In this document: positions 1 to 36,158 of the stretch, piece by piece
How positions within the stretch are numbered: position 1 is the stretch's first letter
Layout of the letters: every line of letters begins with the position of its first letter
Notes under the pieces: generated by a model
The model's database searches: none
What the model saw: the letters and a program-made list of their open reading frames with translations, nothing else
Told to the model about the DNA's origin: nothing
Made by a program: the position numbers and the translations under genes
IMG/VR virus record: IMGVR_UViG_3300035182_000286
Coordinates: 1-36,158 of that record
DNA: 36,158 nt
From: a virus
Reading direction: 5' to 3' (one strand)

Positions 1-679
1 CAACATGGTGCAGGTCGAGTACCTGTTGCCAGTCCCCAAGGTGAAGGTCATCACCCCGCACGAGATCCTGAGCGACAAGGAGATCGCCCGCTACCTGGCC
101 GCAGCGAAATTGCAAGGGAAGCGCGACTATGCGCTCCTGGTCGTGGCCCTTGGCTCCGGTGTCCGCGTGGCCGAGCTGGTCCACCTCGACGTTCAGGACA
201 TCCGCTTCGATGGGATGGGCTCTGTGATCCACGTCCGCCAGGGAAAGGGCGGGAAGGATCGGATGGTCCCCGTGAGGAAGGAGGTCCGGAAGGCCGTGGA
301 CGCCTATCTGGACGAGACAGGCCGCAAGCCCACCGACAAGGGCCCCTTGTTCCTCAGTGAAGACCGGGCCATGGGAAGCCGTGACTCTTGGCGCCTGACC
401 ACAAAGTCAGCATCCCGAATCGTGAAGGCACTGGCTGAAGCCGCGGGCATCAGGAAGCGCGTCTCACCTCATGCCCTTCGCCATACCTTTGCAGCCGCAA
501 CCTTCATGCACAGTCGGAACGCCGTCTTCGTGATGAAACTCTTGGGTCACGCCAGCATCGCAACAACCATGCGCTACATCGACCACCTGGTGGACTCGGA
601 CCTCCGCAACGCTTCGCCGGCCTTTCTGGTCGGAGGCAAGGGGCCGAAGGTTTCACTCTCACTCAAGAAGGCCGCCTAG
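1..679 (+). CDS. Tyrosine recombinase, C-terminal catalytic part (cut by window start)
   Basis: This is the catalytic domain of a XerC/D-like tyrosine recombinase, which cuts and rejoins DNA through a covalent phosphotyrosine intermediate. Numbering from the first ATG (position 5), the catalytic set is visible: Arg54 in SGVRVAEL, Lys81 in GKGGKDR, His156 and Arg159 in SPHALRH, His182 in LLGHAS and the nucleophile Tyr191. The frame is open upstream of the ATG to the first base, so the ATG is probably not the true start and the N-terminal DNA-binding domain is missing here. The gene at 35944-36158 encodes such an N-terminal part in a frame that continues exactly into this one, so the two are probably one gene split by the linearisation point. 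It is a different protein from the integrase at 3877-4884. Family assignment is firm; its biological role is not known. Confidence 0.9.
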   Translation, partial: NMVQVEYLLPVPKVKVITPHEILSDKEIARYLAAAKLQGKRDYALLVVALGSGVRVAELVHLDVQDIRFDGMGSVIHVRQGKGGKDRMVPVRKEVRKAVDAYLDETGRKPTDKGPLFLSEDRAMGSRDSWRLTTKSASRIVKALAEAAGIRKRVSPHALRHTFAAATFMHSRNAVFVMKLLGHASIATTMRYIDHLVDSDLRNASPAFLVGGKGPKVSLSLKKAA

Positions 680-686
680 AGCGGTT

Positions 687-709
687 CTGTCCATCTGGAG
701 GAACCAATG
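687..709 (+). promoter_or_regulatory. Repeated translational leader, copy 1
   Basis: The leader TGTCCATCTGGAGGAACCA lies immediately before an ATG (707-709). It contains a strong Shine-Dalgarno core, GGAGG. Closely similar sequences precede the genes at 2298, 2546 and 3136, so the conserved stretch is longer than a ribosome-binding site alone requires. Confidence 0.6.
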
Positions 710-769
710 CGCGTAATCTTCCTGCTTCGTCTCCGTACCCATCCAGAAAGGAACTCGCATGGAGTTTGA
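707..769 (+). CDS. Possible 20-residue leader peptide before the RNA ligase
   Basis: A short frame begins at an ATG directly behind a strong copy of the repeated ribosome-binding leader and ends with TGA just inside the start of the RNA ligase gene (ATG at 759). The product would be 20 residues with a hydrophobic, Arg-rich start and no recognisable domain. The overlap would let ribosomes finishing the peptide restart on the ligase. It may be a real coupling peptide, or the leader may be a relic of a lost gene. Confidence 0.35.
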   Translation: MRVIFLLRLRTHPERNSHGV

Positions 770-1295
770 AAAATTTCCAAAGATCGCCCGTCTGTCCCGC
801 GAGTGCGTCATCACCGAGAAGATTGACGGGACCAATGCCCAGGTCTACATCACCGAAGACGGTCAGATCCGCTTCGGTTCCCGCACCCGCTGGATCACGC
901 CCGAGGATGACAACTACGGATTCGCCCGGTGGGGCATGGAACACCGCGAAGAACTGCTCCGGCTTGGCGAGGGGCGCCACTTCGGGGAGTGGTGGGGGCA
1001 GGGCATCCAGCGCAAGTATGGGATGACCGAAAAGCGGTTCAGCCTGTTCGATGTGTTCCGCTGGGATGGTGAGGACCGCCCCGCCTGCTGCTCAGTGGTG
1101 CCCACCCTCTACCGTGGCGACTTCATCAGCGATGCCGTGACCGCTGCGCTGGAAGACCTCCGCGAGAACGGGAGCAAGGCTTCCCCTGGGTTCATGAAGC
1201 CCGAAGGCATCGTGGTCTATCACACGGCTGGGCGCATGTATTTCAAGAAGACCATCGAGAAAGATTCCGAACCGAAGTCTAGGCAGATCACCTGA
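759..1295 (+). CDS. Minimal RNA ligase (nucleotidyltransferase fold)
   Basis: A 178-residue protein with the motifs of the RNA ligase family (Rnl2-like, PF09414 type). Such enzymes use ATP to adenylylate themselves and then seal RNA ends. Motif I is EKIDGTN with the likely adenylylated Lys21. The residues FGEWWG (75-80) match motif III, EGIVVY (149-154) motif IV and FKKTIEKD (162-169) motif V. It stops just after motif V, so the extra C-terminal domain of larger phage RNA ligases is absent. The ATG at 759 is preceded by AAAGGAACTCGC, a good ribosome-binding site. Phage RNA ligases are known to repair tRNA cut by host defence nucleases, but no partner kinase/phosphatase is seen here, so the substrate is an inference. 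A DNA ligase role is less likely given the motif spacing and size. Confidence 0.8.
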   Translation: MEFEKFPKIARLSRECVITEKIDGTNAQVYITEDGQIRFGSRTRWITPEDDNYGFARWGMEHREELLRLGEGRHFGEWWGQGIQRKYGMTEKRFSLFDVFRWDGEDRPACCSVVPTLYRGDFISDAVTAALEDLRENGSKASPGFMKPEGIVVYHTAGRMYFKKTIEKDSEPKSRQIT

Positions 1296-1309
1296 TCTTG
1301 TCCATTAAG

Positions 1310-1423
1310 ATGCTAGATGGGGTTGATAGAGTGGCCCAGGCACTCCGTGCCCTTGCAGACCACCTCGACCCAGCCGGTGACAAATTGTCACCATCTGAAG
1401 AAACCCCAAAGGGGGATAAGTGA
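1310..1423 (+). CDS. Small acidic protein of unknown function (37 aa)
   Basis: An ATG-started frame of 37 codons fills the gap between the RNA ligase and the methyltransferase and ends in a GTGA overlap with the methyltransferase start at 1420. A degraded copy of the repeated leader (CTTGTCCATT, 1297-1306) precedes it, but a clear Shine-Dalgarno is lacking. The product looks like a short amphipathic helix (DRVAQALRALADHLDP) followed by a charged tail. The tight coupling is the main reason to call it a gene; no family is recognised. Confidence 0.5.
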   Translation: MLDGVDRVAQALRALADHLDPAGDKLSPSEETPKGDK

Positions 1424-2103
1424 CTCAAAATCGAGTTGAAACCATCGGCCCCGCCACACTCTACCTTGGGGATTGTCGGGACATCCTGCCCACGCTGTGC
1501 AAGGTTGACCTTGTGCTGACCGATCCGCCGTATGGGATTGGTGAGGCGGCGGGGAAGAACAAGAGCCGTAGTCTTATGGCCATATCCCGTGATTATGGGA
1601 ATGACGAATGGGATGACGCCCCGCCCTCTGATGAATTGATTGGGGCTGTCCGGGACGCTGGCACGAACCAGATCATCTTCGGCGGGAACTATTTCACGCT
1701 CCCCCCATCGTCTTGTTGGCTTGTTTGGGATAAGGAGAACGGTGAGACAGACTTCGCAGACTGTGAACTGGCGTGGACAAACCTACACCAAGCCGTTCGC
1801 AGGATTAGGTTCCGTTGGCAAGGGATGTTGCAAGAAAATATGGGGGCTAAGGAACGGCGAGAACACCCTACGCAAAAGCCCGTCCCGGTCATGCGTTGGG
1901 CATTGGGCCAAGCAAAGGGCGTTCAGACCGTCCTAGACCCATTCATGGGCTCAGGAACTACTGGCGTGGCCTGTGTCGAGTTGGGGAAAACCTTCATCGG
2001 CATTGAGCGGGAACCCAAATACTTCGACATCGCCTGCAAGCGGATCGCTTTGGCTGTGGACGAATCCAGGCAGCGCCTATTCTCAGCGGAAGATGCCATA
2101 TGA
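1420..2103 (+). CDS. DNA adenine/cytosine-N4 methyltransferase, beta-class
   Basis: A 227-residue S-adenosylmethionine-dependent DNA methyltransferase of the N6_N4_Mtase family. The catalytic motif DPPY is at residues 35-38 and the cofactor-binding motif DPFMGSGTT at 173-181. The DPPY-first order is that of the beta class. HPTQKP (149-154) is also typical of the family. The start is GTG, overlapping the preceding stop (GTGA) and behind AAAGGGGGATAA. No restriction endonuclease gene is next to it, so it looks like an orphan phage methyltransferase that could mask phage DNA from host restriction or mark DNA for regulation. Local GC is lower than in the structural genes (30 of 60 bases at 1561-1620), a hint of separate ancestry. 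The target sequence cannot be read from the protein. Confidence 0.9.
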   Translation: MTQNRVETIGPATLYLGDCRDILPTLCKVDLVLTDPPYGIGEAAGKNKSRSLMAISRDYGNDEWDDAPPSDELIGAVRDAGTNQIIFGGNYFTLPPSSCWLVWDKENGETDFADCELAWTNLHQAVRRIRFRWQGMLQENMGAKERREHPTQKPVPVMRWALGQAKGVQTVLDPFMGSGTTGVACVELGKTFIGIEREPKYFDIACKRIALAVDESRQRLFSAEDAI

Positions 2104-2276
2104 GAGTCTACTGCGCCTCGCCCTACACCAGCGCCGGCCCGGCTCAGGCCGCAGAGAACGTTGCCCATGCCCTGGCCGTTGGCAGGACCGTCCGGGCCCT
2201 AACCACCACCAACCACGAAACCATGTCGCAGTTTGTCAGCCGGGTCCGTGCCTGCCTCTATCAAGACCTTTTTTAA
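2100..2276 (+). CDS. Short deoxyribosyltransferase-like fragment protein (58 aa)
   Basis: The ATG overlaps the methyltransferase stop (ATGA at 2100-2103) and the frame runs 58 codons to TAA. The first 28 residues (start MRVYCASPYT) resemble the beginning of the 116-residue protein at 34999-35349 (MPLVYVSSPYT, then an Asn and spaced Ala/Gly positions), the nucleotide-binding start of the deoxyribosyltransferase-like fold (DUF4406/DUF7768 type). After about residue 30 the similarity ends and the rest of the domain is absent. It is either a truncated paralogue or a small protein re-using the same N-terminal unit. Activity as an enzyme is unlikely. Confidence 0.6.
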   Translation: MRVYCASPYTSAGPAQAAENVAHALAVGRTVRALTTTNHETMSQFVSRVRACLYQDLF

Positions 2277-2278
2277 TC

Positions 2279-2300
2279 CTGTCCATCTGGAGGAACCATG
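2279..2300 (+). promoter_or_regulatory. Repeated translational leader, copy 2
   Basis: A nearly exact copy of the leader at 687-709 (TGTCCATCTGGAGGAACC) ends directly at the ATG of the 75-residue gene at 2298. It supplies the GGAGG Shine-Dalgarno and fixes that start. Confidence 0.6.
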
Positions 2301-2525
2301 AACCAACGATGCACCTTTGTCGAATCTGACGGGTTTCACCACTGCGGGAGCTACGCATTCAATCTCCAGCGCGATGGGATTGACCAAGGAACCCTTTGCG
2401 ATGTGCATTATTGGCAAGCCCGTGCCGCAGAACTGGAACGCCTGATTCATGATGATGCCTTCGCTATGACCTACCAATCCATGGGGCAGTATCGTTCTGC
2501 CCTTCTCAAAGCACTGAAACCGTAA
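2298..2525 (+). CDS. Small protein with Cys/His pairs, unknown function (75 aa)
   Basis: A 75-residue protein whose start is fixed by the strong leader at 2279-2300. It has CTF...HHCGSYAF near the N-terminus and CDVHYW in the middle, a Cys/His spacing that could bind one zinc ion, followed by a predicted helical C-terminus. No family is recognised. It lies in the series of small early genes that each carry their own copy of the repeated leader instead of being coupled by stop-start overlap. Confidence 0.7.
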   Translation: MNQRCTFVESDGFHHCGSYAFNLQRDGIDQGTLCDVHYWQARAAELERLIHDDAFAMTYQSMGQYRSALLKALKP

Positions 2526-2548
2526 CTGTCCACCTGAAGGAACCAATG
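2526..2548 (+). promoter_or_regulatory. Repeated translational leader, copy 3
   Basis: CTGTCCACCTGAAGGAACCA before the ATG at 2546 differs from copies 1 and 2 at only a few positions and keeps the AAGGA Shine-Dalgarno core. Confidence 0.55.
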
Positions 2549-2719
2549 AGCCGAACACCGAAATGGATTCGCCGCCAAATCACTCGCCCCATGCGCGGGA
2601 CCATCGCTCAGGACCGCGACCTCCGCTGGCTCTGGCGTCACCGGGCAAACCGAAGCTGGATGGCAGAAGTCATCGCCAGCGGCGTGTTCTGGAGCCCGAA
2701 ACCCGGCGCTCGTTTCTAG
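2546..2719 (+). CDS. Small basic protein of unknown function (57 aa)
   Basis: A 57-codon frame from the ATG directly behind leader copy 3 to TAG at 2717-2719. The product is rich in Arg and Trp (for example DLRWLWRHRANRSW) and strongly basic, which would suit nucleic-acid or membrane contact, but no domain is recognised. A longer open frame overlaps it in another phase (from 2563); the leader placement and the separate start of the next gene at 2743 favour this frame. Confidence 0.55.
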   Translation: MSRTPKWIRRQITRPMRGTIAQDRDLRWLWRHRANRSWMAEVIASGVFWSPKPGARF

Positions 2720-2742
2720 CGCACCTGTCCAGGAGCCTGACC

Positions 2743-2943
2743 GTGAAAACCCACTTCTGCGACCTCTGCCAGTGGAGCCGATGGGAGATTGACCCCAAAA
2801 CCCCGTTGACCGAATACGGACGGCACACCCACATCTGCGACAAAGGGCACAAGCCCCGTTGGAATGAACCCACCAGCCCGGTCGATCAGGACTGGGGATT
2901 CAAACGGCGCGACTGCGAGGACTACAAGGAGATCATCTTTTGA
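2743..2943 (+). CDS. Zinc-ribbon-like small protein (66 aa)
   Basis: The frame starts at GTG 2743 behind CTGTCCAGGAGCCTGACC, a variant of the repeated leader with AGGAG. Its first residues include CDLC and it continues with HTHICDKGH, giving a CxxC plus a second Cys/His set that could bind zinc. The C-terminus is acidic. The same frame is open further upstream, but that part overlaps the 57-residue gene and lacks a ribosome-binding site. It ends by overlapping the next gene (TTGA). Function unknown. Confidence 0.6.
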   Translation: MKTHFCDLCQWSRWEIDPKTPLTEYGRHTHICDKGHKPRWNEPTSPVDQDWGFKRRDCEDYKEIIF

Positions 2944-3107
2944 GCGAACCCGAGGACTGCTGTGGCAACTGCATCAAGTTCCTACACGAAGATGCCAGCG
3001 GGTGGGGTTGGTGCGATGCCATGAAGATTGAATCCTTCTGCGGCATCCCCGCTTGCCAGTTCTATAAAACAACCGAACCCGTTATTTCAATCCCACCCGA
3101 AAAGTAA
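2940..3107 (+). CDS. Cys-rich CGNC-type small protein (55 aa), TTG start
   Basis: A 55-residue frame begins at TTG 2940, eight bases behind AGGAG and overlapping the previous stop (TTGA). It has DCCGNC near the N-terminus and three further Cys residues (GWGWC, SFC, PAC), suggesting a small zinc-binding knuckle. The CGNC motif is shared with the following gene at 3136, so the two may be paralogues. The unusual start codon is supported by the overlap and the Shine-Dalgarno. Function unknown. Confidence 0.55.
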   Translation: MSEPEDCCGNCIKFLHEDASGWGWCDAMKIESFCGIPACQFYKTTEPVISIPPEK

Positions 3108-3117
3108 AACAACGAAT

Positions 3118-3138
3118 GCCCATCTGGAGAAACCAATG
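3118..3138 (+). promoter_or_regulatory. Repeated translational leader, copy 4
   Basis: GCCCATCTGGAGAAACCA before the ATG at 3136 repeats the core of copies 1-3, with the Shine-Dalgarno GGAG at the same distance from the start. Confidence 0.55.
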
Positions 3139-3336
3139 AACTGCGGGAATTGCTGGTACGCCCAATGGGTTCCAGGTCGGATCCACCTTCCATCAGGAAC
3201 ACCGCTCGGTAACTGTCAGTGGCGACCACCGATGGATTGGAAACTCCCACCCATGCCCTTGGCGTGGGGCTGGGTTGATTGCTGCCGCCTGATCCACCCG
3301 GAAGATGCCGGGTGCCCCGTCCATCAACCGAAGTGA
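3136..3336 (+). CDS. Cys-rich CGNC-type small protein (66 aa)
   Basis: A 66-residue protein starting MNCGNCWYA, with GNCQW, VDCC and GCPVH further on: six or more Cys and a His arranged like a small zinc-binding fold. The N-terminal CGNC links it to the gene at 2940. The start is placed at the ATG behind leader copy 4; the frame is open for another 36 codons upstream, but that part overlaps the previous gene. Phages often carry such small zinc proteins; no specific role is known. Confidence 0.65.
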   Translation: MNCGNCWYAQWVPGRIHLPSGTPLGNCQWRPPMDWKLPPMPLAWGWVDCCRLIHPEDAGCPVHQPK

Positions 3337-3370
3337 TCTTATCCATCTGCACGACCCTCGAAAGGACGCC

Positions 3371-3625
3371 ATGACCTGCCAAACCAAACTGGTTCGGAAG
3401 CGGACCAAGGAAAACCAAGTGGTCAATTACACCTGCGATTGCTGCAAGAAAATCCTCCCCGTCGATGACTGGATCGAGATGCAGGAAATGCTGCACTGGA
3501 GGATGACGGGCGGATTCGGTTCGGTCTTTGGGGATTGCGCAAAGATCAGCCTGGATCTCTGCCAAGCCTGCACCAAGAGACTCCTGGGTGAGTTCATCCA
3601 GGTCAACGATGACGAATCGGACTAA
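3371..3625 (+). CDS. Treble-clef-like zinc protein (84 aa)
   Basis: An 84-residue protein with CDCC at about residue 22 and GDC...LCQAC near residue 55-70, the paired CxxC spacing of a treble-clef or ribbon zinc site. The start is set at ATG 3371 behind AAAGGACGCC; the upstream extension in the same frame overlaps the previous gene and lacks a ribosome-binding site. TATCCATCTG (3340-3349), a partial copy of the repeated leader, lies before it. The C-terminus is acidic. Role unknown; a DNA- or protein-binding accessory function is possible. Confidence 0.65.
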   Translation: MTCQTKLVRKRTKENQVVNYTCDCCKKILPVDDWIEMQEMLHWRMTGGFGSVFGDCAKISLDLCQACTKRLLGEFIQVNDDESD

Positions 3626-3643
3626 TGTCCAGGAGCCCCCCCC

Positions 3644-3880
3644 GTGATCCTCACCCAGCAGAAGTTGATCGAGCAGCTGCGGGCCCACGACATCCACGTC
3701 GGGCCCCAGACGATCCATGCCTGGGTGAGGGCAGGGGCCCCGACTGTGCCGGGCTGGAAGAAGCCCAGGTTCATCCTGGCCAAGGTCATGGAGTGGCTCG
3801 ACGCCGTGGGGCAGGTGGATCCGCTCGAGCTGGACGTGCGGGATAGAATGTTCCGCAAGGGACTTCGAAGGGCATCATGA
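3644..3880 (+). CDS. Excisionase-like helix-turn-helix protein (78 aa)
   Basis: A 78-residue protein with a MerR/excisionase-type winged helix: the helix-turn-helix lies around IEQLRAHDIHVGPQTIHAWVRAG and is followed by a wing (WKKPRFI) and a helix containing VMEWLD. Xis proteins bind and bend attachment-site DNA and steer the integrase towards excision. The position supports this: it overlaps the integrase start by ATGA (3877-3880). The start is GTG behind AGGAG and a run of eight C. Another small DNA-binding regulator of the integrase would look the same. Confidence 0.7.
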   Translation: MILTQQKLIEQLRAHDIHVGPQTIHAWVRAGAPTVPGWKKPRFILAKVMEWLDAVGQVDPLELDVRDRMFRKGLRRAS

Positions 3881-4884
3881 CCAGGTGGCTGTTCAAGCGG
3901 GGCAAGTTCTACTGGTACCGCTTCTCCATAGGTGGGATCGAGTTCACCGGCAGCACAAAGGCCACGGACAAGGCCACCGCCATCACCATCGCCGAGATCG
4001 TCCGCCGGGACACCGTCCTGGGCGGACACGGCATCCGGAAGGCCCCGACCCTCGGCGCGGTGGCTGCGGAGTGGCTGGGAAGCCGCGGGAAGTCCGCCAG
4101 CCCATCGCATCGCCGAGCGGCCACGCAGAGCCTAGAGGCCCTGGGGATGCTCACGAAGCTGCCCTTGGACCGCCTTACTACCCCGACCATCCAATCCTGG
4201 CAGGCGGGGCACCTCCAGAACCATAGCCCGGCCAGCACGAACCTCGTCCTACGCTACCTGAAACTATGGGTGCGCTGGGCACTGGGCCAGAAGCTGATCC
4301 GAGAGATGCCCTACACCGTGAAGCCCACCAAGCAGCAGCAGCGTCCCCGCCCCGTGGTGGAGGACGTGGCCGGGTTCCTGGCCAAGGTGGACACGGGCGT
4401 CAGGAACCACCAGGTGCCCGCCGCCGTCCGCTTCACCTTGATGCTGGGCCTCCGGGAGGGCGAGGTGCTCCAGGCCCGCTGGGAGTGGCTGCGGGATGGA
4501 GCCTACACTGTGGCGGGCAAGACCAAGTCCTCGAAGATTCGCACCATTCCCGTGCCCGAGGCGCTGCGGGTGTCCCTCATGCAGATGCTTGCGGCCAAGG
4601 AGCAGGGCCCCGCCCAGGTGCCGGACCTCGGCCTGATCTTTCCCGGCACGGGCGGCCGGCCGCATCGCCAGGGCTGGCTGCGCCAGGCGCTCAAGCGCGG
4701 GGGCATCGACGGCCTGGGCATGCACCGGCTGCGGGCCACGTTCATCACCCTGCACCTGCGAGCCGGGGCCCCGAACAAGGAGGTCCAGGATATGGCCGGC
4801 CACGAGGATATCCGGACGACCATGCTCTACACTGAGAGCAGCCAGGACGTGAAGCGGAAGCAACAGGACAAATTGTGGGCTTGA
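3877..4884 (+). CDS. int: Phage integrase (tyrosine recombinase)
   Basis: A full-length 335-residue tyrosine integrase. The N-terminus (FKRGKFYWYRFSIGG) is a short arm-binding beta-sheet domain, residues about 60-145 form the SAM-like core-binding domain, and the catalytic domain follows. Catalytic residues visible: Arg193 (GLREGE), Lys215 or Lys217 (GKTKSSK), His283 and Arg286 (HRLR), His309 (GHE) and the nucleophile Tyr318. It overlaps the excisionase-like gene and ends 76 bases before a sequence copied from the 3' part of a tRNA gene, the classic arrangement for an integrase that uses a tRNA gene as attB. It should insert the phage into the host tRNA-Thr(CGU) gene. It is distinct in sequence from the recombinase split by the window ends. 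Confidence 0.95.
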   Translation: MTRWLFKRGKFYWYRFSIGGIEFTGSTKATDKATAITIAEIVRRDTVLGGHGIRKAPTLGAVAAEWLGSRGKSASPSHRRAATQSLEALGMLTKLPLDRLTTPTIQSWQAGHLQNHSPASTNLVLRYLKLWVRWALGQKLIREMPYTVKPTKQQQRPRPVVEDVAGFLAKVDTGVRNHQVPAAVRFTLMLGLREGEVLQARWEWLRDGAYTVAGKTKSSKIRTIPVPEALRVSLMQMLAAKEQGPAQVPDLGLIFPGTGGRPHRQGWLRQALKRGGIDGLGMHRLRATFITLHLRAGAPNKEVQDMAGHEDIRTTMLYTESSQDVKRKQQDKLWA

Positions 4885-4901
4885 TACAAAAAGCGATACA
4901 A
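4883..4901 (+). repeat. GATACAA direct repeat beside attP
   Basis: GATACAA occurs at 4883-4889 and again at 4895-4901, a 12-base period close to one helical turn. It overlaps the integrase stop. Spaced short repeats of this kind near an att core are typical of integrase or excisionase arm-binding sites; the role here is inferred. Confidence 0.4.
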
Positions 4902-4926
4902 GCGAATCTGGAATCCGCGTGAACCA

Positions 4927-4938
4927 GCACCGTTATTG
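4927..4938 (+). repeat. Candidate integrase arm site, left copy
   Basis: GCACCGTTATTG lies left of the att core and is matched by GCACCGTTTTT at 5091-5101 on the other side; each is preceded by GAAC a few bases upstream. Same-orientation copies flanking the core are expected of arm-type sites. Binding is not proven. Confidence 0.4.
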
Positions 4939-4960
4939 ACTCCGCAAGGTACACACAGAC

Positions 4961-5007
4961 GATTCGTAATCAGCAGGTCGCAGGTTCGAATCCTGTAGTT
5001 GGCTCCA
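4961..5007 (+). other. attP: attP core: 3' part of a tRNA-Thr(CGU) gene
   Basis: The 47 bases read as the 3' part of a tRNA: anticodon loop TTCGTAA with anticodon CGT, the 3' anticodon strand, a five-base variable loop, a T arm (GCAGG/CCTGT around TTCGAAT), the 3' acceptor strand AGTTGGC, discriminator T and an encoded CCA. The bases upstream cannot form the D arm or the 5' acceptor strand, so this is not a full tRNA gene. Phages that integrate into tRNA genes carry exactly such a fragment to restore the gene. Phage genes lie on both sides (int to the left, tail genes to the right), so this is attP rather than attL or attR. Confidence 0.85.
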
Positions 5008-5012
5008 AAACA

Positions 5013-5041
5013 AAGCCCCTAGGTTCAATACCTGGGGGCTT
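5013..5041. terminator. Bidirectional terminator between int and the late operon
   Basis: A 12-base-pair hairpin (AAGCCCCTAGGT paired with ACCTGGGGGCTT, one U-G pair) with a five-base loop. On the minus strand it is followed by TGTTTTGG, so it is better suited to stopping late transcription after the gene ending at 5135; on the plus strand it could also stop int transcripts. It may have been captured together with the tRNA 3' end, because host tRNA genes are often followed by such a hairpin. Confidence 0.75.
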
Positions 5042-5060
5042 CTTATTGCTGGGTGTCATA

Positions 5061-5094
5061 GTGCAGATTTGGCGAAAATTGAACGAATTTGCAC
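5061..5094. repeat. Imperfect inverted repeat in the att region
   Basis: GTGCAGATT and AATTTGCAC (one mismatch) face each other across 16 bases. It lies between the terminator and the right candidate arm site, in the roughly 90-base non-coding stretch before the late operon end. It may bind integrase or a host bending protein; nothing more can be said. Confidence 0.35.
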
Positions 5095-5101
5095 CGTTTT
5101 T
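5091..5101 (+). repeat. Candidate integrase arm site, right copy
   Basis: GCACCGTTTTT matches the copy at 4927-4938 in the same orientation on the opposite side of the tRNA-derived core. See the left copy for reasoning. Confidence 0.35.
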
Positions 5102-5134
5102 GGTGGTTTGGGCGTTACAAATTCCGATACACCC

Positions 5135-6013
5135 TCATCGGACCCCCATGGCGCCGAAGCTGGCCGAGAACTGAGCACCGTCCTGGCCAGGGATGAATGG
5201 GCCGTTGTTGTCGGTCCCGGTCCATGCCAGGGTGGATCCCGCCAATGGAGCTGGTGTCAGGGTTGCCACGGCACCGGCCACCACGTAGTCAGTGTTCGAG
5301 GTAGACGCAGCTCCAGCAATGATCCGCGAAGTAGCCACTGCCCCCGCCTCCACCTGGCAGTCCTGGACAATCAAGCCAGATACCCCGTCACCCACCCAAT
5401 TCCCAAAGGTGATCGGATCACCGGTCGTGTAGGCGATTGGCAGGATGACGTTCTGAACGAGGGTTGTGGCCACACCAGCAGTGAAGGTCATGGTGATGAA
5501 ATACCATCCCGGCTGGGCCCCAGGGGTAATGGTGCCAGTGGCTCCGTTCCCCTGGTCAAGCACGATCCCGTTGACGAGGTCGAAGGTGGCGTACCCCGCA
5601 GCCCCATTCTCCCGCAGCCCATATCGGCTGTAGCCGTTGGCCTTCACATCCTCGGAGTAAGTGTAGGTTGCCAGATTGGTCAGGGCCGTTCCGAATGCCG
5701 GGCAGTTGAACCGATGAGTACTGAAGGTCGTGTCTGGAATCCAGTTGTAGGCAGAGTTGCTGACCCCATCGAGGCCCACGACTCCTATGGCTGAGAGGAT
5801 CCCCGTGCGCCCAATCCACTGGGTCTGATCCCTGGAGAAGGTTTGCACGTTCGTCCGAGCCGTTGTGTATAGCAGCTGCTTCCCCTGCCAATCCGTTCGG
5901 TAGAGTGCCGTGACGGTGGGAGCTACCGCAGTGTCCATTGACGGGTCTTGGAGCGTGAAGGCCGTGGTGACCCCATTCCCAATGGCAAACTGGTAGTTGT
6001 TGACCGCACCCAT
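5135..6013 (-). CDS. Tail-associated structural protein with carbohydrate-binding-like domain (292 aa)
   Basis: A 292-residue protein, last gene of the late operon. The middle (about residues 90-230) has the pattern of phage adhesin beta-sandwich modules: an aromatic-rich stretch ending in CQVEAGAVATSRIIAGAA, close to the 'QLEAGxxxTSYIPT' signature common in phage tail and capsid-surface proteins. The N-terminus (YQFAIGNGVTTAFTLQD) looks like a short attachment module. It follows the tailspike and two small genes, so a virion or receptor-binding accessory role is likely. The ATG is preceded by GGAGCCCCC. Exact function unknown. Confidence 0.65.
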   Translation of the reverse strand: MGAVNNYQFAIGNGVTTAFTLQDPSMDTAVAPTVTALYRTDWQGKQLLYTTARTNVQTFSRDQTQWIGRTGILSAIGVVGLDGVSNSAYNWIPDTTFSTHRFNCPAFGTALTNLATYTYSEDVKANGYSRYGLRENGAAGYATFDLVNGIVLDQGNGATGTITPGAQPGWYFITMTFTAGVATTLVQNVILPIAYTTGDPITFGNWVGDGVSGLIVQDCQVEAGAVATSRIIAGAASTSNTDYVVAGAVATLTPAPLAGSTLAWTGTDNNGPFIPGQDGAQFSASFGAMGVR

Positions 6014-6021
6014 GGGGGCTC

Positions 6022-6330
6022 CTAGGTGTTGGCGATGACCGCGACCTTGAAGGACTGGTTCTGGGGCACACTGAAATACTCGGTGGCGTTGGCCGCCATG
6101 CGCCTGGTCGTTACGGTAGCCGTTGGATTGGTCCCGAACTCGATGGAGCAGATCGCATCACAGTGTACCCGCACGTAGGCCGTCTTGGCGTTGAAGGCCG
6201 ATGACTGGACGCTACCCCCACCGATGGCCACGGTCTGGTTGGCGATGGGTGGTTCTAGACTCATCGGCATGGTGAGATGCCGATCGTCCTGACCCTGCTG
6301 GGTTAGTTCGGTGATATAGAGAACAGCCAT
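6022..6330 (-). CDS. Small beta-rich virion-associated protein (102 aa)
   Basis: A 102-residue, mostly beta-strand protein with a strong ribosome-binding site (GGAGGTAAGC before the ATG). The segment with small polar and aromatic strands ending TEYFSVPQNQSFKVAVIANT looks like small jelly-roll proteins found beside phage fibre genes. The 112-residue protein at 13853-14191 has a similar size and strand pattern, so both may be small trimeric or decorating proteins. No firm family. Confidence 0.55.
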   Translation of the reverse strand: MAVLYITELTQQGQDDRHLTMPMSLEPPIANQTVAIGGGSVQSSAFNAKTAYVRVHCDAICSIEFGTNPTATVTTRRMAANATEYFSVPQNQSFKVAVIANT

Positions 6331-6332
6331 GC

Positions 6333-6620
6333 TTACCTCCGGCGCTGAACGTCAGCGATCTTGTTGACGGTGGATTTAATTTCCTTGATGTCATCGCGCA
6401 TTTCCTGGCGATCCCGAATAGCTACCTGTTCCACGGCCTGGGCATGGTCGATGATGCCTTTATCCACTGTCTTGAGCACCTTCACTTCTCCTTCATTGAT
6501 CGTCTGCCGACGATCATTAAGGATGAGTGCCCCTGTGAGAGTGAAGGCCAACCCGATGATGGCGAGGATAGATGGGACATTGATGGTAAACTCAGCGGAC
6601 CATTTTCGTCGGTCAGGCAT
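6333..6620 (-). CDS. Membrane protein with C-terminal coiled coil (95 aa), possible second holin or XhlA-like
   Basis: A 95-residue protein with one clear membrane segment (PSILAIIGLAFTLTGALIL, about residues 14-32) followed by a charged helical region with heptad-like spacing (VKVLKTVDKGIIDHAQAVEQVA...IKEIKSTVNKIADVQ). This one-helix-plus-coil shape is typical of XhlA-like accessory lysis proteins and some holins. The start is placed at ATG 6620 behind AGGAGTGTGTT; an ATG 22 codons upstream lacks a good ribosome-binding site. It lies far from the main lysis cassette (26769-28053), so a structural or membrane-anchoring role is also possible. Confidence 0.6.
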   Translation of the reverse strand: MPDRRKWSAEFTINVPSILAIIGLAFTLTGALILNDRRQTINEGEVKVLKTVDKGIIDHAQAVEQVAIRDRQEMRDDIKEIKSTVNKIADVQRRR

Positions 6621-6737
6621 AACACACTCCTCTCCGGAAGCGACCGGGCACGTGTTCGGGGGATATTGACGGTGACGATCGGACATGGCGCATCCGTGGT
6701 GGTGGGTGATTGGTCATCGACCGGCAGAGTGGAACAT

Positions 6738-9056
6738 TTAGGCAATCACCCCGAAGTCATTCCAGGTGGGCTGCCCAGAGGTAGCCACAAAGAGCCAGTT
6801 GAGGCTGCCATCTGAAACAGTTCCCGAAGTGTGGACTGGAGCAGTAGCTCCAGAAGTTCCGGTAGTCGACGTGCATTGGTAGACCTTGCCCGCGTTGGAA
6901 ACGTAGTCACCATAATTGTAAGTGGTGGCTGTGACCCAGACCCCCTTGACCGCAAACCCAGCAACGGTGCAGACCTTCCCCACGTAGCCAGCGCTAGCTG
7001 GAGCAGACTTGTAGTAAATATCCTGGACCTTCCAGAATCCGCTGACGGGATCGGCAGAAAGCACAATCCGAGGATCACGCTTGGGGCCAACTACGAAGGG
7101 AGTAGAGAAGGAGCTTTTTTCTACCTTGAGATTCTTGTAGGCCAAGAATCCGGTCCCAGTCAGTCCAATGCGAACGCGGGCATAGGCGGCCAACGCCGGA
7201 GCCGTGACCGTTCCAGACCTTCCAAGCCAAGCAGTAGTAAGAGTATTGGTGTAGAAGACAGTCTGCAGTTCTGTTATCTGCACTCCAGCCTTGTCATAGA
7301 AGAATATCGACCAGAGGTAGCCCGTGCCAATCGGATTCTCCTGCATAAGCATGCTGGATGTGTAGATCTGGCCTGCCACAACATCGAAGTAATCCGTGAA
7401 TGCAGTGACTGTCCCAGCGGCTTTCTTGTCGATGGAGATGGTCCCGTCTGTTCCTACGTAAAAGGTATTGAAGCCATCCCCGTAGGACGATTCCCGACCA
7501 AGAACGGCCGCTCCTCCGGAACCTGGGATGAGATTGGGCTTGGCGAAAGTGGTAAGTGGAAGCGTCGAATCTGCCGCGATCTGGGTAGCAAACGAATCAA
7601 CCGTAGCTGCCGCGTCATCCACGATTTGGAAATTGCAAACGGGCTGTCCCGCTAAGGACCAAGTAGCTCCTTCGAGAATAAGTTTGGCCGTCTGATTTAC
7701 CCGCATGAATGAAGTGGCCACACCGCCAGCAGAAAACAATGAATCCACCGTCCTGAGCCTTACCACAGTGTTTTTGCACTGGATATCGAAGGGCCATGTC
7801 AGCCCGGTTGTATTCATTCGTGTGATCTGAATATCCAGTCTGTCGGTAATGGTTTTCAGATTGGTTTGGACCACCGCGCCAATGGTCTCGTTCCAGTAAT
7901 TTTGAACGACCACACGCTTCACGTCCTCGTCGTTTGTGGGGAGAATACGCAGCATATAGGCTGATGCCGCGAGGCCTGAGCACTGTACGCCGTCAGCGAA
8001 CAGATCTCCAGCCGTGATACTGAAAATCTCATTCGCGACATTCCCTGCGGAAATCCTTGTCGCATAAATAGACTGACAGTTGACCTGTGAAACCTTTAAG
8101 AATGAAGCGATGTCGCTGGCCACAAAGTCATCAAAATAGACATCCGACGGCTGGTGGAAATTGGATGCAATGCCAGAATCGCCAATCTCGCACACCACAG
8201 TAGTCCCGGCGCCGCTGTTGTTACCGTAGTAACACCCACGGCTGATCTCGATGAACTCAGACTGGCGAGTCGAGGTCTGCCGCTCATGGATGTAGAAGGC
8301 CCTGGCTGGCTCCACCACCCCCGTGAGCGCCGGCATGCGATCCTGTGTTACGGTGGTGTTGGCACGACCGTAGTATTTGATGCCCTGCATGGTGAATCGT
8401 CGGCAGTCCAGGATGTCAAACCATGTCCCGGTAGTCGTGCAGAGGAAGTAGGTTCCCTCGTCACCCTCGATTTTCAGGTTATTGTACCCATCGATGGAGA
8501 TGGCCCCCAGCTTGTAGTAGCCAGGCGTAACGTGGATAGTTCCGCCGATGTTTTTGTCGATGGCTGCAATGGCCGAGGTAAGCGCAGCATCTGAGTTTGT
8601 GGCACCGGTGGAGTCGGCCCCGACTAGGTCCAGGGTAGTGAAGTAGTCGGTGTTCTTCTGGTGCTGGGTACGGGCCGCCCCGTTGGTGACAGGAGCTTTG
8701 ACCGCGATCAGGGCGTCTCCCTTGGTCACGTCTGTGGCATCACCCAACCAGCTCAGCAGGTTGTCGTTCCCAGCAGGCGATGAGTAAACCAGTGCCCCGG
8801 TCTTGGTCTGCACAAGAATGGAGTAGTCCGACGCGGTGAAGACCTTCGCAGGGGTCCCGCCACGCGATGGATAACCGCTGATAGTTTTGATGGGCTGCGC
8901 CGCGGGGATAGTGAGTGCGGCATCCCAAAAGGCTGAGATAGGATTCGCCACCGGGTCCAGGTTGGCGACGCCGAGATAAATGGACCCCGCGTCGAGCGCC
9001 GTGCCATCAGTAGCTGTGAAGAACCCAAAGGGGTTTTTGACCTCGCCGCTCGACAT
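6738..9056 (-). CDS. Tailspike with P22-type head-binding domain (772 aa)
   Basis: The N-terminal ~110 residues match the P22 gp9 head-binding fold in pattern: GSIYLGVANLDPVANPI, then a strand pair, and SDYSILVQTKTGALVYSSP, corresponding to GKIYIGQIDTDPVNP and the following strands of P22. From about residue 140 (DLVGADSTGATNSDAALTSA) it has the entry motif of pectate-lyase-like beta-helix spikes. The C-terminus (YNYGDYVSNAGKVYQC... and NWLFV) resembles a small carbohydrate-binding module. It should form the receptor-binding, possibly glycan-cleaving, trimeric spike. Catalytic residues cannot be picked out. The central part is lower in GC than other genes (26 of 60 at 7801-7860), suggesting exchange of the receptor module. 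It overlaps the upstream gene as TAATG. Confidence 0.85.
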   Translation of the reverse strand: MSSGEVKNPFGFFTATDGTALDAGSIYLGVANLDPVANPISAFWDAALTIPAAQPIKTISGYPSRGGTPAKVFTASDYSILVQTKTGALVYSSPAGNDNLLSWLGDATDVTKGDALIAVKAPVTNGAARTQHQKNTDYFTTLDLVGADSTGATNSDAALTSAIAAIDKNIGGTIHVTPGYYKLGAISIDGYNNLKIEGDEGTYFLCTTTGTWFDILDCRRFTMQGIKYYGRANTTVTQDRMPALTGVVEPARAFYIHERQTSTRQSEFIEISRGCYYGNNSGAGTTVVCEIGDSGIASNFHQPSDVYFDDFVASDIASFLKVSQVNCQSIYATRISAGNVANEIFSITAGDLFADGVQCSGLAASAYMLRILPTNDEDVKRVVVQNYWNETIGAVVQTNLKTITDRLDIQITRMNTTGLTWPFDIQCKNTVVRLRTVDSLFSAGGVATSFMRVNQTAKLILEGATWSLAGQPVCNFQIVDDAAATVDSFATQIAADSTLPLTTFAKPNLIPGSGGAAVLGRESSYGDGFNTFYVGTDGTISIDKKAAGTVTAFTDYFDVVAGQIYTSSMLMQENPIGTGYLWSIFFYDKAGVQITELQTVFYTNTLTTAWLGRSGTVTAPALAAYARVRIGLTGTGFLAYKNLKVEKSSFSTPFVVGPKRDPRIVLSADPVSGFWKVQDIYYKSAPASAGYVGKVCTVAGFAVKGVWVTATTYNYGDYVSNAGKVYQCTSTTGTSGATAPVHTSGTVSDGSLNWLFVATSGQPTWNDFGVIA

Positions 9057-11107
9057 TATTGCTCCCCTTCGGTGGTGGTTGGTTCATCCTTTGTGACCCC
9101 GAGGGCGGTGAGTCGCTTGAAGATGGCACCCTCCTCAGCGCTGCCAGGCTTGACGGTCGGAAGTTTCATCAGCAGGTTACGCACGGGTGCTGACTCGTAG
9201 GCCCGGGCGAGCCCCCCGATCCCAGCGGTCGCAGCAGCTCCCTTGACCGGACCCAGGACTGTGGCGAGGGCCCCACCCGCGACCCAGGGCATCGCCTGCA
9301 CACCGTTCGACGGCATGATCGCCGCGTCCTGTGCCCGCTTGGTAAGTTTCAGGGCCCGCAGTAAGCCTTCAACACGCTGGCTATCATCCCCACGGAAGAA
9401 GACCCCCATGGGAGATCCCAGACGCTCGGCCTCGATGATGAATTTTTGTGGGCTCAGGTTGTCGACTCCACCAGCCTTTTCAAGCACCTTGCTGAGTAGC
9501 GCCATGCGGGCGTTGGCCTGACCGTCGGGCGTAAGACCCCGGTATAGGGCCCGGGCATCGCTCGGCTTCTGGCTGAAGAGCATCTTCTGCACGACCTCAG
9601 GGGTCTGCTCACCCTTGCTCAAAACGCGGCTCAGGGTGTCATTCTCAAGCTCACCGGCCATCTGGGAGAGCCGCTTGTTGGCCACCATCCACTTGTTGTA
9701 ATCAGGAGTCCCACCGGCGAACTTGATGTAGTTCCCGATGTCCTCCTTGAGTGGCTTGTAAACGGCGGTCAGGGCCTTTTCACCGATGTCTCGTACTGAC
9801 GTCAACTCAGGGGTCTGGAAGGCCTGCCCAACCTGCTTGCGAAGCGTCTCGATGTTCCCCAGGTCCTGCCCCTGGATGGCCTGGCGCCAGTCCGCGAGCC
9901 GAGCGATGACAGGGTTGACCGCATCCGTTCGAAGGGCGGTGAGTTTGGCGATCTGGTTGTCGATCTCAGCGATGGTGCGATCGACGGGGACGGCCCCAAC
10001 TCCCGCCAGCTTGTCCACCACCTCGGTCTTCATCCCCGTGTACTTGGTGAGGTCGGAACCACGCTTAGCCAGCAGGTCGGTCATCACGTTGTCGGAGGCC
10101 TGGGCCAGGTCACCAGCCCCATACTCAGTCAGCAGGTCCTTAGCAGCCTGGACCCGTGTGGCCTGCTGCACCCGGCGAGGACCACCGGTGCCAACGAACG
10201 GGATCTTCTCACCCATCGACTGAAGCCACTTTGTACCGAAGGTGTCTGGAGGAAGCACATCAGAGGTCATGGGCTTGATACCCAGTCCCTCCGCGTTCTG
10301 GACCGCGGTATCTAGCTGATAGGCGTTCTTCAGGGTCCTCGGTTGAGCCAGGGAGCCACCGAGCAGGCCTCCCGTGGCCCCAGCGACCAGCTGGCCCGTC
10401 GGTCCGAACCCCATCTCCTTGGCAGTTTGTGATGAAGCGCCTGCGGTGGTGGCCCCCACGACTTGCTGCAGGGGGTTCTGGGCGAGGAGATCACCAGTGG
10501 CGGCCTTGAGGGTGCCTGGTGCTGCCTTCTGGAGCTGCTGGCCGATACCGACCGTACCGAGCGCATTGGCACCAACCTCAGCCCCAGCCTGCACGACCCG
10601 CTCAGTGGTGGTCCGTGGCTTGCTGACCCCCAACTTGTCCATGAGCAGGTTGAGGGCCCCCGACGGCGAGATCTGGTGGTACTTCGGATCAACCCCCAGG
10701 TGGTCGAGAATGCTATTGAGCCCGTCGGTAAGGGGGTCCCCGATTATTTTAAACCCAGCCACCACAGCGGGTCCTTCTGGCCCGAAGGCCAGTGAGGCAG
10801 CGTAGGGGCCAGCCCCACGGGTAGTAGCCCCAGCCAGACCCGCTGCGGTGGTCTCAGGCGGGGCGGAGTTGGTGACCGAGTCAGGCAGCGGGCCACCCAC
10901 GACGTGGGAGGGCGACATCTGGGGTAGCGTGGGCGAAGGCGTTTGGGTGTGCGACACCATCATCCCGTCCTGCATAGGCTGAGCAGGTCCCTGGTTGCCA
11001 GCGCGGGCAGAGGCTACCCGGGCCTTCAGTTCCGGGGAGTTGGGATCCACGTCATCCGGGATGTTCCGGATCGTGATCCCGTCCTTGGTGGTGATCTCGT
11101 AGGGCAT
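9056..11107 (-). CDS. Large ejection/internal virion protein, gp16-position (683 aa)
   Basis: A 683-residue protein between the second ejection-like protein and the tailspike, the place of gp16 in P22 order. The start YEITTKDGITIRNIPDDVDPNSPELKARV is common in podovirus internal proteins. Residues about 80-280 are Ala/Gly-rich with hydrophobic stretches, the middle is helical and charged, and the C-terminal part again has an Ala/Gly-rich hydrophobic stretch (PWVAGGALATVLGPVKGAAATAGIGG). Such proteins are ejected with the DNA and help it cross the envelope. The assignment rests on position and composition; a murein hydrolase domain was not seen. Confidence 0.65.
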   Translation of the reverse strand: MPYEITTKDGITIRNIPDDVDPNSPELKARVASARAGNQGPAQPMQDGMMVSHTQTPSPTLPQMSPSHVVGGPLPDSVTNSAPPETTAAGLAGATTRGAGPYAASLAFGPEGPAVVAGFKIIGDPLTDGLNSILDHLGVDPKYHQISPSGALNLLMDKLGVSKPRTTTERVVQAGAEVGANALGTVGIGQQLQKAAPGTLKAATGDLLAQNPLQQVVGATTAGASSQTAKEMGFGPTGQLVAGATGGLLGGSLAQPRTLKNAYQLDTAVQNAEGLGIKPMTSDVLPPDTFGTKWLQSMGEKIPFVGTGGPRRVQQATRVQAAKDLLTEYGAGDLAQASDNVMTDLLAKRGSDLTKYTGMKTEVVDKLAGVGAVPVDRTIAEIDNQIAKLTALRTDAVNPVIARLADWRQAIQGQDLGNIETLRKQVGQAFQTPELTSVRDIGEKALTAVYKPLKEDIGNYIKFAGGTPDYNKWMVANKRLSQMAGELENDTLSRVLSKGEQTPEVVQKMLFSQKPSDARALYRGLTPDGQANARMALLSKVLEKAGGVDNLSPQKFIIEAERLGSPMGVFFRGDDSQRVEGLLRALKLTKRAQDAAIMPSNGVQAMPWVAGGALATVLGPVKGAAATAGIGGLARAYESAPVRNLLMKLPTVKPGSAEEGAIFKRLTALGVTKDEPTTTEGEQ

Positions 11108-11108
11108 C

Positions 11109-12680
11109 TCAGTAGTCCACGGTGACGGTGCGGGTCTTGGGGATATCCCCGGGCGCCGTGTAGGTGGGGAGCCCCGGGGTTCCGCCGGTCTCCTCGTAGC
11201 GCTTCAGCCACTTGGCCGCGCCTGGAATGGGCTTCTTGGTCCATTCCTCGATGGACTTGAGGGTGTTGTAGGCATCCTCGGTTAATTGGGGAGGAGGCGG
11301 TGCAGCATTGGGTGAAAGCCCCTTGAAGGCCTTCAAATACTGGGCCTCGTTCTGGTTCAGCTTGGTAAGGAGCATGCTGCTGAAGGCCACCAGGTTCGCT
11401 TTGCGCTCAGGGATCGGTCGGAACGGGTTGATCCGCTCCTTCCAGCCTTCACGCTCACCGATGCTGCCAGCGCCGGGGACGTAGGCCTTGGCCATCTCTG
11501 GCCCGATGCCTTCCACAAGATCCTGGACCTCCTGCAAGTCGGGGTTGCCGCCCGGGCCCTGCTCCTTGAGCTTCCCGCCGACCCAGTTGAGACCCTTCAT
11601 GCCCATGTCGGGCATCCTCTTGAACACGTCCTTGAGGTGCCCCAGGTGACCCATCACGGTCATGATCGAGTTGTTGCTCTGCCCGATCTTGCCAGTGTCG
11701 GCTTCTTTCTGAGCATTCTGCCGGAGCGCAAAGGTGCCCTGGTTCAGGGACGGGTCTATGGCCCGGGCCTTGATGATGGCGGGGCCCAGAATCTCATCCT
11801 TCAATTCTCGGCTCGTCGGCCATTTCCCACGCCCCTGGACGAAGGCTAAGGCCGCCTGGTCGATGGCTGTCTGCTTGTCTACACCAGCGGCCTGGTTGGC
11901 TCCCCCGATCTGCACGAGAGGCTGCTTGGGGGCCGGGAGGGCACCCTCTAGCTTAACCGGCTGCCCATCGGGGCCCTGGGCGAATACCGCGGGCTTTCCA
12001 GTCTTGGCGTCGATCCCCTCATGCCAGCCAGCAGGCTGTTTGGGCTGGCCGGCCTTCTCGGTCTCGGCCTGGATCTTCTCTGTCTCAGCCTGGGTCTTCT
12101 CGAGTTCGCCCGGGGCTTTCTGGATCTTGATGAAGTTCTCGGCATACTTATCGGGGCCAAGGACGGACGCCAAAATAATCCCCATTGATGTGTTGACGGC
12201 CTTTGTGCCGCCTCCCTGAATAACCTTGATCATGTTCTCGGTTCGGTCCGCGTCCTGGGGCTTCCCAGAATTGCGTTGGGCGTCTGCCTGTTGCTGTAGG
12301 GTCTGTACTGCGGCATCGACGTTGCCGTTGTTCAAGGCAGCATGGACTGGGAGCATCTGGTCGAGTGTTGCTTTTTTCTGCTGTTCTCCAAGTTGGTCCT
12401 GGCTGATCTTGAAGTCCTTGGCCAGGGAGGGGTACTTGATCGAGAGCTTGAGCAGCGTCTGAGGGTCCGGGTTCTCGGCCGCCTGACCCAGCTCCTGCTG
12501 CATTGCCTGCTGCTGGGCCCGCTGCATCGCCTCGATCTTGCTCTTCAGTAGATCGTCAGACATGGCCATGCCTTCCTTGATGCCGCCGAAGACCGTGGAC
12601 GACATGTCTCCGGCCGCCGTGGGCTGGACCGCGTAGTTGTGAGGCGTTTCGTTGCCGCCGAAGATCCCACCGTTTGGCAT
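11109..12680 (-). CDS. DNA ejection protein, gp20-position (523 aa)
   Basis: A 523-residue, largely helical, Gln/Ala-rich protein (for example KIEAMQRAQQQAMQQELGQAAEN, and repeated LEKTQAETEKIQAETEKAG). It lies between the gp7-like and gp16-position genes, so it should be the middle of the three P22-type ejection proteins that form a conduit for DNA. The start is set at ATG 12680, which shares its A with the upstream TGA; GTG 12689 is an alternative that adds three residues. The repeated AETEK segment suggests a coiled coil. Identification is by order and composition rather than by a clear motif. Confidence 0.65.
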   Translation of the reverse strand: MPNGGIFGGNETPHNYAVQPTAAGDMSSTVFGGIKEGMAMSDDLLKSKIEAMQRAQQQAMQQELGQAAENPDPQTLLKLSIKYPSLAKDFKISQDQLGEQQKKATLDQMLPVHAALNNGNVDAAVQTLQQQADAQRNSGKPQDADRTENMIKVIQGGGTKAVNTSMGIILASVLGPDKYAENFIKIQKAPGELEKTQAETEKIQAETEKAGQPKQPAGWHEGIDAKTGKPAVFAQGPDGQPVKLEGALPAPKQPLVQIGGANQAAGVDKQTAIDQAALAFVQGRGKWPTSRELKDEILGPAIIKARAIDPSLNQGTFALRQNAQKEADTGKIGQSNNSIMTVMGHLGHLKDVFKRMPDMGMKGLNWVGGKLKEQGPGGNPDLQEVQDLVEGIGPEMAKAYVPGAGSIGEREGWKERINPFRPIPERKANLVAFSSMLLTKLNQNEAQYLKAFKGLSPNAAPPPPQLTEDAYNTLKSIEEWTKKPIPGAAKWLKRYEETGGTPGLPTYTAPGDIPKTRTVTVDY

Positions 12681-13330
12681 CAGAACCACCCCGCCTTTTT
12701 CCCGTAGCCACCATACGCCTTGCCCATGGCCCCGAAGACGCTATTGGTTAGGTTGGCATTCGCTTCACCGTTGGCCAAAATCCCGCCAGCTTGCGCAGTC
12801 CCGATATTCCCGTAGAGATTCGCCACGTTGGTGCCAGTCTGAAGCCCCGCTGAGGCCTGTCCCGCCGCAGCCGCCTGGCCAATCTGAACCTGCTGTCCGA
12901 GACGCCCATACTGCTGGTCGATGAGCTGGGTGAGCAACTGGGGACGGAACTGGGCGAGTGCCCCCTGGGTGTTCCCACCCCGAAGACCGCCCGTCGCTGA
13001 AGCGTTCTGGAGGATTGAGTTCTCGCCCTGCTGGGTGAGCGCGGCGAACTGGGGCGATCCCTGCAGTGCGTTGATAGCCTTCTGCTGGGCCTCCGGTCCG
13101 TTGGTCCCGAGAAGGTCCTGCTGGGACGACACAGCGCTGGTTCCAGCGTTCACATAGGGCGCCAGCAGATCCTTGATCTGCATGAACTGGTTATGCTGCT
13201 CCTCGATGCCTGACTGAGCAGCGGCCTGCTGGGCTCCAGCGGCTCCCTTGGCTGCCTGCTTCGCCTGATTTGATGCCACCATGCCACCGACTACGGTGAT
13301 GGCGGCTGCTCCCACGAAACCCCACGTCAT
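12680..13330 (-). CDS. DNA transfer protein, gp7-like (216 aa)
   Basis: A 216-residue protein with a hydrophobic N-terminus (FVGAAAITVVGGMVASNQAKQAAKGAAGAQQAA), long Ala/Gln helices, and a Gly-rich C-terminus. This profile, including LLAPYVNAGTSA and ALQGSPQFAALTQQGENSILQNASATGGLRGG, is that of the P22 gp7-type DNA transfer proteins (229 residues in P22). It is packaged in the head, ejected first and probably enters the membrane. Its start overlaps the upstream stop by ATGA. Confidence 0.75.
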   Translation of the reverse strand: MTWGFVGAAAITVVGGMVASNQAKQAAKGAAGAQQAAAQSGIEEQHNQFMQIKDLLAPYVNAGTSAVSSQQDLLGTNGPEAQQKAINALQGSPQFAALTQQGENSILQNASATGGLRGGNTQGALAQFRPQLLTQLIDQQYGRLGQQVQIGQAAAAGQASAGLQTGTNVANLYGNIGTAQAGGILANGEANANLTNSVFGAMGKAYGGYGKKAGWF

Positions 13331-13845
13331 AGCAGCTCCTTCGGAGTGGGCTCACACCCGAGCACGTTCGGCGTCACCACGCGGCTCTCGATCAGCGCCA
13401 TGTCCTGGGTGTTATCCAGATTCAGGTGGGCCGAGAAGAACACCACGTGGGTGGTCGCGTAGAGTAGAGGCTTCACGCCGCCCTTCACGATGGTCATGCA
13501 CGGCCCCGTCATGGTCCGCATACCGTCCTCAGTGAGGAAGGTGACCGTGCCCTGGGCCACAATGAGCCCATCATCCTGGGCGTGGATCTTCCCCGTCAGG
13601 AAGGTCTCGGCCTCCATCTCGAACTTCCGGAAGTAGATATTCGGAACGAACATGTGTTCCGCAGGGATCAGATCAATTGGACCGAGCTGGGCCATGAGGC
13701 TCTCAGCCTGGTAGATGGCCCGACGCACCTTATCCGGATCGTGCTCCACAGCCCCGAATCCGGCCTCTCCTACTCGGTGCGTGATCATGCCGCCTCCACC
13801 ACGTGGGTGAGCGGCCGGCAGCTCATGATTCTCGACCTGATTCAT
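13327..13845 (-). CDS. Cupin-like phage protein, gp14-position (172 aa)
   Basis: A 172-residue protein whose centre (EHMFVPNIYFRKFEMEAETFLTGKIH..., then GLIVAQGTVTFLTEDG...) has the strand and turn pattern of a single cupin barrel as seen in a known group of small phage proteins. It sits just before the gp7-like gene, as gp14 does in P22, but homology to gp14 cannot be claimed. The start is ATG 13845 behind AGGATTACA; upstream codons in this frame overlap the previous gene. The usual metal-binding His set is only partly present (E/H in AEHMF, H in GKIH), so an enzymatic role is doubtful. Confidence 0.6.
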   Translation of the reverse strand: MNQVENHELPAAHPRGGGGMITHRVGEAGFGAVEHDPDKVRRAIYQAESLMAQLGPIDLIPAEHMFVPNIYFRKFEMEAETFLTGKIHAQDDGLIVAQGTVTFLTEDGMRTMTGPCMTIVKGGVKPLLYATTHVVFFSAHLNLDNTQDMALIESRVVTPNVLGCEPTPKELL

Positions 13846-13852
13846 TGTAATC

Positions 13853-14191
13853 CTATTCGACCTGGGCGTAAGCCCCGTTGACGGTGATTGCGGAATTTGC
13901 ATCCGATTTGATCTGCAGCGTTCCCGCCGTTTGCAGGGTCTGCCCCTGGGCCTCGAAACAGTCGTAGGTATCTCCAGCCGACACAGTCCTAGCACTGATG
14001 AGGATGTTGCCCGCCGTGGGGCCCCCACCAGAGGGCACCAAGTAGGCCGTGACGGTCTGTGCCACGCCCGTGGAATTTGTGAAGGTCAGCTTCTTGATGA
14101 CCGCTGAACTGTTCGCCGGAACCGTGAGATAGGCCACAGGCGATGTGGTCAACTGGGCGGGGGTGATGGTCTTCGTGGTGACGGTGGCCAT
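13853..14191 (-). CDS. Small beta-rich structural protein (112 aa)
   Basis: A 112-residue protein of alternating strands rich in Thr and Val (AYLTVPANSSAVIKKLTFTNSTG). Such proteins of about 100 residues are frequent beside phage fibre genes and may decorate the virion. Start at ATG behind GGGAGCACCC. It is similar in size and fold pattern to the gene at 6022-6330. Confidence 0.55.
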   Translation of the reverse strand: MATVTTKTITPAQLTTSPVAYLTVPANSSAVIKKLTFTNSTGVAQTVTAYLVPSGGGPTAGNILISARTVSAGDTYDCFEAQGQTLQTAGTLQIKSDANSAITVNGAYAQVE

Positions 14192-14200
14192 GGGTGCTCC

Positions 14201-15664
14201 CTATTCGTGGTAGAGGTTGGGCGAGATGATCCACTGGAGAACTTCCGTTGCCGTAGCAGTGCCGGAAAGGATCTTGGCTACCACCTGGATGTATTCACCG
14301 GGGTTGATGACCAAGGGGGCCTCGAAGTCGAACTGGATAGGAGTGGCCGAACCACCCGCAACCGTGCCGATGGGGAGGCTGATCACGCCGATGGGCTGAA
14401 TTCGTCGCGCCTTGGCTGTGTTCGTGGTGAATGAGGCAGAGTCAGTGGTGACCGTTCCGAGGGACAACTGAGTGCCACCCCAGGCCAGGGCGACGGCGAA
14501 AGTGCTGGGAGTAGTCGCCACAGCCACCACAGAATTCACCAGATCGACCTTGATGCCACGGATCTTCATAGTGCGCGGGGTCTGGTTAACGCCGCCTTGG
14601 GGGTTCTGCCAGCTTGCGACGATCACGTCCGTGGCCGAGGTCGCCGGGGCGTTCATCTGGAAGATGCCGCCTAGGAAGGCACCGAGAGCCGCAGTGGTGT
14701 TCGTAGCAGCAGCGGCAGCCGGAAGTGCGGCGTTAGCCCACTGGACCTGCGAGGAACCCATCGTGCCGCCGTTCAAGCCCTGCATCCCGAGACCGCAACT
14801 GGCCATCTGGTTCGCCCAGGTCATCTGGCTGGCGATGTCCATGAGGGTCGCGGTGATGTCTCCCACCTTGATGATTGTGTTCGGACTGGAGGCCACCACA
14901 CCACTGTTGTATTTCATGATGAACAGGGGCAGGGCGGTCGTGATGAACGGCTGGCCCTGGGGTCCAGGGATCACCTGCTCACCCAGCAGGACATCGTCCA
15001 GCCAGTATTCAATCTCGCGTTCACCCACCACGATGACGAACTTGTGATTCGTGTTAGTCCCCAAGCTGGCTATGGAGGTAGTCAGGTCCTGCTTCACGGC
15101 GGTCCCGCTGTTGTAGCGGATTACGCCGAACAGGCCCGAGCTGGTCATCTCGAACCAGACGCCATCGGGAGCGTCCACACCAGCGCCAGGGATGCCCATG
15201 CCACACTGGAAGGTCTCATTCGTGATGAGCGTCCGGTCAATCTGGAAGGTGAACTCGACGGCCAGTGGAGCTGTTCCGATCAGGGGGAAGTGACGCCAAG
15301 ACTGAAGCGACGCGTAGTTGCCGGACACTGTCGAGGTGCCCGCCGCATTGACGTTTAGGAATCCAGCCGACTGGGTCATCGTCATGGTCGTGGATAGGTA
15401 CTTCCAGAGGCCCGTGTTCTGCGCCGTGGCGTTGAAGGTATCAGTGAATATGACCGTGTCCATGCCCACCCGAAGCCGGTAGTCCGAGCTGGTCTCGCTG
15501 GACTTCAGGTAGGGCATCCCGGTGTGGGTGCCGCTATCGTTCTCCTGAAAGTTCCTGACTCCACCAGTGTGTACAGGGTCATTGGACAGAGCAACAGCCA
15601 GATTGAAGCCTGCGTCGACATTCGCTACACCGGCCGTGGAGGAACCGCCCTGAATGAGTGCCAT
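14201..15664 (-). CDS. Virion surface protein with lectin-like domain (487 aa)
   Basis: A 487-residue protein. The N-terminus (ALIQGGSSTAGVANVDAGFNLAVALS) is common in phage structural proteins. Residues about 70-250 have the features of a concanavalin/laminin-G-like beta-sandwich: FTDTFNATAQNTGLWKY, a cluster VEFTFQIDRTLI, and HKFVIVVGEREIEYWLDDVLLGE. The C-terminal third is again beta-rich. It probably sits on the tail or head surface and binds glycans or the cell surface. It is inserted between the gp10/gp26-position genes and the gp7-like gene, where P22 has no such protein. Confidence 0.6.
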   Translation of the reverse strand: MALIQGGSSTAGVANVDAGFNLAVALSNDPVHTGGVRNFQENDSGTHTGMPYLKSSETSSDYRLRVGMDTVIFTDTFNATAQNTGLWKYLSTTMTMTQSAGFLNVNAAGTSTVSGNYASLQSWRHFPLIGTAPLAVEFTFQIDRTLITNETFQCGMGIPGAGVDAPDGVWFEMTSSGLFGVIRYNSGTAVKQDLTTSIASLGTNTNHKFVIVVGEREIEYWLDDVLLGEQVIPGPQGQPFITTALPLFIMKYNSGVVASSPNTIIKVGDITATLMDIASQMTWANQMASCGLGMQGLNGGTMGSSQVQWANAALPAAAAATNTTAALGAFLGGIFQMNAPATSATDVIVASWQNPQGGVNQTPRTMKIRGIKVDLVNSVVAVATTPSTFAVALAWGGTQLSLGTVTTDSASFTTNTAKARRIQPIGVISLPIGTVAGGSATPIQFDFEAPLVINPGEYIQVVAKILSGTATATEVLQWIISPNLYHE

Positions 15665-16531
15665 TTATGCCACCTGATAGGAAATCTTGCGTTTACCTGC
15701 CACGGGACCGGGGAAGGCTGACGCCATCACTCGGAACGCCCCAGCCCCCGGATTCGCTGCGAATGTGATCCCATCCCACTCCCAGTCATCTTCCTTGCCC
15801 CCTGTGGCAGGCTTCCCACACGGGACCACGAGCACCTTGCTGGTTCCACTCACAGAGGCGTCGGTGATGTCGAACGACTTCGAATAGGTGGGTGTGGCAC
15901 CGAAGTCCACCTCGTAGTCAGTCCACACCGAAGACCCAGCCCCAGGCGCTGCCCAGGCGGCGGCTCCAGCCACCACGGTCAGCACCCAGCCATTCGTCCC
16001 GATCCCCACCCGTGCGGGAACTCCGCCGGCCTGGGTGATCAGGTCCCCGTTGGTGGTCATCGGGTTGGTGAACGACCCGCCAGCGGGGACCTGCCAGGTG
16101 GCGTCCTCACGTAGGAACTTGGCGACTCCACCGGCCGGGGAAGGCACCGGGACGGTCCCGGTCAGCGTGTTAGTGAAGACGGGGACGATCCCGCCGAACT
16201 TCTGAGCCTTGACCCATGCCTTGGTGCTGCCCGGATATTCAGTCTCCAGTGCCTCCAGCCGAGTCAAGATGTCATTGAGTTCGTTCTTGGTCCACGCCTT
16301 ATCTGCTCCAGGGTAGGCCGTGGCCATCGCCTCTAGCTGTGCCGTGATCCGCCTGAGGGTGGCATCCACCGTGGCAGAAGAGATCACGGGGATGTCGATG
16401 TAGGTGTCCCCGCCCCCAGTGTTCTGGACGTCGTCCACCGTGCTGAACAGTTTCTCGAACTGCTTGATCGACTCGGCATCGTTCAAGAACGAGGCGAGCT
16501 GGGCACGGGAGAGTTTCAGCTTCTGGACCAT
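15665..16531 (-). CDS. Tail fibre/needle-position protein (288 aa)
   Basis: A 288-residue protein starting at ATG 16531, one base after the gp10-like stop (TGAGATG). Residues 1-40 (KLSRAQLASFLNDAESIKQFEKLF) form a module repeatedly found at the N-terminus of phage neck or fibre proteins. Residues about 55-100 have heptad-like Leu/Ile spacing. The C-terminal ~85 residues (YEVDFGATPTYSKSFDITDASV...) form a small beta-sandwich. It occupies the place of P22 gp26, the tail needle that plugs the portal channel, but a gp26-like triple coil is not evident over the whole length, so tail fibre is equally possible. Confidence 0.55.
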   Translation of the reverse strand: MVQKLKLSRAQLASFLNDAESIKQFEKLFSTVDDVQNTGGGDTYIDIPVISSATVDATLRRITAQLEAMATAYPGADKAWTKNELNDILTRLEALETEYPGSTKAWVKAQKFGGIVPVFTNTLTGTVPVPSPAGGVAKFLREDATWQVPAGGSFTNPMTTNGDLITQAGGVPARVGIGTNGWVLTVVAGAAAWAAPGAGSSVWTDYEVDFGATPTYSKSFDITDASVSGTSKVLVVPCGKPATGGKEDDWEWDGITFAANPGAGAFRVMASAFPGPVAGKRKISYQVA

Positions 16532-16532
16532 C

Positions 16533-17939
16533 TCACACCGCCAGCGGTTCGAGCTGCGCTTCAAGACGGATGAATGCCAGCCTGGCCGTGCTGTCCCCAC
16601 GGAACCGCTGGACTCGCCAGTTCTGCATCCGGCCCTGCCGACGCCACACCAACCGCTTGGCCCGGTCTCCCTGCTTGCCCACAGCCACGTAGCGGTCCTG
16701 ACTCCAGATCTCGCCGTCGATGGAGTAGGACGTGCTGACTTGAGGGTCATCCCCCAGTGCCACCCGCCCAGGTAGGACCACAAGCTCCAACTCGGAGAAG
16801 ATGGCTCCGTTCCCGCCGTTGTATACGATGGTGGTCCCGAACTCCCAGCGAACCTTCTGGCCCCAGTGAGAGCCCACGTCCTGGGTCATGTAGCCGACCG
16901 CGTAGGACTGCGGGTCAGAGACAAGCCATTGGTTGTAGCACCACACGAAGTCCTGCGCCCGGTATTGGCTGAAGCCCACCACGGAGGTCGTGTGTGTGAA
17001 CCACACCGGTACTCCACCTACCGCTTCACCTACGGCCCCGTCGAAGACCAGGGTGCGGTCGGGTAGGTGGACCAGCAGGTAGTGGTTGTTCCGATCAACC
17101 CGGGCCTCGAGTATTGCCATTGCCAGTTGAGCCTCGGTGAACTGGGCTAGGATGGTATCGACTTCTTGGGTGCTGATCTTGGTGGCTGTGGCATTCACCC
17201 CGAGGTAGATCCCGGGCGGCTCATTCCGACCACCGCCCACGAAGGCGATGGCATCCATGTAGACGCAGCAGGCATGGGTTCCGACACAACCCTTGGTGAT
17301 CTGGGCACCAGTGACGACCTGGAAGGGGAATAAGGACCCACCGACGTTGTCGAAGACCTCGATGGTGTAGCGGTTGACAGCGTAGATCTCGTTACGGAGC
17401 TTCTGGAGGGCCACGATGGGATCAGGATCTGCCTCAGAGGACCCGTATTTCAGCGGGTTGACCGCAAATGGGTCAGTGAGCTCCGTGACGATGATATTTG
17501 TGCCGTCAGTGGTCATGAAGTAGCCACCGATGAAGACCACGTCAAGGACGGTCCCAAGGTCTGGATCGGTCACCTGTGCGAGAGTGACGCCGTCCCAGTA
17601 GTAGAGGAATCCACCGGCCGCAATAGCCAGGAGGTCAAAGCTGTAGGTCATGGAGACATGCTCTGTCCCGGCGACGTTGCCGAACACCGCCACATTTCCG
17701 GTTGGGCCGACTCCGACCAGATTGCTGCCCATCACCCTGTAGCACCGACCGTTCCAGTTGATGCCCCCGCGGCCGATACCTGGCCCGGTTCCGTTCTGCG
17801 CAATCCCATCCCCAGGACGCAGATACCCCTGGCTGATCCCATTGTCCTTTGGGACCGGGACCAGGTTGACGGGATACGACGACCGAAGCTCCGGACCGTT
17901 GTCAGTGTAGATCCCGCTGAGGATGGGGATTTGAGACAT
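16533..17939 (-). CDS. Packaged DNA stabilisation/head-completion protein, gp10-like
   Basis: A 468-residue protein matching P22 gp10 in length (472) and order and in its N-terminus (IPILSGIYTDNGPELRSSYPVNLVPVPKD, the signature beginning of the Phage_stabilise family). The rest has repeated beta-propeller-like blades with YYWDG, YMTQDVGSHWGQKVRWEFG and similar. In P22, gp10 binds the gp4 ring below the portal and closes the DNA-filled head. The same role is expected here because gp4-like, coat and portal proteins are also present. Confidence 0.85.
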   Translation of the reverse strand: MSQIPILSGIYTDNGPELRSSYPVNLVPVPKDNGISQGYLRPGDGIAQNGTGPGIGRGGINWNGRCYRVMGSNLVGVGPTGNVAVFGNVAGTEHVSMTYSFDLLAIAAGGFLYYWDGVTLAQVTDPDLGTVLDVVFIGGYFMTTDGTNIIVTELTDPFAVNPLKYGSSEADPDPIVALQKLRNEIYAVNRYTIEVFDNVGGSLFPFQVVTGAQITKGCVGTHACCVYMDAIAFVGGGRNEPPGIYLGVNATATKISTQEVDTILAQFTEAQLAMAILEARVDRNNHYLLVHLPDRTLVFDGAVGEAVGGVPVWFTHTTSVVGFSQYRAQDFVWCYNQWLVSDPQSYAVGYMTQDVGSHWGQKVRWEFGTTIVYNGGNGAIFSELELVVLPGRVALGDDPQVSTSYSIDGEIWSQDRYVAVGKQGDRAKRLVWRRQGRMQNWRVQRFRGDSTARLAFIRLEAQLEPLAV

Positions 17940-17942
17940 GGG

Positions 17943-19160
17943 CTACCCGATCCGCCAGGCAGCGCCATCCGAGAAGACCGGCACAGTGTTGGAACCACCG
18001 CCCACGACTGCGGCTCCGATGCCAGCGGTCAGAGTCTGGGTCGCATTGTTCACGGTGGCCCTGGCGCCGGCTCCAGCGGTCGCAGCTGCAGGGAGTGAGG
18101 CAACGGCCACAACCGATACGCTGACGAAGCTCGAAGCGACCAGGGACGTTGCCGTCGCCACGCCCAGGGCCGGCGTAGTCATGGTGGGGTTATTGATGGT
18201 CGGGTTGGTCAGGGTGGGCGTCACCAGAGTCGGTGAAGTTGCGAAGGCGTTCGCTCCGGTCCCGGTCTTGTCCGTCATCAGTGCCAGGAGGTTGGCGCTG
18301 GAGGGCGTGGTGAGGAACGTGGCGCTACCTGCGGCCAGCCCGGAGACCCCTGTGCTGATGGGGAGCCCCGTGCAGTTGGTCAGCACCCCTGACGCGGGAG
18401 TTCCAAGCTGGGGAGTGGTCAGGATAGGCGCCGTGAGCGTCTTGTTCGCCAGGGTGGCGACACCCGAGATGGTGTCCACCTGCACATTGTTCGACTTGAG
18501 GACGCCAGTCCCCTTGGGGATCAAATTGATCGAGATATCCGTGTCGTTCCCGGTCGCCGACAGCGTTGGCGCCCCGCCTGATGCAGCATTGGCCAGGGTC
18601 AGCTCGTTGACGGCCCCGGCGGTAGCCGACACCTTCAGCAGCTCGTTGGCATTCGTGTCATTGATCCCGGTAGCCAGGATGATGGTGGTGAAGGTGGAGG
18701 CGTAGTTCTGGCTCTGGCAGTACCAGGTGGACTGGAGTTTGTTGAACCGGAGCTGGAAGAACCCGCCCACTCCGATGGTCGTGGGAGTTCCCACCAGAGT
18801 GGAACCATTCCCAGCCAAGGTCAGGGTGGTTATGGCCTGGCTGGAGGTGACGATGATCGACTGGCCATCGAAGCAGTCCGCAGTGGCAGGGAGGGTGACC
18901 GTCCCAGCAGCGAAGAGCCCCGTGGGGTTCAGGATCAGCCAGATGTTGGTCGTCTGCTTGTCCACCAAGTAGTTGAACCCGCTGTTGGTGGGCGCATTGA
19001 TGAGCGTGGTGAATTCAGGAGACGCAAAGTTCGCCTCGACAAAGTCCATGAGGGCCGACAGGGACGCCTTCCGGCTGTCAGCGTTGGCGTCCGACCACAC
19101 CACTAGCTTGTCACTGGAGGACAGGGTCGAGATGGTGGAAAGCTGGTTGATGGTGGTCAT
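17943..19160 (-). CDS. Repeat-containing tail fibre-like protein (405 aa)
   Basis: A 405-residue protein. Residues about 230-345 contain repeated Thr/Pro turns ([18 protein letters not shown], then [17 protein letters not shown]), the spaced repeat common in phage fibres. The C-terminal end ([19 protein letters not shown]..., [13 protein letters not shown]) is a widespread phage fibre ending. It is placed between the gp4-like and gp10-like genes, where P22 has none, so it is an insertion in the P22 order. Probably a virion fibre or appendage; binding partner unknown. ATG start behind GGCGGTTCC. Confidence 0.65.
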
Positions 19161-19168
19161 GGAACCGC

Positions 19169-19648
19169 CTATTCGAAGGTGAGAGCGCTGTCGGTGCCAG
19201 CGTCGAGGGAGTCAGTGGGGGTTGGCAGGAAGGTCCCACCGATTCGGCGCGGCTTGTTACCGGCCCCCGCGGGTGTCGTGTGCGGGAACTGCATCTCAGG
19301 CGGGAAGCAGGACCGGGCTAGCAGGGTGTTGTAGGCCGCCTTTGCCGTTGCTTTGGTCTCAGCGGTGACGGTCTTCCCCATCTGCGGGGCGATGCGGATG
19401 CCGAGGTTCGTGATGATGGCCTCGTAGGCGCTGTCGGGAACCTGGGAGGGATCGTTGAGATCACTATCCAACGGAGATCCGGGCAGCGGGTAGGCCAGGC
19501 GGATCCCCTTGGCGTTCCATTCGGCCATCATGGCGTCCAGGCGTCGCATCGCGGATTCGAGTTCTTCAGGCTGAAGGTCGAAGTCGTATGAGGCGATGCC
19601 CAGCTCCTCGAAAGCCCCTTCCACGAATTGCCTTTTCGAGTAGCCCAC
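19169..19648 (-). CDS. Tail accessory factor, gp4-like
   Basis: A 159-residue protein, close to P22 gp4 (166). The N-terminus ([47 protein letters not shown]) has the three-helix pattern of the P22 gp4 tail accessory family, and LAYPLPGSP and the following segment also fit. gp4 binds beneath the portal after packaging and makes the platform for gp10. The start is GTG (19648) immediately after the previous stop. Confidence is raised by the correct order between coat and gp10-like genes. Confidence 0.8.
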
Positions 19649-19649
19649 G

Positions 19650-19964
19650 TCAGGTCCCCTGGTTCAGAACGGCTTCGATGCGTTCAGCCAGTTTCTTGTC
19701 CCCGATCCGGGCGCTGAACTCGATCCCGAGTTCAGTAGCCTTGGCTTCGAGTTCCTCACGGGTGGGCGGAGCATCCTCCGAGTCAGCCTCGTGGGCATCG
19801 GGAGAGATCAGGGGAATATCAGTGGCCTTGGCTTCGGTAGCCTCACCGACGGTGCTGAACCAGCCACTTCCCATGGCCTGCTCATACTCATCCAGAGACT
19901 TGACCAGTTTGTTGCTCTCGCCGGGCCGGAAGACCCAGCGCGGGAAGTCCTTTTCGTTTAGCAC
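19650..19964 (-). CDS. Small protein with LEM/HeH-like C-terminus (104 aa)
   Basis: A 104-residue protein starting at GTG 19964, overlapping the stop of the small Lys-rich gene. The C-terminal ~35 residues (TREELEAKATELGIEFSARIGDKKLAERI) have the helix-extended-loop-helix pattern often found at the end of phage head proteins (HeH/Rho-N-like). The N-terminal part is acidic and unstructured-looking. It lies between coat and gp4-like genes, so a head-associated role is likely. Confidence 0.55.
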   Translation of the reverse strand: MLNEKDFPRWVFRPGESNKLVKSLDEYEQAMGSGWFSTVGEATEAKATDIPLISPDAHEADSEDAPPTREELEAKATELGIEFSARIGDKKLAERIEAVLNQGT

Positions 19965-20053
19965 TTCTTCCCCCCGCCCTTCATGCCGCCCTTCGGTGTG
20001 GGCTTGGCCTTGGGGGTCTTCTTGGGCGCCTTGCTCTTGCTGGACTTGGCCAT
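19958..20053 (-). CDS. Tiny lysine-rich, histone-tail-like protein (31 aa)
   Basis: A 31-residue frame with 11 Lys, several Lys-Ala-Pro and Lys-Pro-Thr-Pro repeats and a Gly/Lys-rich C-terminus ending in Cys. AAGGAGAACGTC before the ATG is an excellent ribosome-binding site, and the stop overlaps the next start, so it is very likely translated. The composition resembles histone H1-like tails and predicts nucleic-acid binding. It sits among the head genes, so it may be packaged with DNA or bind the head; no homologue was recognised. Confidence 0.65.
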   Translation of the reverse strand: MAKSSKSKAPKKTPKAKPTPKGGMKGGGKKC

Positions 20054-20116
20054 GACGTTCTCCTTGGTGGGGTTGAGTGAGGGGAGGGACCGAAGCCCCT
20101 CCCCAGGTGTTCAGGT

Positions 20117-20722
20117 CTAGCTGAGCCGGTAGGTGATGAAGGTGTTCGCGGCCGTCTTCACGGTCCGGAAGTGCCCAGAGGTGAGGGTAGCGACCACGCC
20201 GGATCCCACGATGGTGTGGCCGGCCGCGGCGGTCACGGTGAAGGCATTGGCACCAGTGGCGATGGCCGACCAGTCAAAGCCATCGCCGATGGCCAGGTCG
20301 AAAGCGGCATCGGAGACAGTGCCGGTGTCGAGGGTTGCGGTCACAGCCGCAGCCGTAGTGGAAGTGACGAGCCCACCGCCGATGAGGGCGGAGGTCAGTG
20401 CGCCCGTAGTGTTGAGTGTCTGCGGCGTGGGCTGGTTCTTTACCTGCAGGAAGTCCTTGGCCTTGGGTGAAACACCCTTGGCCCAGTACACGAGGCCCGC
20501 ACCGGCTTCCACGATGATCGTGGCGCCGTTGGCGTAGGGACCGAAGACCGTCTGACCCGCGATGACGGTGCCCAGCAGCGCAGCACCCACGGGGAAGTTC
20601 GGGCTGTTGGGGTTGAGGTTCTTCTGGTAGACCCTAGCGTCCTGCGCCGTGGAAACGGCCAGGGAGCTGGCGGCTGCGACCACGATCTCGGCGCTGCCAT
20701 TGGCGTAGATGATTCCGGACAT
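20117..20722 (-). CDS. Probable head decoration or capsid-associated protein (201 aa)
   Basis: A 201-residue Ala/Thr/Val-rich, mostly beta-strand protein placed directly after the coat gene. The N-terminal half (ALLGTVIAGQTVFGPYANGATIIVEAGAGLVYWAKG) resembles small capsid-surface proteins. P22 itself has no gene here, so it is an addition to the P22 plan. Start at ATG behind AAGGATCATCC. The function is inferred from position only. Confidence 0.55.
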   Translation of the reverse strand: MSGIIYANGSAEIVVAAASSLAVSTAQDARVYQKNLNPNSPNFPVGAALLGTVIAGQTVFGPYANGATIIVEAGAGLVYWAKGVSPKAKDFLQVKNQPTPQTLNTTGALTSALIGGGLVTSTTAAAVTATLDTGTVSDAAFDLAIGDGFDWSAIATGANAFTVTAAAGHTIVGSGVVATLTSGHFRTVKTAANTFITYRLS

Positions 20723-20796
20723 GGATGATCCTTTCGTTGGGTTTCAGGAAGGGTGGAAGCGAGAGGCCACCGGGCGGGCAGCCTCTCGCGAATCGA

Positions 20797-22071
20797 CTAG
20801 GTCTGGCTGAAGAGCATGATTCCGCTCATCTCAGGCTGCTTGTTGACCACGCCAAACATGGTATCGAGGCGGTACTTGGTCTTCATGGTGTTGATGTCGT
20901 ACTGCTTCTGCAGCACAAGCTCGATGCCCTGGTCGGTGCTGGCCTTCATGACGGCGGCACCAGCGTCCGTGGGAACGGCATACCGGCCCGGCAGGATCTC
21001 GAGGGCGTCCTTCTGCCAGAACGCGTTGACGGGGGCCGCCACGGTGTTCAGGAACACGATGGCCGAGTTGGCAGCCTTGGTGTTGATGACACAGTTCTGG
21101 TAGGCCAGTTCCTGGTCGGTTCCGCCCTGGCCAGTGATCATGGGCGGGGTGATGACAAGGGTCGTTCCGGAGGCCACGGAGATGACCCGGAAGGTCTTCA
21201 GCTGACCGGTGTCGCCCTTGGTGATGTGGTGGACGGCGTTGAGGGTGGCAACGGTGAAGCAGTCACCAGCCGCGACGTTCGCGGTCGTGGAGACCGTGAT
21301 GGTCTGGAAGCGGTTATCGACGTTGGCGGTTTCACCCGTGGCCGCGACACTGACCGACTTCGGGGTGTAGTAGTTGGCGCCCGCGTCAGCGGTGGACATC
21401 GTGATACCAGCGCCGCCCGCGGCGGCCTGGAGGCGATTCGCATAGTCCAGCTTGTAGGTGTCGAAGCTGGCGACCATGCCCACGAAGGCACGCTCGTAGG
21501 CCTTGACGGACTTGGCGCCGTCGAAGCTTCGGCTGGCCTTGGACAGGTCGGAAGCCATGCCGTTGTAATCCCGGGTGCTAAGGGCCAGGTAGCGGTCGAA
21601 CTGCTGGACGCCCTGCTCATTCATGATCGCTTCGCACTGAGCCACGTCATCGAAGCCCGCGGCGGCAGTGGTCCGCTTGACGACCAGGCTGCCCTGGGCG
21701 GCGGCCACATTCATCAGTGCCACGTTGATGTCGGAGGCCAGTTTCTGCTTCGCGGCATCACCGAGACGGCCTTCCCTCAGGCTGTCGCGGAGTTCCGTGG
21801 CGGACAGGATCCATGGGCTGGAGCGGTTGAAGCCGATGGTGGAGGGCACGGACAGCTGCATACTGTCGTTGAAGTTCGGGGTCTGGTCCGTGCCAGAGAA
21901 GGACTGAGCGACGAAGGGCTGCGGGCGCCAGATGATGTTGGCGCTGCGCTCCATCTCGGTGGAGTTGGTGTTGTAGACGCTGACGTTGCGGGAGAGGACG
22001 AGAGCGTCCTGGAAGCCTTCGAGGATGTTCTCGAAAGCTACCCGCTCTTCCTTGGAAAATGCATTGCTCAT
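20797..22071 (-). CDS. Major capsid (coat) protein, P22 gp5-like
   Basis: A 424-residue protein (P22 coat: 430) following the scaffold gene. Segments such as ENILEGFQDALVLSRNVSVYNT, MERSANIIWRPQPF, and the later DFDTYKLDYANR-like helix fit the P22 coat family (PF11651, HK97 fold with inserted domain). It forms the icosahedral shell. The start lies behind AAGGAACCAAC. The 74-base gap to the 201-residue gene contains no obvious hairpin, so transcription probably continues into it. Confidence 0.85.
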   Translation of the reverse strand: MSNAFSKEERVAFENILEGFQDALVLSRNVSVYNTNSTEMERSANIIWRPQPFVAQSFSGTDQTPNFNDSMQLSVPSTIGFNRSSPWILSATELRDSLREGRLGDAAKQKLASDINVALMNVAAAQGSLVVKRTTAAAGFDDVAQCEAIMNEQGVQQFDRYLALSTRDYNGMASDLSKASRSFDGAKSVKAYERAFVGMVASFDTYKLDYANRLQAAAGGAGITMSTADAGANYYTPKSVSVAATGETANVDNRFQTITVSTTANVAAGDCFTVATLNAVHHITKGDTGQLKTFRVISVASGTTLVITPPMITGQGGTDQELAYQNCVINTKAANSAIVFLNTVAAPVNAFWQKDALEILPGRYAVPTDAGAAVMKASTDQGIELVLQKQYDINTMKTKYRLDTMFGVVNKQPEMSGIMLFSQT

Positions 22072-22080
22072 GTTGGTTCC

Positions 22081-22935
22081 TTATCGGGTGGTTTTGGCGT
22101 CGCGCTGCTGCTGCTTGTACTGGTGGACCTTGGTGAAGTCCCCAGTCTTGGCAGCCTCTTCGCGCAGCCGGTCGAGGGTTGAGTCCACAGCCCCAGAGAC
22201 ACCGCGGGCAGCGGCGATCCTTCCCTCGGGCGGTGGCGGGGCGGATTTCTTGCTGACTTTCAACTGGGCCTCCAACTTGGCGACGGCGAACGTGAACTTG
22301 ACGGCGTCCTGGATGCTGGCCAGCTTCTGGGCCTGCTCCGGGTTCTTTCCGAGGGCGTAGACCACCAGCGCGGGATTCTCTGCCCCTTGGACAATGATCC
22401 CCTGCTGGGTGACGCTGAAGATGGCCTTCGCATCGGCCTCAGCCTCATCGAAGTCCTTGAGCCTAAGGTCTGTCTTGGCCTTCTGGTAGCCGTCGAGCTT
22501 GGCCTGCCACTCAACCGTGGCCTTGGCCTCAGCATCCTGGAGTCCCTTGACGTGCTCATCGTGCTGGCGCTTCTTGTCGTGCCACTGGTCGAGGGTGGTG
22601 GCGAAGAGCTCCTCGTCGTAGTCGCAACTGGCAAGGGTGGGCTTCTCGGGCAGACCAGCAGGCTTGGGCTCCGCGGTCAGGGCCTTGAGCTTGTCCTCCA
22701 GCTCCTTGTTCTTGCGCACCTCTTCACGGTGCTTCTTACGGAGCTCACGCACCCACTCGGGCGCCTTCTGCTCCTCTTCAACGGCGGGGTCCGGGGTTGC
22801 CGGGTCGCCGATCGTGACTACCAGTTCGCCCCCCTCGGTCTCCTGCTCAGCGGCTCCACCTTCGGCGTTCTCGTCGGTGGCCACGCCCTCAAGAATCTCG
22901 GGTTCGGCTGGGTCGTTCGTGGTGATGACGGTCAT
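22081..22935 (-). CDS. Scaffolding protein, P22 gp8-like
   Basis: A 284-residue, highly charged and mostly helical protein: an acidic, Glu-rich N-terminus (about 1-60), then KAPEWVRELRKKHREEVRKNKELEDKLKAL and further helices, ending with a basic helix-turn-helix-like tail (RLREEAAKTGDFTKVHQYKQQQRDAKTTR). The basic C-terminus is where P22 gp8 (303 residues) contacts the coat protein. It lies between portal and coat genes as in P22. Overlaps the portal stop by ATGA. Confidence 0.8.
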   Translation of the reverse strand: MTVITTNDPAEPEILEGVATDENAEGGAAEQETEGGELVVTIGDPATPDPAVEEEQKAPEWVRELRKKHREEVRKNKELEDKLKALTAEPKPAGLPEKPTLASCDYDEELFATTLDQWHDKKRQHDEHVKGLQDAEAKATVEWQAKLDGYQKAKTDLRLKDFDEAEADAKAIFSVTQQGIIVQGAENPALVVYALGKNPEQAQKLASIQDAVKFTFAVAKLEAQLKVSKKSAPPPPEGRIAAARGVSGAVDSTLDRLREEAAKTGDFTKVHQYKQQQRDAKTTR

Positions 22936-25052
22936 TGGGGCATTCCTGTCTGCTCGGGCGAGGGGGCGGCCGCCTGGTCTCCGCTTGGTGCTGGTTCTTC
23001 TGTGATCTGGCCCACGGCCTTGCCCAGCTGCTGGGCCACTGCCAGCGCGTGGTTCTGAGCATCGATGCTCAGGGTGGACATGACCTTTTCGGTGTCAGCC
23101 TTCACCTTCTCGGTGTCGGCGACGATCTTGATGGTGTCGGCCTTGGCCTTGGTTGCCTTGGCCTCCTCGTTGGCTGCCATGGCGTTCATGAGCTCGGTCT
23201 GAGCATCTGGGGGCTGGCTAGCTGCAGCCGCTGCGAGCACCTTCTGCTCGTCCTCGGTCGGCTTCACGACCCCCATCTTCACGAGCTTAGCGCGGAAGTA
23301 GTCTCGGACCTCCGAGACCCCTTCGCCCTCCATGTTCATCATGATCATGGACTGCAGCACCTGCTGGGTCTCAGGGTCCTGGGTCAGGGCCATGATGTTC
23401 GTCAGGTTCCGGACGATGTTCTCCCGCTTGCTCATCGAGGAGGGGCCAACCTCCACAGCCACGTCCATCGAGGCGTCTGAGACATCGTTCGTGATCTTCA
23501 GTTCGCCAGTCTCAGGATCCAGGATCGGCTTGGCCATCTCCACAGACCCAGCCTCACCTCGGTCTCCGATGGTCTTCATCTTTCGGCCCTCTTCGCCTCC
23601 GGGGTAGATGTCCTTGGCCATGCTGAGCCAGATCTCGCCAGACCGACGGATCGCCTTGGCCATGTTGCTGATGTAGATGAAGGCCTGCATATCTAGGCGG
23701 GTCTGCACCAGTTCGATGGCCTTGCCGCTGATGTTGGAGACCATCTTGTCGGCGCCCTGGGGGTTCCCGAGGATCTCCTGCATGTCCTGCTCGGTGAGCT
23801 GCAGCAGGGCGGCCATGGCCGGCGGGATCTCCGGGGCCTTGGTATAGGCCATGGGGCCGGCGGGGAGTTCGTTCCCGTTGGGGTCCGTCATGGGATTCAA
23901 GAGTAGGAATGGGTAGTTCTTCAGGTTGTCATCGGCCCACATCAACTGGTGACCGCTGATCTGCTGGGGGGTCAGGATCGGCTTCGAGACGCTGGACAGG
24001 GCGCTGATCTCGCCCAACTTGCTCAACTGCATGTTCTTCAGCCGCTGGGGGTCCTTGGCCAGGCGCACGTGGCCCATGCACCGTTCGATGCCGTCCACGA
24101 ACCAGCGCTTGCCGAACATGGGCACGACCGGAATGCATTTCCCAGCGATGCGGCCGCAGTCTTCAAGGACCTTCCCACCACTCATCAGATACTTGTGGAC
24201 CTTCTTGATCTTGAGCTTCTTCTCGGAGACCCGCACCCAACCGGTGGCCAGCAACTGGGGCTCGATGTCCTCATCCTCATCCAGCTCGCTGATGAGGTAT
24301 ACCTCCTCGTCCCCAGTCAGGCTCTTGAACGTGATGGCCACGTCCTTGACCTCTTCCACCCGGTAGTACTCGGCCAGGTAGACGACGTTGGGGGTGATCC
24401 AGTCGAACTGGCCCCCGGTAAGGTTGATCTTGGGCCAACTGGCGGGGTCGTCCTTGTATTCCTCCTTGTAGGCCGGCACGGTCATGGAGGACAGCACGAA
24501 GCAGTGCTTGGCGTCGGCCTTATCCTGGCGCTTGGCGTCCAGGTCGAAGAACACGCAGGAGTCGGCGTCGTAGATCGGCTCAAACCGGATCCGCTGCCTC
24601 AGGTCCTCGGGATCCTCGTCGTTCTCGTAGGTCGCCCGCAGCCGCCAGGCCCCGATGCCACCGCCCACACCCTCCTCGAAGGCGTTGTCGTAGGCCTCCT
24701 CGGCAGCACTGTCCTGCTCGTCGGCCCGGTAGAGCCCCGCGCAGGTGTCTGCTAGGCCCATGTCCTCAGCCCCATCCTTGGGCACGAAGGAGACGTCGAT
24801 TCGGTTGTTTCGGTACTCGTTGAAGATCCGGATCACAGCCAAGTGGACCTTGTTGACCTCGAACTTCGGCTTGTTCTCGAACTGCTCGCCCAGGTTGCCT
24901 TCCCACTGAGCCCCGGCGATGGAGTAGAACCGGCGATCCTCCAGGCACTGCTGGCGCTCCTCACGCACAGCGGTCTGGATCTCGTTGAACTGGCGTAGGG
25001 CCGTCTCATGGACCGCCTTCAGCCGTTCTTCCTTCGTGGGTCGGGACATCAT
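22932..25052 (-). CDS. Portal protein, P22 gp1-like
   Basis: A 706-residue protein (P22 portal: 725). The N-terminus (FYSIAGAQWEGNLGEQFENKPKFEVNKVHLAVIRIFNEYRNNRIDVSF) is the typical opening of the P22-type portal family, and the long C-terminal helix with Lys/Ala/Thr repeats (EEAKATKAKADTIKIVADTEKVKADTEKV) fits the barrel helices of these portals. It forms the twelve-fold ring for DNA passage. The start is set at ATG 25052, overlapping the terminase stop by ATGA; codons upstream of it are inside the terminase gene. Confidence 0.9.
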   Translation of the reverse strand: MMSRPTKEERLKAVHETALRQFNEIQTAVREERQQCLEDRRFYSIAGAQWEGNLGEQFENKPKFEVNKVHLAVIRIFNEYRNNRIDVSFVPKDGAEDMGLADTCAGLYRADEQDSAAEEAYDNAFEEGVGGGIGAWRLRATYENDEDPEDLRQRIRFEPIYDADSCVFFDLDAKRQDKADAKHCFVLSSMTVPAYKEEYKDDPASWPKINLTGGQFDWITPNVVYLAEYYRVEEVKDVAITFKSLTGDEEVYLISELDEDEDIEPQLLATGWVRVSEKKLKIKKVHKYLMSGGKVLEDCGRIAGKCIPVVPMFGKRWFVDGIERCMGHVRLAKDPQRLKNMQLSKLGEISALSSVSKPILTPQQISGHQLMWADDNLKNYPFLLLNPMTDPNGNELPAGPMAYTKAPEIPPAMAALLQLTEQDMQEILGNPQGADKMVSNISGKAIELVQTRLDMQAFIYISNMAKAIRRSGEIWLSMAKDIYPGGEEGRKMKTIGDRGEAGSVEMAKPILDPETGELKITNDVSDASMDVAVEVGPSSMSKRENIVRNLTNIMALTQDPETQQVLQSMIMMNMEGEGVSEVRDYFRAKLVKMGVVKPTEDEQKVLAAAAASQPPDAQTELMNAMAANEEAKATKAKADTIKIVADTEKVKADTEKVMSTLSIDAQNHALAVAQQLGKAVGQITEEPAPSGDQAAAPSPEQTGMPQ

Positions 25053-26374
25053 GACCACCTGTTCATAACGGGCAGAGGAACGGCCTGCTTCTCAGTCTTC
25101 TTGGGCAGTACGATCCCTCCGAACAACTCAGCGAGGACCCAGATCCAGGCGTCCGCACGGTTCGGAGACTTGCCGCCGAGGTAGCCGCTGGTCGAGAAGG
25201 CGGTGAGCTCGTCCTCCAGCTCGTGGAAGTCGCCGACGTGGCGGATCTTCCCCTGCTCGTAGAGGGCGCTGAAGGGCTCAGCCCGGACCGCCTTGGACCT
25301 GGTGGCACTCACGGAACGGTAGGGCGTCCGAGGCCGAGCGGTCTGGATGGTCGCCTTGACCATGGCCCCGCCGTAGTTCTCCTCGCCCACGACCACGTCC
25401 GCCTGGTGCCGGTCAAAGGCCTGTGTGGCAACCCGGGCCCAGGTAGCGGGGCCAGCCTTGACCGTGCAGTCCTCCAAGAGGTAGGCGTTCCCGTCCGTTC
25501 CCAGGCCGCCCACGCAGATCCCGATGGCATCATTGTCCGGGGAGTCCCCATCCGCTCCGGAGGGATCCACACCGACCACAACCCGCACGAAGTCGGGCAC
25601 CTTGCCGTCTGTCACCCGCCACTTATCGAAGTCCTCGTCGTGGAACAGGGCGTTCGGGGTGGCGTCTGCGAACTCCCCCTTGAGGAACCGCTTCTGCAAG
25701 CGCACAGACAGGCCTAGCAGGGTGTCCAGGTAGTCCTTGCTGATGTTCTCGGTGTTGTCCTGGGGGTTGATCTGGAACAAGGCGTAGTCATCCGGGTTCG
25801 GAAGGGGCTTCTTGGTCTCGGTATCCCGCTTCTCTACAAAGAGCGAGTAGGTCCAATGCGCCTTAGATGGCGGGTTCTCGTCGTAGTACATCCGCGGCTG
25901 CAGTCGAACCGGCGGTCGGCCCTGGATGATTTGGTCCACCTGCTGGGCCAGACGGGTCACGGCCAGGTCCCGGGAGCCCCGGGGGATCTGGCTGGCTTCG
26001 TTTAGGTAGATGGTACAGAACTCCATGCCCAGGATCTTCTCGGTGCGCTCCTTGTCATCCAGGCCGCCGAACCAGATCTGGCTGCCGTTGTCGAACTCGG
26101 CGAACCAGTCAGACTTGTCCATCCGAAACGTCACGCCCGGGAAGGCGAGCTTCATCACCTTGGGGAAGGTATCCAGGACGACCGAGGCCTTCACCGCATT
26201 GAACCGGAACCGGAGGATGGCGTGGCGACTCATAGGGGCCTTCAGCGCCCGCATGACCACGTTGCGCACCAGGAGGAACGTCTTCCCAGACCGGGAGCCC
26301 CCAAACAGCATGATGTGGGTTGCTGGGCCTGAAAGAACGGACTGGGCCTCCGTCTGGCGGGTGGTGAGCCTCAT
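25049..26374 (-). CDS. terL: Terminase large subunit
   Basis: A 441-residue packaging motor. The ATPase domain has Walker A GGSRSGKT (25-32) and a Walker B ending CTIYLNEAS with catalytic Glu126. The RNase H-like nuclease domain begins at VVVGVDPSGADGD with Asp270 and has further acidic residues near Glu301/Asp302 and Asp408 (RADAW). It cuts concatemeric DNA and pumps it through the portal. It overlaps the small subunit and portal genes by ATGA on both sides. With a P22-like head and portal, headful packaging is expected. Confidence 0.95.
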   Translation of the reverse strand: MRLTTRQTEAQSVLSGPATHIMLFGGSRSGKTFLLVRNVVMRALKAPMSRHAILRFRFNAVKASVVLDTFPKVMKLAFPGVTFRMDKSDWFAEFDNGSQIWFGGLDDKERTEKILGMEFCTIYLNEASQIPRGSRDLAVTRLAQQVDQIIQGRPPVRLQPRMYYDENPPSKAHWTYSLFVEKRDTETKKPLPNPDDYALFQINPQDNTENISKDYLDTLLGLSVRLQKRFLKGEFADATPNALFHDEDFDKWRVTDGKVPDFVRVVVGVDPSGADGDSPDNDAIGICVGGLGTDGNAYLLEDCTVKAGPATWARVATQAFDRHQADVVVGEENYGGAMVKATIQTARPRTPYRSVSATRSKAVRAEPFSALYEQGKIRHVGDFHELEDELTAFSTSGYLGGKSPNRADAWIWVLAELFGGIVLPKKTEKQAVPLPVMNRWS

Positions 26375-26772
26375 ATCCGCTCGTCCACGTCAAAGGCGAC
26401 CACCAGCACGGATCCGCTATGCTCGAGCTTGGCGGGTGCGTCTAGACCCAGGAGCCGGGCCCGGCGGTCGGCCACCTTCAGGGCTGCACCGATGGCCTGC
26501 ACGTCTCCGTCCTCCACCTTGGCGGTGATGGCCTTGAGGTAGGTATCACAGCGGAGCAACTCTAGCTCCACCAGGTCGGCCTTGGCCTCACTGATGCCCT
26601 TGCGCTCAGCGGCGAAGGCATCCTTGACCATGGAGTGTGCGGTCGAGACGTTGCACTTCAGGATCCTGGCGATGTCCCGGAAGGTGTTTCCATGGGCCCG
26701 GAGCTTGAGCGCCTCAGCCTGCTTGATGAGCCGGTCAGCGGACTGCTTGGGGGTCTTCTGCCTGCTGCTCAC
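26371..26772 (-). CDS. terS: Terminase small subunit (putative)
   Basis: A 133-residue protein starting at GTG 26772 (GTGA overlap with the spanin stop). Residues about 20-55 form a helix-turn-helix (ALKLRAHGNTFRDIARILKCNVSTAHSMVKDAF), followed by acidic helices and a flexible C-terminus (HSGSVLVVAFDVDERI). Small terminases use such an HTH to bind the packaging site and an oligomerising helical core. It directly precedes the large subunit. Upstream codons of the same frame fall in the spanin gene and have no start signal. Confidence 0.75.
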   Translation of the reverse strand: MSSRQKTPKQSADRLIKQAEALKLRAHGNTFRDIARILKCNVSTAHSMVKDAFAAERKGISEAKADLVELELLRCDTYLKAITAKVEDGDVQAIGAALKVADRRARLLGLDAPAKLEHSGSVLVVAFDVDERI

Positions 26773-27362
26773 CGGAGCCTCCCGGCGATGTAGCCGCCAG
26801 CGAGGCCCACTGCAAGGCCCTGGAACCGTCCCACCCACTTCCCACTGGCAGACACGTGTTTCTGCGCGTCTAGGGCTATCCTGAGGCCCACAGCCTCACG
26901 TTCCCGAGCCTCTGCGGTGGCCTTCCACTCGAAGGATCGCTTCTGCTCATCCGTCAGGGCCAACTGCAGACCCTTGACCTGGTCGTCCAGCTTGGCGATC
27001 AGAACAGCATCTGCGGCCAGCAGCTCGTCTCGATGATCAGGTTCCACGGTGACTGGCTGGGCAGGATCTGGCACGACCGGATCAGGAACTCCCTGCCGTC
27101 GCTGGGCCGCCACGATCCGACGAAGCTTCTCAACTTCAGCCCGTGCCCCAGCCACGTCTGTCTTGGCCTGTGCCAGCTCCGCCGCATGATCCGGAACGGC
27201 CTGGGCCTGCTGTTGGTGGACATCTGCCTCCCCATGCGCTGTATTGGCCTGCCTATCGGCCTTTGTGACCTTCTTCTGGTAGCAAGAGTCGAAGCCAACC
27301 GTGGCCGCAAAGATCGCCAGCACGGCGCCCAGGCCAAGGAGGAGATATCTGCGCGGGATCAC
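26769..27362 (-). CDS. Candidate inner-membrane spanin / Rz-like lysis protein (197 aa)
   Basis: A 197-residue protein beginning at GTG 27362 (GTGA overlap with the holin candidate). An N-terminal membrane segment (YLLLGLGAVLAIFAATVGF) is followed by a long helical, coiled-coil-like periplasmic region rich in Ala/Gln/Lys/Glu with a Pro-rich break (GVPDPVVPDPAQPVTVEPD), and a second Gly-rich hydrophobic end (FQGLAVGLAGGYIAGRLR). Membrane anchor plus coil in a lysis cassette is typical of i-spanins, which help fuse the inner and outer membranes. No embedded lipoprotein gene (o-spanin) was found, and the hydrophobic C-terminus is unusual. Confidence 0.6.
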   Translation of the reverse strand: MIPRRYLLLGLGAVLAIFAATVGFDSCYQKKVTKADRQANTAHGEADVHQQQAQAVPDHAAELAQAKTDVAGARAEVEKLRRIVAAQRRQGVPDPVVPDPAQPVTVEPDHRDELLAADAVLIAKLDDQVKGLQLALTDEQKRSFEWKATAEAREREAVGLRIALDAQKHVSASGKWVGRFQGLAVGLAGGYIAGRLR

Positions 27363-27619
27363 TTGGCGCCCCCGCCGGTCGATCCGCTTCCGGCACAATC
27401 CCCAGCGGGGGCAGGTGAGGCCGAAGCCCCGACGACTTTGCCCGTGACCACGCCAGCGACGAGGATGCCGAAGGCGGCCACCCAATTCGCTGACATCGGA
27501 CGGGAGACCACCTCCCAGGTCAACCACCAGCAGGAGCAGGCGACCACCAGGGCATAGGCAGCATGTTTCAGGCTTGCGCCCGGGTCGGAAGCATCCAGGA
27601 ACCTGCGGAGGTAGTTCAT
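27359..27619 (-). CDS. Holin candidate (86 aa, two membrane segments)
   Basis: An 86-residue protein with two hydrophobic segments (AAYALVVACSCWWLTW and WVAAFGILVAGVVTGKVVGA) separated by a short polar turn and a Gly/Ser tail. Size, membrane topology and its place between the DUF5675 protein and the spanin candidate fit a class II-like holin that makes the membrane pores for lysis. It overlaps both neighbours (ATGA, GTGA). Sequence similarity to a specific holin family was not recognised. Confidence 0.65.
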   Translation of the reverse strand: MNYLRRFLDASDPGASLKHAAYALVVACSCWWLTWEVVSRPMSANWVAAFGILVAGVVTGKVVGASASPAPAGDCAGSGSTGGGAK

Positions 27620-28053
27620 CCCGCCACCTGAGGGGCATCCTGAACCGTCAGCCAGACCTCCTCGCCCTTGTCCAGGGCCTGCTGCACCTTGGCAAGCAGC
27701 TGGGGCAGCATGGTCGATCCGCCCTGAATCCGGTTCGGACCCGCTACCACGGAGCCAACCAGGATGCAGCCGAGCGTGTCATCCGCATCGTTGCCGGAAT
27801 GGATCCGGATGCCAGTGAAGTAGGGGATGCCTTCAACCGCCAGCATCATCTTCTGGAACTTCACGCTCCAGGTGATCAGGACAGGATAGCGCCCGGATGG
27901 GATCGCGGTCTTCCCATAGATCTTGCCCTCGCCATGTTCGCCCAGGTCCCGCACGGGATCCTCAAGCGTGTAGCAGAACGGCCGTCCATCAACGTCCAGA
28001 TGCCCCAGCGTGGCCAGGGCATTCGACGGCTGACGGGTGAGGGACAGTTCCAA
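27616..28053 (-). CDS. DUF5675-family protein, possible endolysin-like
   Basis: A 145-residue protein of the DUF5675 type: TLGHLDVDGRPFCYTLEDPVRD, then KIYGKTAIPSGRYPV, then FTGIRIHSGNDADDTLGCILVG. The last segment (HSGN...TLGC) resembles the His/Cys catalytic region of L,D-transpeptidase-like folds. It heads the lysis cassette, so a peptidoglycan-active role is plausible, though the family is not firmly characterised. No ATG lies in frame; TTG 28053 is the best start, just after a hairpin region. No other endolysin (lysozyme, amidase) is visible in the window. Confidence 0.7.
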   Translation of the reverse strand: MELSLTRQPSNALATLGHLDVDGRPFCYTLEDPVRDLGEHGEGKIYGKTAIPSGRYPVLITWSVKFQKMMLAVEGIPYFTGIRIHSGNDADDTLGCILVGSVVAGPNRIQGGSTMLPQLLAKVQQALDKGEEVWLTVQDAPQVAG

Positions 28054-28067
28054 CCATGCACCGGAAA

Positions 28068-28136
28068 AGTGCGGGGGCTTTGGGTAACGGATCGGCCCAT
28101 GTTGGCGCCAGTAAGTTGGTTGAGTGCCCCCGCACT
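28068..28136 (-). promoter_or_regulatory. Long inverted repeat before the lysis genes (candidate attenuator/terminator)
   Basis: On the minus strand AGTGCGGGGGC (28136-28126) is perfectly complementary to GCCCCCGCACT (28078-28068), which is followed by TTTT. The loop is 47 bases. The upstream arm can alternatively fold on itself as GAGTGC-gggg-GCACTC. Two exclusive structures, one with a U-run, suggest an attenuator controlling entry into the lysis and head genes. Function is inferred from structure and position only. Confidence 0.45.
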
Positions 28137-28144
28137 CTCAGGAT

Positions 28145-28402
28145 TCATCCGGCATCGTCCATAGGCGTGGAATACCTCTCATTCCAGACCTTGTAGACGA
28201 ACCCACGTGAGCAGTGATGCTTCCGGGTGACCTCTTTCCAGTCAGTCTCAGGGTCGGCCAGAATCTGCAGCCGGATGATCGCCCAGCGGTTCAGCGTTCC
28301 GCTACGTTCCAGGGCAGCCACAGCCGAGTGGGCCAACTTGGCGGCGTCGGGAGCCCCCTGAGCCTCGAACGTATTCCGGAGCAATGTCTCGATGTAGCGC
28401 AT
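28145..28402 (-). CDS. Small helix-turn-helix protein in late-regulator position (85 aa)
   Basis: An 85-residue protein whose C-terminal half has a likely helix-turn-helix (DWKEVTRKHHCSRGFVYKVWNERY). The start is set at ATG 28402 because GGAG lies five bases upstream; ATG 28471, overlapping the RusA-like stop, would add 23 residues. In P22 and lambda the gene between the resolvase/nin region and the lysis genes encodes a late antiterminator (gp23/Q). This gene lies in the same place and just before a hairpin, so a late regulatory role is an attractive inference, but sequence similarity to Q was not recognised. Confidence 0.55.
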   Translation of the reverse strand: MRYIETLLRNTFEAQGAPDAAKLAHSAVAALERSGTLNRWAIIRLQILADPETDWKEVTRKHHCSRGFVYKVWNERYSTPMDDAG

Positions 28403-28460
28403 CAAATCTCCGGATGTTTGGGGGTTGATGTGTTCGGCGGGGTGTCCAGAAGTGGACAGT

Positions 28461-28823
28461 TCATGCAACATCCTCGAGCACGATCGTGGTTCCGATCGGG
28501 CCCGTCCGGGTGACCTGCTGGGTGAACACGAGCTCGACGTGAGTAGGGCTGTCGTCCACCAGGAGGCCCCGCAGCTTGATGAAGTCGATCAGACCCTTGC
28601 ATCCGCCGGCCAGGTTGTCCTGGTCAAGCGCCTTGCGGCCATGCCGGCAGATGGTCATACGTCGCTTGCCGGTGGCCTTCGGGATGGGAGGCACCCGGTT
28701 CAAGGCAGAGACGACCTCCCAGCCCAGGACCTGGTCGGCCCGCTTCCGGGCAGCCCAGTGCATCCGTCGGGTCTCGTTCAGCGAGGGGGTCACGGACGGG
28801 ATGGTAAGGGTCCAGGAGGTCAT
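28461..28823 (-). CDS. RusA-like Holliday junction resolvase
   Basis: A 120-residue protein with the RusA signature LDQDNLAGGCKGLIDFIKLRGLLVDDSP: acidic residues Asp67, Asp69 and Asp90/Asp91 and Lys76 match the metal-binding catalytic set (counted from ATG 28823). RusA enzymes cut four-way DNA junctions made during replication and recombination. A TTG four codons upstream is an alternative start; neither has a strong ribosome-binding site. It lies downstream of the helicase across a cluster of short repeats. Confidence 0.85.
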   Translation of the reverse strand: MTSWTLTIPSVTPSLNETRRMHWAARKRADQVLGWEVVSALNRVPPIPKATGKRRMTICRHGRKALDQDNLAGGCKGLIDFIKLRGLLVDDSPTHVELVFTQQVTRTGPIGTTIVLEDVA

Positions 28824-28835
28824 CGTTCTACCCAA

Positions 28836-28942
28836 CCGTTCCGGCGTTCCCGTTCTACCCTAAAGGGTAGTAGAACGCGGAACGTTCCTAAACCGTTCCA
28901 GGAACGGAACGCTTGGAACGTTCTGAAAATAAATGTAGTTCT
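28836..28942. repeat. GTTCC/GGAAC repeat cluster, candidate replication origin
   Basis: The roughly 117 non-coding bases between the helicase and RusA-like genes hold about a dozen short copies of GTTCC or its complement (for example at 28838, 28846, 28879, 28884, 28895, 28901, 28906 and 28915). They include the perfect palindrome CCGTTCCAGGAACGG (28893-28907), the palindrome GGAACGTTCC (28879-28888) and an inverted repeat GTTCTACCC/GGGTAGTAGAAC (28852-28876). An AT-rich stretch follows (28924-28937). More copies continue into the helicase 3' end (28963, 28973, 28999). Iteron-like repeats next to helicase and primase genes suggest an origin; a regulatory binding array is the alternative. Confidence 0.5.
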
Positions 28943-30188
28943 ACTCATCAAAATCACCATCCGTTCCAGCCGAGAACGTTTTGATTCTTTGGAGCCCTGG
29001 AACGGTTATGTCCAGGGTTTTTTTCTGGACAAATCCGAGCCTCCGAAGGTTGAAAATAAGCTTCCTGAGGGCGGCCGACTTGTCCCTATTTGTTGGACAA
29101 AAACGATGTGCAAGGGTGACTTTGTTCTGGTCAGGCCCACCCTCATGGAGGGCAACCAGGAGCGCGTCGAGGGTGCTCAGTTCCTCCATGGCGCCCTTGC
29201 CCTTGAGCGAGGCCATCACGTCCAGGGAGTTCGGCAGGGGCAGCCATGAGCCCGCGCCAGGTTCGCCTGCGTCGATCTGCTCCAGGACGCGCCACTCGCC
29301 CTTGGGGCCCACGGACTGCTTCGAGGCCCCGAAGACCAGGTAGCCGCCCCTCCGGGCCTTGTCGGCATCGAGCTGCGCCTTCTCGGCCTGGTCGTGACGC
29401 AGTGGGGCCAACTGCAGGACGTAGCGGGCAGAGCCGAGCAGGGCGCTGGAGCCACGGACCCAGTCTGTGGACATCAGCTCGTCCACCGAGGGCTTGGACT
29501 GCGTCCGGGCCCCACTTTGCCCCTTGGCGGTGTGGTGGCAGATCATGGGGGAATAGCCGGTCTTACCCGCGATCTGATATGAGGCCGCTAAGATCGGTTT
29601 CATGTCTTTAGCGCTGTTCTCGTCCCCCTCTGATGCCGCCGCGAAGGTGTCAATGGCAAACATACCAGCGGCTACACCCGCTTCTTCAAGTGAATGAATC
29701 GCGGCCATGATGGTAGGCATCAGCTTGGGCAGGTAGGTCGTGGGGGTCACGGCGAACCGGTCCTCGTCCAGTTGGATTGACTCGGCGCCCCAGTCCGGGG
29801 TCAGCAGCAGGGCATTGGTGTGGAGGTTCTTCTCGTTCTCGGGCGACCACTCCCCCGCTATCTTCAGGACTTCCACGATGCCCTTCAGCCGCCGATGGAC
29901 CACGTCCTGGGGGTCCTCGAGGCTCAGGTAGATCGCACCCATCGGGACGCTGGCAGCGTAGCCCAGGAACGACCGGCCGCAGGCGATGGCAACGACCATC
30001 TGAAGGGTCAGGAATGACTTGCCGGCATTTGGGACGGACACCAGGAATCCTGGGGCCCGCCGTGGGATGAGTCCTTGGATGAGCCAGTCGATGGGTGGGA
30101 CCGGGGCGTCCAGCAACTTCCCCATGGACTGTGCCAGCAGTGGAGCAACGGGGACTACCCGGTCCATGGTTCGGAGTGGTTCGGTCAT
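28941..30188 (-). CDS. RepA/DnaB-like replicative helicase (AAA_25 type)
   Basis: A 415-residue RecA-fold ATPase. Walker A is SVPNAGKS (51-58), a catalytic acid follows strand 2 (LSLEDP, Glu91), Walker B is GMFAIDTF (Asp180), and PMICHHTAKGQ gives the sensor His pair typical of hexameric RepA-like helicases. The C-terminal ~120 residues carry a winged-helix-like segment (LAHRFCPTNRDKSAALRKLIFNLRRLGFV). It should load at the phage origin and unwind DNA together with the preceding primase-polymerase. Start at ATG 30188, overlapping the primase stop by ATGA. Confidence 0.85.
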   Translation of the reverse strand: MTEPLRTMDRVVPVAPLLAQSMGKLLDAPVPPIDWLIQGLIPRRAPGFLVSVPNAGKSFLTLQMVVAIACGRSFLGYAASVPMGAIYLSLEDPQDVVHRRLKGIVEVLKIAGEWSPENEKNLHTNALLLTPDWGAESIQLDEDRFAVTPTTYLPKLMPTIMAAIHSLEEAGVAAGMFAIDTFAAASEGDENSAKDMKPILAASYQIAGKTGYSPMICHHTAKGQSGARTQSKPSVDELMSTDWVRGSSALLGSARYVLQLAPLRHDQAEKAQLDADKARRGGYLVFGASKQSVGPKGEWRVLEQIDAGEPGAGSWLPLPNSLDVMASLKGKGAMEELSTLDALLVALHEGGPDQNKVTLAHRFCPTNRDKSAALRKLIFNLRRLGFVQKKTLDITVPGLQRIKTFSAGTDGDFDE

Positions 30189-31030
30189 GCCCACCTCAGG
30201 CCACTCGGACGTGGCGCCTCGACGTTCTTGGATCCGAACCCGCCGGTCCCGTAACGGGCCGCGTTGCGCAGCTTGGCCTCGAGGTCGTCGGCATCCCACG
30301 GCGGGGAACAGGTCATGTTCCAGTCCATCATCGCGGCCAGGGCGTCACCTTCGGACAGGTCGAAGTCCCGGACCAGAATGCAGGCCACGCGGTAGGTGTG
30401 GGCGTCCCCGCCGGCCCCATGGATGGCCGGTGGCACGTTCCGCAGGTAGGCGATGGCACGGCGTACCGGGCCGTCCCCGCGCTGGATCGCCTGGGACGCC
30501 GGGCGCATGATGCGCTGCGGCTCGGGGAACCACCTGGCGTCGTAGACCGGCAGATCATGGATGGGCACGGTCCAGTCGCCCAGGGCCTCGTAGATCACGC
30601 CGGTCCAGTGAACGGACCCGGGAGCCACGACGTAGCCGCCGTTCGCCTTGCGGTCAAGGCCGCAGGATAGGACGCGGACCTTGTTCGAGGGGGCCTGTTC
30701 CTCGTCCTTCAGCCGGTAGAAGCGGTGGTGGCCCTTCGCAGTGCGGGTGATCCATGGGGTCTGGGGCAGGGACTCGGCGGCCCACTCGTCAGCGGCCGGC
30801 GTGTCCGAGTCCAAAACGACCAGGCGCGAGGGGCCTAGGGACAGGCCCAGGTTCCAGTTGTTCCGGTCCCAGGCTGCGGCCTGCTCGTCCGTGGTGCAGA
30901 TCGCCAGGGGCTGCCAGTCATCGAAGCGGGGCTTTTTCCCGGTCTCGGGGTTATTGGGCTGGGGGTCGATCAGTGGGAACGGGTAGAGACCCATGGCGCG
31001 GAAGGCTCGGGCAGAGGGGAAGGTGGTCAT
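30185..31030 (-). CDS. Primase-polymerase (Prim-Pol domain)
   Basis: A 281-residue protein with the archaeo-eukaryotic primase-type Prim-Pol fold: the metal-binding VVLDSD (Asp74, Asp76), the nucleotide-binding GHHRFYR (100-106), and GGYVVAPGSVH. The C-terminal part (ARRAIAYLRNVPPAI-like helices, then ALAAMMDWNMTCSPPWDADDLEAKLRNAARYG) is a PriCT-like domain. It synthesises primers and is paired with the RepA-like helicase, with which it overlaps by ATGA. Together they are the replication core. Confidence 0.85.
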   Translation of the reverse strand: MTTFPSARAFRAMGLYPFPLIDPQPNNPETGKKPRFDDWQPLAICTTDEQAAAWDRNNWNLGLSLGPSRLVVLDSDTPAADEWAAESLPQTPWITRTAKGHHRFYRLKDEEQAPSNKVRVLSCGLDRKANGGYVVAPGSVHWTGVIYEALGDWTVPIHDLPVYDARWFPEPQRIMRPASQAIQRGDGPVRRAIAYLRNVPPAIHGAGGDAHTYRVACILVRDFDLSEGDALAAMMDWNMTCSPPWDADDLEAKLRNAARYGTGGFGSKNVEAPRPSGLRWA

Positions 31031-31194
31031 GACGCCATCCCCTCATCCACTAGGTGACGCTCAAAGATAACGATGGTCCGAGCCTCGGCCAGGTGTTCTT
31101 CGGCGCGGGCGAATCCTTCGGGGGTGCCAGACATGAAAGCGAACTTAGCCTCTTGAAGCAGGTTCTCGAACTTGATCCGGGCAGCGGCGCTCAT
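31027..31194 (-). CDS. Small helical protein upstream of primase (55 aa)
   Basis: A 55-codon frame coupled at both ends by ATGA overlaps (start 31194, stop 31027). It is predicted helical (RIKFENLLQEAKFAFM, then FARAEEHLAEARTIVIFERHL) with acidic patches. No family is recognised. The exact fit between coupled neighbours argues that it is real; it may be a replication accessory or regulatory peptide. Confidence 0.65.
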   Translation of the reverse strand: MSAAARIKFENLLQEAKFAFMSGTPEGFARAEEHLAEARTIVIFERHLVDEGMAS

Positions 31195-31397
31195 GACAGA
31201 GCCCCCAGCAGCAGCAGCACGAAGAACACGACGAAGCAGAAGCCGATGAATACCATCTCGGCGCGGGTGGGCTTAGACAGCACGTTGCACTCGGGGCAGG
31301 GCAGTTTCTCGATGCTGGGTGTGAAGCCGCCATACCAAGGGCCCTCGTACCAGCCGCGCCCCTTGCACCTGGGGCACCAGGGATCGAGGCCGCTCAT
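31191..31397 (-). CDS. Zinc-ribbon plus membrane-anchor protein (68 aa)
   Basis: A 68-residue protein with CPRCKGRGWYEGP and CPEC, a DnaJ-like CxxCxGxG/CxxC zinc site, followed by a C-terminal membrane segment (VFIGFCFVVFFVLLLLGAL). The start at ATG 31397 overlaps the previous stop by ATGA; a longer frame upstream is inside that gene. Domain order is that of a small tail-anchored zinc protein. Function unknown. Confidence 0.65.
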   Translation of the reverse strand: MSGLDPWCPRCKGRGWYEGPWYGGFTPSIEKLPCPECNVLSKPTRAEMVFIGFCFVVFFVLLLLGALS

Positions 31398-31504
31398 CGA
31401 AACAAGCTCAGGAAAGCGTCCCAGACCAGGGCGGCCGCCATAAGGCAGCATATGATCATTGGGGCGTCTTGCAGGGCGAAGGGTTCTGGTTTACTCTTGG
31501 TCAT
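31394..31504 (-). CDS. Small membrane protein (36 aa)
   Basis: A 36-residue frame from ATG 31504 (behind ACGGAGTGAGC, a good ribosome-binding site) to a TGA overlapping the next ATG. It has one hydrophobic stretch (APMIICCLMAAALVWDAFLSLF) likely to span the membrane. It is the first gene after the terminator hairpin at 31535-31562. Function unknown. Confidence 0.6.
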   Translation of the reverse strand: MTKSKPEPFALQDAPMIICCLMAAALVWDAFLSLFR

Positions 31505-31534
31505 GCTCACTCCGTGTTAGCGGGTTGCAGTTCA

Positions 31535-31562
31535 GAAGGCCGGTCGTCGCTGACCGGCCTTC
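31535..31562. terminator. Hairpin between the Cro-like gene and the replication operon
   Basis: GAAGGCCGGTC and GACCGGCCTTC form a perfect 11-base-pair stem with a six-base loop. It lies just downstream of the Cro-like gene stop (31588), like tR1 after cro in lambda. The T-run is weak on the minus side, so termination may be partial or Rho-assisted. The replication operon lies beyond it with no obvious promoter of its own, so read-through would be required. Confidence 0.6.
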
Positions 31563-31587
31563 CCCTTGTTGTGGGTAGAGTCATTCA

Positions 31588-31839
31588 TTATGCCGACCAG
31601 CGTTCGAGTGTCGGTGGGTATTGACCTACGGCCCAAACGTCGGGGCGCATCGTCCAGCATGGGATGAGGTGCCCCATGGCCAGGCTCTCGCGGTGGATGG
31701 CGATGGCCAGATCAGTGCTGCAGTTATGTACTCCGAACTGGTCGAAGTCGTTCAGGGCGCGATACATGCTGGACTGATGGATGTTGCACCGTTCGGCAAG
31801 ATCGGGGACACGAAATCCGGGAGGCAGTTTGATATCCAT
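31588..31839 (-). CDS. Cro/YdaS-family transcriptional regulator (83 aa)
   Basis: An 83-residue DNA-binding protein. Residues about 12-32 are the helix-turn-helix (PDLAERCNIHQSSMYRALN) and the C-terminal MRPDVW is the characteristic end of YdaS/Cro-like phage regulators (usually RPDLW). ATG 31839 is chosen because it starts the conserved domain; the frame is open much further upstream, into the divergent control region, but without domain content. It faces the plus-strand promoter and two inverted repeats and is probably the operator-binding switch protein. Whether it acts as lysogenic repressor or as Cro cannot be told. Confidence 0.75.
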   Translation of the reverse strand: MDIKLPPGFRVPDLAERCNIHQSSMYRALNDFDQFGVHNCSTDLAIAIHRESLAMGHLIPCWTMRPDVWAVGQYPPTLERWSA

Positions 31840-31847
31840 GCACCAAG

Positions 31848-31866
31848 TTTCGCCCAAAACGCGAAA
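31848..31866. promoter_or_regulatory. Operator-like inverted repeat in the regulator leader
   Basis: TTTCGC and GCGAAA are perfect inverted arms with a seven-base spacer, located 9 bases upstream of the Cro-like start. It may be an autoregulatory operator. Not similar to the second palindrome at 31905. Confidence 0.4.
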
Positions 31867-31904
31867 GACGCAAGGGGATTCGTGCCTGCGTGTGGGTTTT
31901 CTCA

Positions 31905-31919
31905 GTATTTGTGAAATAC
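31905..31919. promoter_or_regulatory. Palindrome GTATTTGTGAAATAC, candidate operator
   Basis: A perfect 6+3+6 inverted repeat immediately before the likely -35 box of the plus-strand early promoter. Size and spacing suit a dimeric HTH regulator such as the adjacent Cro-like protein. Binding is inferred. Confidence 0.5.
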
Positions 31920-31922
31920 CCC

Positions 31923-31950
31923 TTGACCTGTTCTCAAAAAGTGCGACCAT
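31923..31950 (+). promoter_or_regulatory. Candidate early plus-strand promoter
   Basis: TTGACC (31923-31928) matches the -35 consensus in five of six positions. GACCAT (31945-31950) is a weak -10 with a 16-base spacer. It lies about 50 bases before the first plus-strand gene (31998) and next to the palindrome at 31905. The weak -10 keeps confidence moderate. Confidence 0.45.
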
Positions 31951-31997
31951 GGATCCAAGCAAGCACCCCACCCACCCTGAGCGACCAGGAGACCCCC

Positions 31998-32222
31998 ATG
32001 ACTTGGACCAAGAGCACCACGACCAAACACACCCACGACGTTGTCTTCGGCCGCAAGGTAGATGGCTGCCCCCGCTGCGAAGAACTGAAAGCTGGCGCAG
32101 CACCGGTGAAGTGGAACATCGACCGCAAGCGGATCAATGACCAGATGCTGGCCCAGGAGATCCGGAACCACAACTGCAGCGCCTCTGGCTGCGGCCCCAT
32201 CTGCACCTTCGGTCAGTGGTAG
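31998..32222 (+). CDS. First early gene: small Cys-containing protein (74 aa)
   Basis: A 74-residue protein starting at ATG 31998 behind CAGGAGACCCCC, a strong ribosome-binding site; codons upstream in this frame belong to the control region. It has CPRCEEL in the middle and HNCSASGCGPIC near the end, a likely zinc site, and a basic segment (KWNIDRKRIN). First gene of the plus-strand operon, the place where phages often put antiterminators or host-takeover proteins. No family recognised. Confidence 0.7.
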   Translation: MTWTKSTTTKHTHDVVFGRKVDGCPRCEELKAGAAPVKWNIDRKRINDQMLAQEIRNHNCSASGCGPICTFGQW

Positions 32223-32226
32223 CCCC

Positions 32227-32337
32227 ATGCGCCGATCCATCCGTTCCTTCGACGCTGAGACTTCCCTCGGCTACTTCGTCCTATTCACGATGGCCGGGCT
32301 CATCGCCTGTGCCATCGCCTTCCCCCACCTCTTCTAA
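32227..32337 (+). CDS. Small single-span membrane protein (36 aa)
   Basis: A 36-codon frame from ATG 32227 to TAA 32337. A basic, polar N-terminus (RRSIRSFDAE) is followed by one membrane segment (YFVLFTMAGLIACAIAFPHLF). It lies four bases after the preceding stop in a tightly packed operon. A real gene is likely; role unknown. Confidence 0.55.
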   Translation: MRRSIRSFDAETSLGYFVLFTMAGLIACAIAFPHLF

Positions 32338-32348
32338 CGGAGCGACCC

Positions 32349-32624
32349 GTGAGAACCACAGAACAGCAAGCCCCCGAAGCCATCGCCCAGTTGATCCCCA
32401 AGCTCACGCAGCTCACCACCGAGCAGCCGACCACCGCCGAGCTCGAGGAGGCCATCCTCGCCTCCAAGGCCATCACCCGCGCCGTCTTTGAGTGGTTGGC
32501 CGCCCGCTACTGCGCCCAGGCCACCGCCCGCAAGGCCTACGAAACCACCTCCGAGCAGTCGGGGCTCAACCACGTCCACCCCACCTTCGCCCCGATGATC
32601 TCCGGCCTCCGGATCGCCCGGTGA
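32349..32624 (+). CDS. Helical protein of unknown function (91 aa)
   Basis: A 91-residue, mostly helical protein starting at GTG 32349 behind CGGAGCGACCC. It contains TTAELEEAILASKAITRAVFEWLAARYCAQ. It directly precedes the recombination genes; no family is recognised. Its stop overlaps a following very short frame. Confidence 0.65.
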   Translation: MRTTEQQAPEAIAQLIPKLTQLTTEQPTTAELEEAILASKAITRAVFEWLAARYCAQATARKAYETTSEQSGLNHVHPTFAPMISGLRIAR

Positions 32625-32689
32625 GGCGCCTACTCCGTCGCTACTACCTCCACTTCAACCCCTACCACTTCAACCCGGAGACCACATGA
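32621..32689 (+). CDS. Possible coupling peptide (22 aa)
   Basis: GTG 32621 overlaps the preceding stop (GTGA) and the 22-codon frame ends in an ATGA overlap with the ATPase start at 32686. The product would be Arg/Tyr-rich. It may serve only to carry ribosomes across the gap; the ATPase also has its own GGAG, so the peptide is uncertain. Confidence 0.3.
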   Translation: MRRLLRRYYLHFNPYHFNPETT

Positions 32690-33858
32690 ACGCCACCTTC
32701 CACCGCGCCACCCGACACCAGGTGCCTCTCAAGATCGGCATCACGGGTCCCAGCGGATCCGGCAAAACCACCGCGGCCCTTGAGTTGGTCCAGGGCCTTA
32801 CGGAGGGCCCCATCGCCTTCCTCGACACTGAGAACGGCAGCGCCAGCCTCTACTCGCACCTCGCCACCTTCGATGTGATGGATATGGTGCCCCCCTATCA
32901 GGTGAAGAAGTTCACCGATGCCATCCAGGCGGCCGTAGACGGCGGCTACAAGGCCCTGATCATCGACAGCGGATCCGCTGAATGGTCGGAACTTCTGGCC
33001 GAAAAGGAGGCCATGGACAGCCGGGGTGGTAACAGCTTCGCCAACTGGGGAAGCATCACCAAGAAGCATGAGGACTTCCTCAAGGCCATTCGTAACGCCC
33101 CCATCCACCTGATCGTCTGCCTCCGCGCCAAACAGGAGCACGTCCAGGACAAGGACGCCGCGGGCCGCACGACCGTCCGCAAGGTCGGCATGGCCGCCGT
33201 GCAACGCGAGGGCATGGAATACGAACTCACTACGGTCTTCGACATCGCCATGGACCACAATGCCAAGGCATCCAAGGACCGCACGGGCCTTTTCGAGGGC
33301 CGCCTGGAGCCCGTCACAAAAAAGACCGGTCGCGAGATTGCGGCGTGGCTGTCCGGTGGTGGCGTCCTGGCCCCGGTGGAAGCGCCCGCCCCAGTCTTCG
33401 AGGCGCCGCACCCTACCCCCACGGCCCCCGCTGCCAGTGCTACCCATGCCGAAAGTGGTGCAGAGAAGCCTGAGCCGAAGTCCGTAGGCGAGGCCATCCT
33501 CCAGATGCCGGCGCCGGAACCCACTGCCGTCAGCCAGGCCGCCAACGACTTCGTGGAGGGTATCGATCCCACCCCGGCCTTCATCACCCAGGGCCAGTGG
33601 GAGGAGGTCGCTGAGTGGACCAAGAAGGCTCCAGACCTGCCCCGCCAGCTCAAGGCCTACAGCATCACCAAGGGCTGGCTGAAGCCCAATGCGCAGGGCC
33701 TGAACACTCTCCTGGCCTCTTGCTGGGTGCAGCTCTCCAACCAGATCCAGAACCGTTCCGAGGCGTTCATCGCTCACCTCAACTCCCACTTCCCCACCCA
33801 GTCCGCACCTGCTGCCGAACCCACCACCACCAAGGGCCGCAAGCCCAAAGCCGCATAG
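32686..33858 (+). CDS. Sak4/AAA_24-type ATPase (phage recombination)
   Basis: A 390-residue RecA-fold ATPase of the AAA_24 phage nucleotide-binding family. Walker A GPSGSGKT is at 21-28 and Walker B ALIIDS with Asp94. Sak4-like proteins of this type assist single-strand annealing and homologous recombination with a phage SSB. The conserved domain ends near residue 230. The C-terminal ~160 residues are an Ala/Pro-rich linker followed by a helical module that is an extension beyond the usual core. The neighbours (SSB-like protein, YqaJ nuclease) strongly support a recombination role. ATG start behind CGGAGACCAC. Confidence 0.8.
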   Translation: MNATFHRATRHQVPLKIGITGPSGSGKTTAALELVQGLTEGPIAFLDTENGSASLYSHLATFDVMDMVPPYQVKKFTDAIQAAVDGGYKALIIDSGSAEWSELLAEKEAMDSRGGNSFANWGSITKKHEDFLKAIRNAPIHLIVCLRAKQEHVQDKDAAGRTTVRKVGMAAVQREGMEYELTTVFDIAMDHNAKASKDRTGLFEGRLEPVTKKTGREIAAWLSGGGVLAPVEAPAPVFEAPHPTPTAPAASATHAESGAEKPEPKSVGEAILQMPAPEPTAVSQAANDFVEGIDPTPAFITQGQWEEVAEWTKKAPDLPRQLKAYSITKGWLKPNAQGLNTLLASCWVQLSNQIQNRSEAFIAHLNSHFPTQSAPAAEPTTTKGRKPKAA

Positions 33859-33870
33859 GAGCACCACACC

Positions 33871-34305
33871 ATGTCCTTCCTCGATCTCAGCAACACCAGC
33901 AGCACCGACAACGCCCCGCGGCTCACTGCGGGCACCCACCGCGTCAACCTGACCAAGCTGGCCTACGTCGCCTCCAAGGACAAGGCCCTGGCCGTGTTCA
34001 CCTCCACAGAGGGAGCCGAGTACCTGGAATGGCTCGGAACCTCCTCCGATGGCGCCAAGAAGCGTATGAAGGCGTTCCTGATCCTCCTGACGCAGTTAGC
34101 CGGCGTGTCCCATGACCTGAACTTCGCGTCCATGGACGACTTCGATGCGCTCGGCCTCCAGATCGTGGATAAGTGCCCCGCGCTCCAGATCAACCTGGTG
34201 GACGATACCTACGAAGGCAAGACCCGCCAGATCCTGAGCGGCTACTTCTCCGACGCCATCACCGAAGCCCCCGTGGACTTCGACCCCACCGCGGATGGTT
34301 TCTGA
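33871..34305 (+). CDS. Single-stranded DNA-binding protein-like (144 aa)
   Basis: A 144-residue protein with an acidic C-terminal tip (PVDFDPTADGF) like that used by SSB proteins to recruit partners. The body (TAGTHRVNLTKLAYVASKDKALAVFTSTEGAEYLEWLG...) has OB-fold-like strands as in phage SSB-type proteins found between ATPase and exonuclease genes. It probably coats single strands for the Sak4-like ATPase and YqaJ nuclease. A GGAG lies before the ATG. The family assignment is from context and the acidic tip. Confidence 0.65.
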   Translation: MSFLDLSNTSSTDNAPRLTAGTHRVNLTKLAYVASKDKALAVFTSTEGAEYLEWLGTSSDGAKKRMKAFLILLTQLAGVSHDLNFASMDDFDALGLQIVDKCPALQINLVDDTYEGKTRQILSGYFSDAITEAPVDFDPTADGF

Positions 34306-34997
34306 TGACCGGACTCCTCGAGATCTCCCACACCTACGCCCTGCCCAACGGAGCGAAGGTCTACGAAATTCCCCAGCACAATGATGACGGCACGGCGAAC
34401 ATCGAGTGGCTGTGCCTGCGCGCTGGGAAGGTTACCGGCTCCAGGCTGAAGGACGCCATGGATCGCACCGCCAAGGGCGCCTCCAGTTCCAAGCGCACCG
34501 GTTACCTCTGGCAGCTCGTCCAGGAGACGCTCACCGGGCGTCCGGCCCCCGCGGAGTTCGTGAACGACGCCATGCGCTGGGGCTCCGAGTGCGAGGCGTT
34601 CGCCCGGGCCCAGTACGAGCAGGACCGCGGCCCCATGCAGACCGTAGGAGTCATCATCCACCCTACCATCGAGCGCGTGGCCTACAGCCCCGACGGACTG
34701 GTAGGCGAGGACGGTCTGATCGAGATCAAGTGTCCCACCAGCCAGACCATGCTCCAGTGGTTGCTGGCCGGCGTGATTCCCGAGCAGCACCTTCCCCAAC
34801 TCAACATGGCGCTCTGCGTCACGGGTCGGGAGTGGATCGACTTCATGTCCTACGACCCCCGGCTTCCCGAAGGGTTCGACCGCATGATCATCCGGCACCA
34901 CCGGGACGAAGCGGCCATCACCAACGTGGAGCGCGAGGCCCTGGCGTTCCTGGCCGAGGTGGACCAGACCATCACCGCCCTTCGGGACCGGTTCTGA
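34305..34997 (+). CDS. YqaJ-type (lambda-exo-like) recombination exonuclease
   Basis: A 230-residue nuclease of the YqaJ family. GKVTGSRLKDAM (about 41-52) is the family's N-terminal motif, MRWGSECEAFAR (90-101) contains an acidic active-site helix and SPDGLVGEDGLIEIKCP gives the D-E-K catalytic set (Asp130, Glu140, Lys142). It degrades one strand from double-strand ends to make substrates for annealing. The start at ATG 34305 shares its A with the SSB-like stop (TGATG); upstream codons in this frame belong to the SSB gene. Confidence 0.9.
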   Translation: MTGLLEISHTYALPNGAKVYEIPQHNDDGTANIEWLCLRAGKVTGSRLKDAMDRTAKGASSSKRTGYLWQLVQETLTGRPAPAEFVNDAMRWGSECEAFARAQYEQDRGPMQTVGVIIHPTIERVAYSPDGLVGEDGLIEIKCPTSQTMLQWLLAGVIPEQHLPQLNMALCVTGREWIDFMSYDPRLPEGFDRMIIRHHRDEAAITNVEREALAFLAEVDQTITALRDRF

Positions 34998-34998
34998 G

Positions 34999-35349
34999 AT
35001 GCCCCTCGTCTACGTCAGTTCCCCCTATACGGCTGCCACCCCCAAAAAGGTAGCGGCCAACACCAAGAAGGCTGTGGCCATGGGGCAGCACGTCCGTGCC
35101 ATGGGCGGTATCCCCATCGTTCCCCATGTTGCCGTCCTGGACTTCGGCGTGGCTCCCTCCGAGTGCTGGGACCAGGCCATGCGGGAATGCCTTGCCCTGA
35201 TGGCCGTGTGCGATGTGGTTCTCATGTGTGAGGGCTGGGAAGCCTCCCATGGGTGCTGTGAAGAGCAGGCCATTGCCGAGAACTCATCCATGCACGTCTG
35301 CTACTCCGTGGCAGACCTGATGGGATTCCTTGAAAGGGCCGCAGCATGA
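34999..35349 (+). CDS. Deoxyribosyltransferase-like protein (DUF4406/DUF7768 type)
   Basis: A 116-residue protein with YVSSPYT at the start, an Asn and helix (NTKKAVAMGQHV), GGIPIVPH in the middle and CDVVLMCEGWEASHGCCEEQAIAE near the end. This is the pattern of the nucleoside 2-deoxyribosyltransferase-like DUF4406/DUF7768 group found in many phages, thought to act on nucleotides. The Glu in the last motif is the likely catalytic or binding acid. Its N-terminus is partly repeated in the short gene at 2100-2276. Substrate unknown. Confidence 0.75.
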   Translation: MPLVYVSSPYTAATPKKVAANTKKAVAMGQHVRAMGGIPIVPHVAVLDFGVAPSECWDQAMRECLALMAVCDVVLMCEGWEASHGCCEEQAIAENSSMHVCYSVADLMGFLERAAA

Positions 35350-35720
35350 CCCCGGCCGCTGCATTAGCCGCCCACATAGCTACCAACCCAGGCCGACCGG
35401 CCCTGAGTCTCCCCATGGACGAATACCGCCCCCTGATGCTGGCCTACGAGCGGTGGCTACTGGTCAAGGGGAATCTAGAATCCGCCGTGACGGTGGCCGG
35501 GATCATCGTCCCTCCAGCCATAGATCAGCGCGGTTTGGCCTGCACCCCCCGCGCCGACTACGAGTGGCGAGACATCCCCAAGCGCAAGGCCCGGCCCAAC
35601 AAGCCGGCATGGAGTGGAGCCACCAGGGAATACAACCGGCAGAAGCAAGCAGAACGTAGGGCAAAGATCCGCCAGGCAGTGCTCGATGTTCAGGCTGAAC
35701 GTGATGGGAGGGCGACATGA
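35346..35720 (+). CDS. Basic protein of unknown function (124 aa)
   Basis: A 124-residue protein with ATGA overlaps at both ends. The N-terminal half is helical (YRPLMLAYERWLLVKGNLESAV) and the C-terminus is strongly basic and helical (REYNRQKQAERRAKIRQAVLDVQAERDGR), which would suit nucleic-acid binding. No family is recognised. Confidence 0.6.
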   Translation: MTPAAALAAHIATNPGRPALSLPMDEYRPLMLAYERWLLVKGNLESAVTVAGIIVPPAIDQRGLACTPRADYEWRDIPKRKARPNKPAWSGATREYNRQKQAERRAKIRQAVLDVQAERDGRAT

Positions 35721-35947
35721 CTCACCCAATGCCAGAGAATGCCCCCACCATGATCCGCGACCAGGCCGAGCTCACCGATCTCCGATTCATCGTCCAGCAG
35801 ATGGTCTACAGCCACGACCGCTACGTTCAGAGGACCAGCAACTTCAACGAGTGTCTCTGCAGCCTGTGCCGTCGCTCTCGCCCCTGGGTGATCCCTCAGC
35901 TGGTCAGGTTCTGCGACTCCATCAATGAGCATGAGGAAGTGCTATGA
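35717..35947 (+). CDS. Small Cys-rich protein of unknown function (76 aa)
   Basis: A 76-residue protein with CLCSLCRRSRPW, a compact CxCxxC group that might bind zinc together with His or Cys elsewhere (FCDSINEHEE). ATGA overlaps with both neighbours place it firmly in the operon, directly before the tyrosine recombinase. Function unknown. Confidence 0.65.
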   Translation: MTHPMPENAPTMIRDQAELTDLRFIVQQMVYSHDRYVQRTSNFNECLCSLCRRSRPWVIPQLVRFCDSINEHEEVL

Positions 35948-36158
35948 GTCTCTTTTCCGAAAGCGAAGAGAACCTTGAGATGGTGCCAGCGCTGACTCTC
36001 GACCGGGTTCCCATGCTGAACCCTGACTCGCTGATGCCCCAGGTCGTGGAGGCCTATCTCGCCTCACAGATCCCGAACCCAAAGACGGCCCGCGGGTATC
36101 GGCGCCACATCCTGGCCGCCGTAGACATGATGGCAATCGAGCGGCTGTCAGACCTTCA
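35944..36158 (+). CDS. Tyrosine recombinase, N-terminal part (cut by window end)
   Basis: The frame starts at ATG 35944 (ATGA overlap) and runs 71 codons plus two bases to the window end. After a ~30-residue polar lead it has VVEAYLASQIPNPKTARGYRRHILAAV, the first helices of the SAM-like core-binding domain of XerC/D-type recombinases (compare the NTLNAYRRDL region of XerD). The last two bases (CA) plus the first base of the window (C) make a codon, and the frame then runs directly into the catalytic domain at 1-679. The second half of the core-binding domain is not present on either side, so about 40-50 codons are probably missing at the join. Confidence 0.8.
   Translation, partial: MSLFSESEENLEMVPALTLDRVPMLNPDSLMPQVVEAYLASQIPNPKTARGYRRHILAAVDMMAIERLSDL

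Follow-up and report, generated by a model that had tools for sequence, protein, structure and literature searches.

Genes at and between the two ends of the record

The window analysed here is one entire IMG/VR viral record (G000; 36,158 bases) and carries part of a tyrosine recombinase gene at each of its ends. At the right end, an ATG at position 35944 on the plus strand opens a reading frame that runs without a stop through the last 215 bases (35944..36158), encoding residues 1–71 and two bases of codon 72 before truncation by the contig end. The left end carries the 3' part of the gene (1..679, plus strand) in a frame open from base 2 and closed by the stop codon at 677–679, which encodes residues 116–341 when the first window base is included. 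This left part matched the Phage_integrase catalytic domain in Pfam (PF00589, 7e-34); the 71-residue right-end piece alone had no Pfam match, and it was identified as a recombinase N-terminus because of its matches to relatives. Straight translation over the join gives a stop-free product of 297 amino acids with the codon CAC at the junction. Terminal direct (8–399 bp) or inverted repeats were not found at the window ends, and the window thus lacks the direct terminal repeat of 20 bp or more that characterizes a closed contig.

The operon around the recombinase reads, in order, YqaJ exonuclease, small genes, recombinase, RNA ligase, methylase, xis-like gene and integrase. All of the following genes lie on the plus strand: an AAA ATPase resembling Sak4 annealing protein (32686..33858; PF13479, phrog_124), the YqaJ-like exonuclease of the recombination module 5' of the recombinase (34173..34997; PF09588, 1e-20; phrog_149), the RNA ligase directly after it (759..1295; PF09414, 6e-18; phrog_548) and the integrase, a second tyrosine recombinase (3877..4884; PF00589, 4e-16; phrog_1). 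The motif YTGTCCA, often lengthened to CTGTCCATCTGGAGGAACCA, was also observed repeatedly in intergenic positions 3' of the recombinase (window 687, 1298, 2279, 2526 and 2725, plus strand), where its copies sit right after a stop and mostly right before a start. The 20-mer form had four matches against 0.01 expected, and similar intergenic copies were present in contigs G001, G002, G003, G005 and G010.

The head module is encoded on the minus strand and includes a P22-like portal (22932..25058; PF16510, 2e-155; Sf6 gene 3 protein 7sfs, 6e-133), a P22-like coat protein (20797..22071; PF11651, 4e-85) and a gp10-like head closure (stabilisation) protein (16533..17939; PF11134; Sf6 gene 8 and P22 gp10 structures). 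The genome also encodes ejection proteins resembling gp16 and gp7. The terminase large subunit (TerL; 25049..26374, minus strand) belongs to phrog_979 (2e-67; PF04466, PF17289) and was 48% identical to its closest phage homologue, from Synechococcus phage Ssp-JY42; a search of solved structures (PDB sequences, E 0.001) returned no match. The P22-like label given to this genome in the earlier note holds for the head module, with its portal, coat and gp10-like proteins. Relatives of TerL in genomes came from Dyella jiangningensis and one deltaproteobacterial MAG, which is insufficient to name a host.

A bridging contig and the missing 132 bp

An independent contig from a separate metagenome (G007; IMGVR_UViG_3300036715_000699; 18,819 bp) ties the right end of the window to the left. 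Within its recombinase locus, L008, positions 1–4867 were 100% identical to window 31292–36158, with the 5' part of the recombinase gene at L008 4653–4867, and positions 5000–5152 were 100% identical (153/153) to window 1–153 in the same orientation and frame. The two matches are separated by 132 nt (L008 4868–4999) that are absent from the window. Coverage of the left end by this contig is 153 bp only; among other IMG/VR contigs the exact bridge sequence was found in G007 alone, and an exact 24-mer located further into the left-end gene fragment than G007 reaches matched no contig. Over window 17625–36158 identity to G007 was 99.84%. All 30 differences in this 18.5-kb overlap (L012) are confined to a 1.25-kb patch at window 19724–20974 that resembles a recombination tract.

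Ten loci were returned when the left-end gene fragment served as query, and in six of them (L008, L003, L002, L005, L006 and L004) the 71-residue piece matched the same gene that carried the C-terminal match (E 1e-43 to 5e-19), an agreement far beyond chance. Loci L002–L006 from this search and L153–L155, which were found with an alignment and probably represent one phage in three metagenomes, each hold a single uninterrupted gene. The corresponding codons (about 44) were present in all eight of these full-length homologous loci, at about 60–95% amino-acid identity. Because the uninterrupted genes of eight relatives have matching codons, the 132 bp are ancestral and absent from the window rather than inserted in G007.

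These results uphold the proposal in the earlier note that the two terminal reading frames belong to one gene, and the check it had suggested, for relatives with both parts in a single gene, came out in its favour. Its view that the operon reads coherently across the join also stands, as gene order continues sensibly across the 132-bp gap. The direct in-frame joining of the ends that it had described fails on the intervening 132 nt of L008 and on the lack of any terminal overlap. The frame is open over a direct join because 132 is divisible by three, and it is by chance that the final CA and the initial C complete a codon. In the intact gene the right-end codon reads CAG (Gln72), not CAC, and the intact protein has 341 residues, not 297. 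The note's caution that a frame match alone proves little was well placed, and this case shows how little an open frame over a join says about closure.

The recombinase gene as a possible point of assembly breakage

The window is very probably a metagenome contig of a nearly whole P22-like temperate phage whose circular map spans about 36,290 bp and was broken at a 132-bp stretch within the recombinase gene. Assembly would have halted on either side of this stretch, leaving the two ends of the gene at the contig ends without overlap. The intact gene encodes a 341-residue Xer-like recombinase of the early operon, where it follows the recombination genes and precedes the RNA ligase. The halt was probably caused by an assembly branch arising from related recombinase genes in co-occurring phages, or by low coverage; similar sequence in co-occurring phages is the simplest cause, and low coverage is equally possible. 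For G001 the longest exact match was 47 nt and lies inside the missing 132 bp, and for G002 it was 53 nt and lies outside it; a k-mer tangle is thus a candidate cause. Trimming of a 127-nt k-mer overlap from both ends was also considered and rejected, as it predicts 127 missing bases and not 132.

The closest solved structures to an intact homologue were XerA, a XerC-like protein and XerD. The catalytic domain carries the R-K-HxxR-H-Y residues (PF00589 and alignment to XerA 5hxy). In the intact gene an N-terminal SAM-like core-binding domain was found, with PF02899 above cut-off on L006 and L008 and below it on L003; the window alone carries only the first half of this domain. The recombinase resembles Xer recombinases in its core-binding and catalytic parts and in the conserved R, K, HxxR, H and Y motifs, but differs from them in being phage-encoded within an early operon; in the window, moreover, the contig ends divide the gene and 44 residues are absent. 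A pattern search for relatives in bacterial genomes found none.

The most interesting by-product of this analysis is a Xer-like recombinase with a catalytic part that reaches 98% identity between phages otherwise sharing few genes. Intact copies occur in phages that have few other genes common to the window. The gene is about 85–90% identical in DNA among the window, G001 and G002, which have little else in common, and similarity to G002 begins at the recombinase start codon and stops 14 nt past the stop codon. The window, G002, G003, G005 and G006 each carry two different tyrosine recombinases, a Xer-like enzyme encoded in the early region and an integrase-like one.

Five of the ten contigs with this recombinase end inside the gene or within about 110 bp of it (the window, G007, G002, G004 and the L153 contig), which suggests that the gene is a spot where assemblies tend to break. 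This could be interpreted biologically, in that the enzyme recombines DNA in or close to the gene encoding it and generates heterogeneous DNA on which assembly breaks. The break points differ, however, falling inside, upstream and downstream of the gene with no single site, which makes a biological cause less likely, and the DNA identity among copies of the gene could by itself tangle assembly; we consider this account of the window ends very unlikely. The broader idea that the Xer-like gene is a mobile or self-acting locus, with closely similar copies next to a second integrase in phages that are otherwise little related, and with DNA made heterogeneous by the enzyme's action on its own locus and hence frequent contig ends, is likewise improbable.

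It is scarcely credible that the window ends truly abut, forming a closed ring with its overlap trimmed and a 297-residue recombinase that carries a 132-bp deletion. The direct join is in frame without a stop, as this would require, but the 132 bp are present in a contig with 100% identity on both flanks, and all eight full-length homologues have the region. The deletion would also remove residues 72–115, which are not encoded in the window and include 19 positions invariant among five relatives, together with two helices of the core-binding domain (73–85 and 91–111) predicted from a structure model of the L003 homologue, a model of middling quality (mean pLDDT 67) used for helix placement only. 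With half of the DNA-binding domain absent from it, the 297-residue product is not to be annotated. The record is best read as near-complete and ring-like, yet 132 bp short within one gene, and closing it by end-to-end joining would be wrong. The finding is one of ordinary phage biology and an assembly gap, in which the idea of a ring was right and the literal in-frame join was wrong.

Ring map and P22-like relatives

The window, read from left to right, and G007, which leads from the right end to the left via the 132 bp, together form the ring map, which merges the assemblies of two nearly identical phages from separate samples, 30 SNPs apart in one patch. The intracellular molecule may be a circle, or the virion may contain circularly permuted DNA with terminal redundancy. 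Related ring-like contigs were sought with the terminase large subunit as query, and end repeats were found in G003 (77 nt), G016, G023 and G032 (127 nt) and G027 (123 nt), while further terminase-related contigs had end repeats of about 140–180 nt with few mismatches. The ring openings of these contigs are scattered, lying 4,972–35,317 nt past the start of TerL in the downstream direction, and are compatible with a circle or with a circularly permuted and terminally redundant genome alike. Short-read assemblers working on circular templates leave k-mer-long repeats at arbitrary positions, and linear genomes that replicate via concatemers likewise yield end repeats (PMC8116208). The window is similar to closed metagenomic contigs with k-mer-sized direct terminal repeats (CheckV, PMC8116208) in its ring-like template and arbitrary opening, but its ends have no overlap and 132 bp are absent instead, so that this assembly by itself provides no direct closure. 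The ring-like map of a P22-like phage expected in the earlier note is thus borne out, as one contig bridges both ends and related phages assemble as rings, with end repeats of roughly k-mer or read length located at scattered positions. A linear genome with fixed ends, in which the gene would span the terminus only via reads from intracellular concatemers, is hardly plausible, as no relative supports a terminus within the conserved gene here, G007 passes through it and the terminase-related rings open at scattered places.

The circularly mapping phage described here has in common with P22/Sf6-like podoviruses the portal, coat, gp10-like closure and gp16/gp7-type ejection proteins, a temperate-type integrase and the ring-like map, and differs from P22 and Sf6 in its phrog_979 TerL. 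Its early region, with two tyrosine recombinases, an RNA ligase and a YqaJ exonuclease, may differ as well. By kinship to the P22-like head module, packaging may be of the headful type.

Two further observations were made on related contigs. G002 appears to be a ring opened just 3' of the recombinase, as short reading frames open at its right (L014) and left (L013) ends are in register and the join is followed by a xis-like gene and integrase as in the window, although, here too, matching register over a join says little. Three metagenomes each yielded a contig of a related phage (L030, L031 and L032), and all three contigs start 44–49 nt before the TerL start, where a low-complexity assembly break is likely because the end of G011 is a C-rich, proline-coding run.
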